Source: Parietichytrium sp. I65-24A (taxonomy: Eukaryota > Sar > Bigyra > Thraustochytrida > Thraustochytriidae). From it: DNA of 64,000 nucleotides. A model generated the notes under the pieces. It was given only the letters and a program-made list of their open reading frames with translations. It searched no databases and was not told where the DNA came from. How positions within the stretch are numbered: position 1 is the stretch's first letter; each line of letters starts with the position of its first letter. The position numbers and the translations under genes are program-made. Positions 1-64,000 of this stretch are shown in pieces. The DNA lies in contig BLSF01000044.1 of assembly GCA_012862575.1 (NCBI GenBank), positions 1 to 64,000 on the forward strand, read 5' to 3'.

Positions 1-823
1 ACTGGCCCGGAGGGCAATGCGTGCACGAAGCTGCGCCACCAGTACTGAAGGTTCCAGGTTGGCAAGGAGGACACGAGTTGTCGTGGTTTCTGTCGTTAGG
101 GCTGTACGTGCCCTCTGGGCATGAATGGCAGCCTGCCATGTTGTCCGGTCGGTATTGTCCAGGTCGGCATGAACACATCTCCACGTCGGAGTCGCCAAAC
201 CACCTACGCCCTTCAAATAACAATCGCGAGCAACCATTGCAGTCCGCGTGGCAATACCCAGGTCCTTTGAACACCTCATATGTACACGCTCCATTGCAGC
301 TATACTCCCACGGTACCTTCTCAGGGACCTTGAACCAAGCCCATATGCCGCAACCGAGGAACGGAAGGTTCAATCCGACGTTTTGCCCGCCAACATAGTG
401 CAGACCGACCTGGCCACCCGTCCACGTCCGGATACAGTAGTCCGGATGCGTCGGATTGGACTTGTGTTCCAAGTCAAACTGCTCGTTCCGCAGTGGATGT
501 TGTGCCGCAAACAAACTCTGGACGTACGGGCCGGTCGGCGACTCTTCTTCACCCATGATATACTCTCCTGTTGCCAGGTTCTGGAACGTCACGCGGCCTT
601 CGCGCCTGCGAGCAATCCAGGCCGCTCTGTTTTCGCGGTAATTTTCAACCGCTTTCACCTCACCATTCACCATTCCCAACACCCGTTCGTACTTGACGTG
701 GTAAATCCCCACTAGCCTCTGCCTCCCGTTCTTTACGTCGTCAATTACATGTCCCGTCGCCATCGCCACCATCGCCACCATCGCCACCATCGCCACCATC
801 GCCACCAGCACCGTCCTCCCCAT
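1..823 (-). CDS. Secreted cysteine-rich protein with GCC2/GCC3-type repeats (partial, runs off the left edge)
   Basis: An open frame on the minus strand begins with ATG at 821-823 and stays open for 274 codons to the window edge, so the C-terminus is missing. The first ~22 residues form a signal peptide whose hydrophobic core is a run of Val-Ala-Met units. Residues ~25-200 are not recognised. From ~residue 200 cysteines become dense and the pattern C-x-PG-x(3)-(A/G)-x(4)-C-x(2)-C-P-x-G-T-(Y/F)-S appears twice, as in the ephrin-receptor-like GCC2/GCC3 domain common in protist surface proteins. The missing part probably holds more such repeats and perhaps a membrane anchor. The gene is divergent from the other cysteine-rich gene at 1960-3243. 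Frame, signal peptide and cysteine pattern are seen directly; the surface location is inferred. Confidence 0.72.
   Translation of the reverse strand, partial: MGRTVLVAMVAMVAMVAMVAMATGHVIDDVKNGRQRLVGIYHVKYERVLGMVNGEVKAVENYRENRAAWIARRREGRVTFQNLATGEYIMGEEESPTGPYVQSLFAAQHPLRNEQFDLEHKSNPTHPDYCIRTWTGGQVGLHYVGGQNVGLNLPFLGCGIWAWFKVPEKVPWEYSCNGACTYEVFKGPGYCHADCNGCSRLLFEGRRWFGDSDVEMCSCRPGQYRPDNMAGCHSCPEGTYSPNDRNHDNSCPPCQPGTFSTGGAASCTHCPPGQ
761..807. repeat. 9-bp tandem repeat coding for a signal-peptide core
   Basis: About five copies of the plus-strand unit CATCGCCAC. On the minus strand they read as Val-Ala-Met triplets and supply the hydrophobic core of the signal peptide of the partial gene to the left. 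Confidence 0.85.
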
Positions 824-1048
824 CTCTTCTTCTCAACCAATCTGGGATTGTGTGATTGTGTTGCCATCCACACACACAACCATCCACATCCCATTCTGAT
901 ACTCAGTACCAACGGGGGCTAGAGACGGCTAGAGCCCCCGGGCCAGAATTCTGAAGTGCGTGCCTAGCCACTAGCTAACAGAGAGATAGTGGAAGAAGAG
1001 ATGATAAGAAGGTTTTCCTACTAGTAGCTGACTAGCTAGCTGTTTGTG

Positions 1049-1295
1049 TCAGAAGTGTGAGAGTAAGCACTGATCTTCTTTTGCTATTCTTTTTTCTTCC
1101 TTTTTCTTTGGGATGGACCTCTGGATTCCGACTATACTTTTCCTTAGATGGCTTAATAGAAAAAATCAGAAGAAAATCGGAAACAATTCGGAAAAAATTC
1201 CTGGAAAAAGCACCAAACAAAGGCCGTAATGCGTCCATCCCAAAGAAAAGGAAGAAAAAAGAAAAGAAGATCAGTCAGTGCTTACGCACTTCTGA
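1049..1295. repeat. Foldback element: ~65-bp inverted repeats around a ~115-bp loop
   Basis: The left arm 1049-1117 reads TCAGAAGTG, then TAAGCACTGATCTTC, a T-rich tract, and ends in TTTGGGATGGA. The right arm 1234-1295 is its reverse complement with a few mismatches and small indels. The loop (1118-1233) is AT-rich and non-coding. Size and structure resemble a MITE or foldback element; no flanking target-site duplication was established. Confidence 0.75.
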
Positions 1296-1428
1296 ATGCT
1301 TGTTTTCTCCAAAGAGCATGCTCCCTTGGTTTTTTCTCAAGGGTTTTTTCCTCGTAAATTCAGAATGCTTGTTTTTTCCAAGGAGCATGCTCCCTTGGGT
1401 TTTTCTCAAGGGTTTTTTTCTTGTAAAA
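1291..1428. repeat. Two tandem 69-bp repeats with an internal palindrome
   Basis: Units 1291-1359 and 1360-1428 are nearly identical. Each contains GAGCATGCTC (a perfect palindrome) followed by CCCTTGG and CTCAAGGG, which can pair as a short hairpin. The array abuts the right arm of the foldback element. Confidence 0.8.
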
Positions 1429-1959
1429 AAAAATGTATATCAATGAGCATGCATGCTCCTTGATGTACTCTGCCAAAAGCACTGTCAAGCAAGTCCCTCC
1501 TTGCTGCAAGTACTGGCAAGCAAAGTCTCCAAGTTTGGCACGCGGTTCAGGTGTGTACTTCTCTCACAGAAACTGCACGAGTGACACTCCCTTGAGAGTC
1601 GAGTTGAGACAGACCAAGACGAGCGAAAACAGGCGGAAACAAACAAACAAACAAAACAAAACAAAACAAACGAAGAGATAACTTACAGTGTCCTCATTCC
1701 AAAATAGTCGAGCGACATGCTGTACATTCTTGGTGAGACTACTCAGCCTCCCTGCCCATGTGCTTTAAAAAAAAAGGTTAGATACCAGATACTGAGTACT
1801 AACTCTGATAAATGAGGTCTTCCATGGTCATCCCTAATTCTCATTCGCGGTGCTGCAATCATTACACTGTTAATCAAAATCAAAAAAGCAAGTCATGAAA
1901 GCGGGAAGAGACGAGTGCAGTGGAGAAGGACGTGGAGGCGTTGGAGGAGTGCAAGGAGG

Positions 1960-3243
1960 ATGTCGAGGCTGGAGATGGATGCGTGCAGGACGCTGAATAA
2001 CTGCGCGGCGTGCGTGGTGACGGAGGTGATGTCAAAGGAAGGGCTGAAAAGGTTCGAGGCGTGCTGTTCGTGTAAGGCTGGGTTCAGGCACGCGACGCAG
2101 CATGGACTGTGCGAGATGAACGGCCCGCTGTTTACGGAGATCCATGGGGATTGCGTGCCGTGCGAGGACGGGACGGAGTGCGGGATGTGCCAGGTGGGTC
2201 TGTACTTGGACAGCAGCACCAAGTCGTGCGAGAACAAGCTGACGGGTGGCGCCCAGTGTGAAGAGGAGGAACAGTGCGCGTCTGGGTGGTGCACGAAAGG
2301 CAAGTGCGCGAATAGTGAACTTTGTGAAACGGTGGCGGCGAACGGTGGCTGCGAGACTTGCCAGAGCACGTATTTTGTGAATTCGACGACGAACGGGTGC
2401 GAACCACGAAGGGACAATGGTTCCAGCTGTAACGCAGGTGCGGAGTGCACCAGTGGGTATTGCACGCAAGGTATTTGCTCACGCAGTGCGCGATGTGAAA
2501 CGGTTGGAGCCAACGGAGATTGCTTGACGTGTATCCCCAACTCGTCCTTTGAGGATGGTGACTGCTTAGACCTGGGCTGGACGAGTGCCCAGTTTCGTGC
2601 TTGGCGCGGCGTTGCAATCACAACAATCATCTTGATGATTATTGTGGGGCTCGTTTTTGCATGCACTAAGCGGAAGAGCTTGTGCCGGCAGCTAAATGCC
2701 ACAGAAGAGTCACGACAAACGCAAGGCTTGTTGAATCCTGAGCAACCTGAAAACCAAGGTGAGCATCTAGCCGAACAAGGATACGAAAACGAAGGCCAAG
2801 AACAAGAAATGCTGCCATCTGATCTGCAAAAGCCGGGCCAACAGGGCAGCGACGTTAACTCTACCCTCCCTTCAAGCGCGGAATCAGGACCACGAAGGCG
2901 TGCCTCTCGCCGCGAGGTTATAGAGTATAAAGCACAACAGCAACTGGCATCCCAACTCCGAAAGTTCGCGGATTCTGGCGCCGCAGATAGTGAAGAGAAA
3001 AGGTTGATGGAGTTGATGTTGAATTCTGAGCCACATGAAAACGATCAGGGCGGAGGGGATAACGGTGTAGACCTTCACCTCCTGCAAAACGCAGAGTCGG
3101 GACCACGAAAACGTCCTTCACGCCGCGAGCGTACAGAAGCACAACGGGAACTTGAATTAAAACGAAGCCAATCGTTCGTAAAATCTGGCGGGACTCGGGA
3201 TGCAGAGATTAAGTCGGTGGATGTTGTGATTTCGAACGAATGA
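1960..3243 (+). CDS. Cysteine-rich single-pass membrane protein (5' end unresolved)
   Basis: The frame encodes ~427 residues from the first in-frame ATG. Residues ~8-210 contain about 30 cysteines in repeated modules of the form C-x(4)-CxSG(W/Y)C-x(2)-(G/K)-x-C, like the EGF/furin-like surface proteins of protists. A hydrophobic segment at ~218-235 (starting GVAITTIILMII) followed by Lys/Arg is a transmembrane helix with a positive cytoplasmic anchor. The tail is charged and contains two copies of an ESGPR(R/K)R-x-SRRE motif, near residues 308 and 378. No signal peptide is encoded after this ATG. Another frame between about 1899 and 1990 has coding character (Glu/Lys-rich, ending GCVQDAE), so an upstream exon or a frameshift near 1990 is likely. 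The start given is therefore provisional. Function is unknown; a surface receptor or adhesin is an inference. Confidence 0.65.
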   Translation: MSRLEMDACRTLNNCAACVVTEVMSKEGLKRFEACCSCKAGFRHATQHGLCEMNGPLFTEIHGDCVPCEDGTECGMCQVGLYLDSSTKSCENKLTGGAQCEEEEQCASGWCTKGKCANSELCETVAANGGCETCQSTYFVNSTTNGCEPRRDNGSSCNAGAECTSGYCTQGICSRSARCETVGANGDCLTCIPNSSFEDGDCLDLGWTSAQFRAWRGVAITTIILMIIVGLVFACTKRKSLCRQLNATEESRQTQGLLNPEQPENQGEHLAEQGYENEGQEQEMLPSDLQKPGQQGSDVNSTLPSSAESGPRRRASRREVIEYKAQQQLASQLRKFADSGAADSEEKRLMELMLNSEPHENDQGGGDNGVDLHLLQNAESGPRKRPSRRERTEAQRELELKRSQSFVKSGGTRDAEIKSVDVVISNE

Positions 3244-4381
3244 ACGAAAAGGGCAACTTCCACTTGAAAGAGCAAGATTGTTGACATGTGAGACAATGTG
3301 AAACGCTGTGAGGGGTTTGGAAAGGTAGGGGCAAGACTCCGGTGAGCAGTTCGATCTGCGAGACCTGACATGCCTCGCCTGTCAGTTCCTTGGAATACTA
3401 TTTTCGAATAGTCGCAGTTGGCGTTCGCACCGCCTCCTGCGTAACCTCTCCGATGACAATGCATTCTGCTTGGCGAAAAAACAACCAGCAGTTCCTTTGC
3501 TGTAGTTCAGTAAGAAGAAGAAGAAGGAGAGGGACCAAGCTGCTCACCGGGTTCAGGGTGGAACGACAGTTCGTTGGACTTCAAAATCTTTTTTAATTGC
3601 GAAGAATTTGCTCTTAAACACTGTGAAATTAAAATCAAAATTTATTGGCGCTGTCAAAGTCAAATAAAAAAGGGAGGGACGTGGTCCCCGCCGGGTCCGT
3701 GCTGGTCCCGTGCATGAGGAGAGTTTGCAAGGCGTTAAAAAACACTGCAAATGGCTTGCTTAGTTCATTATACGGCTTAAAAACTTNTGTTCATTATACG
3801 GCTTAAAACTTAAAACTGCAAGAGCTCTTTCAAAGAGCTTGCTTTTTTAAAATTAATTTTAACAAGGTGAATGTGAACTCTCTTCAACAAACGGTACTGT
3901 GTAAAACGATAGGGAGGTTGCGGTCCGCCCGAGTCCCTGCCGGTCCAGTGCCAACTACGCCTGCCAGAGAGGAAAAATTTGGATTGAAATTTTATCTAAA
4001 GAGAGACTGATCTACGAGCCCTTCAAACAAGCACAGGTGGCGCAGCCGACATGTGCAAGCCCGTAGGCAAAGTCATGCTTACTCGGTGCATAGGCTCCTC
4101 AACGTACCCCTGCCAAAATAAGAAAGGAACACAATTCTGAGTCTCATTCTAAGATAAAAAAGAAGCAACGGTGACTGTATTTTGATTATTTTTCCATTCA
4201 CAATTCAGAGTTCGCAGATCATATTTTAGAACCACTTGGGGCTCAAATTCAGAGCTGCATAACAAGTTATCTTCGCTGTCCGTTTGACCGTGAATCGTGG
4301 CCGCTTTGTGTAGTTGTAGAGTTTACATATTGCTTTAATTCATCAAAACTAAATCTATAACATTCCTCTGGAGGCCACAAA
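3244..4381. other. Spacer with a single-N junction and a fragment of a dispersed element
   Basis: No gene seen. It contains an isolated N at 3787 whose two sides repeat the same ~20 bp (GTTCATTATACGGCTTAAAA), a short hairpin around 3823-3841 (AGAGCTCTTTCAAAGAGCT), an AT-rich palindromic stretch near 3846-3862 and, at 4050-4095, a short match to the GC-palindrome element at 11.7 and 24.0 kb (GCTTACTCGGTGCATAGGCT). Confidence 0.6.
3787..3787. other. Single-N assembly junction
   Basis: The left flank ends in GTTCATTATACGGCTTAAAAACTT and the right flank begins with nearly the same bases, which looks like two contig ends joined without merging their overlap. Confidence 0.7.
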
Positions 4382-6019
4382 CTAATTACGAACCAATCCG
4401 CAGCCATACATGGCCTTCTTTTCGCTTCGAGGGGTGTGCTTCTTTGCGTACTTTGGACTGACGCCGAAGGTAACTCCCATGCCCATATCCTTGTGCCAAG
4501 AGATATGGCAATGGAAAGCCCAGTAGCCAGGATTGTCAGCGATGAAGCGAATCCGGACCCAGCCGCAGGGTGTAGTGGCGTCCGCCAATGACTCGAGACC
4601 GGAGCGGCGATAGGCGTGGTTGAAGGCATTGAGGGAGTAGGTATCACGCAGTACAGGTGATTCCAACTCAACATCCGCCTCGGCACTGTATTCGCCAGAG
4701 CCAGCGCTCATGACCCAGAAGCGGTGACCGTGCAAGTGTATTGGATGTGCCTCGCAAATTCCGAGAAGTCCTACGGTGTTCTGGACAATCACATCCACGA
4801 CATCATCTTTATTCAAGTTGTATAGGCTCGCCGCCACCTCGTCTGTGATGTCTACTTTGTTGAACAACTTCTGCATAAGAAGCGGCGTAGCAGGAAGTTC
4901 CCAGAACACATGGTTGAAATGCATTCCGAGGCGACCGTCGACGTACTCCAAGTTTACTTCGAATTTAAAACTGCGGTCAGCCTTCTTTGGTGGACTTGCT
5001 TCTTGGGTAGTATCACCCTTGATCGTGTCAAACTCCCAGGTTGCTGGCAAACCTTCGGTGAGAAATGTGCTGGGCAGCTCAATTGGCGTTTCAGTGCTGT
5101 TGTTGTACACAAAGCTGGACCGAAAGATGTAATTCGTGAGATCTTCGACGAACCAGTACTCCTGGGCAACAATGTACTCGTACGCCGTTCCTTCCGACTT
5201 GGTGTTGAGAACCAAATCGAGCCGTTGTCCGGAAGACAAGTCGACAGATGCGACATCAACTGGCACGACCTTGGTGCTGTCAGCGGCCACAATTTGCAGG
5301 GTGTGATCTGCGATACCGAAAGACATGGTGACGAAAGCTGCGGCGTTGAGAACTCTGATCAGGTAAGTCTTTGAAGGCTCCAATTCAAGTGCTTCCGAGG
5401 CTGACGCAAGTTTTCCATTAACTAGGATTCCTTGTCCCGCAGCTGGAAAATATTCGCCCGGGACTTTCTCCAACAGGAGCTGTCCTGCGTTTACAATGTA
5501 AGGGAGGTTGTAGTATTCATTGAAGATAAGAACAAACTCGCCGTCATACTCAACCTTGTTCTTGGGGCGCTCCTCAACAATGAATGCTCCGGAAACCCCT
5601 CCGACCCTGGTTGCAGCGGTGTGGCCGTGGTACCAGTATGTACCAGCGCGGTTTGCGTTGAAGCTGTATGTTCGAGAAGACTTGTAAGGAATTGGGCATT
5701 CAGTCACGTATGTGGTCCCGTCTGCGTAGTTTGTGTTTTTCTGATCAACGCCATGGAAGTGGACACTGAGTCCTTCAGCTCCTGCGAAGAGGTTGTTGGT
5801 CACAGTGACTTCCACATCGTCTCCCTCCGTGACGCGGAGGACAGGTCCAGGTGTCTGCCCGTTGACGGCGATTCCCAAGATGGGGGCGAGGTCAGGGTCT
5901 ACCTCCACCATGGAATTTTCTATGTTGAGCTCGAACTTGACAGTCTTCGCATCTGCACTGACCGCGAGGGCCAGCAACGAAGCTGTCACGGTCAGCGCTT
6001 TCATCATTATCATTATCAT
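4382..6019 (-). CDS. Secreted multicopper oxidase, laccase-like
   Basis: This is a complete single-exon frame of 545 residues starting at ATG 6017-6019. Residues ~1-24 form a signal peptide, so the protein is secreted or vacuolar. All four copper-binding motifs of three-cupredoxin oxidases are visible: HFHG (H87, H89), YWYHGH (H131, H133), HPIHLHGH near residue 424 and HCHISWHKDMGM near residue 502, the last holding the type 1 copper Cys-His-Met ligands. Such enzymes oxidise phenols, amines, ascorbate or metal ions by one electron each and reduce O2 to water. The length matches laccases and ascorbate oxidases (500-600 residues). The substrate cannot be read from the sequence. No pathway partner lies nearby. 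A C-rich motif sits 22-51 bp upstream of the start. Confidence 0.93.
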   Translation of the reverse strand: MIMIMMKALTVTASLLALAVSADAKTVKFELNIENSMVEVDPDLAPILGIAVNGQTPGPVLRVTEGDDVEVTVTNNLFAGAEGLSVHFHGVDQKNTNYADGTTYVTECPIPYKSSRTYSFNANRAGTYWYHGHTAATRVGGVSGAFIVEERPKNKVEYDGEFVLIFNEYYNLPYIVNAGQLLLEKVPGEYFPAAGQGILVNGKLASASEALELEPSKTYLIRVLNAAAFVTMSFGIADHTLQIVAADSTKVVPVDVASVDLSSGQRLDLVLNTKSEGTAYEYIVAQEYWFVEDLTNYIFRSSFVYNNSTETPIELPSTFLTEGLPATWEFDTIKGDTTQEASPPKKADRSFKFEVNLEYVDGRLGMHFNHVFWELPATPLLMQKLFNKVDITDEVAASLYNLNKDDVVDVIVQNTVGLLGICEAHPIHLHGHRFWVMSAGSGEYSAEADVELESPVLRDTYSLNAFNHAYRRSGLESLADATTPCGWVRIRFIADNPGYWAFHCHISWHKDMGMGVTFGVSPKYAKKHTPRSEKKAMYGCGLVRN

Positions 6020-6040
6020 GTTTCAGGCAAGTGGCTGTTC

Positions 6041-6070
6041 GGTGTTTGGCGTTTGATGTTTGGTGTTTGG
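6041..6070 (-). promoter_or_regulatory. Telo-box-like CCAAAC repeats just upstream of the oxidase start
   Basis: Read in the direction of the gene, this is a run of CCAAACACC/CCAAACATC/CCAAACGCC units ending ~22 bp before the ATG. A similar run in the same orientation precedes the methyltransferase and SPRY-IQ genes. The regulatory role is inferred. Confidence 0.4.
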
Positions 6071-8237
6071 ATGCACCATCGACCACAATTCACTTTGCAA
6101 ATTTTGCACGCTCCTCCTATCTCCCTTCACAGTGTTCTTAATGCTCAACTACACACTTCCTCCAGGGATCTTTAGCTACTAGCGAGGCTAGTCTGGCAGT
6201 ATACTACGAGTACTCACTTCGGGAAAAAAGAAATATGCTCCTCTAGTAGCTAGCTCTACTAGTAGAGAATGGCGCTATGAGATCTCCATGCGCCGAACTC
6301 ACCCACGTTCGATCTTCTCCTCTCATCTCCTCTCTTCAGGCGCGGAACAAGGCAACAGGCGTCGGGCGATCAATTACTACTGAGAATTTTAATGCGCGTT
6401 GTGCACCGCGTGCTCACCGTTCAGTATTCACATGTGTAACTGGCAATCAGAATCAATGCACCAAAAGAAGTGGACAGCGAACGCTCTTCCCAATCTACCT
6501 GGTTTCCTTCCACCGTCACGTCAGTACTTGCGCCAACTCAACGCCAGCAAAGGGACCAACTCAAAACCAGCCTGACACTGAGTCCTGGACNTCCAGCCTG
6601 ACACTGAGTCTCGGACGTTAGCGATAGGGAGTCAGAGAGGGAAAGGGAGCCATCGCGAGTTCGCATTCACCACAATTGCGCACCCGGTCTGCTTCTTTCA
6701 CCATGTCAATACATTAGCGAAGCGCCCCTCTCGTCCAAGTCTTTGCCCTTTCAAACGCCCCTTCTTCTGCGCTCGTTGAAACGACCAAGCTCCAGATGCA
6801 AAAGGGGGGCGGGGCGAGAACTAACAACACCAATCGAAACCGAGCTTGCTTCTTTTTACATTTCCACAACACCAATCGGAACTGAGCTTGCTTCTTTTAC
6901 ACTCCCTTTCTCTCCCCATGTACCAAGCACCAAGTTGGCTCAAAATCACTTCTAGCCTTGGGACCGGTATGCACTGCACCGGGACGAATCTGCTTGCTTC
7001 TCCTGCCACTCAATTGCCGTGCATCCCCTGCAGATGGTCCATCAGTTTGATTCTTTTTCAGTGCTTCCGAGTCTCTCCACATGTTCACAATCCGTTGACG
7101 TGCGACTACGCCGTGACCTACGACCTACTCTAGTCTAGCTAGCTGCTAAGAGTACATGCATTCCTAGCTAGTGCAGCACCTCTGCTATTCGGAGACGTTG
7201 ATGCTTTACTCAGCCTGAGGACGATCTGTAAGAGTCGCGAGAGGTGGACTAGGATCTCAGAAATGGGTTCCGCGACTGAACGGTCACATTTAGTGAAGCG
7301 TAAACAAACCCTATCGAAAGGTGGGGTGATTGCGGGCCATCACGTCTTAATTGCTATAGATTTTGGTGGATGGTTGTAGATTGCAGGACGCCGTGATGTG
7401 CTGGCAACGGATTGTTTTGCGCTGTTCAGAAAAATTCCGAGCGCTGAACACGGTTCCGGCACTTTCCATGAGACTCGCCTTTGTTCATTAAATTTCGAAA
7501 GTCAGTGTGAATCCTCAAATTCTTGCAGCTGCGCGAAATTCTCCGAAGACTTGAATGGACCGTGGGCGATGGACACAGTCGTGGGTTTTGGAGATTTGAC
7601 TTGCATACTAGGTACCGGATTGAGTACCACAATCCCTCCTGCTGCTGCTTCTTTTTCACACTGGCATCAACGTAGTAAGAAAGTCTTTCAGCTTGCATTC
7701 ATTGGTACATTCTGGCGTTGCGCCCCTGCTTCTCTGAGAGGTCGTGAGTTCTCTCCCCGTCGGTGCATTCGGCGCGTACCTAATAAAAATAAGAAAAAAG
7801 AACGAAAGGCCCCTCCATGTTCATGCAGTTTATTTGACTCCCATATACGTTAACTCATCAAATTCTAACCACTGCGCGAACTCTGCCCTGTGTCCGTGTC
7901 TTTCTTCTTTTCAGGGTGTTCTCATGCGCCAGTACCGTACCAGTACTTTTCAGCCAAGGAACCAAAGAGAACAAGGAACAAGGAGCCTCACTGAACAAGG
8001 CGCTAGTCCGTGAAATCATGGTTCCGGTACCGGTGTCTCAGACTGTTGTGCTCCTTCTAAACGATGGAAAGCGTGCTGCTCTGTTGACCGCCCAGAGAGA
8101 TAAAAATCCCAAAAAACCCTCTCTTTGCTCAAGAAAACCCGTCCGAAATTGGTCGCTCGTGACTAATTTCGGCTCCCTGGGGTTTGACGACAGCCTGAGA
8201 GACAAGTAAGGATCCAAGGCAAAGTACTAAACCAAAA
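6071..8237. other. Gene-poor spacer with a single-N junction
   Basis: Only short, unconvincing frames are present. An isolated N at 6591 separates two copies of CCAGCCTGACACTGAGTC, another contig-end-like junction. CTAG-rich clusters occur at ~6175-6270 and 7128-7175, and a short direct repeat (CACCAATCG-AACTGAGCTTGCTTCTTTT type) at 6828-6898. Confidence 0.55.
6591..6591. other. Single-N assembly junction
   Basis: The flanks repeat CCAGCCTGACACTGAGTC on both sides, consistent with unmerged contig ends. Confidence 0.7.
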
Positions 8238-9170
8238 ATGTTCAAGGCCAGGCCAGCAAAACAAGGTGGCGATGCGAAAGACGACATTGTGCGTTCGGAT
8301 CCAAGCCCACCTAAAAGCAGAAAGACACGAAAAGTGGTCCAGGAACCTTAACACAAAAAACTTCAGGACCTGGAAAGACGCATGACCGAAGCAATGAAGA
8401 ACCAAATCAGCCACGCTATTCATGAATTGGCAAAGTCCTGGAAAGGCAATTCACCAAGTACTCTCGGTTGAGAAAGTGTTCGGGACCTTTCCAAGCAGCC
8501 AGTCGCTGATATGGAGCCGCCCGAGCAGTTCTCCCATTCACTAGACTTGGACAGCGTTCTTCAACTTCAGAAGATGATGCAAGGGGCCAGCCAACAACCC
8601 AACTCGACGACACTGTTGACTTGCAAGATTATGGCGACGGGCAAGATGGTGATGAAGGGCCACAGACGCCAGAATCTACGACTGCGGCGGCAGCAACGAC
8701 ACCACCTCCACCTGCAGTGATTCCTTCTCTACCGCACACTTCCGACAAGCCGCCAGCCCTCGTGGATAGGTCACTGTCTCCTGACAACAATGCTTCAACT
8801 TCATTCCCTCTCCAATAGCTGCTCAACACAGCTCAGCGACGAACACGACAGATCGCCCTCTCCAAAAGCTGCTCAACACAGCTCAGCGACGAACACGACA
8901 GATTGCCCAAGTGAACAGGTCCTAGGTGACGAAGTATCCAGTTCCTTCCTTCAGAGATGTTTCTGCAGAATTTGCGCGAGAAGATATCTGACTACTATAC
9001 AGCCAAATTACACCCTCGCGGAAGTAAGGGCAACAACAAGGTCATCCGTTTTCAGCTCTGCCATGCATCAGGCATCGAGGAGAATGACAGTATTCTGATC
9101 TTTGGAAACTTTCCGTTCAAGAACAGTTTCTCCCTAGCGACAGCCACCCTCACTGGCGGGGCTCAAGGCA
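8238..9170 (+). pseudogene. Decayed protein-coding region, family unknown
   Basis: A frame from ATG 8238 encodes a charged stretch interrupted by in-frame stops (near 8350 and 8469). Coding character then moves between frames: an Asp/Gln-rich then Thr/Pro/Ala-rich segment (QDYGDGQDGDEG, then PPPPAV) to 8818, and a further segment from 8957 containing REKISDYYTAKL and ENDSILIFGNFPF that fades after ~9170. The pattern suggests an old gene with several indels and stops, or exons of a poorly resolved gene. The 50-bp tandem repeat at 8806-8905 lies inside it and may be part of the damage. No family is recognised. Confidence 0.35.
8806..8905. repeat. 50-bp direct tandem repeat, two copies
   Basis: Units 8806-8855 and 8856-8905 begin CCCTCTCCAA(T/A)AGCTGCTC and differ at only one or two bases, implying a recent local duplication. 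Confidence 0.9.
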
Positions 9171-9598
9171 AGCGGAGATGCTTACTTTACTCACAGTGCT
9201 TTACGCTTTACCTAGGCGAAGAGAAGTGCTTACCGGTACTGACAATGAGTAGTACTCAGTACGCACTTCTATTTCGCTCAATTCGTGCATTTAGGGTAGG
9301 CGCGCCTCCAACCACACCAGGATACGTACTCGTTACGAGGTCGGAAAAGGGTTTGTGCAAACGCCATCACAATACCTTGGAAATTATTTGCATAGCTCAC
9401 TTGGCACAGGAAAGAAATTGTGCTTATGATGCGAATTGTCCGAGATGCTTTGAGATAGGGTTTCAACGTTTCTTTTAGTCATATTGGTTGAAAGCTTCAT
9501 GAAAAAGGTAGTACTTTTGAGCATGCATGTCTTAATCTTCACTTTCGTCTCTGAAGCTTGCCTCGAGAATCGCCTGAATTCCTCAAAACCCGTGAAGC
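9171..9598. other. Spacer downstream of the methyltransferase gene
   Basis: No gene is seen. It contains a GTACTCAGTAC-type motif near 9250-9262. Confidence 0.5.
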
Positions 9599-10393
9599 TT
9601 ACTTTTGCTTAGAGCACAAGAAGCCTTTAACATGAGGGTTGGCCAAGTATCTCTCCAGCAACTCGAGAGAGTCTGGATGTGCCTCCTTTTCCAGTTCAGC
9701 CTTGAATTCCTCAGAGACAGTAGCTTGCAAAACTTGCACACTGTGAAAGCCAGCTTTGGAAAGCGCTTCCTTGTAGGCATCCTCGCTGTGCTGATAATTA
9801 ATGACGCTATGAGCTCCATTCATGGTGAAGCGAATAAGATTTTCGGAGCCCGGCTCTCGCTCGGAAGTGAACCCGAGAATCTTGCCCATCAACTCTGTCT
9901 GCCGCTTGTCCGGGACATACTCGCCACTCACTGTGAGAACGACTGCCATGGAGGTGTTCCGAGAGAGAAAGTTGCACATCCTCTCGAGATCTGCATGAGT
10001 GCTCGCCATGTGCATGACGTAGATACACACTGCTAAATCAAAGTGATCGATATCCAAGTCTCCAGGCAAAGCAGCACAGTCGTCAAAGCCGTCCACAACA
10101 AAGTATGATCCCTCCGGGTGTCGTTGTATTGCCTCGTGAATCATAGACTCCGACGCATCGCATCCGACGCAGGTTGCGCCAATTGCGCGAAACTTTCGGC
10201 ACAGCCTCCCTTCGCCACAGCCCACGTCAAGCACTCGCATCCCATCAAGCGACTTGACGTTGCCAAGCTCCATAGCGCTTTTGATCAAGCACGACTCAAT
10301 CTCCATAAACATGCCTTTCGAGAAACCTGCCGTGTCCACAAGCCCGGCAAAGGCGGTGGCCGCCTGTCGGTCATTGTACCCGCTGACACTCAT
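9599..10393 (-). CDS. Class I SAM-dependent methyltransferase
   Basis: A complete single-exon frame of 264 residues from ATG 10391-10393 (the frame is open for a few codons further upstream but without an ATG). The nucleotide-binding motif I is clear at residues ~53-62 (RVLDVGCGEG), followed by GCDASESMI (the acidic motif II loop), an Asp-rich motif near FDDCAALPGD, and FDLAVCIYVMHM at motif IV/V. This is the compact Methyltransf_11/UbiE-like fold that transfers a methyl group from S-adenosylmethionine. The C-terminal ~60 residues (helices ending CSKQK) are variable in such enzymes. The substrate cannot be inferred, there is no targeting signal, and no linked pathway gene is present. Confidence 0.85.
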   Translation of the reverse strand: MSVSGYNDRQAATAFAGLVDTAGFSKGMFMEIESCLIKSAMELGNVKSLDGMRVLDVGCGEGRLCRKFRAIGATCVGCDASESMIHEAIQRHPEGSYFVVDGFDDCAALPGDLDIDHFDLAVCIYVMHMASTHADLERMCNFLSRNTSMAVVLTVSGEYVPDKRQTELMGKILGFTSEREPGSENLIRFTMNGAHSVINYQHSEDAYKEALSKAGFHSVQVLQATVSEEFKAELEKEAHPDSLELLERYLANPHVKGFLCSKQK

Positions 10394-10441
10394 GTTGGCC
10401 AAGGTTCGTCAAGCCGCTCAGAGGTCTCTCGGCAGCTCTTT

Positions 10442-10482
10442 TGGTGGTTTGAGGTGTTTGGGGTTTGGGATTTGGGGTTTAG
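10442..10482 (-). promoter_or_regulatory. Telo-box-like C-rich motif upstream of the methyltransferase start
   Basis: In the gene's direction it reads CCTAAACCCCAAATCCC followed by AAACCCCAAACACC, 49-89 bp before the ATG. It resembles plant telo-boxes (AAACCCTAA) or a degenerate telomere repeat. The same motif class lies upstream of the oxidase and SPRY-IQ genes. Confidence 0.45.
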
Positions 10483-10580
10483 GTGGGCTGGGCCGCCCAG
10501 GTATCTTGCTTGCGAATTCTGAGAGAGCGCCGCGGTCAAGTCACTGTATTGACTGTGAGCACCCGTAACGGTACGTGATG

Positions 10581-11664
10581 TTCGTGATGTAGTGCAAACC
10601 AATCTACTAGTAGCTAACTAATAGTAGAGAGGTAGTAATCTTAGATTCACATACACGTGTACCATACCACATGAACGGAGTGGTCTACGCTCGAGTGATA
10701 GGGTGGTTAAGAGCTGTTCAGGAGAGGAGCCGCGAGGAGCCAGGGAGGGCAAAGTGTTCCGTCCTGGTAAAGCTGTTATTATTATAACCACTAGAAAACT
10801 CTTCTTCTCTTTTTTTTCTCTCTGACTGATGATGATGTGCACAATGTGCACTCGTTGAAAGGCGCGCTAGGGCCTCTAGGGCCTGTATGGCCTGTGGGAC
10901 ATGATTTGCCATTTAGTAAGGGTCGGTCGTAGCGCCGGGTAGAAAGACTCCCCTCCTAACCACTACAGTCTATAATAATCGCCGCTATCTATGCAGCTGT
11001 GAGCTAGCTGTGAGCTAGCTGTGAGCTAGCTGTGAGCAGTGGACCATAGTGGACCCCGACAATCGTTGGGTTCACAGAGTATCTTATCGGACGTGAGTAG
11101 TAGCTACTATCTCGTCAGTACCTCTGTGTGGGACGGACGGAAGAGATGAATTGTGTGTGGTAGAAGGCTATTGTACTACTAAGCAGTTGAGGGAGTTCGC
11201 ACCATACCGAGTCCATCTGAATCGTTGGCAACTGTGGAAAGAATAAGTTATTGCTCTTTTTGTCGTTTCGGTGTTCTTGCACCACCTAATTATCTAATTC
11301 CTACAGGGGGTCTCATGATGACACCAACTGCGAATCCCGGCAAAAGCGTGCAAACTTTTTGCAAATCGTCTTCAGCGTTTCAAAGATTTTAGTCTTACTT
11401 GTACCGTTTGTACCGGTACCAATACGCATGTCGCACACCCATAGGCAGAGCCAATGATACCCAAGCGATCGCAACTTGCAAATTTCCAGTCGAGGCCCTG
11501 GCCCTGGTGAAACAAAGTTTAAAAACCTGTAAGTTGGTCACGGTGATAGTTGGTGTACCGGTACGTGTGTGTTGTTGGGTGCGTTGGCTGTAGGCCGGGC
11601 TACCCGCGCTCACGTATCTCTGCATCACTCACACTCACCTTCGCAGCCAATTTTTTATTCATCA
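10581..11664. repeat. 1.1-kb direct repeat, copy A
   Basis: From TTCGTGATGTAGTGCAAACC to GCAGCCAATTTTTTATTCATCA. It matches 11884-12994 over its whole length with scattered substitutions and indels. It carries four copies of an 11-bp unit (CTGTGAGCTAG) near 10998-11037, against three in copy B. No coding potential is conserved. Confidence 0.9.
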
Positions 11665-11880
11665 CAAGCCAAAGTGCGCCCGCCTTCGGCGGTCTTCTTC
11701 GTGCTTGAGAGTTGCGCCTGCCTCCGGCAGGCTTACTCGTTGCGTTCACAGTTCATCTTCGCGAGTTGCGCCTGCCGGAGCCAGGCTTACTCGGTGCATA
11801 GGCTCTTGAGTAGCGCCATGCCTTCGGCAGGCGTACTCAATCACCTAACGGGAGGATCGGATAGAACTGCCTTACGGCAG
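11665..11880. repeat. GC-palindrome modular element, copy 1
   Basis: About 215 bp, AT-neutral but studded with short GC hairpins: CCGCCTTCGGCGG, GCCTGCCTCCGGCAGGC, GCCTTCGGC and CTGCCTTACGGCAG. Modules of GAGTTGCGCCTGCC...GGCAGGCTTACTCG recur every ~50 bp. It matches 23985-24195 and, in part, 4050-4095. The style resembles palindromic repeats of organellar genomes; whether it is an organelle-derived insert or a mobile repeat is not determined. Confidence 0.75.
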
Positions 11881-11881
11881 N
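11881..11881. other. Single-N assembly junction
   Basis: It sits exactly between the GC-palindrome element and the start of repeat copy B, so copy B starts at a contig-like edge. Confidence 0.7.
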
Positions 11882-11883
11882 TT

Positions 11884-12994
11884 TTCGTGATGTAGTGCAA
11901 ACCAATCTACTAGTAGCTAACTAATAGTAGAGAGGTAGTATTCTTAGATTCACATACACGTGTACCATACCACATGAATGGAGTGGTCTACGCTCGAGTG
12001 ATAGGGTGGTTAAGAGCTGTTCAGGAGAGGAGCCAGGGAGGGCAAAGTGTTTCGTCCTGGTAAAGCTGTTATTATTATAACCACTAGAAAACTCTTCTTC
12101 TCTTTTTTTTCTCTCTGACTGATGATGATGTGCACAATGTGCACTCGTTGAAAGGCGCGCTAGGGCCTCTAGGGCCTCTAGGGCCTGTGGGACATGATTT
12201 GCCATTTAGTAAGGGTCGGTCGTAGGGCCGGGTAGAAAGACTCCCCTCCTAACCACTACAGTCTATAATAATCGCCGCTATCTATGCAGCTGTGAGCTAG
12301 CTGTGAGCTAGCTGTGAGCAGTGGACCATAGTGGACCCCGACAATCGTTGGGTTCACAGAGTATCTTATCGGACGTGAGTAGTAAGTAATTAGCTACTAT
12401 CTCGTCAGCACCTCTGTGTGGGACGGACGGAAGAGATGAATTGTGTGTGGTAGAAGGCTATTGTACTACTAAGCAGTTGAGGGTGTGTGGTAGAAGGCTA
12501 TTGTACTACTAAGCAGTTGAGGGAGTTCGCACCATACCGAGTCCATCTGAATCGTTGGCAACTGTGCAAAGAATAAGTTATTGCTCTTTTTGTCGTTTCG
12601 GTGTTCTTGCACCACCTAATTATCTAATTCCTACAGGGGGGGGGTCTCATGGTGTCACTGCGAATCCCGGCAAAAGCGTGCAAACTTTTTGCAAATCGTC
12701 TTCAGCGTTTCAAAGATTTTAGTCTTACTCGTACCGTTTGTACCAATACGCATGTCGCACACCCATACGCAGAGCCAATGACACCCAAGCGATCGCAACT
12801 TGCAAATTTCCAGTCGAGGCCCTGGCCCTGGTGAAACAAAGTTTAAAAAGCTGTAAGTTGGTGTACTCGTACCGGTACGTGTATGTTGTTGGTTGTGTTG
12901 GCTGTAGGCCGGGCTACCCGCGCTCACGTATCTCTGCATCACTCACTTCCTCGCTCACTCACACTCACCTTCGCAGCCAATTTTTGATTCATCA
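11884..12994. repeat. 1.1-kb direct repeat, copy B
   Basis: Second copy of 10581-11664. It contains an extra tandem duplication of ~46 bp (GTGTGTGGTAGAAGGCTATT unit, near 12433-12523) and a shortened segment near 12030. After 12994 the sequence diverges from copy A, which continues into the GC-palindrome element. Confidence 0.9.
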
Positions 12995-14718
12995 TGCAAA
13001 TCATACACAAGGGAGCGCTCAGCTCCAGCGGAGGCAAACGACAGTGAGCAGCTGTAACCCCTGCTATAGTGGGGTGGGGAGCGCTCGACGACTCGACTTG
13101 GATTAATGCAATTATAGAGGCAGGATCATGCCAAGGCGAAGGCTTGGCCTTGGGATCCATGGGAGCAGATGGGAGCAGAGATGACCAAGCTGTGCTAGCG
13201 TTCGTGTAGAAGGTTAGCTCCTCAGATTCTACCATGCGCTGAATTGGACCCCAGCCGGGAGAGGGCAGCTGCACGGCCGCTCGTAATCAGTAATCAGTAC
13301 CACACCTTTGGCGGAGCGGCCTTCTCCCGGTCAGTGACAATTCCCGGCGATAAGCAATTGCTCCAGAAGCAACAGCTTGGCTCCGTAAAGCCTGTTCCTC
13401 AGACATTCTGCGGAAGTGCACAAGTGATGTGCTCCTCGCGATCTTTTCTCTCTTCATTCACTGCAAGTTATCCCTCAATATTGCCTCTGGAAGCACGCTG
13501 GTATCGAGACGCTTATGGTGTTTCAAGACCTGGTGCCATTGCCTCTTATTATCTCTTTTTCTCTCTCTGAGCTCGTGAGTTTTTGGAGTGTTTTTGGTGT
13601 TTTCGGATGTCTTTAGGCAAAGAGAGCAATCAGTGGCAGACAAGTAGCGAAGATGGGTGACCAGAATACAAGTCCTTCTCGCGGTGGAGTGCGGAGCACC
13701 CGGCCGGGGTCTCTGGAGCAATGCATCTTGCGTCAACCTTACCTCTGGCCGGCGTGCAGACGGTGATGGAGTGATCTTCCTTAAGAAAAGCACACTCGAT
13801 GTTTATTTGGATTTATATATATACATCGCAGGGCGAGCCACGCCAGGTTGGAGCCTGAGGGCCAAGTGGCAGGCAGACAGGCAGGCACAAAAGCAAGGCA
13901 GCAACCAGGCAGGGATGTCTCTTCTTCCCTCGCCCGAGGTTGGGTTTGTCGAACCCTCTACTCGCTCGTAATGGCCACAGCACAATCCAGCAACACTTGG
14001 CGCTTCTGCCGACCAGATTTCCTCACCACCGCGGAAGGAATTCGGGCGAATAGCTCAGGGCTGTGAGGGCCTGTCGTCGTAGGCCACACCTGCTCACGGT
14101 CCATCTCCAGAACATTTCTCCAATGTGGCTTTTTAGTTCCACATATCTTTCGAACGTCGTCTTTTCTTGCAAGACACCGTCTGTCACGAGAATGTTAAAT
14201 ATCATTTTCCGACCTTCGACACGCTGTCCGCGATGGTGGAATACAAATGCCAAAACTGCGTCGCAGAATGCAGATAGCCACTTTCTTGCTCGTCAAGATA
14301 TGCTTGCCACACTATTTGACAGTCAAAGTGATGAATGAAGTATTGATTGATATGAAACCGGAGAAACAGAGCAGCAAACGTACACACTGACAGCCTAAAA
14401 GGCAAATTAATTTGTCGAGTAAAAGGAGAGCGCAATGTGATCTGGAAACGAATGAGAAAGAAATTTTTGCTTTACTATCAACTATTGCTATCTATCAAGA
14501 GCTTCGGTAGTATAATTGTATACTAGCTCCACGAGATTACCTTGTGACTCTTGAGAACTCTAATTCTGAACTTCTGCAGAAGAGAATCGCATGCTGACTG
14601 TGAATCAAAAAGTCGATCCGTCCTATCAAAGTCAAGTCAATGTGTGGCGGCTTGTGCAGAGGAGAGAGTGGTGGACAACGGCCTTGAAATAGAGATGTAG
14701 AATCCAAAGGTGCCGAGG

Positions 14719-17178
14719 TTACTGTCCTTGCTGTATAAACTCTGCAACCATTCGACGAGTGACTCCATTCGAAGAAAGGAGGCGCTCGATCGCAGCTTGG
14801 TCCTCATTGCACGCCTGAATGTCCCGGAGGAGGTCGATTGTTACGCGGCCATAATTTGGCGAATAGTGTCGCGAGTATTGCTGCTGTGGTGGGGGCTGCT
14901 GGTAATAAGAATGCTGCTGCTGTTGTTGTGAATCATACTGCGGTTGGTCATACGGAGGGTAGCCTCCTCCGCGATGGTGCTGGTATCCATCGTCTCTGTC
15001 TCTCTGTTGAGAGTATTGGCCGCCTCCCCGAGGAGGATACTGGCCACCAGCGTTTCCTCCCCGGTTTCCGTGCTGCCCTTGGCGCTGATTCCCATAGCCA
15101 TCCTGCTGGTGGTATGAGTTGCTCGAGTGCTGTTGTTGATCGTGTCGGTTTGACGCAGATCGAGCCACGTGCTGGAACTGCTCCTTTTGTTTGCGGTGTC
15201 TCTCCGGGTCGTAACTTCCGTGTACGACTTGCTTTGCCTGCTCCTGAGTGCCTCCAGTTCGGCGATTCTCCCCAGTCTCAATGCGAAACACGACAGGGTC
15301 TCCGCGCTCCAAGCGCTGCTCTCCGTTCGTGCCGAACCCTTGTAAAATTTCATTCCTTGACAAGTAAACGTCCGAAAAACTGGGGTCGTAAGGGATAATG
15401 AAACCATAGCCCTTTCCTTCGTCGAACATTTTAACGGTTCCAGCCACCCTTGGCTCCTGAAGAGCTGTCGGGTCGACCACTGCGGCTTGAACCGGCTCTC
15501 TGTTGCGTGCAGCCGGGGCGCCAGTCTGGACTGTCCCAATATTGACCTCCGCATTTGTGTCTTGCTGTCTTGAAAGAATACCAGATTTCAATGCATCCAG
15601 CAGAGCTTCATCACTCGGCTCTGGGTCGTAGTTTGTTCCGGCGTTGAAAGTAAAGAAGACTTCTGGAGGCACAAGGTTAAATCCGGCTTGCCTTTTGGCA
15701 TGCTCCATTCCAATTTTGTTCGAAATACACGGGATCTCTGTCGTAGCAAGATTTCGCTGCAGTTGTTTTTCCGATATGGTCCGGTCAAAGTACTTGGGAC
15801 CTAAATTCAAGATTGTGTCCATTTGAAGCTCGTTCGGCTCTTCGCTTGTCTCGATCGCTTCCACCTCCTTGAGTTCTTCTTTCTCCGTCTCATTCTGTTC
15901 CTGAAAGCTCTGGTACTCGGGCAACGTCGGTGGAGCTTGGTGTATTTTCCGCATCACATCGAGCTCATCCACTTGCCTCTGAAAGCCCTTGTATAAAAGC
16001 AAATCACTCATACCAGGCCGCATTCGAGTCCAAAACTTGCACGTCTTGTCCTGACTGCCGGTGCAGAGAAGATGACCCGCGGGTGCCCAGTCCATCGTCC
16101 AGATGGACCCTTCGTGCGCCGCGGGAACGATCGCTTGCGCGTGGCTTTCTCTGTCGGCCCCATTCACGTTCCAAAAGTACAAGGCGCCATCGTAATGCCC
16201 TGTTGCAAGTACCGATTCGTGCTGCGGGTGCCAGGCAGCCGAGTGAACCTCGGAGACGTGATCATACATCGTATACAAGCAAGGGTCTTCCTTCTTCATA
16301 AAGCGGATATCGTACACTCGAATGGTCTTGTCGCGGGATGCTGTGATGAACCAGTTGCCATTTACAGGATTCCACCGGACGCAATTAATGTTGTTTTTGT
16401 GTCCCCCCAAATTGAAAAGCTCCTTGCCACTTCTGGGATTCCAAAGCTTGGCGTTATTGTCGCGGGACCCTGACAAGATCAGGGACTTGTACGGATGCCA
16501 TTCCGCGGTCTTTACCTCTACTCCATGACCACGAAGGACCATCTCCTCCCTCGCAGTCTCAAAATCCCAGATCTTGAGCGATACGTCATCTGAGGCGCTC
16601 ACGAACTTGAGATCAGTCGGCGAAAATGAGACGGCCCGCACGGTGGCCGTGTGGCCATTAAAATCCTTCTGCGCGCGCATTTGAGGATTCCAGTACGTGA
16701 TGCATCCGTTTTTGTCCCCAGTCACCATGTACTCTCCGCTTTTCGTCCAGACCATTGTGCGGACCTCGGTCTGGATACCGATCGTCTTGTCCGCGATGAA
16801 TCCAAAACTATTCCACAAGGTCAGCTCGCCGTTTTGGCTTGCCGTGATAAGCCGCCTTCCCTCGGGACTCCACTTGATCGCATAGATGGGTGAACGGTAC
16901 TTGTTGTTAATACTTGTGTGGCAATACCGCGACGCGAGGCCAGATTCTGGCTGATCCAGCTGCTCAGACGGCGGCAGCACAAATCTCTTGTACGTCTCAC
17001 TCGGCTCTAGAAAGCTCCGGTCCCTCCAGTCATTCCTTCTGCGAAAAATTCTATTCTCCGTCAGCAGGTGCGTCAAGCTCACTCCAATATCGATATACGA
17101 CCTATCACTGCGCATTTGCGGCTCCACCAACACCGAGTTTTCCTGGCCCTCGGCCCCATCTTCGAGTTCCATCTGCAT
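14719..17178 (-). CDS. FY/WDR33/Pfs2-type WD40 mRNA 3'-end processing factor with a C-terminal cold-shock domain
   Basis: An 819-residue single-exon protein; ATG 17176-17178 is the first Met (the frame extends 40 codons upstream without ATG). Residues ~40-90 carry the family's conserved lead-in (RRRNDWRDRSFLEPSETYKR), and ~95-385 hold about seven WD40 repeats with the WDR33/Pfs2 signatures (YRSPIYAIKWSPEGRRL, GHTATVRAVSFSPTD, FNLGGHKNNINCVRWNP). These proteins bind the AAUAAA signal in the cleavage and polyadenylation specificity complex in the nucleus. Unusually, residues ~576-650 form a cold-shock/S1-like RNA-binding domain (GTVKMFDEGKGYGFI...DVYLSRNEI), followed by a long Gln/Gly/Tyr/His-rich disordered tail (~670-780) and a short helical end. 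The WD40 identity is firm; an extra RNA-contact role for the cold-shock domain is inferred. Confidence 0.92.
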   Translation of the reverse strand: MQMELEDGAEGQENSVLVEPQMRSDRSYIDIGVSLTHLLTENRIFRRRNDWRDRSFLEPSETYKRFVLPPSEQLDQPESGLASRYCHTSINNKYRSPIYAIKWSPEGRRLITASQNGELTLWNSFGFIADKTIGIQTEVRTMVWTKSGEYMVTGDKNGCITYWNPQMRAQKDFNGHTATVRAVSFSPTDLKFVSASDDVSLKIWDFETAREEMVLRGHGVEVKTAEWHPYKSLILSGSRDNNAKLWNPRSGKELFNLGGHKNNINCVRWNPVNGNWFITASRDKTIRVYDIRFMKKEDPCLYTMYDHVSEVHSAAWHPQHESVLATGHYDGALYFWNVNGADRESHAQAIVPAAHEGSIWTMDWAPAGHLLCTGSQDKTCKFWTRMRPGMSDLLLYKGFQRQVDELDVMRKIHQAPPTLPEYQSFQEQNETEKEELKEVEAIETSEEPNELQMDTILNLGPKYFDRTISEKQLQRNLATTEIPCISNKIGMEHAKRQAGFNLVPPEVFFTFNAGTNYDPEPSDEALLDALKSGILSRQQDTNAEVNIGTVQTGAPAARNREPVQAAVVDPTALQEPRVAGTVKMFDEGKGYGFIIPYDPSFSDVYLSRNEILQGFGTNGEQRLERGDPVVFRIETGENRRTGGTQEQAKQVVHGSYDPERHRKQKEQFQHVARSASNRHDQQQHSSNSYHQQDGYGNQRQGQHGNRGGNAGGQYPPRGGGQYSQQRDRDDGYQHHRGGGYPPYDQPQYDSQQQQQHSYYQQPPPQQQYSRHYSPNYGRVTIDLLRDIQACNEDQAAIERLLSSNGVTRRMVAEFIQQGQ

Positions 17179-17865
17179 GTCGCCCTGCTTCGCCCCCCGG
17201 CGCCGCGACTGTGCTGCCCTTCTGCACGCCTCACAATCTCGAAAAAATCCCAAGCCCACTAATCTACAACTAAGCAACGAATCAGAACAACTTGACACGC
17301 TCTGCTACTATCTCGAACGACAACAATCCCTCTCTCCGCTATCAACTCTCCAGCGCACAAATCTGCTGCAGCTTCTTTCTATGACCTTTCCCTTCGCAAA
17401 GTTCGCAAAGTCTCAATCAATCAGTTCACTTGGTTCACTTTCGATTGACTCTCCTGCTACTCCTGCGCCACGAGGATTCCGTATCACGCTTTTCCATAGA
17501 CCGCTTCTTACCAGCTTGAAATCGCGACGAAGATGTCGCTCCACGGTGAACGACTAAGCCATCCATGAGACATGAATATCACATACGCTGGGAGTGGCGA
17601 CGAACTCGATGAACACCGCTCGCGGGATAACCTCCAGCTACTTTAAACCGCAGAAAAACCATTTTCGTCGAAGAATGTGCGCCCGAGGCTCGAAGAGTCC
17701 ACATCTGCAAGCAACTGCAATAAGTTAGCTGCAAACATCTGTTCTGAATTCTGCAAACTCTGCAAACTAAACTCTGCAAACTCGACTCTGTAGACTAAAT
17801 TCTGCAAACTCTGACAGCTCCGAGGACGTCGAGGACCCACCAAAGAAGTTTCTAGAACGTTAGAG
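17179..17865. other. Divergent promoter region
   Basis: Spacer between the FY-like gene (minus) and the gene at 17866 (plus). Repeated CTGCAAACT units at ~17735-17815 (TCTGCAAACTCTGCAAACTA type) form a degenerate ~9-15-bp repeat on the side of the plus-strand gene. No gene is seen. Confidence 0.55.
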
Positions 17866-19092
17866 ATGGAAGAGAGAGGCGACAGTAGCATCGGAGAGCG
17901 AGTTGGGGCCGGGCGCTGGTTCGACAAGGAGCAGCAAGCTAAGAGCTTTGTCAAGGTGGGCAAACTTGGGTTTCGGCCGCCTCGAGGCTGCGGGCTCGAG
18001 TTGGGAGCAGTGGTTCATGTGGATGAGGCGGATTCGGAGAACTGGAAGGCTGCGTTGGAGAGCGAGTGTGTCAAGGCCGGGGCGATTGGGTTCCTTTGGA
18101 GGGAAAGGAAGCTGCTCAAGGCAGTCGTGTCAGTAAACAAGTGGGTGCCTTCCGATTTTGAGGATGAAGAGGTGTATCTCTTGGAAGGCATACGCACGCC
18201 GTCGCATTTGGTGGACCTGAACTTGACGCTTCCGCAGCACATTCAGGAAGAAGAGTTCTCCTCGCTGTCAGTAACGGTGACGTTTCTCACGGACGTATCT
18301 CCCCACGAAAATTTTTACCTTTGCTTTTTTGGCGGCGTGACGAATCGAGGCGCATTTTACGGCGGGCTGCAAACAAGCGTCGGATGCCCGGAAAATGAAG
18401 AGAAAGGCCCTCGAATCCGTACCGACAAAGCCCAAAGCATCAGTGCAACAGAGTGTGCTGACGCCCAGCCGGCCATGGCCCCGGCATACGGTGCAATATT
18501 CTCAAGATGGGGCCAAGCTGACCTCTCCGACGTGGCGATCCCGGATAAGACCAAGTCTTTTGCGGAAGCAGCTGCTTACGAGGGAACATTTTGTAGCGTG
18601 CGGAGACACCTGTGCTTCGGCCAAGGCACATATTTGTTTCGCCTTGAAAGGTGCGAGGATAACGATTTGGGTAGCTGGGTGCGCTTCGAGGTTGAGCGCG
18701 ACGATGAGCCGGTGGAGGTCATTGGGTGGCTTTTTTTCAGGGGAAGCGGACCCTTTCGCCTCGTGAACTCATGGCTTTATAACTTTACAGAGATTTACGG
18801 CGCGCGGCCTGGCCAGGACTGCGACTCCACTAACACATGCCTCGAGTTCGACTACTACACACCTGGTTTTCACTTTTGTGTTTCACACCTGACAATCAAC
18901 TCAGCCACAATCCTCCCCGTGAGGACGAGTGCCGAGTATTGGAAGCAGGTCCCGCTTGTTGCCGCATGCTCGCGATCTTGCTCCCGCAGCGATTGGCATG
19001 TCTACACATATGTTGGCATGAGACAACCTTTTGTTGCACACCTCGACCAAGACTACGGCACATATCTCCTCGACGCAAAAAGGGAAAGCTGA
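17866..19092 (+). CDS. Possible DUF3472-domain protein, function unknown
   Basis: Single-exon frame of 408 residues from ATG 17866. The N-terminal ~125 residues are acidic and unrecognised. Residues ~140-310 contain NFYLCFFGGVTNRGAFYGGLQ, a spacer ending in GAIFSRWGQAD, then a Cys-containing stretch, LCFGQGTYLFRLERCED and VIGWLFFRGSGPFRL. That order (a beta strand ending in YxGLQ, then IFSxWG, then a Gly-rich G-x-Y-x-F segment) recalls DUF3472, a beta-sandwich domain of unknown function in bacteria and eukaryotes. I see no signal peptide or membrane helix. It is divergent from the FY-like gene and its 3' end lies close to the tandem secreted-protein array. The family assignment is tentative. 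Confidence 0.65.
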   Translation: MEERGDSSIGERVGAGRWFDKEQQAKSFVKVGKLGFRPPRGCGLELGAVVHVDEADSENWKAALESECVKAGAIGFLWRERKLLKAVVSVNKWVPSDFEDEEVYLLEGIRTPSHLVDLNLTLPQHIQEEEFSSLSVTVTFLTDVSPHENFYLCFFGGVTNRGAFYGGLQTSVGCPENEEKGPRIRTDKAQSISATECADAQPAMAPAYGAIFSRWGQADLSDVAIPDKTKSFAEAAAYEGTFCSVRRHLCFGQGTYLFRLERCEDNDLGSWVRFEVERDDEPVEVIGWLFFRGSGPFRLVNSWLYNFTEIYGARPGQDCDSTNTCLEFDYYTPGFHFCVSHLTINSATILPVRTSAEYWKQVPLVAACSRSCSRSDWHVYTYVGMRQPFVAHLDQDYGTYLLDAKRES

Positions 19093-19159
19093 TGATAACA
19101 CGTCTTCCACAAGTTGTGATGATTCGCTTTCGTCAAGGGCACGTCTAGGACCGCAAGAA

Positions 19160-19178
19160 GAAGAAGAAGAAGAAGAAC
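19160..19178. repeat. (AAG)n microsatellite
   Basis: About six AAG/GAA units just downstream of the preceding gene's stop codon. Confidence 0.7.
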
Positions 19179-19329
19179 CTGCTTGCCTGTATCAGTTTCT
19201 ACGCTTTGCAATCCGAAACAAAATGTTGTATGATGGAGAAAAAGGTTCGGCTCTATTCGTACAGTGTTGCCTCTAAAATTACATTTGAAAGTGCAGAAAA
19301 CGATGGTTATTCTCTGAGTCTCTCTAGAG

Positions 19330-20488
19330 CTAATTAAAGACTCCGGAGCTTGTGAAAGCAGCAGAGCGAGCAGTGGTCGAGATACCTATGTAGTACTTGT
19401 CTTTAGGCACAGTTTCGGAGCCCAGCTCATTGCCGTTGAGCAGAAAGGTGACGGTATTGGACTTGAGACGGATCGTCACCACATCGCCCTCAGCGGGGCT
19501 TTGGGTAGGCAACGCTTTCAAAGCATCAGTTCCGTAGAGTCCTCCAGAAAGAGCGTCGTAAAAGTAATCCTGTGCGTACGTCGAATCTAGGGTAGTAGAG
19601 ATGCCAATGACGGTTTGGTACTTTGTCGACAGTTCATCCAAGGTGAAGCTCATTTCCACACCCGAGGTACTATCAAATTTGTTGCATGTATACGCAGGCC
19701 TGTATTTGACTTCATCAGCCTCCAGGAACCCGTCGCTTCCGTGTCCATTGTTCACAAGCCCCCACGCCTCATCCGTTGACGCATCACACATTTCAAAGTC
19801 ATTTGGTAGTGCTCCTCTACTCTCAAATCCAGCGGATTTCTCACCGAAAGACAGCCCGAAATAGTATTCTCCTTCTTCCACATCAAAGGTGCCTATCTGC
19901 ACTCCATTTAGTTTGAAGGTGACTGTATTTGAGGCAAGTCGAATCGAAATCATATCCCCGGTAAGGTACTTTACAGCGTCGAAAGTTACTTGCTTATTTG
20001 CTACGTAAAAGTAGCCATGGAGCGGATCGTAATAGTAGCCCCTCGGGTAGTTACGGGAGGTTGTTGAGTCAATGCCAAAATAGCATGTCCAATTGATGCG
20101 GTGATCCATCACAAAAGACATCTCTACGTCGCCAGTGCTGCTATACGTTTTGCACGTATACGTAGGCTTGTATCGCAGCTCATCTACCGATATACCTTTG
20201 CTCCCCTGGTCCGCAGTCATCATTGTACTCGCAAAACTCAAACCCACTCGTCGGCGAAGGTGTCGGGCCCAACGTTGGATACGGCGTAGGCGAGCTTGTT
20301 GGCCCATGCGTCAAGCTGCTGACCAGGCTTTTTATTTGTTTCTTCCAACCGGAAGCGCGCAAGTGATTAGAGGCCCTGCTTTGAGCCGCCAACAGTGCGC
20401 GGTTCTCGACGTTTGTTTCCAGTTGCACTCCAGCGCACGCATTTACGAGCACCAGCAGCGCCAGGGACGCAACTATGGCATTTCGCAT
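19330..20488 (-). pseudogene. Tandem copy 1 of secreted double SPRY/lectin-like protein, frameshifted
   Basis: It starts with the same signal peptide as copies 2 and 3 (ATG 20486-20488, MRNAIVASLALLVLVNACAG) and a short Pro/Thr linker, but the frame breaks after GFEFCEYND at ~20215-20240. Compared with copy 2 the stretch between GAGTTTTGCG and GACCAGGGGAGC is 18 nt instead of 32, a net loss of 14 nt that is not a multiple of three. The rest (DQGSKGISVDELRY onward) continues in another frame to 19330 with no further damage: both SPRY-like repeats are intact. So this copy is either a young pseudogene, a sequencing error, or read through a small splice. It has the shortest Pro/Thr linker of the three copies. 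Confidence 0.75.
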
Positions 20489-21559
20489 CGTTGCAAATGC
20501 ACCCTCGTGCCGATTGGCCGCGTGGTTCACAGATTGCCCTTGCGAGAGTTCGCTGCCTCTTGATCGAATGGGATCTGTTCTTGAACAGAAAGCTCAAGCG
20601 TCGTTGAGGGTATGCAATGCGGTCACTCCTCACTGGGCTCTTCTCCTTTTCATTCCGGTTTTACCCATTCGTGTAGTGCACCAGCTGTGCAAGTAGCGTG
20701 CTGGATCACAACACGGCTTCATTGTGCTTTACTAGTTCAGGCGATTCGCACGTACACAGAGACAGATCTGTGGTTCACAGAAGGCGCTGCCCCATAGACT
20801 TCAACGGCCAATACTTGAGCAGCGCCAAAAATCGCCAATCTTGATGGGTTTCTCTGGGAACTGGTACTACGCAATTGCCCAGAGCTGTAACCAACGACTG
20901 ACTGTGAGAGAGCAAATCACACTCTTCCGTTCAGTGACACTTGTTTCATGATCTCTGATCTGTGTTTTGTCCCCATCTTTTAAATCGCAGCAATTTGCTC
21001 TCACAACTGTGCCGTTTGAACGAGCGTTGTGACTCGCATCTCTTGCACGGACAAAACCAAGGAGGCGGGGCTTATGAAGTGCAGCGAGTTCACAAGAGAA
21101 TCTCGTCGACCGTTTGTTTCCCGTTCCACAAGGTCGTCTCCACTAAGCTAAAGAGTTCATTCTTCGTCATTCTGAGTTTGGTCAAGCACAGCGGGGTGGA
21201 AACTGTTGAAGATATCTTGATATCTTTGGACGCTCATGCATGCAACCAAATTGTAACGGCTGATCTCAGATACCAACAACGTCCGACTCGGACTCAAAGT
21301 CTGTTCGTTCAACAGCAAGCCTGACAACGCGACTAGGTGCCAATCAATGAAATCGGTAATCTCAAAGTTCTCCTACATTATCATTTTGCATAAGACTGCC
21401 AGAACCTTTTATCTGTAACAGTTTTCTACCATTTGGGACCGAGAAGAATTTTGTTTCAGAACAAGGCAAAAAAGCTTTGGTTTTATTCGTTCTGTGTTGA
21501 CTGTGGAATTACATTTGAAAGCGCAGAAGCCGATGATTATTCTCTGAATATCTTTAGAG
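20489..21559. other. Spacer of array unit 1 (promoter of copy 1 and conserved flank)
   Basis: Non-coding as read, but it shares long blocks with 22805-23930 and 25721-26720: a promoter-proximal block (CAGATTGCCCTTGCGAGAGT), a CACAACTG...AACGAGCG block, and a GTTCACAAGAGA...TTTCCCGTTCCAC block. A plus-strand stretch 21080-21290 has protein-like character (VHKRISSTVCFPFHKVV) but its frame is not kept in the other units. Confidence 0.5.
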
Positions 21560-22804
21560 CTAGTTGACGACTCCGGAGCTTGTAAATGCGGCAGAGGGAG
21601 CAGCGGTCGAGATGCCAATGTAGTACTCGTCTTCAGGCACAGTCGCGGAGCCCAGCTCATTCCCGTTGAGCAGAAAGGTGACGGTATTGGACTTGAGACG
21701 GATTGTCACCACATCGCCCTCAGCGGGGCGTTGGGTAGGAATCGCCCTCAAAGCTTCGGTTCCGAAGAGTCCTCCAGAGAGAGTGGCGTATAAGTAATCT
21801 TGTGGATACGTCGAATCTTGTGCAGTAGAAATGCCAATGATAGTTTGGTAATCTGTCATCATTTGATCCAAGGTGAAGCTCATTTCCACATCCGCGGAAC
21901 TATCAAATTTGATGCAGGTATACACAGGCCTGTATTTGACTGCATCAGCTTCCAAGAACCCGTCGCTTCCGTGTCCATTGTTCACGAGCCCCCACGCTTC
22001 ATCCGTGGACGCATCACACATTTCAAAGTCATTTGGTAGTGCCCCTCTACTCTCAAATCCAGCGGATTCCTGATAGAAGGACAACCCAAAATAGTAATCT
22101 TTTTCTTCCACATCAAAGGAGCCTATCTCCACTCCATTTAGTTTGAAGGTGACTACATTCGAGGCAAGTCGAATCGAAATAATATCCCCGTTATTGTGCT
22201 TCACGGGGTCAAAAGAAAGTTCTTTCTCACCTCCTTTGTAAAGGTAGCCTTGTCCTGCTTCGTAAAAGTAGTGGTTCGGGTAAGCAGGGAAGGTCCTCCC
22301 GGAAATACCAAGGATGCAGATACTGCTGCGGTCATCTAGCACAAAAGTCATCTCTACGTCGCCAGTGCTGCTATACTTCTTGCACGTATATGTAGACTTG
22401 TATCGCAGCTCATCAGTCGATATACCTTTGCTCCCCTGGTCCGTGCCCGTCAAGTTCCAGAATCCATTGCGATCGCAAAACTCGAACCCGTTCGTCGGCG
22501 AAGGCGTCGGGCTCGCTGTCGGCTCGGGCGTTGGGGAAACTGTCGGGCTCGCTGTCGGCTCAGGCGTTGGGGAAACTGTCGGGCTCGCTGTCGGCTCGGG
22601 CGTTGGGGAACCGGTTGGCCCATTCGTAAAGCTGCTGATTACTTTTTTGATTTGTTTCTTCCAGCCGGAAGCGCGCAAGTTATCAGTGGCCCTGCTTTGA
22701 GCCGCCAACAGTGCACGGTTCTCGACGCTTGTTTCCAGTTGCACTCCAGCGCACGCATTTACGAGCACCAGCAGCGCCAGTGCCGCAACTATGGCATTTC
22801 GCAT
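21560..22804 (-). CDS. Tandem copy 2: secreted protein with Pro/Thr linker and two SPRY/lectin-like domains
   Basis: 414 residues from ATG 22802-22804; the frame continues upstream without an ATG. Residues 1-20 are a signal peptide (MRNAIVAALALLVLVNACAG), ~20-65 a charged helical region, ~66-115 a SPTPEPTASPTV repeat linker, then two related ~130-residue domains (TDQGSKG... and SDGFLEAD...). Each has the order Y-x-CxKxxSSxxVEMxFxLD, GxIsT, YxyxxxxGxLyxG, GDxxxIRLxSNxVTFxLNGxExGs and YYxGxS. The core GD-x-(I/V)-x-IRL-x-SN-x-VTF-x-LNG matches the SPRY/concanavalin-like signature (a solvent-exposed ligand-binding sandwich). Extracellular or cell-wall binding is an inference. It is flanked by the frameshifted copy 1 downstream and copy 3 upstream, all in the same orientation. 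Confidence 0.8.
   Translation of the reverse strand: MRNAIVAALALLVLVNACAGVQLETSVENRALLAAQSRATDNLRASGWKKQIKKVISSFTNGPTGSPTPEPTASPTVSPTPEPTASPTVSPTPEPTASPTPSPTNGFEFCDRNGFWNLTGTDQGSKGISTDELRYKSTYTCKKYSSTGDVEMTFVLDDRSSICILGISGRTFPAYPNHYFYEAGQGYLYKGGEKELSFDPVKHNNGDIISIRLASNVVTFKLNGVEIGSFDVEEKDYYFGLSFYQESAGFESRGALPNDFEMCDASTDEAWGLVNNGHGSDGFLEADAVKYRPVYTCIKFDSSADVEMSFTLDQMMTDYQTIIGISTAQDSTYPQDYLYATLSGGLFGTEALRAIPTQRPAEGDVVTIRLKSNTVTFLLNGNELGSATVPEDEYYIGISTAAPSAAFTSSGVVN
22495..22615. repeat. 36-bp coding minisatellite (Pro/Thr linker), copy 2
   Basis: Three units whose minus-strand translation is a 12-residue S-P-T-P-E-P-T-A-S-P-T-V motif. Copy 3 has more units and copy 1 nearly none. Confidence 0.85.
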
Positions 22805-24412
22805 CGTTGCAAATGTACCCTCGTGCCGATTGGCCGCGTGGTTCACAGATTGCCCTTGCGAGAGTTCGCTGCCTTTGGATCGAATGGGGTCTATTCTTGA
22901 ACAGAAAGCTCAACCGTGTCGGTGAGGATATGCAATGCGATCACTTTCTGCTCCTCAGGGGCTCTTCTCCTTTTCATTCCGGTTTTACCCATTCGTGTAG
23001 TGCACCAGACATGCTGGAGCGTGCTGGTTCACAATACGGCTTCATTGTGCTTTACTAGGCAATTCGTACGTACACAGAGACAGAGGTGTGGTTCACAGAA
23101 GGCGCTGCCCATAGATTTCAACGGTCAATACTTGAGCAGCGCCAAAACTTGATCGGTTTCTCTGGGTACTGGTAATACGCAATTGCTTCAAGTGGAGCCA
23201 CGAGGTCACGAGTGCAGCGCAAACAAACCCTATGGAAGGTAGGGTGACTTGTCCCCAACTTCCAAATTGCAGCAAGCCAGGCAAGTTAGCTCTCACAACT
23301 GAGCATTCCAACGAGCGTCGTGAATCGCATCTTTTGCATGGACAAGAACCAAGGAGGCGGGGGTTTATGTTTCCAGATCCCGAAGGGGGAATCAAAACGA
23401 AACGCTCACCCTCAACTCCGTTGGCTGCAGAATCTTAGAGATTGCCGCAATGAACGAAACGAGGTGAAAAATGACGGAGGGGTAGGAAGAGGTGCACAAA
23501 GTGCTGAGAGTTCACAAGAGAGTCTCGTCAACTGTTTATTTCCCGTTCCACGAGTTCGTCGTCATTCTGAGTATGCGGCAAGATACCCAAAACTTGAAGA
23601 CTTGAAATCTTGGGAGAGACGCTCATGCGGAATTGTCAATTTCGCAGGCGTCCGTTCAGTTGTAACGGTTGATCTCACAGACCAGGAAAAAAGTGCATTC
23701 ATTTCGAGAAGAATGTCCAAGTCTGTCCAGAAAAGCAGATCTGCGACGACTACATCGTACAGTGTTCATGATGAGAACACCACAATATTCAACCAGGCGA
23801 GAAGGCCAAGTGCAATTTGCAGGTTTCACAGGAAGTCGTTTAACGGCAAGGAGACTCCGGGAATCTCAAGGCCTCTTAAGCGATGCGCTAATTCAATACT
23901 ACGCTGAGGTTACGTACTCCCACTTGCAGTTCAACATTTTCTTATTCTTTGTCACGTGTTCTTTGTTAATTTTTTAAAATTATACAAGCCAAAGTGCGCC
24001 CGCCTTCGGCGGTCTTCTTCGTACTTGGGAGTTGCGCATGCCTCCGGCAGGCTTACTCGTTGCGTTTGCAGATGTTTGCAGCTCATCTTTGCGAGTTGCG
24101 CCTGCTACAGTCAGGCTTACTCGGTACATAGGCTCTTGAGTAGTGCGATGCTCAATCGCCTAACTGGTGGATCGGAAAGAACTACTTTACGGCAGCTCTA
24201 CTCCGCTCCGTAGAGGTAAGATAACAAATTGGAACCCATGTTGCAGTGACCTGTGTGTGTGTGTGGATCCGGCAAGTAGAGAACCGACTCGGACGTCTTG
24301 TTTCAGCAGACTTTGATGAAAGAAAAGCTTCGGTTTTATTTGTTCTTCGTTGACTGTGGAATTACATTTGGAAGCGCAGAAGCCGATGATTATTCTCTGA
24401 ATCTCTCTAGAA
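22805..24412. other. Spacer of array unit 2, ending in a GC-palindrome element
   Basis: Conserved with the flank of unit 3 (for example GGTTTATGTTTCCAGATCCC, then AACGCTCACCCTCAACTCCG) and partly with unit 1. A plus-strand frame at 23320-23907 is open for 195 codons but the equivalent region of unit 3 stops early and unit 1 does not keep it, so I do not call a gene. The GC-palindrome element lies at 23985-24195, between units 2 and 3. Confidence 0.5.
23985..24195. repeat. GC-palindrome modular element, copy 2
   Basis: Same order of modules as 11665-11880 (CCGCCTTCGGCGG, CCTCCGGCAGG, GCTTACTCGGTACATAGGCT) with substitutions and a small deletion. It is followed by a CTCTACTCCG/CTCCGTAGAG hairpin to ~24214 and preceded by an AT-rich stretch (TTTTTTAAAATTATA). 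Confidence 0.75.
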
Positions 24413-25720
24413 CTAGTTGACGACTCCGGAGCTTGTAAATGCGGCAGAGGTAGAAGCGGTCGAGATGCCAATGTAGTACTCGTCTTCAGGCACAGTGTCG
24501 GAGCCCAGCTCATTCCCGTTGAGCAGAAAGGTGACGGTATTGGACTTGAGCCGGATTGTCACCACATCGCCCTCAGAGGGGCGTTGGGTAGAGAACGCCC
24601 TCAAAGCATCAGTTCCATAGAGTCCTCCAGAAATGGAGGCGTAAAAGTAATCTCGTGCATACGTCGAATGTTGTGCAGTAGAAATGCCAATGATGGTTTG
24701 GTATTGTCCCGAGTATTCATCCAAGGTGAAGCTCATTTCCACATCCGCGGTACTACTAAATTTGATGCAGGTATACGCAGGCCTGTATTTGACTGCATCA
24801 GCTTCAAGGAACCCGTCGCTTCCGTAACCATTGTTCACAAGCCCCCACGCCTCATCCGTGGACGCATCACACATTTCAAAGTCATTTGGTAGTGCTCCTC
24901 TACTCTCAAATCCAGCGGATTTCTCATAGAAGGACAGCCCAAAATAGTATTCTTTTTCTTCCACATCAATGGAGCCTATCTCCACTCCATTTATTTTGAA
25001 GGTGACTACGTTCGAAGCAAGTCGAATCGAAATAATATCCCCAGTATTGTAGACCACGGGGTCGAAGGAATTTTGTTTCGCACCTCCTTTGTAAAGGTAG
25101 CCTTGTCCTGCTTCGTAAAAGTAGTCGTTCGGGTAAGCACTGTAGATTTTCGAGGCAATGCCAAACATGCATGTCCAATCGACGCGGTTATCTAGCACAT
25201 AAGTCATCTCTACGTCGCCAGTGCTGCTATACGTTTTGCACGTATATGTAGACTTGTATCGCAGATCATCAGTCGATGTACCTTTGCTCCCCTGGTCCGT
25301 GTCCGTCAAGCTCCAGAATCCATTGCGATCGCAAAACTCAAACCCGTTCGTCGGGGAAGCCGTCGGGCTTGCTGTTGGCTCAGGCGTTGGGGAAACTGTC
25401 GGCTCAGGCGTTGGGGAAGCCGTCGGGCTCGCTGTCGGCTCAGACGTTGGGGAAACTGTCGGGCTCGCTGTCGGCTCGGGCGTTGGGGAACGAGTGGGTC
25501 CCAACGTCGGGTACGGCGTAGGCGAACCGGTTGGCCCATTCGTAAAGCTGCTGATTACTTTTTTGATTTGTTTCTTCCAGCCGGAAGCGCGCAAGTTGTC
25601 AGCGGCCCTGCTTTGAGCCGCCAACAGTGCACGGTTCTCGACGCTTGTTTCCAGTTGCACTCCAGCGCACGCATTTACGAGCACCAGCAGCGCCAGGGAC
25701 GCAACTATGGCATTTCGCAT
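24413..25720 (-). CDS. Tandem copy 3: secreted protein with long Pro/Thr linker and two SPRY/lectin-like domains
   Basis: 435 residues from ATG 25718-25720. Same architecture as copy 2: signal peptide 1-20, helical segment, a longer Pro/Thr-rich linker (~66-130, units of SPTPEPTASPT with variants such as SPTSEPT), then the two related domains ending TSSGVVN. The first domain begins after FEFCDRNGFW and the second after FEMCDASTDEAWG; these Cys pairs may form disulfides. Divergence from copy 2 is concentrated in the loops of domain 1 and in linker length, which suggests the exposed face and the stalk length vary. The family is not recognised beyond the SPRY-like core. Confidence 0.8.
   Translation of the reverse strand: MRNAIVASLALLVLVNACAGVQLETSVENRALLAAQSRAADNLRASGWKKQIKKVISSFTNGPTGSPTPYPTLGPTRSPTPEPTASPTVSPTSEPTASPTASPTPEPTVSPTPEPTASPTASPTNGFEFCDRNGFWSLTDTDQGSKGTSTDDLRYKSTYTCKTYSSTGDVEMTYVLDNRVDWTCMFGIASKIYSAYPNDYFYEAGQGYLYKGGAKQNSFDPVVYNTGDIISIRLASNVVTFKINGVEIGSIDVEEKEYYFGLSFYEKSAGFESRGALPNDFEMCDASTDEAWGLVNNGYGSDGFLEADAVKYRPAYTCIKFSSTADVEMSFTLDEYSGQYQTIIGISTAQHSTYARDYFYASISGGLYGTDALRAFSTQRPSEGDVVTIRLKSNTVTFLLNGNELGSDTVPEDEYYIGISTASTSAAFTSSGVVN
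25345..25520. repeat. 36-bp coding minisatellite (Pro/Thr linker), copy 3
   Basis: Four to five partly shuffled units of the same 12-residue linker repeat as in copy 2. Confidence 0.85.
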
Positions 25721-27567
25721 CGTTGCAAATGTAGTCGTACCGATTGGCCGCGCGGTTCACAGATTGCCCTTGCGAGAGTTCGCTGCCTTTGGATCGAATG
25801 GGATCTGTTCTTGACCAGAAAAAAAGGTCACAATCCGGCATCACTGCGCTTTAGCAGGTAATTCTTACGTACCGGCGGTACACACGGACAGATCTATGGT
25901 TCGCAGAAGGCGCTGCCCCATAGATTACAACAACGGTCAAACTTGATGGATCTCTCTGTTTCCTGGTACTAGTACTCACCACACAACGGTGCAGAGCTGC
26001 AACCGACGACTGACTATGGTAAATTTAGTAAGCGACGACTGACTGTGAGAGAGCAAATCACACTCTTGTCCCCTCTTCCGTTCAGTGACAATTGCTTGGC
26101 ATACTATGACGAGTAAGATACCTTCCATGATCTTTGGATCTGTGTTTTGTCCCCAACTTCCAAATCGCAGCAAGCCAGGTAAGGTTGCTCTCACAACTGG
26201 AGCATTCCAACGAGCGTTGTGACTCGCACTTTTGCATGGACAAAAGCCAAGGAGGCGGGGGTTTATGTTTCCAGATCCCGAAGGGGGAATCAAAACGAAA
26301 CGCTCACCCTCAACTCCGTTGGCTGCAGAAATCTTAGAGCTTGCCGCAATGAACGAAACGAGGTGAAAGATGATGGAGGGGTAGAGAGAGGTGCACAAAG
26401 TGCTGAGAGTTCACAAGAGAATCTCGCCAACTGTTTGTTTCCCGTTCCACGAGGTTGTCAAGTACGGCGGTGTAGAAACTTTTCATGATATCCGAAACTT
26501 GAAATCTTGAAATCTTGGGACAGCCCGCAAAGGTTGTAACGGTTTATCTCACGGACCAGAGAAAAATTCAGAATCATTGATGGCATCATCATGATCATGA
26601 TGTCCAGTTGTTCAACGGCAAGGCCGACATCATTTTTAACGGAATCCTATGATCTCAAGTAGCCTTATGCGATTCGCTGATTGAATACTACGTTAATCTC
26701 GCGACTAACACAACGGAACCTGTGTGTCTGCGTGGAACCCGCGAGAAGTCATCGGTTCTCTTGTATTATCATATTGCATAAGACTCCCAGAAATTCTCAT
26801 CTCTAATAGTTTCTACGCTCTACAGTACATAGAACCGTGAAGGGTCGTGTGCCTCATTCTTACTCTTAAGTGCTAGTAGCTACGCTGTACGAATGGTTAG
26901 CATCGAGAACCTCTAGAGCTAGATTTCAGCGAGTATTCTCAACCAGAAGAACCGGAAGTTTTTAAATAGGATTTTTAAAGTGCTCAGTGAGTTTTTAATT
27001 TATGAATGCTTGATCATTTAGATTTTACAGCCCATCTATTTATAACTCCAGCTTGCTAGCCAGTAACGTTTAAATTATGTGCAGAAATATTCCTTGGTTC
27101 CCCCAAAATTAACGTAAGAAGAACCGAAAAGATCGATCCTCAAAGTCCTACACTTCCGCGTAGACACCAATACCGACCCATACAAGCACCTAAGCCTCCT
27201 GCACATCCAAAATCCGTCCTTACCTTTTCCCTTCACCCACTCCTACTGAAGGCGATCGTGCCCAATCCCTACGCCCACCTACCCTCATCCATAACCCTAC
27301 ACCCCTACGCTCCCCTACTCTCTCCTACGTCTGTCAATACTTCCCATCACCCCAATAATCGGACCCTACCGCAGACGCTAATACCTCCATAGTCTCCTCC
27401 TACACCTTGCTAGCGCACCTAGAGCACACACTCCAGTCCCTCCCAGAGCCAACACAGGAGACGCACAACTGTGGGGGAAGTGTCCTCGCGACTCTACCGT
27501 TATCCTGTAAGGAACCTTAGAAACGGCGCGAGGCCTAGACCTTCACTGTGACTCGCGTGAGGAGCAA

Positions 27568-27598
<31 letters not shown>

Positions 27599-27804
27599 AA
27601 GAGCNATATAAATATATATATAAAAAGAGCGAGAGAGAAAAGTGTCCTCGGAGAAGTATTGCGCGTACCGTTTAGTTGTATAGAGAGTACATCTTCTTAG
27701 CACGCACACAGCAAAGCACAAAGCACACTTGGGGAAAGGAACGGTCACGGATTTCCCGTAGCGAAGCATACAGTTTAGACTCTCGACATCTCGGCATCTC
27801 GAGA
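25721..27804. other. Spacer of array unit 3, then a pyrimidine-rich stretch and an AT microsatellite
   Basis: 25721-26720 is the conserved flank of array unit 3. About 27130-27480 has a strong strand bias: long C/T/A stretches with few G (for example CTACACCCCTACGCTCCCCT). 27560-27640 is a (TA)n microsatellite holding an isolated N at 27605. No gene is seen. Confidence 0.55.
27560..27640. repeat. (TA)n microsatellite with a single N
   Basis: Two ATATATAT...AAAGAGC blocks flank the N at 27605; repeat slippage or an unmerged contig overlap could explain it. Confidence 0.8.
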
Positions 27805-28536
27805 ATGTTGCAGGGGAAAGTCCCCGAGCCGCCGCTTGGCGTGGAGTGTTTCGGGCACGACTTGGAGCAGGAGCGCGCAGAAGCCATGATGCTGAGCGAC
27901 GTTATTGCGTTGGCCGGGACCGCCAAGGAGCCCGAGGAGCTGGAGCGCGCGATGGACAGTCTGCGCAAGCTGGAGAACTACGGTGCGCAAGGGTCCGCGA
28001 AGATGGCGTCCAGCATGTACCAGGTGAATCCCGCAGAAGACTACGCTGGCAGCAACCCCGCCACGCCATCTTCGCACAGCGCCCCGCCGGCGGAGATGGC
28101 GGAGATCCCGCAGCCTTTGGAGCGGAAATTGGTGCCCGAGATTCCACTAGAACGCTCCTGGAATGCCGCCTCTGCCAAGGTCCGTGACGACACCGAAGAG
28201 GAGGACGTGAAGGTCGACGTACGTAGTGCGGAGGCCAATCCAGCCGTAGACACCTCGCTTGCGGAGAATCTGACGCGCCATGAGGAGACTTTGCCGAGCC
28301 AGGATAGCCCCATGCCCGAGTATGTGCTCCAAACGGGAGAAGTGCTCCTCTTTTTCGTCTTTCTGGGTCTGATGGTGGCGATCATCGCTCTCGCCTTCTC
28401 ACAACTCTTGACTGGCGGGCTTCTGGCAGCGCTTCTTGTCCCCTCGCTCGTTGGTTATGTTTGCTCCTTGCTGGTTCACCGGTACCGCATGCGTCGTTTC
28501 CGGAAAAGGAGCAGCCCGGACTCAGATCTCCCTTAG
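27805..28536 (+). CDS. Small membrane protein with two C-terminal transmembrane helices
   Basis: 243 residues from ATG 27805; the frame is open upstream but without an ATG. Residues 1-165 are hydrophilic and acidic, with an Ala/Glu-rich helical part (~20-65, EERAEAMMLSD-like) and a Pro/Ser-rich part. Residues ~178-197 (VLLFFVFLGLMVAIIALAF) and ~203-220 (LAALLVPSLVGYVCSLLV) are two membrane helices joined by a short turn, then a basic tail (HRYRMRRFRKR). This hairpin with a cytosolic N-terminus resembles tail-anchored or ER-shaping proteins, but no family is recognised. No signal peptide is present. Confidence 0.65.
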   Translation: MLQGKVPEPPLGVECFGHDLEQERAEAMMLSDVIALAGTAKEPEELERAMDSLRKLENYGAQGSAKMASSMYQVNPAEDYAGSNPATPSSHSAPPAEMAEIPQPLERKLVPEIPLERSWNAASAKVRDDTEEEDVKVDVRSAEANPAVDTSLAENLTRHEETLPSQDSPMPEYVLQTGEVLLFFVFLGLMVAIIALAFSQLLTGGLLAALLVPSLVGYVCSLLVHRYRMRRFRKRSSPDSDLP

Positions 28537-29010
28537 AGTGGCCGCGGCTTAGCTTGGTTACATGCAGCTTTAGTTCAGTGCGAGAGACCTTCTCACATTC
28601 GTATCTCGCTCAATTTTCCCGCTATATCTCTTAACTCGCCCCCCCCCCAAGCATTGTCTGCGGGCTTGTCTCGTTGCTGGCTCAAGGCAAGGCGCAGCGG
28701 AAGAATTGCCGTTTGCTTCAGGACAAGAGAGTTTGAGCAGGCAAGGTTCTATGGATGCATGCAGTACCTTTCCCTTGTATTTACAGGTCGACCCGGCGTA
28801 CGCCTTCCTCCGTCTCTACCGCCCTCGACAAAAGATGCTGTACTATACTTGTTCTCTTTACTTGCTTTTTCGTTTTTTCCCTTCTACAGTTATATGCCTG
28901 GTGAAAATATCAATTCTCAATTTTTTAATAATTACCGCAAAAACTTTGCTCTTCTTTCTTTTCGTCCACGAGTTATAGTTTTCACACCTATGGCTGAAGG
29001 AGAACACGAA
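28537..29010. other. Spacer between converging genes
   Basis: Lies between the stop codons of two converging genes. It contains a C9 homopolymer at ~28640 and T-rich stretches near 28860-28960 that may serve as 3' UTR or polyadenylation sequence. No gene is seen. Confidence 0.5.
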
Positions 29011-32000
29011 TCATTCTAGCGGATGGTCTCTGAACTTGGGCTCAGGATGATGCGCTGGCCGCGGCGGTGCTGGAGGAGGCGGAGGTCGAGAGGACGATGA
29101 TGCTCGTCGATGCAGCTTAGCGGCGCCTTCTGCGCTACCTTCCGTCGCCCCACCAGACTTGGGTGACAATGATGGCGGCTTCGCGGGAATTGGAGGAATG
29201 GAAGGTCTGCTTGAGTCGACTGTTCGATTCACACTCGAGCTTGGAACTGGCGGAGCTCGATGTTTCGGCGGCGTGGTTGGTTCTGGTGCGCGTGCAAATG
29301 TCTGCTGCGGCACAGGGCGACTTGCTGTCTGTGGCTGACTTGGGGGCGGTGGAGGCGGGGTCTGGATGACAGGCTGAACCGGGGGAGGGGGTGGGACGCT
29401 TGCATTGTGGGAGATCGTTTGCGCCGGGATCGTACCGGTGCTTCGCGATACGCTGCCAGCTGATGACATTCTCGCGGCCCCAGAGCCAGGTAAATGACTG
29501 GAGGGCTGGGTTCCGGACAATTTGCGAGCTTGGAGATGTTGCTCCTTCGTAGCCGCTATCGTCTCCACGTCCTGATTTGAGACACTGATGACTGACTTGT
29601 TCAAGTCCCAAATCTCAAGGTCCGTTGGAGGGTCGTGACCTTCTTTGGCAAAGAGCGTCCGCAGGCTGTTTACTACCCAAATACTTCCTGGTCTTCCACC
29701 TGAGGCGCCAGCATCCTGCCACATCTTTGTAGGTTCGACCCTGGATGCTGTGCACCAATGCTTTGGAACGCACCGAATCGCGGTTGTCGGGGGAGGATCG
29801 TCCGTGGTGGTGGCAAGCATACCCAGAGCAACAAAAGCTGGATTGGGTGGAATTGGCTTCCACGCGTAGAAAGGCGCTCCGTGCTGTTGGGACCACACCT
29901 GGTTGAAACGCACTGGGTGCGGCAATAGCTTGTTAAGCACCGGTATCATGTACTCGCCCTGCCCACTCACTCCCCAACGATCCATGTCACGGACCTCCAG
30001 CGTGTACTTGGTGGCTGTCCTCTTCTCGTCTGATTTTGAGGATGAAAAGAAGTTGATCTTGTGCCCTGGCTTGTCGAAACCACTGTGAACAAGATGACCA
30101 AGACACACCTTTAGGCGATTCTGCTTGAACAGATTCGAGTCTAGCTCGGGAGCCCAAACGCTCACATTCATTTTGGTCATCGATCCGCGGCTCGTCCAGA
30201 CCTTTTCGAAACCGTGAATTTCCTTCACCTTGAAGCGATACCTCGACACGACATTTGGATTAAGCGCCTGCTGCTCAATAGTCTCCTTGCGAGCGTCTTT
30301 CGGGGCCTCGTACAGTTCTTGCATTGGCTTGGGCTCGATGACAATGTCATTAAAGTCTTCATGACTCGCGATGAGCCCACGCTCTGACATCGAAGCCTCC
30401 AATCTCTTGTCATAGAATGCGGTTCGAAACTCGTCCAATGACAGAGTTCCATCGCGATTGTGATCCAGATTGCGCATGATGCCGTGGATCTGTTGAGGGG
30501 TGATTTGTAGGCCGAGCCAATCCAGCGCACCGTACAACTCCGAGCAAGAGATCTGTCCGTTGCGGTCAGAATCAAATGCGCGGAACGCGTCAAGAATGAA
30601 CATCCCCTTTTGGTAAATCAGGCCGCGCACACGGCTGATCGTTGCACGCTCTTCCAGTAGACTATACTCGTGCTCCACGGTAAATAAACGCTGAAGGCTC
30701 GTCTCACGAACGGGTCGCTGATTTCTTCTGCGGCACTCCCTGACCTCTTCAAACCACCTTTGGCGCGCTTGCGGAGGATTTACTTGCAAAGCACGCAACA
30801 GCATATTTATTGGCCTGTCACGAAAGTACACCTCACTATCCACGAATCGGAGACACTCGTAGCTCGTTGTGAGTTGATACTCACTTCCACCCCGAAAGCC
30901 CTCCGTGCTTTCCATCATTGACTTGGTAAAGAGTGAGTGGAGAGCAACCGACGCTGTGCCGCCGTCTACGAGCTCCTTCCCTTGTCTTTGACGAAGATGC
31001 ATAAGGCCCCGCAGGGACTCCGCTTCATAAAGCGACAGGGCAACAAAAAAGCGGTTCTCTTCAAGATGGTAAAACGTTCCCTTCTCCACCAACGACTTGA
31101 AGGCATTTACGTCAATTCCGCTGATGGAAGCTGGGTCGATCTCTCGCTGGTACAATTTGCTCAGCGCCGCTCGAAGCTCCTTGTCTAGCACCTTTTCAAG
31201 CTTGGCCCGTCGCTTTCGGAATACGCTCTCTGAAGTCCCAACGAGCATGTCGTCCTCACCAGATACGTCGTCAGTATCTTTTGACTCCTCCATATCAGAT
31301 GGAATCACCTCTTCGCTGTCAGAGTCGTTGTCAATCTCCTCGATCGTGATGTCTTCAAAGTCCGAAGAGGCCTTAATGACACTAGCGCTCAGCGCTTCAG
31401 GAACCACATCCAGCGCAAGCATCGCTTCGAAAAGTTCTGCTCGATTCAAAAGCTTATCTCCGTCAATGTCAAACATTTTAAAAGCTTGCGCCAAATGGCT
31501 CCAGGCCGTTTCGTCCATGTGAGACTTGAGACCTAAAACTCCAGCACTTTCGCGCAGCTCCGCACGATTCGGTATCCACTCCATCACCATAATAACATTT
31601 TTGATTCGACGATGCGTCTGTAAACTCCAAGACGGATCATAATGATTTTTACTGATCAGTAGCGACTTGGGGAACGTGATCGGTACAGGCGACTCCGTCA
31701 GCTTGCGATGCATAGCAAACTCGGAGCATGGGAAAAAGCTCAAAGGAGTCGGATTTGGCGCACACAGTGCACTCACCGGCCAAGGTTTAGGTTCTTCGTC
31801 TTTGCGGCTGTACTTCTTCTTAACAAAATCCTCGTCCTCCTTCTGCTCAATCTTCTCTTCCTCTTTCTCTTGTTCCTGCTCTTGCTCCTGTTCCTGCTCT
31901 TGCTCTTGCTCCTGCACCTGCTCCGCATTGAACACTTGCTCTTTCGCAACCTCGTCTTGATTTCCAACGCCTTCCACTCCGGCAAGTGTGGGCACCAGCG

Positions 32001-35000
32001 CCCCTCTCCGCGACGCATCCTTCGCCCTGCTCTCCGACTCGCTAACAAGATTTTGTATACGGTTTGCCACCTGCTGATCTTCATCGGATGCTAAGAGCCG
32101 CTGATGGCTCTTCACCAGGTTTCCAATCTTCTCTACAAACGGCTCCACCCTGGGGACGGTCGTTTCCACAGAGTAATCCACACGCTCGCGGAAGGCATCG
32201 ACACAAAATTCCAAAAATTGCGTCTCTGCAGCTTCACTCTTTTCTCCAACGCGGGACTGGTTTCGCAAAACGAATTGGTGAGCTCGCTTGCGATACACGT
32301 TTCTCACAGACTGCTCGCAAAGCAAATTAAACTGAATCTTCTCGGAGCGCATGGAATTGATCACCAACCACTTTGTGATATCTTCCAATAGGCGCTTCAC
32401 TGGCTCCCCTTGAATGACGTGATCCTCCGCTTTGGAGACCATCTGCGCTAGATGGCTTGGGTGCAAAACTTGACCCTCGCCTGCCGCGACCTGCAATTTG
32501 ATGAGCATCTCCACCTCAGGAATCACAAACACCTCAATAGTTTGCCCAACGCCGATACCCCGCATTCGAAACGCCCCTTGCGCGTAATCTCGAAAGGTCA
32601 TGTCTTTTCCCAACGTCACGACCGCCTTTGCACTGATCGCCTGCTTGATATCCATTCCTGTAGTATGCACTTGATCATAGAAGGAGAATCTCCGGGCAGG
32701 ATCTAGTCCTGATCGATCCAGAGGCATCACCCTTCCGCTCCGAGTCAGCACCATCTTGCGGTCCTGAGAGTCCAAAAACACCACGCCTTCAAGCTCTTCG
32801 GAGAGTCCGTTATTCAAAAGAAAGGCGGACACCTCATAGTTGGACATCCCAGTGACAAGCGCTCCGGTGTCAATGAGAGCGTGATACGGGGGCCTTGCTT
32901 GCGCGATCATTTTCAAAAGGTTCTCCACTGTCCATCCAGACTCCACGGTGCGGACGGAGGTGACTTCCGGGTTCGTGAGATGATACAACATCTTCCCGTC
33001 TGACCCTTTCTCGTAATGGCATTTTCCGAGCTCCACCGGCAGCAAGTCCGAGGGGGTCCCACTGAATCCTATCCTTCTTGCAAACATGATTTGCCCACCA
33101 AGCTCCTGCCCACAGGCCGAAATTTTCAAGCCGTGATGCTGCAGTGTCTCCGGAAAGATGAATTTGTCCAAGTAGTACATGATAGCGTGCGGCGAGAAAC
33201 GCAAAAGACGATACAGCGTGCCAATCTGGTACGGATCCTGCAGGTCAATGAGTTGAAGTGGCCACAGATCATCGTATTCCCCACTCATTGCACTCAAGAT
33301 ACCCTCCGTGTAGACCTCAGCCCCAGCTGGATCCGCAGAGGTGCTCTCCGAGCGGGTCATTTTAAACCGCTTTCGATGTGACTCCACCTTGGTCCCGCGC
33401 ACGCGACCACCTGCAAGGGCAACCCAGCGGATGTAGATACGGCTCGCCTCGCGCTTGATATATGGGCCGACGTCTTCCTCTAAGCGCTCACGGAGGTGCC
33501 GCAAAAGCCACATAAAGTCGCTCAACCTCAGGCCCTCGTATCTGTACGCCAAAATCGCGAGCCCTACGACGACATCCGGATGCGAAAATTCCGACGCTCG
33601 GCTTGGACAGTCCTTACCTACGAACGGTACCGCTAGCAGCTTGCGATTCTTTGGCATTTTTGGATCCAAGGCGAGGAACTTTGCCAAGTCAGTCTCATTC
33701 AGCAGGCCATATTTGACGCGATTGATCTTCGCAAGGACGAATGGCGTGAACGTCGAAATCCACTCTCGCGCCAGATTGATCATCTTCGTGTTCTCGTCAG
33801 TGAGCTCTGTGTTGACGATTTGAGCGCTCTCCGGAGCATGCTTTGGTCCCTTCACCATGTAGTCAATGGCGTGCTCGTCGGAGATTCCCCGAAGTCCTTT
33901 CGATGACAGGAACAACAGCATCCACTTTGCCAGCAAGGGTTTCAAACGAGCCGAATAGAAGGACCTCGACAAAAGCACCAGGTGAGGGGTTTGCTGCATC
34001 AACCTGAGCTCAAGCCCGCTCTTGATGACCTCATCTATGCTCTTCAGAATACTCTGCGCTGTTCTCGACGAAGTGAAATCCAAGGTCGTCTCCTTCGATG
34101 TGTGAAAGAAGAAGGCGTCCAGCAGATGAAATGGGATCATCCAGCGCATGCCGTCGTTCCCTTGGACATGGCTGCGGGTGAAATCCAGCGGAACCTTCTT
34201 TCCAATCGGCCAGTTCAGCTCGGACCGAAGCGGATGCAAAATGAGATCAACCTCATCTAGCAGTAATACGCCTTCTCTGAACAAATCGAGTATTTTTGTG
34301 GACAGCTGCATTTGTAGTCTGAGCGCGTCCTTGTCAATGTACTCCTGCTCCTCTGCAGCCCCTCCCCCAAGACGGAAGATGGCTTCCTTGAAGAATGACT
34401 TGATGCTACTCGGCGCATTCTCAATATCGTAATCGCTTCGGTATTTGGCAGCATCCAAAATGTGGGCCGCTTCGAGCGATTTCAGGAAAAAGCTCTTCAG
34501 TGCCGTTGGGGTCGTGCACACCACAGCCCGTGACTTGCGGGCAATGAGCAGCTTGCGGAATAAACTTCTGGAAACAGAGGAAAAGCGGTCAAACACGAAC
34601 GTGTACACCGGCTTTTGAATAATTGCAGAAAACTTGTCTCGCATCACCGCCCTTGAGAACTCCAAAAGAGCGTGCGGAACTACTTGCACCACCAACGACT
34701 TGCCGTCACCTAGCAAAAGTGCAAGCAGAGGTCCAACCACGGTCGTTTTCCCGGCGCCCATAATCATCTGATGGCATCGGGACTCTCCTCTGCTCAGGGA
34801 GCCCATAAAATCACCCACTAAACGAACCTGCGACTCTCTCAACAAAATACTGTACGTAAATTCAAACACCAAGAATCTCGGGTCCAGAACGAATTTGTCG
34901 CCCTCGACTTGGACGTAATGTCGCTTTGCAGTAAGCTCGCTAACGAGGGCGCTTGATTTCAGGCTCACAGCTTGCTCAGGCGCCTTCGATCGGAGGCTCT

Positions 35001-38000
35001 GCAGCACTTCGTGAGCGCAGGCAATGCAACGCAGTGTCTGTGCCATCCGATTTACTCGAAGAGCCACCCCGATGGACAGCTCAAACACCTCCGCCAGCGT
35101 TTCCTTGCTGAGGAAAGGATTCAATTGGGTCAAATGATAGTCCCCTAGAGTAGACATCATGTTTCCAAGCAACAGCTCGAACCAAATCGTGGTTTCAGAG
35201 CCACTGTATTGACTCAACAGAAAGCCGAGGCGCTTTCGCATCCCAGTCTCGCCATACGCCTGCTTGGACCCGATATCTACCCAGTTTGCGAGATCTACAA
35301 TACAGGTGATCGCAGAGGCAACGACTTTAGAATCACGCTCAAAGAGCTGCTCGAGCTTCAGAATCAGCTGATCCACTTGGTCTCGGTTTCGGAGACGCCC
35401 GATGGACGCGCCGTTTGTGAGATCCTCGAATGCCCGCGCGTCGCTTCGTAGCCGTTCCAGCATTTCTACCGCAATGTGCGACCGTGCTGCGGCATGCTGA
35501 TCCACATTCAGCAGTACCCCATCCTTGGAGTCCCCGAGTGCTACATTTGGCAAGCCCAAGCTAGATCGAGAGGACTCCGACACCCACGAGTCCAGGCTCA
35601 CGGTACTCATTGGAGCAGAAGTGAATGCTCTTATTTCGGACGCGTCCACCCCGACGTTCACTCCGTCCGCGCCAGTTGCCTCCAGTGCGCCAAACGATCT
35701 GCTCGATAATCCAAGGTCGAGCACGCGAGGCGCGAGCCATGCGCGATCCCGAAGCGGATTTGGCGAGATTGGCAAGGAGACGTGTGTACCTGGCCGCCAC
35801 GGCGGAAACTGAATTGAAGTGGAGGGCCACTTAATTAAGGTAGACTTGGAGCGCAATGTGCTATTGCATTTTTCCAAGAGCCGCTGAATTACGTTCTGGC
35901 CTTTGAAGATAAGAGTCATCTTGTTTTTTCGGTCGTCTTCGTACTTTGGCATCTCTTTGACAAGCTCCGGATTGTTCGCTAGAATACGCAGGACGGAGGT
36001 CATAGTCTGCGTCTTTTGGAATTTCTTTGGGGTCATAAGATGCAGCAACGCGCAGCCCCAGTTATAGCAATTGTCGTCCTCAAGAATTCGAACAAACATT
36101 GTGCCAGTCATGAGCTCGTACAAAAATGGAAATCCCTTTCGCGACCGTCCTCCGCGCACCGAGACACCGCCGTTGACGATATCCTGAAAGAAATAAACTG
36201 CCGGTGTACCTGTGACGTTGCCCTCTGGCCGTTCATAACGCATCGGCTTCAGCGAAGAGAAGGCGCGAAGCGTCTTTCGCCATGAAGAGGCATTCTTTCT
36301 ATCTTCCAGCGCTGTGTCATCGCGCACCTGGCAAAACACGATTCCTGGCTGCGGTCGCTCGGGGTGGAGAACTGCAACCTGGTCGGACTGCGGCTTGGAT
36401 GTTTGCCCCAGCGCCGTGAGCTGCATGGCGTTTAGCAACGCACAGCGATTAAATAGCAGCATGCCGTTTGTGCGCTTTGACGCACGCAATAGACTGCGTC
36501 CCGGAGCACGCATAGCAATTTCATCCAACAGCGTAAGCTCGTCTGTCATGGATAATCTACAGCTCGAAGATATCTTTCGATGTTTGATGGCGTACATCGA
36601 CATCTCTTGGACAATGTCCCACGGTACGCTCATTATGTCTTGGCACCCCAGCGTCGCCAGACTCAGCTTCAGACGGCAAGCGTGAGCATCAGGGTGCATG
36701 TCCGAGTTGAGCGTTCCCATAACATCAACAATCTGCTCTTCCTCCGGGCTGAGCTTTGTGTCACTTACGCACGAGTCTGCAACTCGGAAGGCCAAGTCGT
36801 ACTGACGCGACATCAACCTCATCAGAAACATGTACAGAGAAGAGCTGAGCGTAGGCGTGAAGAGGAACGACCGAGAAAGATGAACTGGGTACAGGTAGTG
36901 CCGCACGTCTCCGAGATTGGCGTTCCACGCTGAGTTCGTGCGGTCCATCAATATTTCGGTGGAGAGGATGGACTTTGGACGAACGGGCCGCATGGGCACC
37001 GCGCTTGCCGACATCAAGATGAACAGCTCTCCTCTCCAATTCTCTAGTAGTACGCCGTGAGGCAGTCCTTGCAGCAATTTCGCGACCATCGGGTCACGGT
37101 TTGAAGATAAATAGAGCCCCGTATGCTCCTGACAAAATAGTTTGAGCTGAATTCCAGCTTGGCTGGGCTCCTTCTGAAGACGAAACGACAAGCGCACTCT
37201 TGGCAGCTCCACAAGATCAATTGAGGTAACGTCATCAATCTTTGTCACTTTGGAGAAGGTCCAAACTAGCACATGACTCAGATTCTCCAGTCTGAGCAAA
37301 ATCGATGTCAGCTGCTTCAACGGGCTCTTGTTTGGTGCATGCAAGCAGTTCAATAGCGTGTGGCGCTCTTCAGTGCCAGCCAGCGGCCCGGATTCGATGG
37401 AGACGTAGCGGTGCACGATTGCAAATGCCGAGGAATTTCCATAGCCAGAAGTGTCGTCAGCTCCATCTGGCACGATCTCAATGTGCAGCCTTGAACGCGG
37501 TTTAATGACCTTTGCGCTCTCTTCCATGCCGGCTTGCCCACCAAAACTGGCGGACGTGTCACCTCCACTCTCGTGTTCCAGAGCATCGCCTCGGATACTT
37601 CTTTTCTCAAAGCCCGAGATCGACTTGTCCTCCACATTTTGCCAAAAGTCGTACTCTTCAAGAAGTGCTTCTGGAAGCAGCCCCTTCAGGAATCGTGGCG
37701 GAATAAACTCTTGTAGTCCAAGATTTGTCGACAGATTCCGAGTAATGATCAAAGTAGGAGAAGGCTTTAATGGTTTTTTGGGAACGTCGCCCACCGACAG
37801 CATAAAGCCAGATGACTTCCACACGAGGTCGGGCTGCGTCCCAAAGTCTCCGTAGCAGAAACTCACATCTGAGCTGAAGACCAGAGACCGATAGAAGCGT
37901 CGACCGTGCTCCTCCACTTGGTAAACATGGACGGCTGGAGGCACTTGAAATACAACCACCTCCAGCAGTGTGTCCGGGTCGAATCGGCTCGAGTCTGGCA

Positions 38001-41000
38001 GTGGCGCGCCGTCCACTTGCTGCACCGCTGCCCCTTTTATAACCCCGGTCAGTGTCGCAAAACTCTGCTTACCACAAGAGACCTGAGGCAGAAACAACTC
38101 CACGTGCTGTAGCTTTGCTCGATGCACGGGCCCAAGGACTTTCTCTATCCAGCCCTCAGTCGCGTCCAGCCCGCCTGGATAGAGCCGTCTGTTTGGGTTT
38201 GGACGATCTCGGCGAAAGTCCGGCGTCCAAAGCATCACGTCGTGGCGGAGCCCTATCAGACGTTTCCAAGAGCGGAACTGGGTGTCTTTCACCTCCGCGC
38301 ACTGGTATCCCTTGCCGGCGGCAAGGTCAGCTTCGCCAAACACTTGCTTGAAATCATCCATCGTGACGAAACGGTCTTCCAATAGCTTCATTGGATGCTT
38401 TTTCAGCGTAAACTCCCCAAGCTGAATGTTGATTTCGGTATCTACACTCTGCGTTGTGACAACACGCATCCACTCCTCAAAGTCCTTGACATCATTCGCG
38501 CTGTCCAGGCATCGCGCAAGGCTCTTGATTTCCGTGTCAGGCATGAATCTTCCCGTGCAACCAGGGATGTCAGGAAATCTCCACTGTCGCGCCTTTTGCT
38601 CGAGCTCTCCATGGCCGTTGTTCTTCCTCTTGTTTCCAGCTGTGAGGCTAATCACCGCCACGATGGATTCCATCGTATCGTCGCCGTCAGCAGAGTTTGC
38701 GACGAGCCAGTCAAGAATTTTCCGGCGCTGCTTTTCGTACAAGGAAAAGAAGTCCGTTGGCGAGATTCCAAGAAAATGAGATTCCTCTTGGCCTCTGCTT
38801 GAAGACTTTGCCTTGGCACCGACAGGGTCGTCCACTTCTACACTGAACCGAAAATTAACCGACACGAATATATAACTAGTAAGTATCGCAGATACGCTGC
38901 GCTTGTTCAGTTCGTCCGAGCCCGCGCCAAGAAAGAGGTACGCCATGTGGGCGTGAAATATACATGCCAGGTGCGACTCGCGATTCTTCATTGCCACTTC
39001 ACACCACTGGTTCAGCATCGGATACACAGATCCTTCGAGCTTTGCTGTCAACTTGCGTTTCATGGCTCGAAGATACGGAATACTCTGCGAAGTGCCATGT
39101 TGAAAGAGACCACGCACCATAGACTTTGCGCCACTCCAAGACACCACTTCGTCTCGAACCTGTCCCCCGGCAGCGACAGCCTCTTCCACGGTGTAACGAT
39201 CTATGAGGAAAGTCATGTATTGTATCACGCGCACGACCAAGCGCGTAACGTACAAAATAACTTGAGATGAGCTCGGCGAATACCTCCCAACATCAAGCTC
39301 AATCGCATAAAACAGGAGATTCTCGATTGCGTCCAGTACAAGATTCGGGGAATGTTGGAGCTCGTTGAACAAGAGGCCGACCGGAGTGGAGAGGTGCCGC
39401 CGAGTTGCCGCCGGAACAGTGGTCGGTTCGTCGAAATTGCCACTACGAAGCCAAGTACCTGGCTCAAATAGGCAAGCATCGACAATGCCTTGAAGTTGAG
39501 GTTCCGTGAGTGCAGATACTCGCATTTGGTCTGCAAAGAATTGCAAAATCAATGGAATCCGCAAATACGGGGCGGTGAGGTATTGAAGCAACAGCTCGCA
39601 GTCTCGCGCACTAATTCGGCCTCCAAAGTCTGGCAATTTCTTGACATGGAGAACATCGTCTTCGGTGCGGATCTCAGTTCCGACAAAATTGGATGGGTTC
39701 GCCCCTGACGGAGGGGCGCGGGGCTGATTCGTCCCTCCAAGTCCGATGAAATCTAGAAACGATTCGATGGCAGATTTCTGGTTTTGTGAATCGAAAGAGA
39801 AAGTGCGCACATAAGCTGCGCACTCCAACTTCCTCCTCCCAAAGCCTGCGACGTTAAGAGTCACACCAGCACGTGCAACATTGTCCTGTTGATTGGCGTC
39901 TCCAGCACTGTCAGGGCTCGCGCGTTTCCCAAGGCTCCAATACAGTCTGGCATCTGTTGCTTTCCACTGCTTGAGTTCAGGAAGCGAAGATGCTGTTGGT
40001 GAGAGCAGCGCTTTGAATAAGAAAATTGTATCCCGAAAGAGAGCCAATTCTGGATAGTGGTCTACAATCCCGGGATCCTCTCCAGTGAGATACTTCGCCA
40101 TGCCTTCGATGCCTTCGTTGCGCGCGAATCCCATTTGAACGCAGAGCTGATTGATAAGTCGGTTCTCCGCTGTCCCAAACGCCATCGAGTGCTCAAACCT
40201 GAAGAGCAAATGGTCACTACGAACCAAATCTTGTAACGCTGTAAAGTAATCCAAAATTTGCGTTCGCGCAGTAGCTAGATACGGATCGTTAAAGCACAAA
40301 AAGCCACTTTCTTCCACAAAATATCCAATCTCAAAGGCATACGGATGGACTGGTCCCGCTGCCTGTCCATCGTAGTGCAAGGAGAATTGAGAAGGGAGAT
40401 CGCAAGCGCATACGCGCACTACCGCATCTGCAATGGTTGCCAAGCACCCCATCGTGATAATTCGTGCAGCATCAAAAGACCTGCTGTTGCTGATGGAGAG
40501 CGACGAACTCATAAAGTGCCTTCCGATCAGCTCCAAAAGACGAAGAATGTCCGCTTGAGTCTCATACCGCATCGGTCTCGAAAACCAGAAACAATGATCG
40601 GCTCTTCTCTCATGGTTACGTGGAAGGGGGAGCGGGAGTATCTGCGTAAAGAGATGTTGGATCAGCGCCACCCGGATGCAATATGTGTTTTTAATCATAT
40701 CGCGTTGGTTGTCGAGCAGTGTGCAGACATTGACGCAGTGGCGCAATGCCGTAGTAACATCGTTGAAGTCTGATATCTTTCGGTCAACTTCCGTCAGCAC
40801 AATGGGTCGGAGGATGGGCGGGACAGTGCTTTCCCCAGCGAGGTAGTCCACGTTGCAGTCGCGTCGAAACGCTCCAAACATTGGAATGCAAGATCCAAAT
40901 TTGACAGTCCCCCCGTTGTTCAAGTTAAGCTCCGGCGGGAGCCGAAGCTCAACTAGCGGTTTTTGGAGCTCTATCACGCGTGAATCTATCTCATTGATCA

Positions 41001-42819
41001 AGTTCGCTATCTCTTGCAGGTGATCTGACGTGGTTGGGGAACTCTGCTCCTCCAGACTTCGCTTTGCGGCATTGTCCGCAAGTTGCTTGCACGAGAGCCG
41101 TATCAAGAGTGCCTCACTCTCCATGATTCCCTCTGTCTGGAGAATGTCCTGTCGCACCATCTCGCATACCTCCTGACGAATTAGCAGGGAGACATGTTTG
41201 GCCTGAAAGTGGTTCAAACCAAGGTTTAGCAACGTGCAGCGAAAACTGGCTTTCAAAAGGTGGAAGAACGAGCCGTCACTGACATCCCTCTGAGTGCGCA
41301 TGTCCATTGTGGCCAAGTCAAATGAGTTGCGATTTGCGTAGAGGGGTTTGGTGTTGAGATACGAAAACAGTGTTTCATACAGCATTTCCGCGGAGTTTTT
41401 GGAGTGCGACCAAATCTTGAGTCGGAATAACAAGAACCAAAACGACGAATCTGTCAGTCGCCAGCTTGGAATGTCTTCGATCGAGAGGCAGAGATTTCGC
41501 TTCATCTTTCCGGTTTCCTCATCGAGTCGGGCATTGTGATAATCGAAACCGTCCCAACGAGCTTTTTTAGCCCGGTTCTCATTAGCGTCCAACTGCTGCT
41601 CTTGCTCTGCCCGTGGGTGACCAACGTTGCACACCGTTAGAGAAAACGTGTTGGCTTGCCTTGTGAGCACAAACATGACCAAGTGGGACTCCACGCTGGA
41701 CGATCGGTTGGGTACTGCCGCGCTGGGGCTGCGAGGCTTTGCGTTCTGACGAGTAGTGTCGGCAGCGCCGGCGTCGGACGCTTTCCGTTTACCGTTTCCT
41801 TCTGCTTCGTCCTCGGAAGAGTCCGAGGAGTCTTCCGCAGGTTCGTCCCCATGAGCAGGTTGCGCAGTCCAACCTCCAGGAAAACAAATCACTTCCCCTT
41901 CGCGCATCCCACGGATTCGTTGCACGAATCCATGCAGAAACCCTTGAAACATGGCAGCACTATCCTGAGCATTAACGGGAAGGTTGCCCGTGACCCAGCT
42001 CGCCACAGAGAAAGCAGCTTTGGCGGCGCGAAGACCCCACTTGTCCCCTAATTTTTTAACCAAACGATCCATTGCTACACTGAAGAACTCCAGGGACATA
42101 CCCAAGGAGCCAAACTCTTCCACGGGGCCGCTTGGCCATGTCCCGCTAATGTATCTATCTGCGCACATACCGTAGTATCCCGGATGCGTCCACACAGGTG
42201 CTTTGTCGAACACGAATTTAGGCGGACCATTTCGAGCCTTTGTGGAAGGCGCTGTGACTGATTTGTGGCTGGGCGCATCCTGGGTTGTGTAAGTCACCGA
42301 AGGTATCGGCGTGGCAGTGGCTTGTATAGAGGTCGTTGCTGCATTCGAAGGCGTAGCGGTTTGCACAGGAGGGGTGCTACTACTTGTATTGGGTATGACC
42401 TTGGTATAATTTTTCGGGAAGATTCCCGTTTTGCCGCGAATCATGCCTGACCACCACTCTGGGTCCGGGGATTGGGTCACCTGCAGGATGTCACCTTTGA
42501 AAACTTGCAGCTCATCGACAGCATTCGGGCTGAAGTCCCAAAGCACTTTGACTGTCAACTTCGAGTCACCCAGGTTGGACGTATCTGTACCCTCTTGACC
42601 GGCGGACGGCGCTGGCGAGCTGGCAGCAACAGCGGCAACTGCTTGGATAACCTCCACGTAATCTCTGGGGAACAGTCCGGAACCAGACCCATCTTCTTTC
42701 TGCCCTGCCCACCAGCCTGAGAGATCATTCGAGTCAGTGACCTCCACAACATCACCTTTGCGGAGACTCAGTTCGTCGCTCTGCTGTGCATCAAAGTTGT
42801 ACAGCGCCCGGGCTCGCAT
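29011..42819 (-). CDS. Giant SH3-SH3-DUF3638/DUF3645 helicase-like-EF-hand-Vps62-like protein
   Basis: One uninterrupted exon of 4602 residues from ATG 42817-42819. Two SH3 domains lie at ~1-58 (ARALYNFDAQQSDELS) and ~88-142 (KVLWDFSPNAVDEL). The N-terminal third is typical of DUF3638 proteins (GEVICFPGGW, SSFWFLLFRLKIW). The core has all parts of an SF2/SecA-like ATPase: Walker A GAGKTT (2688-2693), VQVVPHALLEFSR, CTTPTALKSF, Walker B DEVD (2855-2858), FSGTP (3252-3256) and YAQGAFRMRG (from 3412), corresponding to DUF3638 plus DUF3645. Then come an (EQ)n tract (~3635-3655), three EF-hand loops (near 3783, 4086 and 4119; DIDGDKLLNRAE, DSDRNGQISCSE, DHNRDGTLSLDE), a Vps62/DUF946-like domain (~4280-4400, FYAWKPIPPNPAFVALG) and a Pro-rich SH3-ligand-like tail (~4460-4602). 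DUF3638 proteins have no settled function. A calcium-regulated ATPase scaffold at membranes is an inference. Confidence 0.93.
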   Translation of the reverse strand: MRARALYNFDAQQSDELSLRKGDVVEVTDSNDLSGWWAGQKEDGSGSGLFPRDYVEVIQAVAAVAASSPAPSAGQEGTDTSNLGDSKLTVKVLWDFSPNAVDELQVFKGDILQVTQSPDPEWWSGMIRGKTGIFPKNYTKVIPNTSSSTPPVQTATPSNAATTSIQATATPIPSVTYTTQDAPSHKSVTAPSTKARNGPPKFVFDKAPVWTHPGYYGMCADRYISGTWPSGPVEEFGSLGMSLEFFSVAMDRLVKKLGDKWGLRAAKAAFSVASWVTGNLPVNAQDSAAMFQGFLHGFVQRIRGMREGEVICFPGGWTAQPAHGDEPAEDSSDSSEDEAEGNGKRKASDAGAADTTRQNAKPRSPSAAVPNRSSSVESHLVMFVLTRQANTFSLTVCNVGHPRAEQEQQLDANENRAKKARWDGFDYHNARLDEETGKMKRNLCLSIEDIPSWRLTDSSFWFLLFRLKIWSHSKNSAEMLYETLFSYLNTKPLYANRNSFDLATMDMRTQRDVSDGSFFHLLKASFRCTLLNLGLNHFQAKHVSLLIRQEVCEMVRQDILQTEGIMESEALLIRLSCKQLADNAAKRSLEEQSSPTTSDHLQEIANLINEIDSRVIELQKPLVELRLPPELNLNNGGTVKFGSCIPMFGAFRRDCNVDYLAGESTVPPILRPIVLTEVDRKISDFNDVTTALRHCVNVCTLLDNQRDMIKNTYCIRVALIQHLFTQILPLPLPRNHERRADHCFWFSRPMRYETQADILRLLELIGRHFMSSSLSISNSRSFDAARIITMGCLATIADAVVRVCACDLPSQFSLHYDGQAAGPVHPYAFEIGYFVEESGFLCFNDPYLATARTQILDYFTALQDLVRSDHLLFRFEHSMAFGTAENRLINQLCVQMGFARNEGIEGMAKYLTGEDPGIVDHYPELALFRDTIFLFKALLSPTASSLPELKQWKATDARLYWSLGKRASPDSAGDANQQDNVARAGVTLNVAGFGRRKLECAAYVRTFSFDSQNQKSAIESFLDFIGLGGTNQPRAPPSGANPSNFVGTEIRTEDDVLHVKKLPDFGGRISARDCELLLQYLTAPYLRIPLILQFFADQMRVSALTEPQLQGIVDACLFEPGTWLRSGNFDEPTTVPAATRRHLSTPVGLLFNELQHSPNLVLDAIENLLFYAIELDVGRYSPSSSQVILYVTRLVVRVIQYMTFLIDRYTVEEAVAAGGQVRDEVVSWSGAKSMVRGLFQHGTSQSIPYLRAMKRKLTAKLEGSVYPMLNQWCEVAMKNRESHLACIFHAHMAYLFLGAGSDELNKRSVSAILTSYIFVSVNFRFSVEVDDPVGAKAKSSSRGQEESHFLGISPTDFFSLYEKQRRKILDWLVANSADGDDTMESIVAVISLTAGNKRKNNGHGELEQKARQWRFPDIPGCTGRFMPDTEIKSLARCLDSANDVKDFEEWMRVVTTQSVDTEINIQLGEFTLKKHPMKLLEDRFVTMDDFKQVFGEADLAAGKGYQCAEVKDTQFRSWKRLIGLRHDVMLWTPDFRRDRPNPNRRLYPGGLDATEGWIEKVLGPVHRAKLQHVELFLPQVSCGKQSFATLTGVIKGAAVQQVDGAPLPDSSRFDPDTLLEVVVFQVPPAVHVYQVEEHGRRFYRSLVFSSDVSFCYGDFGTQPDLVWKSSGFMLSVGDVPKKPLKPSPTLIITRNLSTNLGLQEFIPPRFLKGLLPEALLEEYDFWQNVEDKSISGFEKRSIRGDALEHESGGDTSASFGGQAGMEESAKVIKPRSRLHIEIVPDGADDTSGYGNSSAFAIVHRYVSIESGPLAGTEERHTLLNCLHAPNKSPLKQLTSILLRLENLSHVLVWTFSKVTKIDDVTSIDLVELPRVRLSFRLQKEPSQAGIQLKLFCQEHTGLYLSSNRDPMVAKLLQGLPHGVLLENWRGELFILMSASAVPMRPVRPKSILSTEILMDRTNSAWNANLGDVRHYLYPVHLSRSFLFTPTLSSSLYMFLMRLMSRQYDLAFRVADSCVSDTKLSPEEEQIVDVMGTLNSDMHPDAHACRLKLSLATLGCQDIMSVPWDIVQEMSMYAIKHRKISSSCRLSMTDELTLLDEIAMRAPGRSLLRASKRTNGMLLFNRCALLNAMQLTALGQTSKPQSDQVAVLHPERPQPGIVFCQVRDDTALEDRKNASSWRKTLRAFSSLKPMRYERPEGNVTGTPAVYFFQDIVNGGVSVRGGRSRKGFPFLYELMTGTMFVRILEDDNCYNWGCALLHLMTPKKFQKTQTMTSVLRILANNPELVKEMPKYEDDRKNKMTLIFKGQNVIQRLLEKCNSTLRSKSTLIKWPSTSIQFPPWRPGTHVSLPISPNPLRDRAWLAPRVLDLGLSSRSFGALEATGADGVNVGVDASEIRAFTSAPMSTVSLDSWVSESSRSSLGLPNVALGDSKDGVLLNVDQHAAARSHIAVEMLERLRSDARAFEDLTNGASIGRLRNRDQVDQLILKLEQLFERDSKVVASAITCIVDLANWVDIGSKQAYGETGMRKRLGFLLSQYSGSETTIWFELLLGNMMSTLGDYHLTQLNPFLSKETLAEVFELSIGVALRVNRMAQTLRCIACAHEVLQSLRSKAPEQAVSLKSSALVSELTAKRHYVQVEGDKFVLDPRFLVFEFTYSILLRESQVRLVGDFMGSLSRGESRCHQMIMGAGKTTVVGPLLALLLGDGKSLVVQVVPHALLEFSRAVMRDKFSAIIQKPVYTFVFDRFSSVSRSLFRKLLIARKSRAVVCTTPTALKSFFLKSLEAAHILDAAKYRSDYDIENAPSSIKSFFKEAIFRLGGGAAEEQEYIDKDALRLQMQLSTKILDLFREGVLLLDEVDLILHPLRSELNWPIGKKVPLDFTRSHVQGNDGMRWMIPFHLLDAFFFHTSKETTLDFTSSRTAQSILKSIDEVIKSGLELRLMQQTPHLVLLSRSFYSARLKPLLAKWMLLFLSSKGLRGISDEHAIDYMVKGPKHAPESAQIVNTELTDENTKMINLAREWISTFTPFVLAKINRVKYGLLNETDLAKFLALDPKMPKNRKLLAVPFVGKDCPSRASEFSHPDVVVGLAILAYRYEGLRLSDFMWLLRHLRERLEEDVGPYIKREASRIYIRWVALAGGRVRGTKVESHRKRFKMTRSESTSADPAGAEVYTEGILSAMSGEYDDLWPLQLIDLQDPYQIGTLYRLLRFSPHAIMYYLDKFIFPETLQHHGLKISACGQELGGQIMFARRIGFSGTPSDLLPVELGKCHYEKGSDGKMLYHLTNPEVTSVRTVESGWTVENLLKMIAQARPPYHALIDTGALVTGMSNYEVSAFLLNNGLSEELEGVVFLDSQDRKMVLTRSGRVMPLDRSGLDPARRFSFYDQVHTTGMDIKQAISAKAVVTLGKDMTFRDYAQGAFRMRGIGVGQTIEVFVIPEVEMLIKLQVAAGEGQVLHPSHLAQMVSKAEDHVIQGEPVKRLLEDITKWLVINSMRSEKIQFNLLCEQSVRNVYRKRAHQFVLRNQSRVGEKSEAAETQFLEFCVDAFRERVDYSVETTVPRVEPFVEKIGNLVKSHQRLLASDEDQQVANRIQNLVSESESRAKDASRRGALVPTLAGVEGVGNQDEVAKEQVFNAEQVQEQEQEQEQEQEQEQEKEEEKIEQKEDEDFVKKKYSRKDEEPKPWPVSALCAPNPTPLSFFPCSEFAMHRKLTESPVPITFPKSLLISKNHYDPSWSLQTHRRIKNVIMVMEWIPNRAELRESAGVLGLKSHMDETAWSHLAQAFKMFDIDGDKLLNRAELFEAMLALDVVPEALSASVIKASSDFEDITIEEIDNDSDSEEVIPSDMEESKDTDDVSGEDDMLVGTSESVFRKRRAKLEKVLDKELRAALSKLYQREIDPASISGIDVNAFKSLVEKGTFYHLEENRFFVALSLYEAESLRGLMHLRQRQGKELVDGGTASVALHSLFTKSMMESTEGFRGGSEYQLTTSYECLRFVDSEVYFRDRPINMLLRALQVNPPQARQRWFEEVRECRRRNQRPVRETSLQRLFTVEHEYSLLEERATISRVRGLIYQKGMFILDAFRAFDSDRNGQISCSELYGALDWLGLQITPQQIHGIMRNLDHNRDGTLSLDEFRTAFYDKRLEASMSERGLIASHEDFNDIVIEPKPMQELYEAPKDARKETIEQQALNPNVVSRYRFKVKEIHGFEKVWTSRGSMTKMNVSVWAPELDSNLFKQNRLKVCLGHLVHSGFDKPGHKINFFSSSKSDEKRTATKYTLEVRDMDRWGVSGQGEYMIPVLNKLLPHPVRFNQVWSQQHGAPFYAWKPIPPNPAFVALGMLATTTDDPPPTTAIRCVPKHWCTASRVEPTKMWQDAGASGGRPGSIWVVNSLRTLFAKEGHDPPTDLEIWDLNKSVISVSNQDVETIAATKEQHLQARKLSGTQPSSHLPGSGAARMSSAGSVSRSTGTIPAQTISHNASVPPPPPVQPVIQTPPPPPPSQPQTASRPVPQQTFARAPEPTTPPKHRAPPVPSSSVNRTVDSSRPSIPPIPAKPPSLSPKSGGATEGSAEGAAKLHRRASSSSRPPPPPAPPRPAHHPEPKFRDHPLE
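31862..31925. repeat. Hexanucleotide repeat coding for (Glu-Gln)n in the giant protein
   Basis: CTCTTG/CTCCTG-type units on the plus strand, read as alternating Gln-Glu on the minus strand, in frame inside the giant gene just before its EF-hand region. Confidence 0.85.
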
Positions 42820-43054
42820 CGTCGCCAAAGCCCTCCAAAGTTGTTTTCTTCCAATCCCTTGCCCAAGATGGATCTCCAAACGTTACGACTCCAACTCGCA
42901 AAAGACAGCCCTGCAGAACCGACAAACAGCCCTCCGCTGGCAGATCAACAAATCCAACTCAATATCTCCTTGACTGACGAGCTGGCAGAACGGATTCCAC
43001 TCAGCCTCGGAGCTGAAAAGCAACTCAGTAATATTTTCCCTCTCTCTCTCTATC

Positions 43055-43085
<31 letters not shown>

Positions 43086-43326
43086 GTTTGTCTATCTTTT
43101 GTCACTGCCAAACGCTCAGGCGCTCCACTCTGCACCCGGTGCTAAGCTCTACTAACTGCTGCCGCTATAGCTTGCTGAGTTCGCACCATGTGTACTCGGC
43201 GAGTACCTTTTTTCAGTTGTCATACGTATGTATGCCAAGTACCGGTACGCTTTCCACTTTGGATCTTTTCGCTAGGCAATTCCATAGCACCGGACTACTG
43301 CGGGCTTAGCGCATAGTCTGTAGATG

Positions 43327-43327
43327 N
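43327..43327. other. Single-N assembly junction
   Basis: The left flank ends GGGCTTAGCGCATAGTCTG-TAGATG and the right flank starts with the same ~25 bp (one mismatch), which is also how the segment after the N at 45354 begins. Confidence 0.75.
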
Positions 43328-43501
43328 GGGGCTTAGCGCATCGTCTGTAGATGTTTGTGTGAGATAGCTAGCTAGCTACTAATAGCCTAATTTGGCATTG
43401 CGCTTCTTAGAAGGGAGGTAGGGTTAGCGGTAGATAGTGGTAGCATCGAGGTGTTGTTGTGAGACCTGAGAGGACCTGAGAAATTGATCTGTCATTTTCT
43501 G

Positions 43502-43655
43502 TCATGAAACCATGAAACCATGAAACCATGACACCATGAAACCATGAAACCATGAAACAATGAAACAATGAAACAATGAAACCATGAAACCATGAAATCA
43601 TGAAACCATGAAACCATGAAACCATGAAACAATGAAACCATGAAACCATGAAACA
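43502..43655. repeat. 9-bp minisatellite (CCATGAAAC)n, copy 1
   Basis: About 17 units with variants CAATGAAAC and TCATGAAAC. The homologous array at 45530-45690 has a different variant order. Confidence 0.95.
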
Positions 43656-44554
43656 AACGCTCTGTATTCGTTCGTTGTTCAATGATGATTGCTGAAGCTG
43701 CTGAAGCTGTGAATGGTGAGCGAAGTGTGGGTTGGAGCCCGGTTGTCTGTGGTTTCATTTCTGTTTCTGTTCTGCTTTGGCCGGAGATATAAAAGTCGGT
43801 TATCTCTGAAGATGGAAGATGGAGGATGGAGATAAAATTGTTCGAGTTTGTTGCTGGTGAGCCGTGAAACTATCGGATTTGTTGCTGAGTTGTTTGGTCG
43901 ATCTGTGGGGAACGGAACGTTGGTTGGTTGTTTAGTGTGGATTGTATGCGGTTCCGCATTTATTGCGTTTCTGTTTTGCTTTGCTTGGAGGTGTTGATTT
44001 TGGTTGTTGATGGTCCGTGTGACGATCGCTTTTGTCTACTACCGGGCCTCATTGTCGGCGACCGACCTATCTGGTTCAAATTGGCGATCACTCTCGAAGA
44101 AAGAAAAGTGCCTGCTTGCAAAGCTCACTCTCGATCTTGGAAAAAGGGCAGTGTAATTCTACCAGCTTGCGATTTCATTTGAATAACTATCAAATGCACG
44201 CGAATCGCAATTGACAGAACCGTACCAAAAGGCGTCCAAAGATTCGGGACGAATTGGCGCTAGAGCATAAGAGCAAGGCAAGCGAAAGAACAAAAGCATA
44301 TTCTGAATTTTTTTTAATTGGGAGTGAAGAGCACCGAGTAAGACAACTCCTCCTCACCTCGGGTGTGTTCATCTTAAAAAGTAGTTTTTCCAATTCTAAT
44401 CTCTCCCTTCTTGACTTGCCGACGCCGAACGACTGGTGGGGTGTGTATTTTATGTACGTATAAAACTCTGAGCAATATTGCGGGCACCGCGAAGCAGGGC
44501 AGCGCTCCCAGGACACCTTAGATTGCTGCCTCCAACTTTGCGCGCCTTTTGCGC

Positions 44555-44937
44555 TCAATGAAGCCTTCCCTCTGCGCGAAGTCTCTCGTCGCGCTGTGCC
44601 ATGAGATAATCGAACTTGTCCTGAAGAACAGGTCTTTTCTGTGCTCCGCAACCACCATCCCAAGAGAAACGCAAGCATTATGCCCAGCAAATCGCATCAA
44701 TGGCATCACCGAGAAATCGAAACGACACAGACAAGAGAGAAAACAGTCCAAACCAACGTCAGTCAAGCGCCGACCGTGTGCATGCATATACATACATGCA
44801 AATATAGGCATCAAAACCTGTCCAAACTAACTCACCTTTCCAGTCACCAACGTCTCAAACTTTGCGGGCAGGTATCCCATTGCCGCCACGGCGAGAACGA
44901 TCACTCCGCCAGAGGCCATAGATTGCATCCAAACCAT
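44555..44937 (-). CDS. Possible mitochondrial complex I MWFE subunit (NDUFA1-like), two exons, copy 1
   Basis: Exon 1 is 44836-44937 (ATG 44935-44937, 34 codons: MVWMQSMASGGVIVLAVAAM..., ending ETLVTGK) and exon 2 is 44555-44620 (DKFDYLMAQRDERLRAEGRLH, stop). The 215-bp intron has GTGAGT at its start and TTCTTCAG at its end and lies in phase 0. The joined 55-residue product has a Trp-bearing N-terminus, one hydrophobic helix (~9-25), and a polar tail with D-x(2)-D-x-LMAQRDERL that resembles the W-D-x-AMERRD(K/R)(K/R)L end of NDUFA1/MWFE, a single-helix accessory subunit of the inner-membrane complex I. Family members are usually ~65-70 residues, so this is short. Splice sites and reading frame are seen directly; the identity is a similarity judgement. 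Confidence 0.45.
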
Positions 44938-45353
44938 CTTTGCTGTGTAGATTGATCTTGATCCTGATCTTGATCCGTCTTCTTACGCAACCCCAGTATA
45001 AAACCTGCTTCTTCTACCTTGATTCACGTGAAGACGTCTCAACCGCTTTCGCTACGACACGACTCTCCTTTTTACGATGCGCACGAGTATACTCTCTGCA
45101 CACCTCTCCTACTTTCGCTAGAATTTACTCTAAGGGCCGCTCAGGCGCTTCACTGCCACTGCTGGCGCCTGGCAAACGAAGACGTGTGTGTGATGCATAT
45201 ATGGTGAAGTAGTCGTGCATACGAGTCACTAGGGGATCACACGTGACGAGAATCTGGATAAACTGCAGTCATACGCATTTGTTACCAGACCCATGTTCCT
45301 CGCCAACAAAGTCGGAGATAGAGGTCCGGGTCTTGTGTGGTAGCTCCCGGTCG

Positions 45354-45354
45354 N
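45354..45354. other. Single-N assembly junction between the two 2-kb copies
   Basis: The left side ends GTAGCTCCCGGTCG, exactly where copy 2 continues uninterrupted into unique sequence at 47387. The right side begins GGGCTTAGCGCATAG, the same bases that end the sequence left of the N at 43327. Confidence 0.8.
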
Positions 45355-45529
45355 GGGCTTAGCGCATAGTCTGTAGATGTTTGTGTGAGATAGCTAGCTA
45401 GCTACTAATAGCCTAATTTGGCATTGCGCTTCTTAGAAGGGAGGTAGGGTTAGCGGTAGATAGTGGTAGTATCGAGGTGTTGTTATGAAACCTGAGAGGA
45501 CCTGATAAATTGATCTGTCATTTTCTGTC

Positions 45530-45690
45530 ATGAAACCATGAAACCATGAAACAATGAAACCATGAAACCATGAAACAATGAAACCATGAAACCATGAAAC
45601 CATGAAACCATGAAACCATGAAACCATGAAACCATGAAACCATGAAACCATGAAACCATGAAACAATAAAATCATGAAACCATGAAACAA
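45530..45690. repeat. 9-bp minisatellite (CCATGAAAC)n, copy 2
   Basis: About 17-18 units; more uniform CCATGAAAC runs than in copy 1 and a terminal CAATAAAAT variant. Confidence 0.95.
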
Positions 45691-46588
45691 ACGCTCTGTA
45701 TTCGTTCGTTGTTCAATGATGATTGCTGAAGCTGCTGAAGCTGTGAATGGTGAGCGAAGTGTGGATTGGAGCCCGGTTGTCTGTGGTTTCATTTCTGTTT
45801 CTGTTCTGCTTTGGCCGGAGATATAAAAGTCGGTTATCTCTGAAGATGGAAGATGGAGGATGGAGATAAAATTGTTCGAATTTGTTGCTGGTGAGCCGTG
45901 AAACTATCGGATTTGTTGCTGAGTTGTTTGGTCGATCTGTGGGGAACGGAACGTTGGTTGGTTGTTTAGTGTGGATTGTATGCGGTTCCGCATTTATTGC
46001 GTTTCTGTTTTGCTTTGCTTGGAGGTGTTGATTTTGGTTGTTGATGGTCCGTGTGACGATCGCTTTTGTCTACTAGCGGGCCTCATTGTCGGCGACCGAC
46101 CTATCTGGTTCAATTTGGCGATCCCTCTCGAAGAAAGAAAAGTGTCTGCTTGCAAAGCTCACTCTCGATCTTGGAAAAAGGGCAGTGTAATTCTACCAGC
46201 TTGCGATTTCATTTGAATAACTATCAAATGCACGCGAATCGCAATTGACAGAACCGTACCAAAAGGCGTCCAAAGATTCGGGACGAATTGGCGCTAGAGC
46301 ATAAGAGCAAGGCAAGCGAAAGAACAAAAGCATATTCTGAATTTTTTTTAATTGGGAGTGAAGAGCACCGAGTAAGACAACTCCTCCTCACCTCGGGTGT
46401 GTTCATCTTAAAAAGTAGTTTTTCCAATTCTAATCTCTCCCTTCTTGACTTGCCGACGCCGAACGACTGGTGGGGTGTGTATTTTATGTACGTATAAAAC
46501 TCTGAGCAATATTGCGGGCACCGCGAAGCAGGGCAGCGCTCCCAGGACACCTTAGATTGCTGCCTCCAACTTTGCGCGCCCTTTGCGC

Positions 46589-46971
46589 TCAATGAAGCCT
46601 TCCCTCTGCGCGAAGTCTCTCGTCGCGCTGTGCCATGAGATAATCGAACTTGTCCTGAAGAACAGGTCTTTTCTGTGCTCCGCAACCACCATCCCAAGAG
46701 AAACGCAAGCATTATGCCCAGCAAATCGCATCAATGGCATCACCGAGAAATCGAAACGACACAGACAAGAGAGAAAACAGTCCAAACCAACGTCAGTCAA
46801 GCGCCGACCGTGTGCATGCATATACATACATGCAAATATAGGCATCAAAACCTGTCCAAACTAACTCACCTTTCCAGTCACCAACGTCTCAAACTTTGCG
46901 GGCAGGTATCCCATTGCCGCCACGGCGAGAACGATCACTCCGCCAGAGGCCATAGATTGCATCCAAACCAT
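46589..46971 (-). CDS. Possible mitochondrial complex I MWFE subunit (NDUFA1-like), two exons, copy 2
   Basis: Exons 46870-46971 and 46589-46654, intron 46655-46869. The coding sequence, splice sites and 55-residue product are identical to copy 1 at 44555-44937; the nearest difference is one base in the 3' flank. If the duplication is an assembly artefact, only one of the two loci is real, and this copy is the one continuous with unique sequence on its right. Confidence 0.45.
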
Positions 46972-48306
46972 CTTTGCTGTGTAGATTGATCTTGATCCTG
47001 ATCTTGATCCGTCTTCTTACGCAACCCCAGTATAAAACCTGCTTCTTCTACCTTGATTCACGTGAAGACGTCTCAACCGCTTTCGCTACGACACGACTCT
47101 CCTTTTTACGATGCGCACGAGTATACTCTCTGCACACCTCTCCTACTTTCGCTAGAATTTACTCTAAGGGCCGCTCAGGCGCTTCACTGCCACTGCTGGC
47201 GCCTGGCAAACGAAGACGTGTGTGTGATGCATATATGGTGAAGTAGTCGTGAATACGAGTCACGTGGGGATTACACGTGACGAGAATCTGGATAAACCGC
47301 AGTCATACGCATTTGTTACCAGACCCATGTTCCTCGCCAACAAAGTCGGAGATAGAGGTCCGGGTCTTGTGTGGTAGCTCCCGGTCGTACCCTAACCTGA
47401 AAGACGCGCAACCCTAGCACGAACAAAACGAGCCTCACTCCTAACGCGTATAGCTACTGCTACCAAGAGGCACCCTGCAACCAGACGCTAGCCCTCGCTA
47501 CTCGCCGCTAAAGCGCCAACGGTTCCGAAAAGGGACTGCTACAATAATTGTTGGAAACCAGCTACACTCCCTTGGGGCCTACCGCTCAGAGTTAAGCCTT
47601 TCAGGTAGTCCAGCGCGAAGAAGTGCGCCGAGTCTGTTAGATTGGCACACGTCTGCGTTGAGCGATGTTGAGCAATGTTGAGCGTCCAAGTGCGGTCGAA
47701 AGCAACGTGGAAAGTGGACAGAGAGAGGAGACAAGAGATCAAAGAGACAAAGAGACAAGAGTTCAAAGAGATCAAAGAGATCAAAGAGACAAAGAGATAA
47801 GAGATCAAAGAGACAAAGAGATAAAAGAGACAAATAGACAAGGAGACAAATAGACAAAGAGACAAGGAGACAAAGAGACAGGAGAGAGGAGGACAAGGCT
47901 TTCCAGACGACCAACTTTGGCCAATTGAGTCAAACAAGTCGGGGAATGGGCCAAGGCGACGACCGTCCCGCGCCAAATCCGTGAAAGACGAGTAAACAGT
48001 TCTTCGTTCGTTAGTTAGTTTGTGTGTTGTGTTTCTTTCTTTGTCTCTCTCTCTCTGTCTGTCTGTCTGTCTCTCTCTCTTTGAGCGCCTCCACCCAAAC
48101 CCCAAACCTCGTAGGACGCAGCGTTTGGCGTCGCAAAGCTGCCGCGGCGAGTGGGATCTGGGCTGTGCCAAAGTAGCTGCGGGCTCTGCAGCTTGGCGCG
48201 GTGGGAGGGGGCTCTGCACGTGCCGAGCTGAGTTGTGCATCCCGGAGAGCCCAGCGCGTGGGTTGCTGACTGAGAATTGCAAAAGACTTGCTGGACGGCG
48301 GCGAGC
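46972..48306. other. Spacer with a purine-rich tract upstream of the SPRY-IQ gene
   Basis: After 47386 the sequence is unique. About 47705-47885 is a GA-rich degenerate repeat (CAAAGAGACAAAGAGA and GATCAAAGA units), 48030-48080 a TCTG/TCTC microsatellite. A long minus-strand frame over 47539-49034 is only a consequence of these tracts and of the gene on the other strand. No gene is called. Confidence 0.55.
48091..48110 (+). promoter_or_regulatory. Telo-box-like CCAAACCCCAAAC motif upstream of the SPRY-IQ gene
   Basis: CACCCAAACCCCAAACCTC lies about 200 bp upstream of the start, in the gene's direction, as in the two other genes with this motif. Confidence 0.4.
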
Positions 48307-51300
48307 ATGGGCGACGAAGACAACCTTAGGTTCCGGGAGCAAGAACTTTCGCGGAGACTGCGTTTGGAGGAAGCGTCGGCAGGGAGTCCGCAGAGCCATG
48401 GGCTGCGGCAAACGCAGCTGCAGCTCGGGTTGGCGCCGAGCGCGGGAGACTCGCATGGTAACGCTGGCGGCGATGAAGATGGCAGACGGCACAAGCGAAG
48501 CACGACGCTGGGAGCGTTCTCGAAGCGCAAGTACGGTAGTCTGGTGGATAGCAAAACAGCCAAGGCTGCGGCAGGGCTCAAGAGCCAGGCTTTTGACGTC
48601 TCACGCGATGTGCCGCTGTGGTTCGAGAAGATTTGTGAGCTAGATGGCGTGACGGAAGCTGAGACACTCATCGTGCAAAGCGAAGTGAAGCAGAATGAAA
48701 CACAGACGATGCGTGCTTGGTCCAAGGAGGCGCAGCGTCTGATCAATATCAAAGCAGAAGAAAGCGAGCTGCGCGACATATCGGAGCTGGAAGAGCTACA
48801 GGAGCGGAACGAGGAGCTGGAGAAAGAGAATGTGGTCTCGTGGCTGGGAGTCGAAGCTCTTGCCTGTGTTATTAATCCGGAGGAGCGCAAGAGCTTGATG
48901 AACCGCAACAAGGGATCCAGAATACGGGGAGAGCGAGACCTTTTGCAATCTCTGGAGGCAAAGCGCAAAGAAATTGCCTTTGGGTATTTCCGTCGATCGC
49001 GGATGCGCGCTGTCGAGCTTCGGAATTCTTTCACAGAAGGACTGACGATGTTCAGTCAGTTTGGTGATCTCATGGAGAGCGCTTGCAACAACATGATAGA
49101 GAACAACAAAAGCAAACTACTTGAGGAGCTTCACGACCGCGGAATCGAAGTCGGGCGGCTCAAAGCCACAGACGCCACATCCAAGCTTCACCGCAAAATC
49201 CTCCTCAATGCCTTGGACAAGTCGAATGGAATAATGCTGGTGCACAATGACCTCACACTTGTACGGCTCCCGTCGGCTAAAGCGCGCTGGGCTTACGTAC
49301 ACGCCTCGGATGGACCATGGCGTGTTCGGAGGTACGACAAGGAACTATTGAAGAATGTGACCAGCTCCGCTTTAGAGCAGGTCTCGCTCGAGCATGCCAC
49401 CTCCGCAGATTGTTTACGGAATTTGGCAAAGGTAATGGATGCCATTCAGCTCGCGGATCAGTCTAAGCTGTACGATGTCGTGATTGAATCGCCACAGCGA
49501 GCGCGAGAGCTTCTCCAAAGTCGCCTGGATCAGTTCGGATTGTCGTTCAGTGTCAATGGTCTTTCATCTCTCCTCAGAATGAGGAACGAGGTGGACATGA
49601 AGCGCGCGGTGCTCCAGATCATCGACAAAGTCAACGACCGCCTAGAATACCACGGGAGATTCTACTTTGAGATGCATTTTCATCAGTTTGATGCTGCAGA
49701 GCTGCCTGTGAGCCTGGACGAGGAAGAGGAAGAGGACCTTGGCGCAGAGTTTGACGTTGACGAGCATCGCAAAGCGCTGCAGAGAGAGGCCAGTAGAAAG
49801 GATCACACGGAAGGAGCGGAGGCATCTGAAGTTGCTGCAGCTCTGGACGAATTTGACGATGCTGATTCGATAGGTGACGAAGAGGCGAAGCGGGTATCCA
49901 CAATCTTCAACGACGAGACCAACGGAGGCGACGCCAAGCACTCCGAGTCACACGAGGATCTTCTTTATGGAGTTATTAAGGATTACGAAGAGCCACACGA
50001 AGATATGTGGATGGTAGGGTTCAGTTTTGATACAATCAAATGTAAGGGTTTCCCTGGAAACGATCCGTTCAGTTTTGGAATCAGGAGCGATGGAACTGTG
50101 TGGCACGATGGGAAACCTCGACGGCTCTGTGGGAACCTAAGCGAGGAGGTTGTCTTGGGCGTGTTGATTGATCTGAATGTTGGAGCAATCTCACTCTACG
50201 CTGGCGGTGCGTGCGTTGGTGTTGCTTTCGGCGTGGACGCAATCCCGTACCCACCGGCTGAGAGGATCAAGCAAGGAGAGCTTATTCGTAACAAACACAT
50301 GATACCCGGATTCGCTCTCAAGCCGAAGCTAAGTATCGATTTCGGCGACTCCGTCAGCGATTGTTCAGAGGCGGGTTACGGCGACACCTGGGACGAATCG
50401 AAGTTTCCTATGCCTTCAAGTCTTCAACGTGATTTGGATGTAGATGACGAAGACCCTACAGTCCCCACATCCGAGGATGGTCCCCCAGGAGAAAGCGGGG
50501 TGGTAAATTCTGTTTTGCCGCTTCCCTCCGGAGGGCCCGAAGATGATCTTCTGCCGTCCGATCCGGCAAGCACATTAAAGTTTGATGACGCAAAGACACC
50601 CGCTATCAGCGTCAACTTTGGCGGGTACTCCTTTTCCCGCATCCCACCTCAATCGCTCTCATGCGATTCTTATCTCACTTTTGCCACGGAGGCGAAACAG
50701 GAAGCAGAGAAGGCAAAATTCGCTGAGGCTTTCGGACAAAAAATGCGCGGCGATGGTAAAGGCTTGAACAACGACGAAGGCGGTCTCAGAGACGCTCTCG
50801 ACACGGAATATTACGATAGTATGGACGACGATGTGCCGGAGGAAGGGCTTCTGGGATCTCAAGGGGTGGTTATGGAGTACAGAAATCGTATCGGATTCTT
50901 CAACGATATGCAGTACCCAAGACCTCAATCCTGGTCAACATTCCCTCCGCAGTCGCACAAGATAGGGTATAGTGCCAATACCTTGCAGCGAGCTATTCGG
51001 CGGTTTTTGGGGCGTAAATGGCGACAAAGGGAAATGCTTACCCAAACGCTTGCAATCACGCTGCTGCAGAAAAAGATAAAAAACACTCTTCCGAAGTGGC
51101 GCAAGAAGAAGATTGCTGCCGCCACCTTGGTTCAAAGGGTGTGGCGAGGCAATCAGGTTCGGAAACAGGTGCGTCTGGCTCTCAAGTTTGCGCAGCGGCC
51201 AGACATTTTGGAGAATGCAGCGACCAAGGTGCAGGCACAATTTCGGCGTGTCATGGTGGAGCAGCAGATGAAGCAGGCAGTTGCCAATGCCGAGAAAGAG

Positions 51301-51738
51301 GTAGAAAATTTGATCAACTCTGCAGAGGCGATTCAGAAACGCTGGAGGAAGCACAAGGAAGGCGAGATGGCCCGTCAAATCGCAATTGCATCGAAGAGCG
51401 TTGCACTTATTCAGCGCCTTTGGCGAGGCAGGGCTGCGCGCTTGGAGCTCTCGACGTTCTTGGGAGAAGAAAAGCAACGTCGTCTGGCTCAGCTAGGTTC
51501 AGATATCGTGGAGACCAACAACAAGATAATTGCCGCAAAAGAAATTCAGAGGGTTTGGCGAGGCCGTGCTGATCGCGAGTATGCAGAGATGAAGAGGGTT
51601 GCATACGAGAGTTCTGCCAAGGTGCTCCAGCGCGCCTGGTACTCTTACCGAATCAAGTGCCAAGTCAATGAGCTTTGTGACATCGGGTCTGCCTACGCTG
51701 TGAAGAAGTTTCTCAAGATCATGGGAGCTATTGTGTAA
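48307..51738 (+). CDS. SPRY-domain protein with about seven IQ motifs
   Basis: 1143 residues in one exon from ATG 48307 (the frame opens earlier at a TTG). The N-terminal half is charged and helical with coiled-coil stretches (EELEELQERNEELEKE near 165). Residues ~557-680 form a SPRY domain (MWMVGFSFDTIKCKGFPG, PFSFGIRSDGTVWHDGK, GVLIDLNVGAISLYAGGACVGVAF), a protein-binding beta-sandwich. After an acidic linker, residues ~885-1120 hold a chain of IQ motifs: TLQRAIRRFLGRKW, LVQRVWRGNQVRK, KVQAQFRRV, AIQKRWRKH, LIQRLWRGRAAR, EIQRVWRGRADR and VLQRAWYSYRIK. IQ chains bind calmodulin or light-chain-like proteins, usually without calcium. Cytoskeletal or flagellar scaffolds often have this make-up. 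Its cellular role is inferred, not known. Confidence 0.88.
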   Translation: MGDEDNLRFREQELSRRLRLEEASAGSPQSHGLRQTQLQLGLAPSAGDSHGNAGGDEDGRRHKRSTTLGAFSKRKYGSLVDSKTAKAAAGLKSQAFDVSRDVPLWFEKICELDGVTEAETLIVQSEVKQNETQTMRAWSKEAQRLINIKAEESELRDISELEELQERNEELEKENVVSWLGVEALACVINPEERKSLMNRNKGSRIRGERDLLQSLEAKRKEIAFGYFRRSRMRAVELRNSFTEGLTMFSQFGDLMESACNNMIENNKSKLLEELHDRGIEVGRLKATDATSKLHRKILLNALDKSNGIMLVHNDLTLVRLPSAKARWAYVHASDGPWRVRRYDKELLKNVTSSALEQVSLEHATSADCLRNLAKVMDAIQLADQSKLYDVVIESPQRARELLQSRLDQFGLSFSVNGLSSLLRMRNEVDMKRAVLQIIDKVNDRLEYHGRFYFEMHFHQFDAAELPVSLDEEEEEDLGAEFDVDEHRKALQREASRKDHTEGAEASEVAAALDEFDDADSIGDEEAKRVSTIFNDETNGGDAKHSESHEDLLYGVIKDYEEPHEDMWMVGFSFDTIKCKGFPGNDPFSFGIRSDGTVWHDGKPRRLCGNLSEEVVLGVLIDLNVGAISLYAGGACVGVAFGVDAIPYPPAERIKQGELIRNKHMIPGFALKPKLSIDFGDSVSDCSEAGYGDTWDESKFPMPSSLQRDLDVDDEDPTVPTSEDGPPGESGVVNSVLPLPSGGPEDDLLPSDPASTLKFDDAKTPAISVNFGGYSFSRIPPQSLSCDSYLTFATEAKQEAEKAKFAEAFGQKMRGDGKGLNNDEGGLRDALDTEYYDSMDDDVPEEGLLGSQGVVMEYRNRIGFFNDMQYPRPQSWSTFPPQSHKIGYSANTLQRAIRRFLGRKWRQREMLTQTLAITLLQKKIKNTLPKWRKKKIAAATLVQRVWRGNQVRKQVRLALKFAQRPDILENAATKVQAQFRRVMVEQQMKQAVANAEKEVENLINSAEAIQKRWRKHKEGEMARQIAIASKSVALIQRLWRGRAARLELSTFLGEEKQRRLAQLGSDIVETNNKIIAAKEIQRVWRGRADREYAEMKRVAYESSAKVLQRAWYSYRIKCQVNELCDIGSAYAVKKFLKIMGAIV

Positions 51739-51941
51739 ATAGATTTTTTTCAAGTTTCATTATCGATATTCAAAAGCAAAAGTCGCAGGCGCCGTGGTGA
51801 TAGCGCAAAAGGGAAACGGCCGTCTGGACGCGTGTGAACAGATGCGTTCTGATGTTATGAGATTTTAGCAAAGGACGTTCGCACCTATTGCAGAGCCAAA
51901 TGGCAAGTGCGAGTACCTGGCGCATGGCGTTCATTTCCTCC

Positions 51942-52808
51942 TTACATTTCTTCATCTTCTTCTATTACGAGGTCAGTATTGACAAGGTTGATTTGCTTGA
52001 CCTCAAGCCGAAATGGGCCTGGCTCGTGCATGACTGAAAATCCGATTCTGCTGAGAAAGTTATAATCGAACTCGCGCTGGTCCTGCTTAATATGGCCCCG
52101 TCCAGTAAGTACCAAGTGCTTGAATAAAATCGTTGCTCGCACCCATTTGCCAGCGTCCTCTTCACCAACCGCGATATACCCCTGGAAGATATCGTCGGGT
52201 ATATAGGAGGTTGGCGTGAGCAAGAAATTCGTCGTCCGGTTTGCCTGCCATTTCAAAACAATCTCCACAGCGTTAAAGTCCTCGGCGTTCGTCTCGATAT
52301 TTTTAAAACATGAGCAGAACCCGGCGCGATGCACGTGATCCCCGTACTCGCTAGTGCATACCTCCCCTTCGAACACCATTTTCCCGCCTTCGTCGCCGAC
52401 AATGCTGAGTTCGCACGAGCTTTTGCCTCCAAGATCCGCGTCCTTGACCGTAGCCCATCCGGCGAAGCTCTTCTCCGCCAGCTTCAAATGCTCTTCGCTC
52501 AACGGCGTCATTGGGCCAAATTCTTCATCTTCCTCGGCCGCATCCATCATCGGAACCACATCAACTTGCCCAAACGGTTTCCCTCGTTTCTTCGCAAGGT
52601 CCAATCTCCCGCCCGTGGCATCAAATATACTCTTCCGCGCCGGCCTCACCGCGGAAAAGAACGTTCTCATTTCACCATCGCCAATTGAATTCGCCCATCT
52701 TGTGCGCCAAAATGTCGCCTCAAAAGACCGTATTCTGCCCACAGTTTTCTCACTACCCACTCTACCACTGCTCTTCCTCGCGAACGATGATACTGCAGAC
52801 GCGAGCAT
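51942..52808 (-). CDS. NDUFAF1: CIA30-domain mitochondrial complex I assembly factor (NDUFAF1-like)
   Basis: 288 residues from ATG 52806-52808. The first ~45 residues are rich in Arg/Ser/Ala and lack acids (MLASAVSSFARKSSGRVG...), as in a mitochondrial targeting peptide. Residues ~112-280 match the CIA30 fold: WATVKDADLGGKSSCELSI, MVFEGEVCT near ~140, IVLKWQANRTTNFLLT, FQGYIAVGEEDAGKWVRATILFK and FRLEVKQINLVN. CIA30/NDUFAF1 helps build the membrane arm of NADH dehydrogenase in mitochondria. The end is acidic (IEEDEEM). Some plant and bacterial CIA30-like proteins have other roles, but the targeting peptide favours the mitochondrial one. It lies ~5 kb from the possible NDUFA1 gene, with one gene between. 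Confidence 0.82.
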   Translation of the reverse strand: MLASAVSSFARKSSGRVGSEKTVGRIRSFEATFWRTRWANSIGDGEMRTFFSAVRPARKSIFDATGGRLDLAKKRGKPFGQVDVVPMMDAAEEDEEFGPMTPLSEEHLKLAEKSFAGWATVKDADLGGKSSCELSIVGDEGGKMVFEGEVCTSEYGDHVHRAGFCSCFKNIETNAEDFNAVEIVLKWQANRTTNFLLTPTSYIPDDIFQGYIAVGEEDAGKWVRATILFKHLVLTGRGHIKQDQREFDYNFLSRIGFSVMHEPGPFRLEVKQINLVNTDLVIEEDEEM

Positions 52809-53663
52809 CTTTTCTTTTTGACCCACTTCGCCGAATTGTAATTACACCGAAGTGAACGAGATCACAGCGCCTCGGCGATTTAATTTCACCGATTGCGGAC
52901 TCGCAACACGTATCGCGGTCTCTCTGTCTCCGTCTCTCTCTCTGTCTCTCTCACTCTCTCTTGGTGTAAACTTGCGTGTACTTCTAGGACTTCCAAGATC
53001 TTTTAAGCATGAAAACTAAGGAGAACAAAGAGTGCTCGGTTTGTTCTCGTAGATTCTTCGGGCTCTTTTTGTTCGCGTCTTGCTCTTTTGTTCTCTATAG
53101 ACTCCCGAATAGACATAGATAGCATTGATTAATAGTTATTTACTGTTCTTCATAGGACTGATCGCAACGAAGACAGGCCCAAGTTTCTGCGGAACGCTTT
53201 GCTCACTGAACAGATGATTAGCTGTGGTACTAGTGGTACTCAGAGTACCTGGTACTCAGTTTACTCAGTACCATGTGATAGAAGGTGCGCGAGTACAGCG
53301 ACATACAGATTGTGCATCGCAGAATAGAAACCGAGGTACTGGGATAGGGGAGATATAAGCATTAAGCATTAAGCATTAAGCATTAAGCATTAAGCATTAA
53401 GCATTAAGCATTACGCAGAGCTGGTGTATGTGTGTTTGTGTGACTTGGTTTGGAAGAGGACTGACATATTTCAATACGGAAAGAAAGAAAGAAAGAAAGA
53501 AAGAAAGAAGTAAATAAAGAAGGAAGAGAAGCTGTACGGCGGCTAAATGAGAAGCGAATGCTGACTGAATTGGCCGTGGTTGCAGATTGATAGTTGTCGG
53601 CTCCAAAGGCAAGCTCATGTCGCTGGCTAGAGCTCTCCGCGATTGGGTTTTTAAGCAAAGCTA
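52809..53663. other. Divergent promoter region with microsatellites
   Basis: A TCTCTC/TCTG tract at ~52915-52960, clustered GGTACTCAGAGTACC motifs at 53225-53275, the 7-bp repeat at 53356-53413 and an (AAAG)n run at ~53478-53508. No gene is seen. Confidence 0.6.
53356..53413. repeat. 7-bp tandem repeat (ATTAAGC)n
   Basis: About eight perfect units, 250 bp upstream of the next start codon. Confidence 0.95.
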
Positions 53664-55169
53664 ATGGACGTCGACTCAGTGCGCGCTATGCTTTTGCGAG
53701 CTGGAAAACCTTTCCAAGTGCGTGGGGAGGAGATTAGCATATGGTGCGGAGGAGATTTCGCTCAAGCTGCTCCTGGTCCTGTGCTCTGCGTCAGTCTGGA
53801 AAATGGCAAGTGCTCAGCTTGGTACCATGGCTTTCCAGTACATGGCGTTGTTTCCGATCATGCGAGCGGGGCGGAGGACATAAAGACTGCCATAAAAGCC
53901 CTCAAAGCAGCGCGACCCTGCAATGGAGATGGTGGAAGGTTTCCAGACTATGCTCGGAAACACGCGAGTGTCTCCCTTTCTCTACCTGAGGCCAAGCGCA
54001 GAGCGATTCTCGCCCATGGGCCTACTTCCATCCAGACACCTGCAACAGTGCTAGGTGGGGTCTTCGATTCTGGCAAGAACGGCAAGCTAGTGCGTGTGAT
54101 TGAGCATCGTCAGAACAGGCCTGAAAAGGCCGGCAAGGACAGGGAGGATCCCAACCTTGTGGTTCGCGCAGCCGACTGTTCGAGACTTCTTTCCAGTCTC
54201 CAGAGTGATCAATGCGAAAGCTGCAGACGTACGGTATCCATGATTGCAAAGAAGTCTAAGCCATCTCAGTCGCAGCCGAACGCGAAGGCTCCAAACGCAA
54301 GTGCTAGCCGCGAAGACCTGCTGGCCAAAGTTGAGGAACAGTCGCGCACGATTCGAAATCAAGCATCTCGGATTAAGCGACTCCTAGCAAGACTTGACGA
54401 AGCTCGGGCGAAGGTTGCTGTTAATGGAGAGCAGAATCTGAGCCGTCAGCAGCCGCAGTTCCCAGAGGAGGAGCACCACGATCTCGGGGCTCCGTCGGTG
54501 GAATACGGCCCGCATTTTGCAGACAGTCTTGCGGACTCGCATGCAGTCGAACACGGATTCGGAGATACTTCTGCGGTATATGGCCCGCACTTTCCACCTC
54601 CTGAGCACATGCATGCGCAAATGGCCACAGGCGAGCAAGATGTGTTCATCGGTCCACATGAAGCAATTCACACGGCTCCAACGCACTACGATGCAACACC
54701 ACCCTTGCAAGAAACTCTGCCGTCGCACAATACTCGAAGGGAAGATGACGACAATCTCCTCCATGAGCAGCACCTCTTCCCGCTCAACGGCGAGGACTTG
54801 CATCATGAGCACCAAAACAGAGCACAGCAAAATGAGCGCTATCTTACTCTGCCGAGCCCCATTTTCGGACCTCGCGAACAGCCGCAGGGTGTTTCGCACG
54901 AACACCCCCATGGCCATCACTACAGAGGGCTGGGTCAACATCATGAGCATCAATACATCGAGTCGCAGAACAATCATTCTATGAGGATTGGCCGCACGCA
55001 ACACGCAAATTGTTTCAACCAGGACAGCAGGGCGACCAGCGTGCAACTGGGGCTGGAGCCCTCCAATTTCCGCGAACTTGAAGATCAAGACACGCTGCAG
55101 GCAAGTGCCGACTCCAAAGGTGAACGAACGAAAAGGGCGAGAAAGCACGACAGGGATAGGCGACCTTGA
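53664..55169 (+). CDS. Unknown protein with coiled coil and His-rich, internally repeated C-terminal half
   Basis: 501 residues from ATG 53664, one exon. Residues ~1-125 form a compact-looking, unrecognised domain (ISIWCGGDFAQAAPGP, WYHGFPVHGVVSDHASG). A CESCRR pair of cysteines lies near 195. Residues ~220-255 are a basic coiled coil (EEQSRTIRNQASRIKRLLAR). From ~260 the sequence is His/Glu/Gln-rich with a repeated VEYGPHFADS / VYGPHFPPPE / IGPHEAI motif and HEHQ clusters, likely disordered and perhaps metal-binding. It ends in a basic RKHDRDRRP tail. Nothing identifies the family. The stop is 247 bp from the end of the converging UBX gene. Confidence 0.7.
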   Translation: MDVDSVRAMLLRAGKPFQVRGEEISIWCGGDFAQAAPGPVLCVSLENGKCSAWYHGFPVHGVVSDHASGAEDIKTAIKALKAARPCNGDGGRFPDYARKHASVSLSLPEAKRRAILAHGPTSIQTPATVLGGVFDSGKNGKLVRVIEHRQNRPEKAGKDREDPNLVVRAADCSRLLSSLQSDQCESCRRTVSMIAKKSKPSQSQPNAKAPNASASREDLLAKVEEQSRTIRNQASRIKRLLARLDEARAKVAVNGEQNLSRQQPQFPEEEHHDLGAPSVEYGPHFADSLADSHAVEHGFGDTSAVYGPHFPPPEHMHAQMATGEQDVFIGPHEAIHTAPTHYDATPPLQETLPSHNTRREDDDNLLHEQHLFPLNGEDLHHEHQNRAQQNERYLTLPSPIFGPREQPQGVSHEHPHGHHYRGLGQHHEHQYIESQNNHSMRIGRTQHANCFNQDSRATSVQLGLEPSNFRELEDQDTLQASADSKGERTKRARKHDRDRRP

Positions 55170-55416
55170 AAACGCACAAAACAAAACAAAATAAAATGCA
55201 AGGGGCTGTAAGTGAACCCCTCAGGAGCGTCGATAGTTCATAGGCTTTGAATCAATATTTCTATCACCATACCACTAAACTGCGTTGCGTGGGGAGGGGG
55301 TTATTTGATTATATGGAAACTAGAAAGCGCGCGCGTGAACTCAAAAACCTCAGTGCAGCAGAACTCCCTCCCAAACAGGGTTGCTCGCTTGAATGCACCC
55401 AAACTGTAGGCTCGGC

Positions 55417-56940
55417 TCACATCCAACGGACTGTAATTGTAGCACGTTTCAAGCCTTCCTCGTCGAATGTGCTCCCTCTCAAGTCTTTTAGCGATTTCGG
55501 AGGGTTTCCAGCTAACAGGTCGAATGGACGAACGCTTGATTCTGGCAGCAGAGAGTGAACGAAAGCGAACAGCTGCTCCACCTTTTGTGTGACCAGAAAC
55601 GTCCTATTTGAGGTCTTCCCGTCTGGAAGACGAATTCGCACTTGAGTGGCGTTGTCTGCCGTCTTTGCAGGTTCGTCCTCCAGAGCATCGAAAGTTTGTT
55701 TCGGGGCATCGGCTGCTTGTGATACATCTACCAAGGGGCGGCCGCCACCGCCGAGCATGTTGCCTGCCTCAGAAGAAGACGAAGAGCTTGGCGCCCCAGG
55801 GACAGGAGCCGCGGGAGCATGCAGGATTGGCGGTGTCGCAGAAGGCATTGGAGGTGTAGGTGTCCGTGATGGGACAGGCGCAGGAGCTGGCGGGGGTGGG
55901 GGTGTCGCGGTTGACTCCATCGAGTACCGGTCAAGAAAGTCGGTCACCTTGTCTAAGAAGGAGCTTCGTAAGTCATGAGGGTCTTTCTCATTGGCTCGAG
56001 TCTTCAACTTGAGTTTCAGGATCTGCTCTCCCGTCCTTGGATCCAAAATTGCAACATGTGGGAAGGCATCAGGTTTGTAAAAGCGAGCGTACTGTTGTGC
56101 CTCCGAGTCCTGACTCTCATGCTGGAAAAATACAAAGCTGGAGCGAATGATATCTTTGGCTAGGTCCGATTGCCAAAGATCGCGATTCAAAATATACGAG
56201 AAAAACTCCGAGTCTTGCTGAATATTCACCAAAAGCCAGCGCTTCTGCTCGCGAGCAGCCTGTCGCGCCTCATCAAAGGACCCTCGAAACAAGAGATCGT
56301 GCGGCGGCTCGTACAACGTCTGCAGGTTTCGTTCTCTTCTGCCAGACTCCTCGCCCATCTCCGAATCTTCATCGTTGTCATACATATAATCATCATTGCT
56401 CGCATTTGTATTTCTCCGCGGCTCGTCCCCAAACAGAGCCGCGCTGGTACCTAACCCGTCCTTGGCCTTGGCCCTCCTCCGATCCGCTTCCATCCGTCGT
56501 GTCTCAGCTTCGAAATTCCTAAACGACACCTGCGCACTGCGATCTGGCTGGGAGCCCATGTTGGAGGCATAGACATTCCCGAATCCGAACAAGTCGTTCT
56601 CCATGAGCCGGCCTTGTGTCGGCGCAATTGGGGCTCGAACGCCATCCTCATCGCCTGGCATACCTCCCGTAGCTGCTGCAATGGCCCTAGCATCTTCGAT
56701 CGAGACGCCTTGCTCAGCCGCGATCCTTGCAATCGCTGCATCATCTGCATTGTCATTCGACAACGGCCTCTTCGTGGCGGTCCTGCTGCTCGAGCTTTCG
56801 CCGCCAATGTTCCCGTCAAAGAATGCGTTGTAGGCCTTGTCCAGGTCCCAGTCATTCGCTTCCAAAAACGATCTCGCGAACTCCGCGTCCGCGCCGCACA
56901 GCCCGCGGAAGGTCTCCACCTTCTCCTCCTTGCTCGACAT
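55417..56940 (-). CDS. UBXN7/Ubx5-like p97 (Cdc48) cofactor: UBA, UAS and UBX domains
   Basis: 507 residues from ATG 56938-56940, one exon. A UBA-like domain lies at ~7-45 (FRGLCGADAEFARSFLEANDWDLDKAYNAFF, ubiquitin binding), a thioredoxin-like UAS domain at ~215-325 (LLVNIQQDSEFFSYILNRDLW, FYKPDAFPHVAILDPRTG, close to human UBXN7), a Pro/Ser-rich linker, and a UBX domain at ~427-507 (VRIRLPDGKTSNRTFLVTQKVEQLF), which docks on the AAA ATPase p97/Cdc48. Domain order and length match UBXN7/Ubx5, which link ubiquitinated substrates, cullin ligases and p97 in the nucleus and cytosol. All key parts are present. The extent of the UBX end is normal. Confidence 0.94.
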   Translation of the reverse strand: MSSKEEKVETFRGLCGADAEFARSFLEANDWDLDKAYNAFFDGNIGGESSSSRTATKRPLSNDNADDAAIARIAAEQGVSIEDARAIAAATGGMPGDEDGVRAPIAPTQGRLMENDLFGFGNVYASNMGSQPDRSAQVSFRNFEAETRRMEADRRRAKAKDGLGTSAALFGDEPRRNTNASNDDYMYDNDEDSEMGEESGRRERNLQTLYEPPHDLLFRGSFDEARQAAREQKRWLLVNIQQDSEFFSYILNRDLWQSDLAKDIIRSSFVFFQHESQDSEAQQYARFYKPDAFPHVAILDPRTGEQILKLKLKTRANEKDPHDLRSSFLDKVTDFLDRYSMESTATPPPPPAPAPVPSRTPTPPMPSATPPILHAPAAPVPGAPSSSSSSEAGNMLGGGGRPLVDVSQAADAPKQTFDALEDEPAKTADNATQVRIRLPDGKTSNRTFLVTQKVEQLFAFVHSLLPESSVRPFDLLAGNPPKSLKDLRGSTFDEEGLKRATITVRWM

Positions 56941-57852
56941 GCTTCAGCCCGCCAATCTCCTTCGCAGCGCACTTTCCAAATAGTATAATCGGCGTGGCCT
57001 CTGTCTGTCTCTTCTCAAGTTCGACCGTCCGAGTCGAGTCGAGGGAAGAAGCGACAACGAAAACTCAATGACAACACAGAACAACAGAACAACAGAACAC
57101 CAGAATTCAGAACAACACAAGTCTGGCGAACAACGAAACACTTCGGAACAAAGAAGCGTTGTGTGAGTTGTGTGAGTTGTGAAATGTGACTTGTGAAATG
57201 TGACTTGTGACTTGTGACTTGTGAACTGTGGGAAGAAGGGGACCGTTACGTCGCGGACACCACACCGTCCGCGCACTCTGTGCACTGTGCAACGACTGTG
57301 AGCGCAGGCTGGCTCAAATCTTCTTACACTTACGCATAGGCAACCGTTACCGATCGCGATGATCATTATGAGTCAATTAGTCATCTGATGGAATCCAAGC
57401 CTCTCTTATCCTATCGCGGTAGTTGCAACTAAGGCTTGCCACACAAACACTACACTCGACCCACTCGACATCACTCGACCGGGAAAACTATGGAGGGAGT
57501 GCTAAGGTTTCGGGTGGTTGACCGTAGATGCACGTGATATAGCTATTAGGTCAGAAGCTAGATGATTCCTATCAGGCACTCCCTGTCGAGATGTGGCAAG
57601 AACATCATCGAATGCACCGAATTGATGTCATTTTTTTTAACTTAAAATTATTTTAAGCAAGCACAGAAAGTCCAAGGCCAGGGAGAAGGCTCCGAACTGT
57701 GAACACCGCATTAAAGAAACACAGAATTCAGAATTCAGGAGATTGCGCTGGAAGGCGAGAGCTCGTTTTCGAAACGACACAAAAGATCGGAGGGTTCTCA
57801 GTATGTATATGGACGAGGTTTGTGCTTCGCGAGGAAGATTTTAGCTCTACAA
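56941..57852. other. Spacer between UBX gene start and gamma-tubulin stop
   Basis: Contains runs of AACAACAGAACAACAGAAC (~57070-57110), TGTGACTTGTGA repeats (57165-57230) and an AT-rich inverted stretch near 57630-57658 (TTTTTAACTTAAAATTATTTTAAG). No gene is seen. Confidence 0.6.
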
Positions 57853-59580
57853 TTAAATGATCGGATCCGCGTGGCCTTTACGCATGTCCACGCCCTCTTC
57901 CTTTTGGCTCAATCCATGCAAATCTGCGACTGGGTCCTGGCCCCAGTTTACGTAGTCTACGGTTTCGCTCGCCTGATACTCGTCAGCGAGACTCTGGACG
58001 ATCTCCCGAGCGTTGTCGAACTCGTCAAGAGTGTCAGAAAACATTGGCTGTTTCTGATAGTTGTCCAAGAAAGCGTTGCGCTTTCGAAGTCTGTCAAACT
58101 GGCGGATGTTGCGTTTGAAAAGATCTTGCATGCAGGTATGATTTGCAAGCATCATTCCGCTCACTTTGTGCTGGGTCTCGACGTAAGGAGATTTTCTGGA
58201 AAGCGCAACCTGGATGGAAGCAGGGCCCCACGGAATGAAGTTGGCAAGCTTGCGCTCGCGGATGCGCTGGAGAGATTTGTGAACTTGAGTCGGATCCACC
58301 TCTCCCTGAATGATGTTGAGAATTGAGATGTAGCAGCCTTTACGAGTCGATGCCGACACCATGATGTTTTTGGTTTGCAGAAGGCGCCGCATTACATCCA
58401 GCACCGTGGTTTTTCGGACGGCACTGACCTGGGACTGGATTGTCAGCGGCGTGTAACCAGTCATCAGGAAATGGCACCTTGGAGTCGGAATCAGACTCGC
58501 CACCAGCCCGATCAAGTCGTTGTTCATGTATCCGGGGTATCGAAGAGTAGTTGTGCTCGCAGCCATCACGGTAGACACCAGGGAGTTGAGCTGGGACACG
58601 CTTGGATTGTTTATCCTCAGTCTCTCGGTGGCAATGCGGTTGAGCGCAGTGTTGTCTAGCACGACGACACAGTCCGCATTCAAGGCAAGGCGCTTAAGAG
58701 CAAGGATGCTGTTGTACGGCTGCACAACAACATCAGACGTTCCGACCCCGACACCCATGCTGTCTTCGTGGCTCTGATTTGGAAACACCGAGTAGGTTTG
58801 AATGAGTTTTTTCGGGAAGTGGTCGTTCAAATGCTCCAGGAGATACGAGCCCATACCGGATCCGGTACCACCCGCAATGGAGTGGCATAAAACAAAGCCT
58901 TCCAGGCTCTCGCTATTATCTGCCTCGCGATCAATCATGTCCATCAGTTCCTCGTGAAGTTTTTCTCCTTGAGCAAATCCACTCGCCCAGTTGTTCCCGG
59001 CACCTCCACCATCTTTTGACACGAAGATGTTTTCTGGGTTGAACAAATTTCTGTAAGGTGAATTCATGATCCCATTGATCACTCGCGGCTCTAGATCCAT
59101 CAATCTGCGAGGGAATCAAAAACAAAAGCTTGTTAGCAGGCCTAAAGACTGACAGCTTGTCGCACCACCTGGCGACCAAATCCCAATGCTCAAACCACAG
59201 ACAGAAACCAGAAACTCACATTGCACGCGGCAGATGCTGCTCGTTATCAGCCTCCGAGAAGAACACATCTTTTCTATCCGTGCCATTTAGAGCATAAGGT
59301 TGGAGCACACCATCTGGTCCAATCCCATGCTCCGCGGAAATTTGCTTCCAGAATTCGCTTCCAACTGCCCAAAAAAGAAAAAACCCGTCAGAACCGATCC
59401 CTCATTCATACATGACAATCATTACAATCATTTCCACTTTGTGCCAATTGTCGTTCTCCTCTTCTGGCGCACAATTGTTGCGTCCACTTAAAAGCGCCTA
59501 TTCCGCGCCTAACCAGTTGCTCGTCACTTACTCTGGTTACCACACTGGCCCACTTGCAAAGTAACGATTTCGCGCGGCAT
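57853..59580 (-). CDS. TUBG: Gamma-tubulin, three exons
   Basis: Complement of join(57853-59104, 59220-59364, 59532-59580). Exon 1 reads [16 protein letters not shown] up to a GTAAGT donor; exon 2 adds the rest of the first strand-helix region and [10 protein letters not shown] (from [10 protein letters not shown]) to PRA; exon 3 continues [19 protein letters not shown]. Introns are 167 and 115 bp, with GT...CAG ends, and the joints restore GNQIG and [12 protein letters not shown] without frame loss. The product is 481 residues, slightly longer than the usual ~455. The GTP-binding tubulin signature AGGTGSGMG is present, and VFPNQ and the gamma-specific [19 protein letters not shown] exclude alpha or beta. 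The protein nucleates microtubules in the gamma-tubulin ring complex at spindle poles or basal bodies. The C-terminal tail is acidic and Gly-poor. Confidence 0.97.
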
Positions 59581-60086
59581 TTTCTCCTTCTTTCTCCCGC
59601 GTACCTGCCTTCACCGCGTACACTTTGCCGCAGTTGTGCGTATCTCGTATCTCGTGGCTCGGTACTTTTGCTGTTTTACTTATCGTTTGTGGTAGATGAT
59701 CCTTAAAGTGGTATCCAATTTTTGAAAATGTTCAAATTGAAAGAATAGTTCTCTGATCTCTAGCGAGTTAGTGTTCATAATGTTCATATGTTCATTTTGA
59801 TGTTGTTGCGAGATGTTGCGAGATTGAGGATCGTCGATGATGATGGGCTGACATAACTTGTAATGCGGAGGGCACTTCATTCCATTCCATTCCATTCCAT
59901 TCCATTCCATTCAATTCAATTCAATTCAATTCAATTCAATTCAATTCAATTCAATTCAATTCGACGGGAAAGAGTCCTTGTTCTCGACGAAAGGAGTTAG
60001 GTTTTGGCGGGTTAACTTCAAGGCGCCGATGATGTTGTATTCAGAAGCTGCCACGAGTCCAAACCAAACCAGAGTTGTCGAAGGTT
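59581..60086. other. Gamma-tubulin upstream region with pentanucleotide repeats
   Basis: Promoter-side sequence of gamma-tubulin; the repeats at 59878-59961 are the main feature. No gene is seen. Confidence 0.6.
59878..59961. repeat. Compound pentanucleotide array (TTCCA)n then (TTCAA)n
   Basis: About six TTCCA units followed directly by about ten TTCAA units; a single base change separates the two halves. Confidence 0.95.
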
Positions 60087-63000
60087 TCAATGGTGCGAGT
60101 AAATCATGCTGTTTAACGCGGCGTTGCGGCTATAATGGCAGGGGTGTCGACGAGCATTTGCTTCGGCAAGCCGCATGGGAAGACTGTCGCAGTCCGCACG
60201 AACTTGGCTTGGATGTGGCGACCTCACTCTCGGCATAGCCATGGTGTCCAATCGTTTTAAGAGAGCTGTCCTCATTCGAACGCGCAAGTGAGCCGAATAT
60301 TTCCGAGCCGCCCTGGCTCGCCACATTGCCTCGATTTTAGCCGCGGCCCAATGCCTTCTCTTGCTGCCTACCAGCAAAAGGAAAGTCTTGATTGTGCAAG
60401 AGGCGCGTCTGCGACGGTTGGCGTAATTTCGAAGTGAAGTGGTAATGAGTGAAGCTGCGCGAGCTCTTCGTAGTTGCAGAGTCCGGATAAACCTAGTGAG
60501 AACCAAGGCCGAATGTCTCCGCCGAGCCGCGCCTCTTCTGATCACTGCAGTGATGGACTTTGCTGCTCTATGTTTTGACATTCGCACTTTGACGCCTGCA
60601 ATTCGAACAAAATTGGTGATCTTCCTAGCCGATTCAGAGCGACGAGATGCGACTCGCCGAATCGCGCTTGTGACTTTCCTGGCGGAGCGATTCCGTCTCA
60701 CCGTTTTGCACCCTCGCAAAAATGAACAGATTATTCTCGCAGAATTGTCTTGGAGTTTCACAAGCGTCGCCATTCTTGCCACTGCGCGAGAAATGACTCT
60801 TGCTGCTCGTTCCTTTCTCTGTCTGCCGCAGTGTCTGACAAACCGCGTAATCAAGACTGCACAGGTATTCCAAATGCGAGTCTTGGTGCCACAATCTCTG
60901 ATGAAGTTTGTGATGCGCAGTGCAAGATAACGTTTCTTGATCCCCACAACTCGCAAGAAATGGACAATCTTCTTGGAAGCCAATTGCTTCGCTCGACGTT
61001 CTCTACAGCTCTTCTTCAAGACTTTGCGCCTTATCGCCTTGATAATAAGCCTCGCCGCAATCCTTTTTCGTAGATTGTATTGCCTAGCACAGCACTGTAT
61101 TTTCAACGCCGATCGCACCTCTCGCGACCGTCTGAGTTCCCCTGCCCTCCGAAAGGCTCGCAAGATTATCGCCCTTGCGCGTAATCTCTTTCCAATGTGC
61201 TTTCGGCTAGCTCGAACAATGACAGTGGCTGCTTCACACAGCAGATTTGCTCTGGCGAGTTGCCTTTGGGTAGTGTGGGCAGCTACGGACTTTTTCCATC
61301 GCCAGACTCGCATTGCCCGCGCAATTGTCCGGGAGGCAGATATTTTTTGAGAATAAAGCTTGCGCAACAAGTGTTGAATTCGGAGCGCTGCGAGATGCTC
61401 TCTCTGATTTTGCGCAGCAGTGAGGGCCGCCTTCTCAAGCTCCGCAGCTCGTTCTCGTTCTCGTTCTCGTTCCAGCTCAGCTTCCCGTTTTCTTTGATAA
61501 GCGCGCCGTCTTATCGATCGAGTGACTCGGCACGCAGCGAAGTGCCGGCGTTCCCCCACGCTACGCACAAATCTGGTTACCATGAAGGCAGATTTATGCG
61601 CAACGATGTGCGCCAGTTTCTGAGTTGCGCAGCTCCGCAAGAAACGGCAAATTCTCCTTGCTGCGTTTATCTGAGGAGTAAGGTGAATCCCATCTTCGGA
61701 TTTGAAAGGATCCCCGGCCATTGTTGGATGGGTTTGATGAGTCGATTTCTTTCTCCACCACATCTGTAGAAACAAAATTGAGTCCAATCGTTGTCTGCAG
61801 CGAACTCTTCTCATTCTTGCGATCCAAGCGCGCTGCAACACTCTCGCGCTCCTTGACTTTCGGTCCCTGAGGTTTTGAAAAAAATTGACAATCTTGTGGC
61901 AGGCTTTTTGCCTCCTTTCGCGATAGAGGCGCATCTGTTTTGAGCTGAGAAAAGCACCGTCGAGAGCAGCTCGCAACTCCACGTTGCGCTTACACCGGAG
62001 CTTATAGCAGACCCACTTGGCCTTTAGGATACAGACAGCGTCTTTCTCGAGTCTCCAGAGCCTCTCGGATCTCCGTGCCTTCCAAACCCTTTGTAGAGCC
62101 CTGCAGCCCCTCCGCAACTTGTGATATTTCATTTTGTGCAAACACATCCGTAAAAAGGCCTGCAACACGACAGCTTGCTTGCGGCGTTTACTGTCACGAC
62201 CCAGATGGTGTAGAGCTTGCTTTGCAGCCCATATCCTTGCGGAAGATTGTATTGTGATAGCCGCCCTCAGCTTCGATAAATCCCTTTCAACTCTCTGTTG
62301 GCGCATTTGCTCCACACATCGCTTAGCTTTCATTTTCCGGACAACTTTTGAACGAACATGATACGCGCGCCACAAAGCTTGTAATCTCGACGCTCCGATT
62401 TGGCGAAGGGCTTTTGTCTGCTTTTCGGATTTTTTGCGACGAAACCAACGCTGAAGTATGATGCAAGCTGCATTGCTGCGTTGGACCAAACTACGCCTGA
62501 CCGATGGATCGAGTGTGTTTGCTTGCCCAATTATTTTCTTCTTCGTCAGAGATTGTAGCTGTTGAGAACGCCGAGCCTTGATCCGGAAAGGCTTCGTGTC
62601 AACCGTGACTTTCCTCTTGCGCAAAAGAATTTTACTCTCCATAGTTTGTTCAATGCGGTCACGGAACTTCCGCGCGTCTTCCCCTTCTCCTTCTCCTTCT
62701 TCTCCATCAACAGCCGGCCCACCCAGTGTGAGAGTTCGATGGCTTCTGCCGGTTTGGCGCACCAGCAAGTCTGGCAACGAGTTGTTCGACGCGGCCAGCT
62801 CATGCGGAAGGAGCAATTGAACTGGAAGGCCAAGGCGCTGAGCTAGCTGTTGCGAGTCCGAGCACATTTTCGCCTCATAAGAAGGGCTTCCTTGCCATAC
62901 GAACTCCCTCTCCTCGGAGCTGCACACTTGTCGCCAAAGCCGAATCGCATTCAGCACTCGCTCTGAGAGTCCTCGCAGCCTCTCCGCCAAGACAAGCTTG

Positions 63001-63209
63001 TCCTGCGCGCCCATCTCATCCGCATCCCGAAGCCCGAATTCGGCCAGCTTTTCCCTCGCAGAAATCAACTTCATTGCCCGTCGTTCAGACTCCCCGGCGG
63101 GATCGTCTCGTAGGACGTCGGCGCCGCGTTCTTTGCAGAGACGGAAGGCATCATCGTCTCGACGATCTCCTCGAGATTGTCCTTTCCGTCGCGGCCGAGA
63201 CGTCCGCAT
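60087..63209 (-). CDS. Basic protein built of many IQ-like repeats
   Basis: 1040 residues from ATG 63207-63209; the frame is open a little further upstream but without a better ATG. Residues 1-230 are charged and unrecognised. From ~245 to the end the protein is a chain of ~22-residue Arg/Lys-rich helical repeats. Some are classical IQ motifs (IILQRWFRRKK, RLQALWRAYHVRSKV, AITIQSSARIWAAKQ, AVVLQAFLRMCLHK), others are degenerate forms such as ARKITNFVRIAGVK, AKSITAVIRRGAARRR and SALVLTRFIRTLQLRRA. Such chains occur in ASPM-like and myosin-neck proteins and bind calmodulin or related EF-hand proteins. No calponin-homology or motor domain is visible. The gene is in tandem with gamma-tubulin, 3' end to its 5' side. 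A spindle or basal-body role would fit but is only inferred. Confidence 0.82.
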   Translation of the reverse strand: MRTSRPRRKGQSRGDRRDDDAFRLCKERGADVLRDDPAGESERRAMKLISAREKLAEFGLRDADEMGAQDKLVLAERLRGLSERVLNAIRLWRQVCSSEEREFVWQGSPSYEAKMCSDSQQLAQRLGLPVQLLLPHELAASNNSLPDLLVRQTGRSHRTLTLGGPAVDGEEGEGEGEDARKFRDRIEQTMESKILLRKRKVTVDTKPFRIKARRSQQLQSLTKKKIIGQANTLDPSVRRSLVQRSNAACIILQRWFRRKKSEKQTKALRQIGASRLQALWRAYHVRSKVVRKMKAKRCVEQMRQQRVERDLSKLRAAITIQSSARIWAAKQALHHLGRDSKRRKQAVVLQAFLRMCLHKMKYHKLRRGCRALQRVWKARRSERLWRLEKDAVCILKAKWVCYKLRCKRNVELRAALDGAFLSSKQMRLYRERRQKACHKIVNFFQNLRDRKSRSARVLQRAWIARMRRVRCRQRLDSILFLQMWWRKKSTHQTHPTMAGDPFKSEDGIHLTPQINAARRICRFLRSCATQKLAHIVAHKSAFMVTRFVRSVGERRHFAACRVTRSIRRRAYQRKREAELERERERERAAELEKAALTAAQNQREHLAALRIQHLLRKLYSQKISASRTIARAMRVWRWKKSVAAHTTQRQLARANLLCEAATVIVRASRKHIGKRLRARAIILRAFRRAGELRRSREVRSALKIQCCARQYNLRKRIAARLIIKAIRRKVLKKSCRERRAKQLASKKIVHFLRVVGIKKRYLALRITNFIRDCGTKTRIWNTCAVLITRFVRHCGRQRKERAARVISRAVARMATLVKLQDNSARIICSFLRGCKTVRRNRSARKVTSAIRRVASRRSESARKITNFVRIAGVKVRMSKHRAAKSITAVIRRGAARRRHSALVLTRFIRTLQLRRARAASLITTSLRNYANRRRRASCTIKTFLLLVGSKRRHWAAAKIEAMWRARAARKYSAHLRVRMRTALLKRLDTMAMPRVRSPHPSQVRADCDSLPMRLAEANARRHPCHYSRNAALNSMIYSHH

Positions 63210-64000
63210 CTTCCTCACGCCGTCAACACACTCTCCGGAGCGCGCCCATCGCCGCCGCTCTCACGACGCAATGCTGCCGGCCAATGCAGGACGGACTCTC
63301 GCACGCAACGAAGAGCAAGCACAAGAACAAGCGCAAGAGCAAGAGCAAGAGCATCGGCCCTCGTTCGCCGACGAATGCGATGAGAGAGATCGTCAAGGTC
63401 ACCTCAGCGTTGTTGTTGTCCATCATCAGAAGCTGACTGACTGTGGGACCTCGATGCAATGCAATGCAATGCAATGCAATGCAATGACTGTGAACAAACT
63501 TGTTGCATGCAGCATCTGTGAAGGAGCTTAGATCTTCAATATGCGGGACGTCTCATCTTGAATGCCATCCTCGCGATCATGCATATGCATAGTTTCATCC
63601 ACATGTGACATGTGACATGTGACATTTGACATTTGACATGTGGCGTGCGGGATGAAGGAGTGAAGAAACCGGTTCTTGCCATTATGATAACGGTAGTAAC
63701 ATCCGGTTCTCAGCGCGAGAACCGATGGTTTCCATTATGATCGTTACGAATTTTTTCTTCAAGTTTTCTTTTCTTTTCTGAGAAGTTAGTTTGTGAAGCT
63801 TTGGCGATTGACAAGTTGGAGCTCACAAGTTGAATGGTAAATGAAAGTCACAATTTCAATTTCACGATTGACGATGGGCGATGGACAAACGTCTGGGAGA
63901 AGAGCGGCGGGAAGTGTTGGTTATGCAGCTCTAGCTAGCCAGCCAGCTGTATACCTCCTATTGTTCACGGTCAGTCTGGTCCATCTCGACAGCACAAACG
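63210..64000. other. Right-edge spacer with several microsatellites
   Basis: A degenerate GAGCAA/AACAAG run at 63312-63352, (CAATG)n at 63455-63486, and a TGACATG/TGACATT run at 63603-63643. CTAG-rich sequence occurs at 63931-63950. No complete gene is seen. Confidence 0.6.

Follow-up and report, generated by a model that had tools for sequence, protein, structure and literature searches.

Does an open frame of 4602 codons, in which protein-binding modules surround an ATPase-like centre, encode one protein, and what would its centre do? We pursued this question for P0001, a frame within a 64,000-nucleotide stretch of DNA from Parietichytrium sp. I65-24A (in the following the window). An earlier note had described the frame as joining SH3 domains, a SecA-like helicase core, EF-hands and a Vps62-like domain.

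An intact open frame

29011..42819, minus strand: whole open frame P0001, 4602 aa (translation of the frame)

P0001 starts with an ATG at 42819, and its stop codon ends at 29011 on the minus strand. The 4602 codons contain neither an internal stop nor an N. The unbroken frame of the earlier note was thus borne out with correct coordinates; the strand had been omitted there. The ATG at 42819 is the first one in frame, and upstream the frame stays open only to 42879, where a TTG is found. Of 16 segments of 300 codons, 15 had a lower GC content at codon position 2 than at positions 1 and 3, the exception being the last, short, Pro-rich segment. An 8-bp tandem repeat (CATGAAAC, 19 copies) extends over 43503-43654, some 700 bases before the start codon. 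The promoter scan of the upstream region used a sigma-70-type model, which means little in a eukaryote.

That the frame is a product of chance, or of an assembly that fused separate genes, is extremely unlikely. The length of P0001 is unusual, and its support comes from sequence. Against this, a simple base-frequency model gives a chance of ~10^-90 for 4602 open codons at the local base composition, the frame is free of N, and the paralogues in the same genome are colinear with P0001.

Paralogues in the same genome

A profile search of the host assembly (G000; 42.5 Mb, 172 contigs) with PF12340 matched five places, P0001 included. The other four DUF3638 frames comprise 3977 aa (C43), 5166 aa (C136), 8209 aa (C50b) and 2359 aa (C50a); the homology of C50a continues into a second frame of 976 aa. 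In blastp the colinear residues of P0001 were 374-4135 for C43, 424-4131 for C50b and 202-4398 for C136. Two parts of P0001 were delimited in this way:

41869..42216, minus strand: N-terminal family segment common to C136, residues 202-317 (blastp, 30.6 % identity, 9e-11)
35140..41706, minus strand: family body N-terminal to the motor, residues 372-2560 (colinear with the paralogues; no Pfam match)

All four other DUF3638 places match long stretches of P0001, three of them in single frames, so that P0001 is, as judged by homology, one protein and not several genes. Directly behind the SH3 pair lies a segment that is matched by the N-terminal end of C136; this likewise argues against a fusion. 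Given the base-frequency odds, the colinear paralogues and the long single frames, a chance or chimeric frame was rejected; the P0001 frame is real and intact. The comparison also identifies the body from ~370 to 4135, EF-hands included, as one family architecture. A "joining" of unrelated parts, as the earlier note had put it, did not hold up, since this body is colinear with the paralogues and the Vps62-like tail is common to one sister.

The paralogues differ in Pfam content: C43 carries RanBP zinc fingers, UBA and an EF-hand pair; C50b ubiquitin-like, WWE, thioredoxin, EF-hand, Laminin_G_3, DUF3638 and DUF3645 domains; C136 EF-hands and a Vps62-like tail; and C50a, above the cut-off, DUF3638 and DUF3645 only. 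EF-hands are hence present in three of the four. P0001 resembles the DUF3638/DUF3645 family (PF12340, PF12359) in its giant size, in the motif set and in being matched by both models. It differs from the rest by the SH3 pair (residues 1-150) and the tail beyond ~4400, which among the five places were found in the P0001 copy only; Pfam found no SH3 domain in the scanned pieces of the four paralogues. P0001 thus adds an SH3 pair and a Pro-rich tail to a known, unexplained DUF3638 family, and this is its new part. A quick core tree placed P0001 and C136 as sisters (SH-aLRT 99) and the four eukaryotic rows in one group on a long branch.

Two loci on contig C50 deserve mention. The region G000:C50:192761-217390 (L013-L016) is the single open frame of 8209 aa, C50b. 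At G000:C50:57351-67416 (L010, L011) the paralogue is split into frames of 2359 and 976 aa with homology spanning the break, which may reflect a pseudogene, an intron or a sequencing error.

Motifs of the motor core

In P0001 Pfam detected DUF3638 (PF12340) with 71.8 bits (cut-off 31) and DUF3645 (PF12359) with 52.9 bits (cut-off 25). The core was examined in an alignment of 51 rows; L165 (362 aa), one of 40 fetched cores, was dropped beforehand, and L025, whose match is spread across three frames, was excluded from sets A2 and A3. The features of the core are:

32440..34884, minus strand: SecA-like SF2 motor as predicted, residues 2646-3460 (Pfam, 51-core alignment, fold search)
34741..34770, minus strand: motif I / Walker A, QMIMGAGKTT, residues 2684-2693 (K2691 in 51/51)
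34246..34257, minus strand: motif II, DEVD, residues 2855-2858 (D2855 and E2856 in 51/51, D2858 in 46/51)
33085..34212, minus strand: insert between motifs II and III, residues ~2870-3245 (motif spacing, fold search)
33559..33651, minus strand: DUF3645, inside the insert, residues 3057-3087 (Pfam)
33052..33069, minus strand: motif III, GFSGTP, residues 3251-3256 (T3255 in 51/51)
32647..32667, minus strand: motif V, HTTGMDI, residues 3385-3391 (G3388 in 48/51, D3390 in 45/51)
32557..32580, minus strand: motif VI, QGAFRMRG, residues 3414-3421 (R3418 and R3420 in 50/50 rows with a letter, Q3414 in 49/50)

The motif positions reported earlier (GAGKTT 2688, DEVD 2855, FSGTP 3252, YAQGAFRMRG 3412) were exact. 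G2690 and D3317 were also present in 51 of 51 rows. Motifs I, II, III, V and VI of an SF2 helicase-type ATPase are conserved in the alignment, and this residue set has the pattern expected from sequence for a working SF2 ATPase.

The conservation bears on whether P0001 is mainly a giant scaffold, whose SH3, EF-hand and Vps62-like parts would assemble a complex while the motor would only switch its shape upon ATP binding. More than 2000 body residues without a named domain and the protein-binding ends would suit such a role. The motif II Glu and both motif VI Arg are kept in every row with a letter; they count against a scaffold, because a non-hydrolysing one would not need them, and we consider this reading unlikely.

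The second characteristic of the core is the large inserted domain that separates motif II from motif III; motif spacing reveals it in the family as in SecA. The spacing amounts to 279-422 residues in the family (median 311; 33 of 51 rows read) and to 162-290 in SecA (21 of 25 rows with a stricter pattern, 21 of 23 otherwise). For control families drawn from six genomes the medians were 27 for SNF2 (8/9 rows readable), 31 for DEAD-box (8/8), 35 for PriA (3/6), 34 for RecQ (one row of 2), 25 for Mfd/RecG (7/7; one outlier of 151) and 54 for UvrB (6/6; up to 176).

SecA likeness of the predicted fold

SecA is the protein-export motor of bacteria and plastids. Its clamp domain sits between motifs II and III, and a scaffold helix follows the second lobe. 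We compared P0001 with SecA using predicted structures and sequence profiles. The AlphaFold model for P0001 was weak (pTM 0.43), that of a chlamydial relative better (pTM 0.68), and for both SecA ranked first in the fold search. With SecA in SecY complexes the predicted chlamydial model aligned over 561-564 residues at an rmsd of 5.0-5.1, while non-SecA structures aligned over at most 357 residues among the matches listed; the weak model of P0001 itself aligned with SecA over 316 residues at an rmsd of 5.7. In both models SecA stood above RIG-I, MDA5, DinG, XPD and SNF2 among the matches listed (Foldseek and VIA; best 50 of each list). The predicted models contain two RecA-like lobes around the motifs, whose absence the earlier note had named as evidence against its reading.

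Sequence profiles gave a different ranking, with SecA behind DEAD-box and nothing narrower than SF2 indicated. Using the 51-row profile, HHalign returned 80.8 % for DEAD-box, 36 % for PriA, 26 % for RecQ, 15 % each for SNF2 and UvrB and 13 % for SecA, all against control families built in this analysis. With three smaller query sets PriA came first each time and SecA never. The SecA Pfam models (PF07517 and relatives) matched neither P0001 (E<=1) nor nine cores (E<=0.5), and a PDB sequence search with the core profile yielded one match only (E 0.56). A kinship to SecA from sequence alone was rejected, as HHalign prefers DEAD-box and PriA. Because HHalign and Pfam do not single out SecA, the claim rests on the predicted structure and the place of the insert. 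The SecA/SF2 core proposed earlier is hence supported where structure prediction and fold search agree, and left without backing where the profile-profile comparison does not single out SecA. Since no SecA sequence model matches and HHalign gives 13 %, we call the P0001 core, on the basis of its predicted fold, SecA-like and do not class it as SecA.

The likeness to SecA and SecA2 comprises the large insert between motifs II and III, the DEVDxIL, GxTGT and GTDI-type motifs and the best structural match of two predicted models. Unlike SecA, P0001 is about five times longer, carries SH3 and EF-hand modules and is without a known SecY partner.

The profile ranking would be expected if P0001 were an SF2 nucleic-acid translocase or helicase, with lobes running on RNA or DNA and the insert being an Arch as in XPD/DinG or a RIG-I-type grip. 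Weak ResIII matches in eight of nine cores (E<=0.5, best 7.5e-5), a DUF3638 profile that touches Mfd at 15.9 bits, under the cut-off, and the helicase entries in the fold lists point in the same direction. XPD and DinG share the SF2 lobes with P0001 and carry a large insert at the same place as the SecA-like insert. They rank under SecA in the fold search, however, and their conserved iron-sulphur Cys set was not seen. Between its motifs I and II, XPD has a four-Cys iron-sulphur cluster; no column with at least 15 Cys of 51 was found in that interval, and the sole core column of this kind lies in the insert. Given in addition the first rank of SecA in both models, its longer alignments (up to 564 residues; others listed, 357 at most), and partner modules that are protein-binding or ubiquitin-linked, we regard a helicase as somewhat improbable.

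Modules at the ends of P0001

The Pfam search of P0001 at E<=1 matched 11 families. It confirmed the domain list and order given earlier, i.e. two SH3 domains, DUF3638, DUF3645 and three EF-hands. Outside the motor the following features were found:

42652..42810, minus strand: SH3 domain 1, residues 4-56 (Pfam SH3_1 4-51, SH3_9 5-56; PDB phmmer 1uti_A, residues 3-56, 2.6e-8)
42400..42558, minus strand: SH3 domain 2, residues 88-140 (second Pfam SH3 stretch; PDB phmmer GRB2, residues 88-144, 1.5e-14)
31840..31911, minus strand: Gln/Glu-rich tract, residues 3637-3660 (paralogue alignment; repeat DNA 31851-31924)
31435..31470, minus strand: EF-hand loop 1, residues 3784-3795 (canonical pattern; Pfam EF-hand_1)
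30538..30573, minus strand: EF-hand loop 2, residues 4083-4094 (canonical pattern; Pfam EF-hand_1)
30430..30465, minus strand: EF-hand loop 3, residues 4119-4130 (canonical pattern; Pfam EF-hand_1)
29716..30012, minus strand: Vps62-like segment, residues 4270-4368 (20.7 bits against a cut-off of 22.1; C136 tail 28.7)
29014..29529, minus strand: Pro-rich tail, residues 4431-4602 (three motifs resembling class II SH3 ligands)

SH3_1 scored 86.3 bits over two stretches (cut-off 22.9) and EF-hand_7 60.4 bits (cut-off 30), with EF-hand_1 in three stretches; a pattern scan found that the three loops fit the canonical 12-residue EF-hand pattern. The best 60 of 504 PDB sequence matches to P0001 cover the SH3 and EF-hand parts only. 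In the Gln/Glu-rich tract nine E/Q columns within residues 3637-3651 are invariant across four aligned paralogues.

The Vps62-like domain of the earlier note was right in kind, as the homologous tail of C136, which aligns with that of P0001, scores above the PF06101 cut-off; in P0001 itself the segment is sub-threshold and covers ~100 of 541 profile positions. A tail binding its own SH3 domains, also suggested earlier, found no backing. Three PxxPx[RK] motifs were observed in the tail against 1.2 expected from shuffling (P = 0.10), and a pattern scan of the tail found no class I SH3-ligand motif, such that a tail built for its own SH3 domains was rejected. No strong transmembrane stretch was seen in P0001, the best 19-residue Kyte-Doolittle mean being 1.8.

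Relatives in bacteria and giant viruses

A scan of bacterial and archaeal species gave nine loci, labelled as Parachlamydiaceae or Chlamydiae (five), Verrucomicrobia (three) and "bacterium" (one). L023 belongs to G002, a genome labelled Chlamydiae. Of 151 genomes from its phylum, 77 matched at E<=1e-3 and 62 exceeded the cut-off, with up to 13 DUF3638 places per genome and many of these in frames of ~2500-4700 aa. For the phylum set obtained from G003, a MAG labelled Verrucomicrobia, 61 of 116 genomes matched and 47 were over the cut-off. G003 probably sits in the same phylum as G002, because its search returned largely the same genomes. Small chlamydial genomes also gave weak matches (E 3.8e-4 to 9.7e-4), which were not counted; L054, the one that was checked, has Mfd domains. 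Individual genomes hold 14 (G001, on a fragmented assembly), 13 (G057), 10 (G070) and 11 (G115) DUF3638 places, and some of these are in giant frames that neighbour each other on one contig, e.g. on G070:C109 and G115:C22. In the phylum of G004, SecA_DEAD matches occur besides normal SecA in giant frames of 4390-7197 aa (G156:C22, G164:C1, G155:C45, G157:C18, G166:C2); the G070 loci L066 and L067 also show SecA_DEAD, the frames there measuring 1705 and 1190 aa.

HMMs built from four paralogues were searched against eight bacterial frames, some of them partial, with E-values referring to eight sequences. The motor was matched in all eight (E 7e-81 to 3e-32), and one part of the body was found in three of the eight below 1e-6:

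36640..37305, minus strand: body part common to chlamydial proteins, residues 1839-2060 (L023 5.6e-16, L022 5.4e-10, L029 9e-7)

A weak match lay at the N-terminus (L023 1.4e-7). Chlamydial DUF3638 proteins thus share the motor with P0001 and in three of eight cases residues 1839-2060, but differ from it in their modules: in the five bacterial proteins scanned (2263-3997 aa; one truncated at the start) the EF-hand, SH3 and Vps62 models went unmatched at E<=0.1.

A viral predicted-structure library provided nine matches at E<=1.4e-12, down to 1e-28: four from Hokovirus and one each from Harvfovirus, Fadolivirus, Hyperionvirus, Yasminevirus and a "Megaviridae environmental sample". Giant-virus DUF3638 proteins therefore resemble P0001 in their structural models. 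A motif-pattern scan of viral_contigs gave 47 candidates, none of which was confirmed; its patterns were probably too narrow, because the structure library did show giant-virus members.

Of the nine viral matches five bear the name DUF3638; another two are called "ubiquitinyl hydrolase 1". The latter name, borne by some DUF3638 proteins, would make P0001 a deubiquitinating enzyme, in line with the ubiquitin-linked modules of the paralogues. It is presumably an automatic name transfer. No protease or deubiquitinase family was matched in P0001 (Pfam, E<=1) or in the paralogue pieces (E<=0.1), and what the 51 members conserve is an ATPase residue set, which makes this activity very improbable.

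Neighbouring genes in the window

The other genes noted in the window also lie on the minus strand. A WD40 protein is encoded at 14719-17298 (best 25 of 37 Pfam matches), its C-terminal part being cold-shock-domain-like by eye. Three related adjoining ORFs occupy 19330-25720, two with Ser/Pro/Thr-rich linkers; in the one at 24413-25720 only a PT repeat exceeded the Pfam cut-off. At 55417-56940, 12.6 kb from the P0001 gene, Pfam identified a UBA / thioredoxin-like / UBX protein, an order known from p97 adaptors. A tubulin with both tubulin domains in Pfam, gamma-tubulin by eye, lies at 57853-59103. It is adjoined at 60087-63218 by a 1043-aa ORF with many IQ-like motifs by eye and no Pfam match at 0.001, the two together spanning 57853-63218.

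Discussion

P0001 is probably best explained, relying on the predicted models, as a giant DUF3638/DUF3645 member with a SecA-like SF2 ATPase at its centre. That it is an active SecA-like ATPase appears likely. The centre would consist of two RecA-type lobes, with the insert placed between motifs II and III and lobe 2 followed by a long helix. ATP binding and hydrolysis would open and close the lobes and thereby move the inserted clamp along a substrate; the insert is taken as a clamp by its place, not by its own fold. The likeliest substrate would be an extended polypeptide, since SecA matches best once more than the bare motor is compared, and since the paralogues carry UBA, RanBP-type zinc finger, ubiquitin-like and WWE domains. 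By this analogy we propose it tentatively. The SH3 pair would place the motor through Pro-rich partners. The EF-hands could switch it by calcium, which their sequences make conceivable, if somewhat less so than the polypeptide substrate. The Vps62-like tail would perhaps position it at membranes; as read from the sequence, such a role is doubtful.

The available part of a Tetrahymena proteogenomics study shows that this protist has DUF3638 genes and calls the mechanism of the domain undefined (PMC12615304), and in the excerpts retrieved the domain is listed in studies of microsporidia (PMC5423893), Aspergillus oryzae (PMC6237848) and Hypomyces (PMC6627653). According to excerpts of two further papers, Amoebophilus effectors contain SecA-like helicase-related domains as well as domains of the ubiquitin system (PMC3482391), and giant actinobacterial toxins contain SecA-like ATPase domains (PMC8195603); both papers are absent from the full-text matches for DUF3638. 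Within the portions retrieved by full-text search we found no function for the DUF3638/DUF3645 family, no statement of DUF3638 as SecA-like (search for DUF3638/DUF3645 and "SecA-like"), and, among papers on SecA-like with chlamydiae or giant proteins, none concerning DUF3638.

The SecA hint was the valuable part of the earlier note; two predicted models agree with it and the profile test is against it. Taken further, and with considerable doubt, the DUF3638 giants could form a second class of eukaryotic ATP-driven polypeptide pullers, built on the SecA fold and not on AAA+, with ubiquitin-linked, WWE, SH3 or calcium modules to direct them and with members in chlamydial symbionts and giant viruses; P0001 would be the SH3- and calcium-wired version. 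If true, a eukaryote, intracellular Chlamydiae and giant viruses would be connected by a shared machine, and a family of no known function would gain a testable mechanism from a SecA-like motor in eukaryotic proteins of 4000-8000 residues with signalling and ubiquitin-linked modules.
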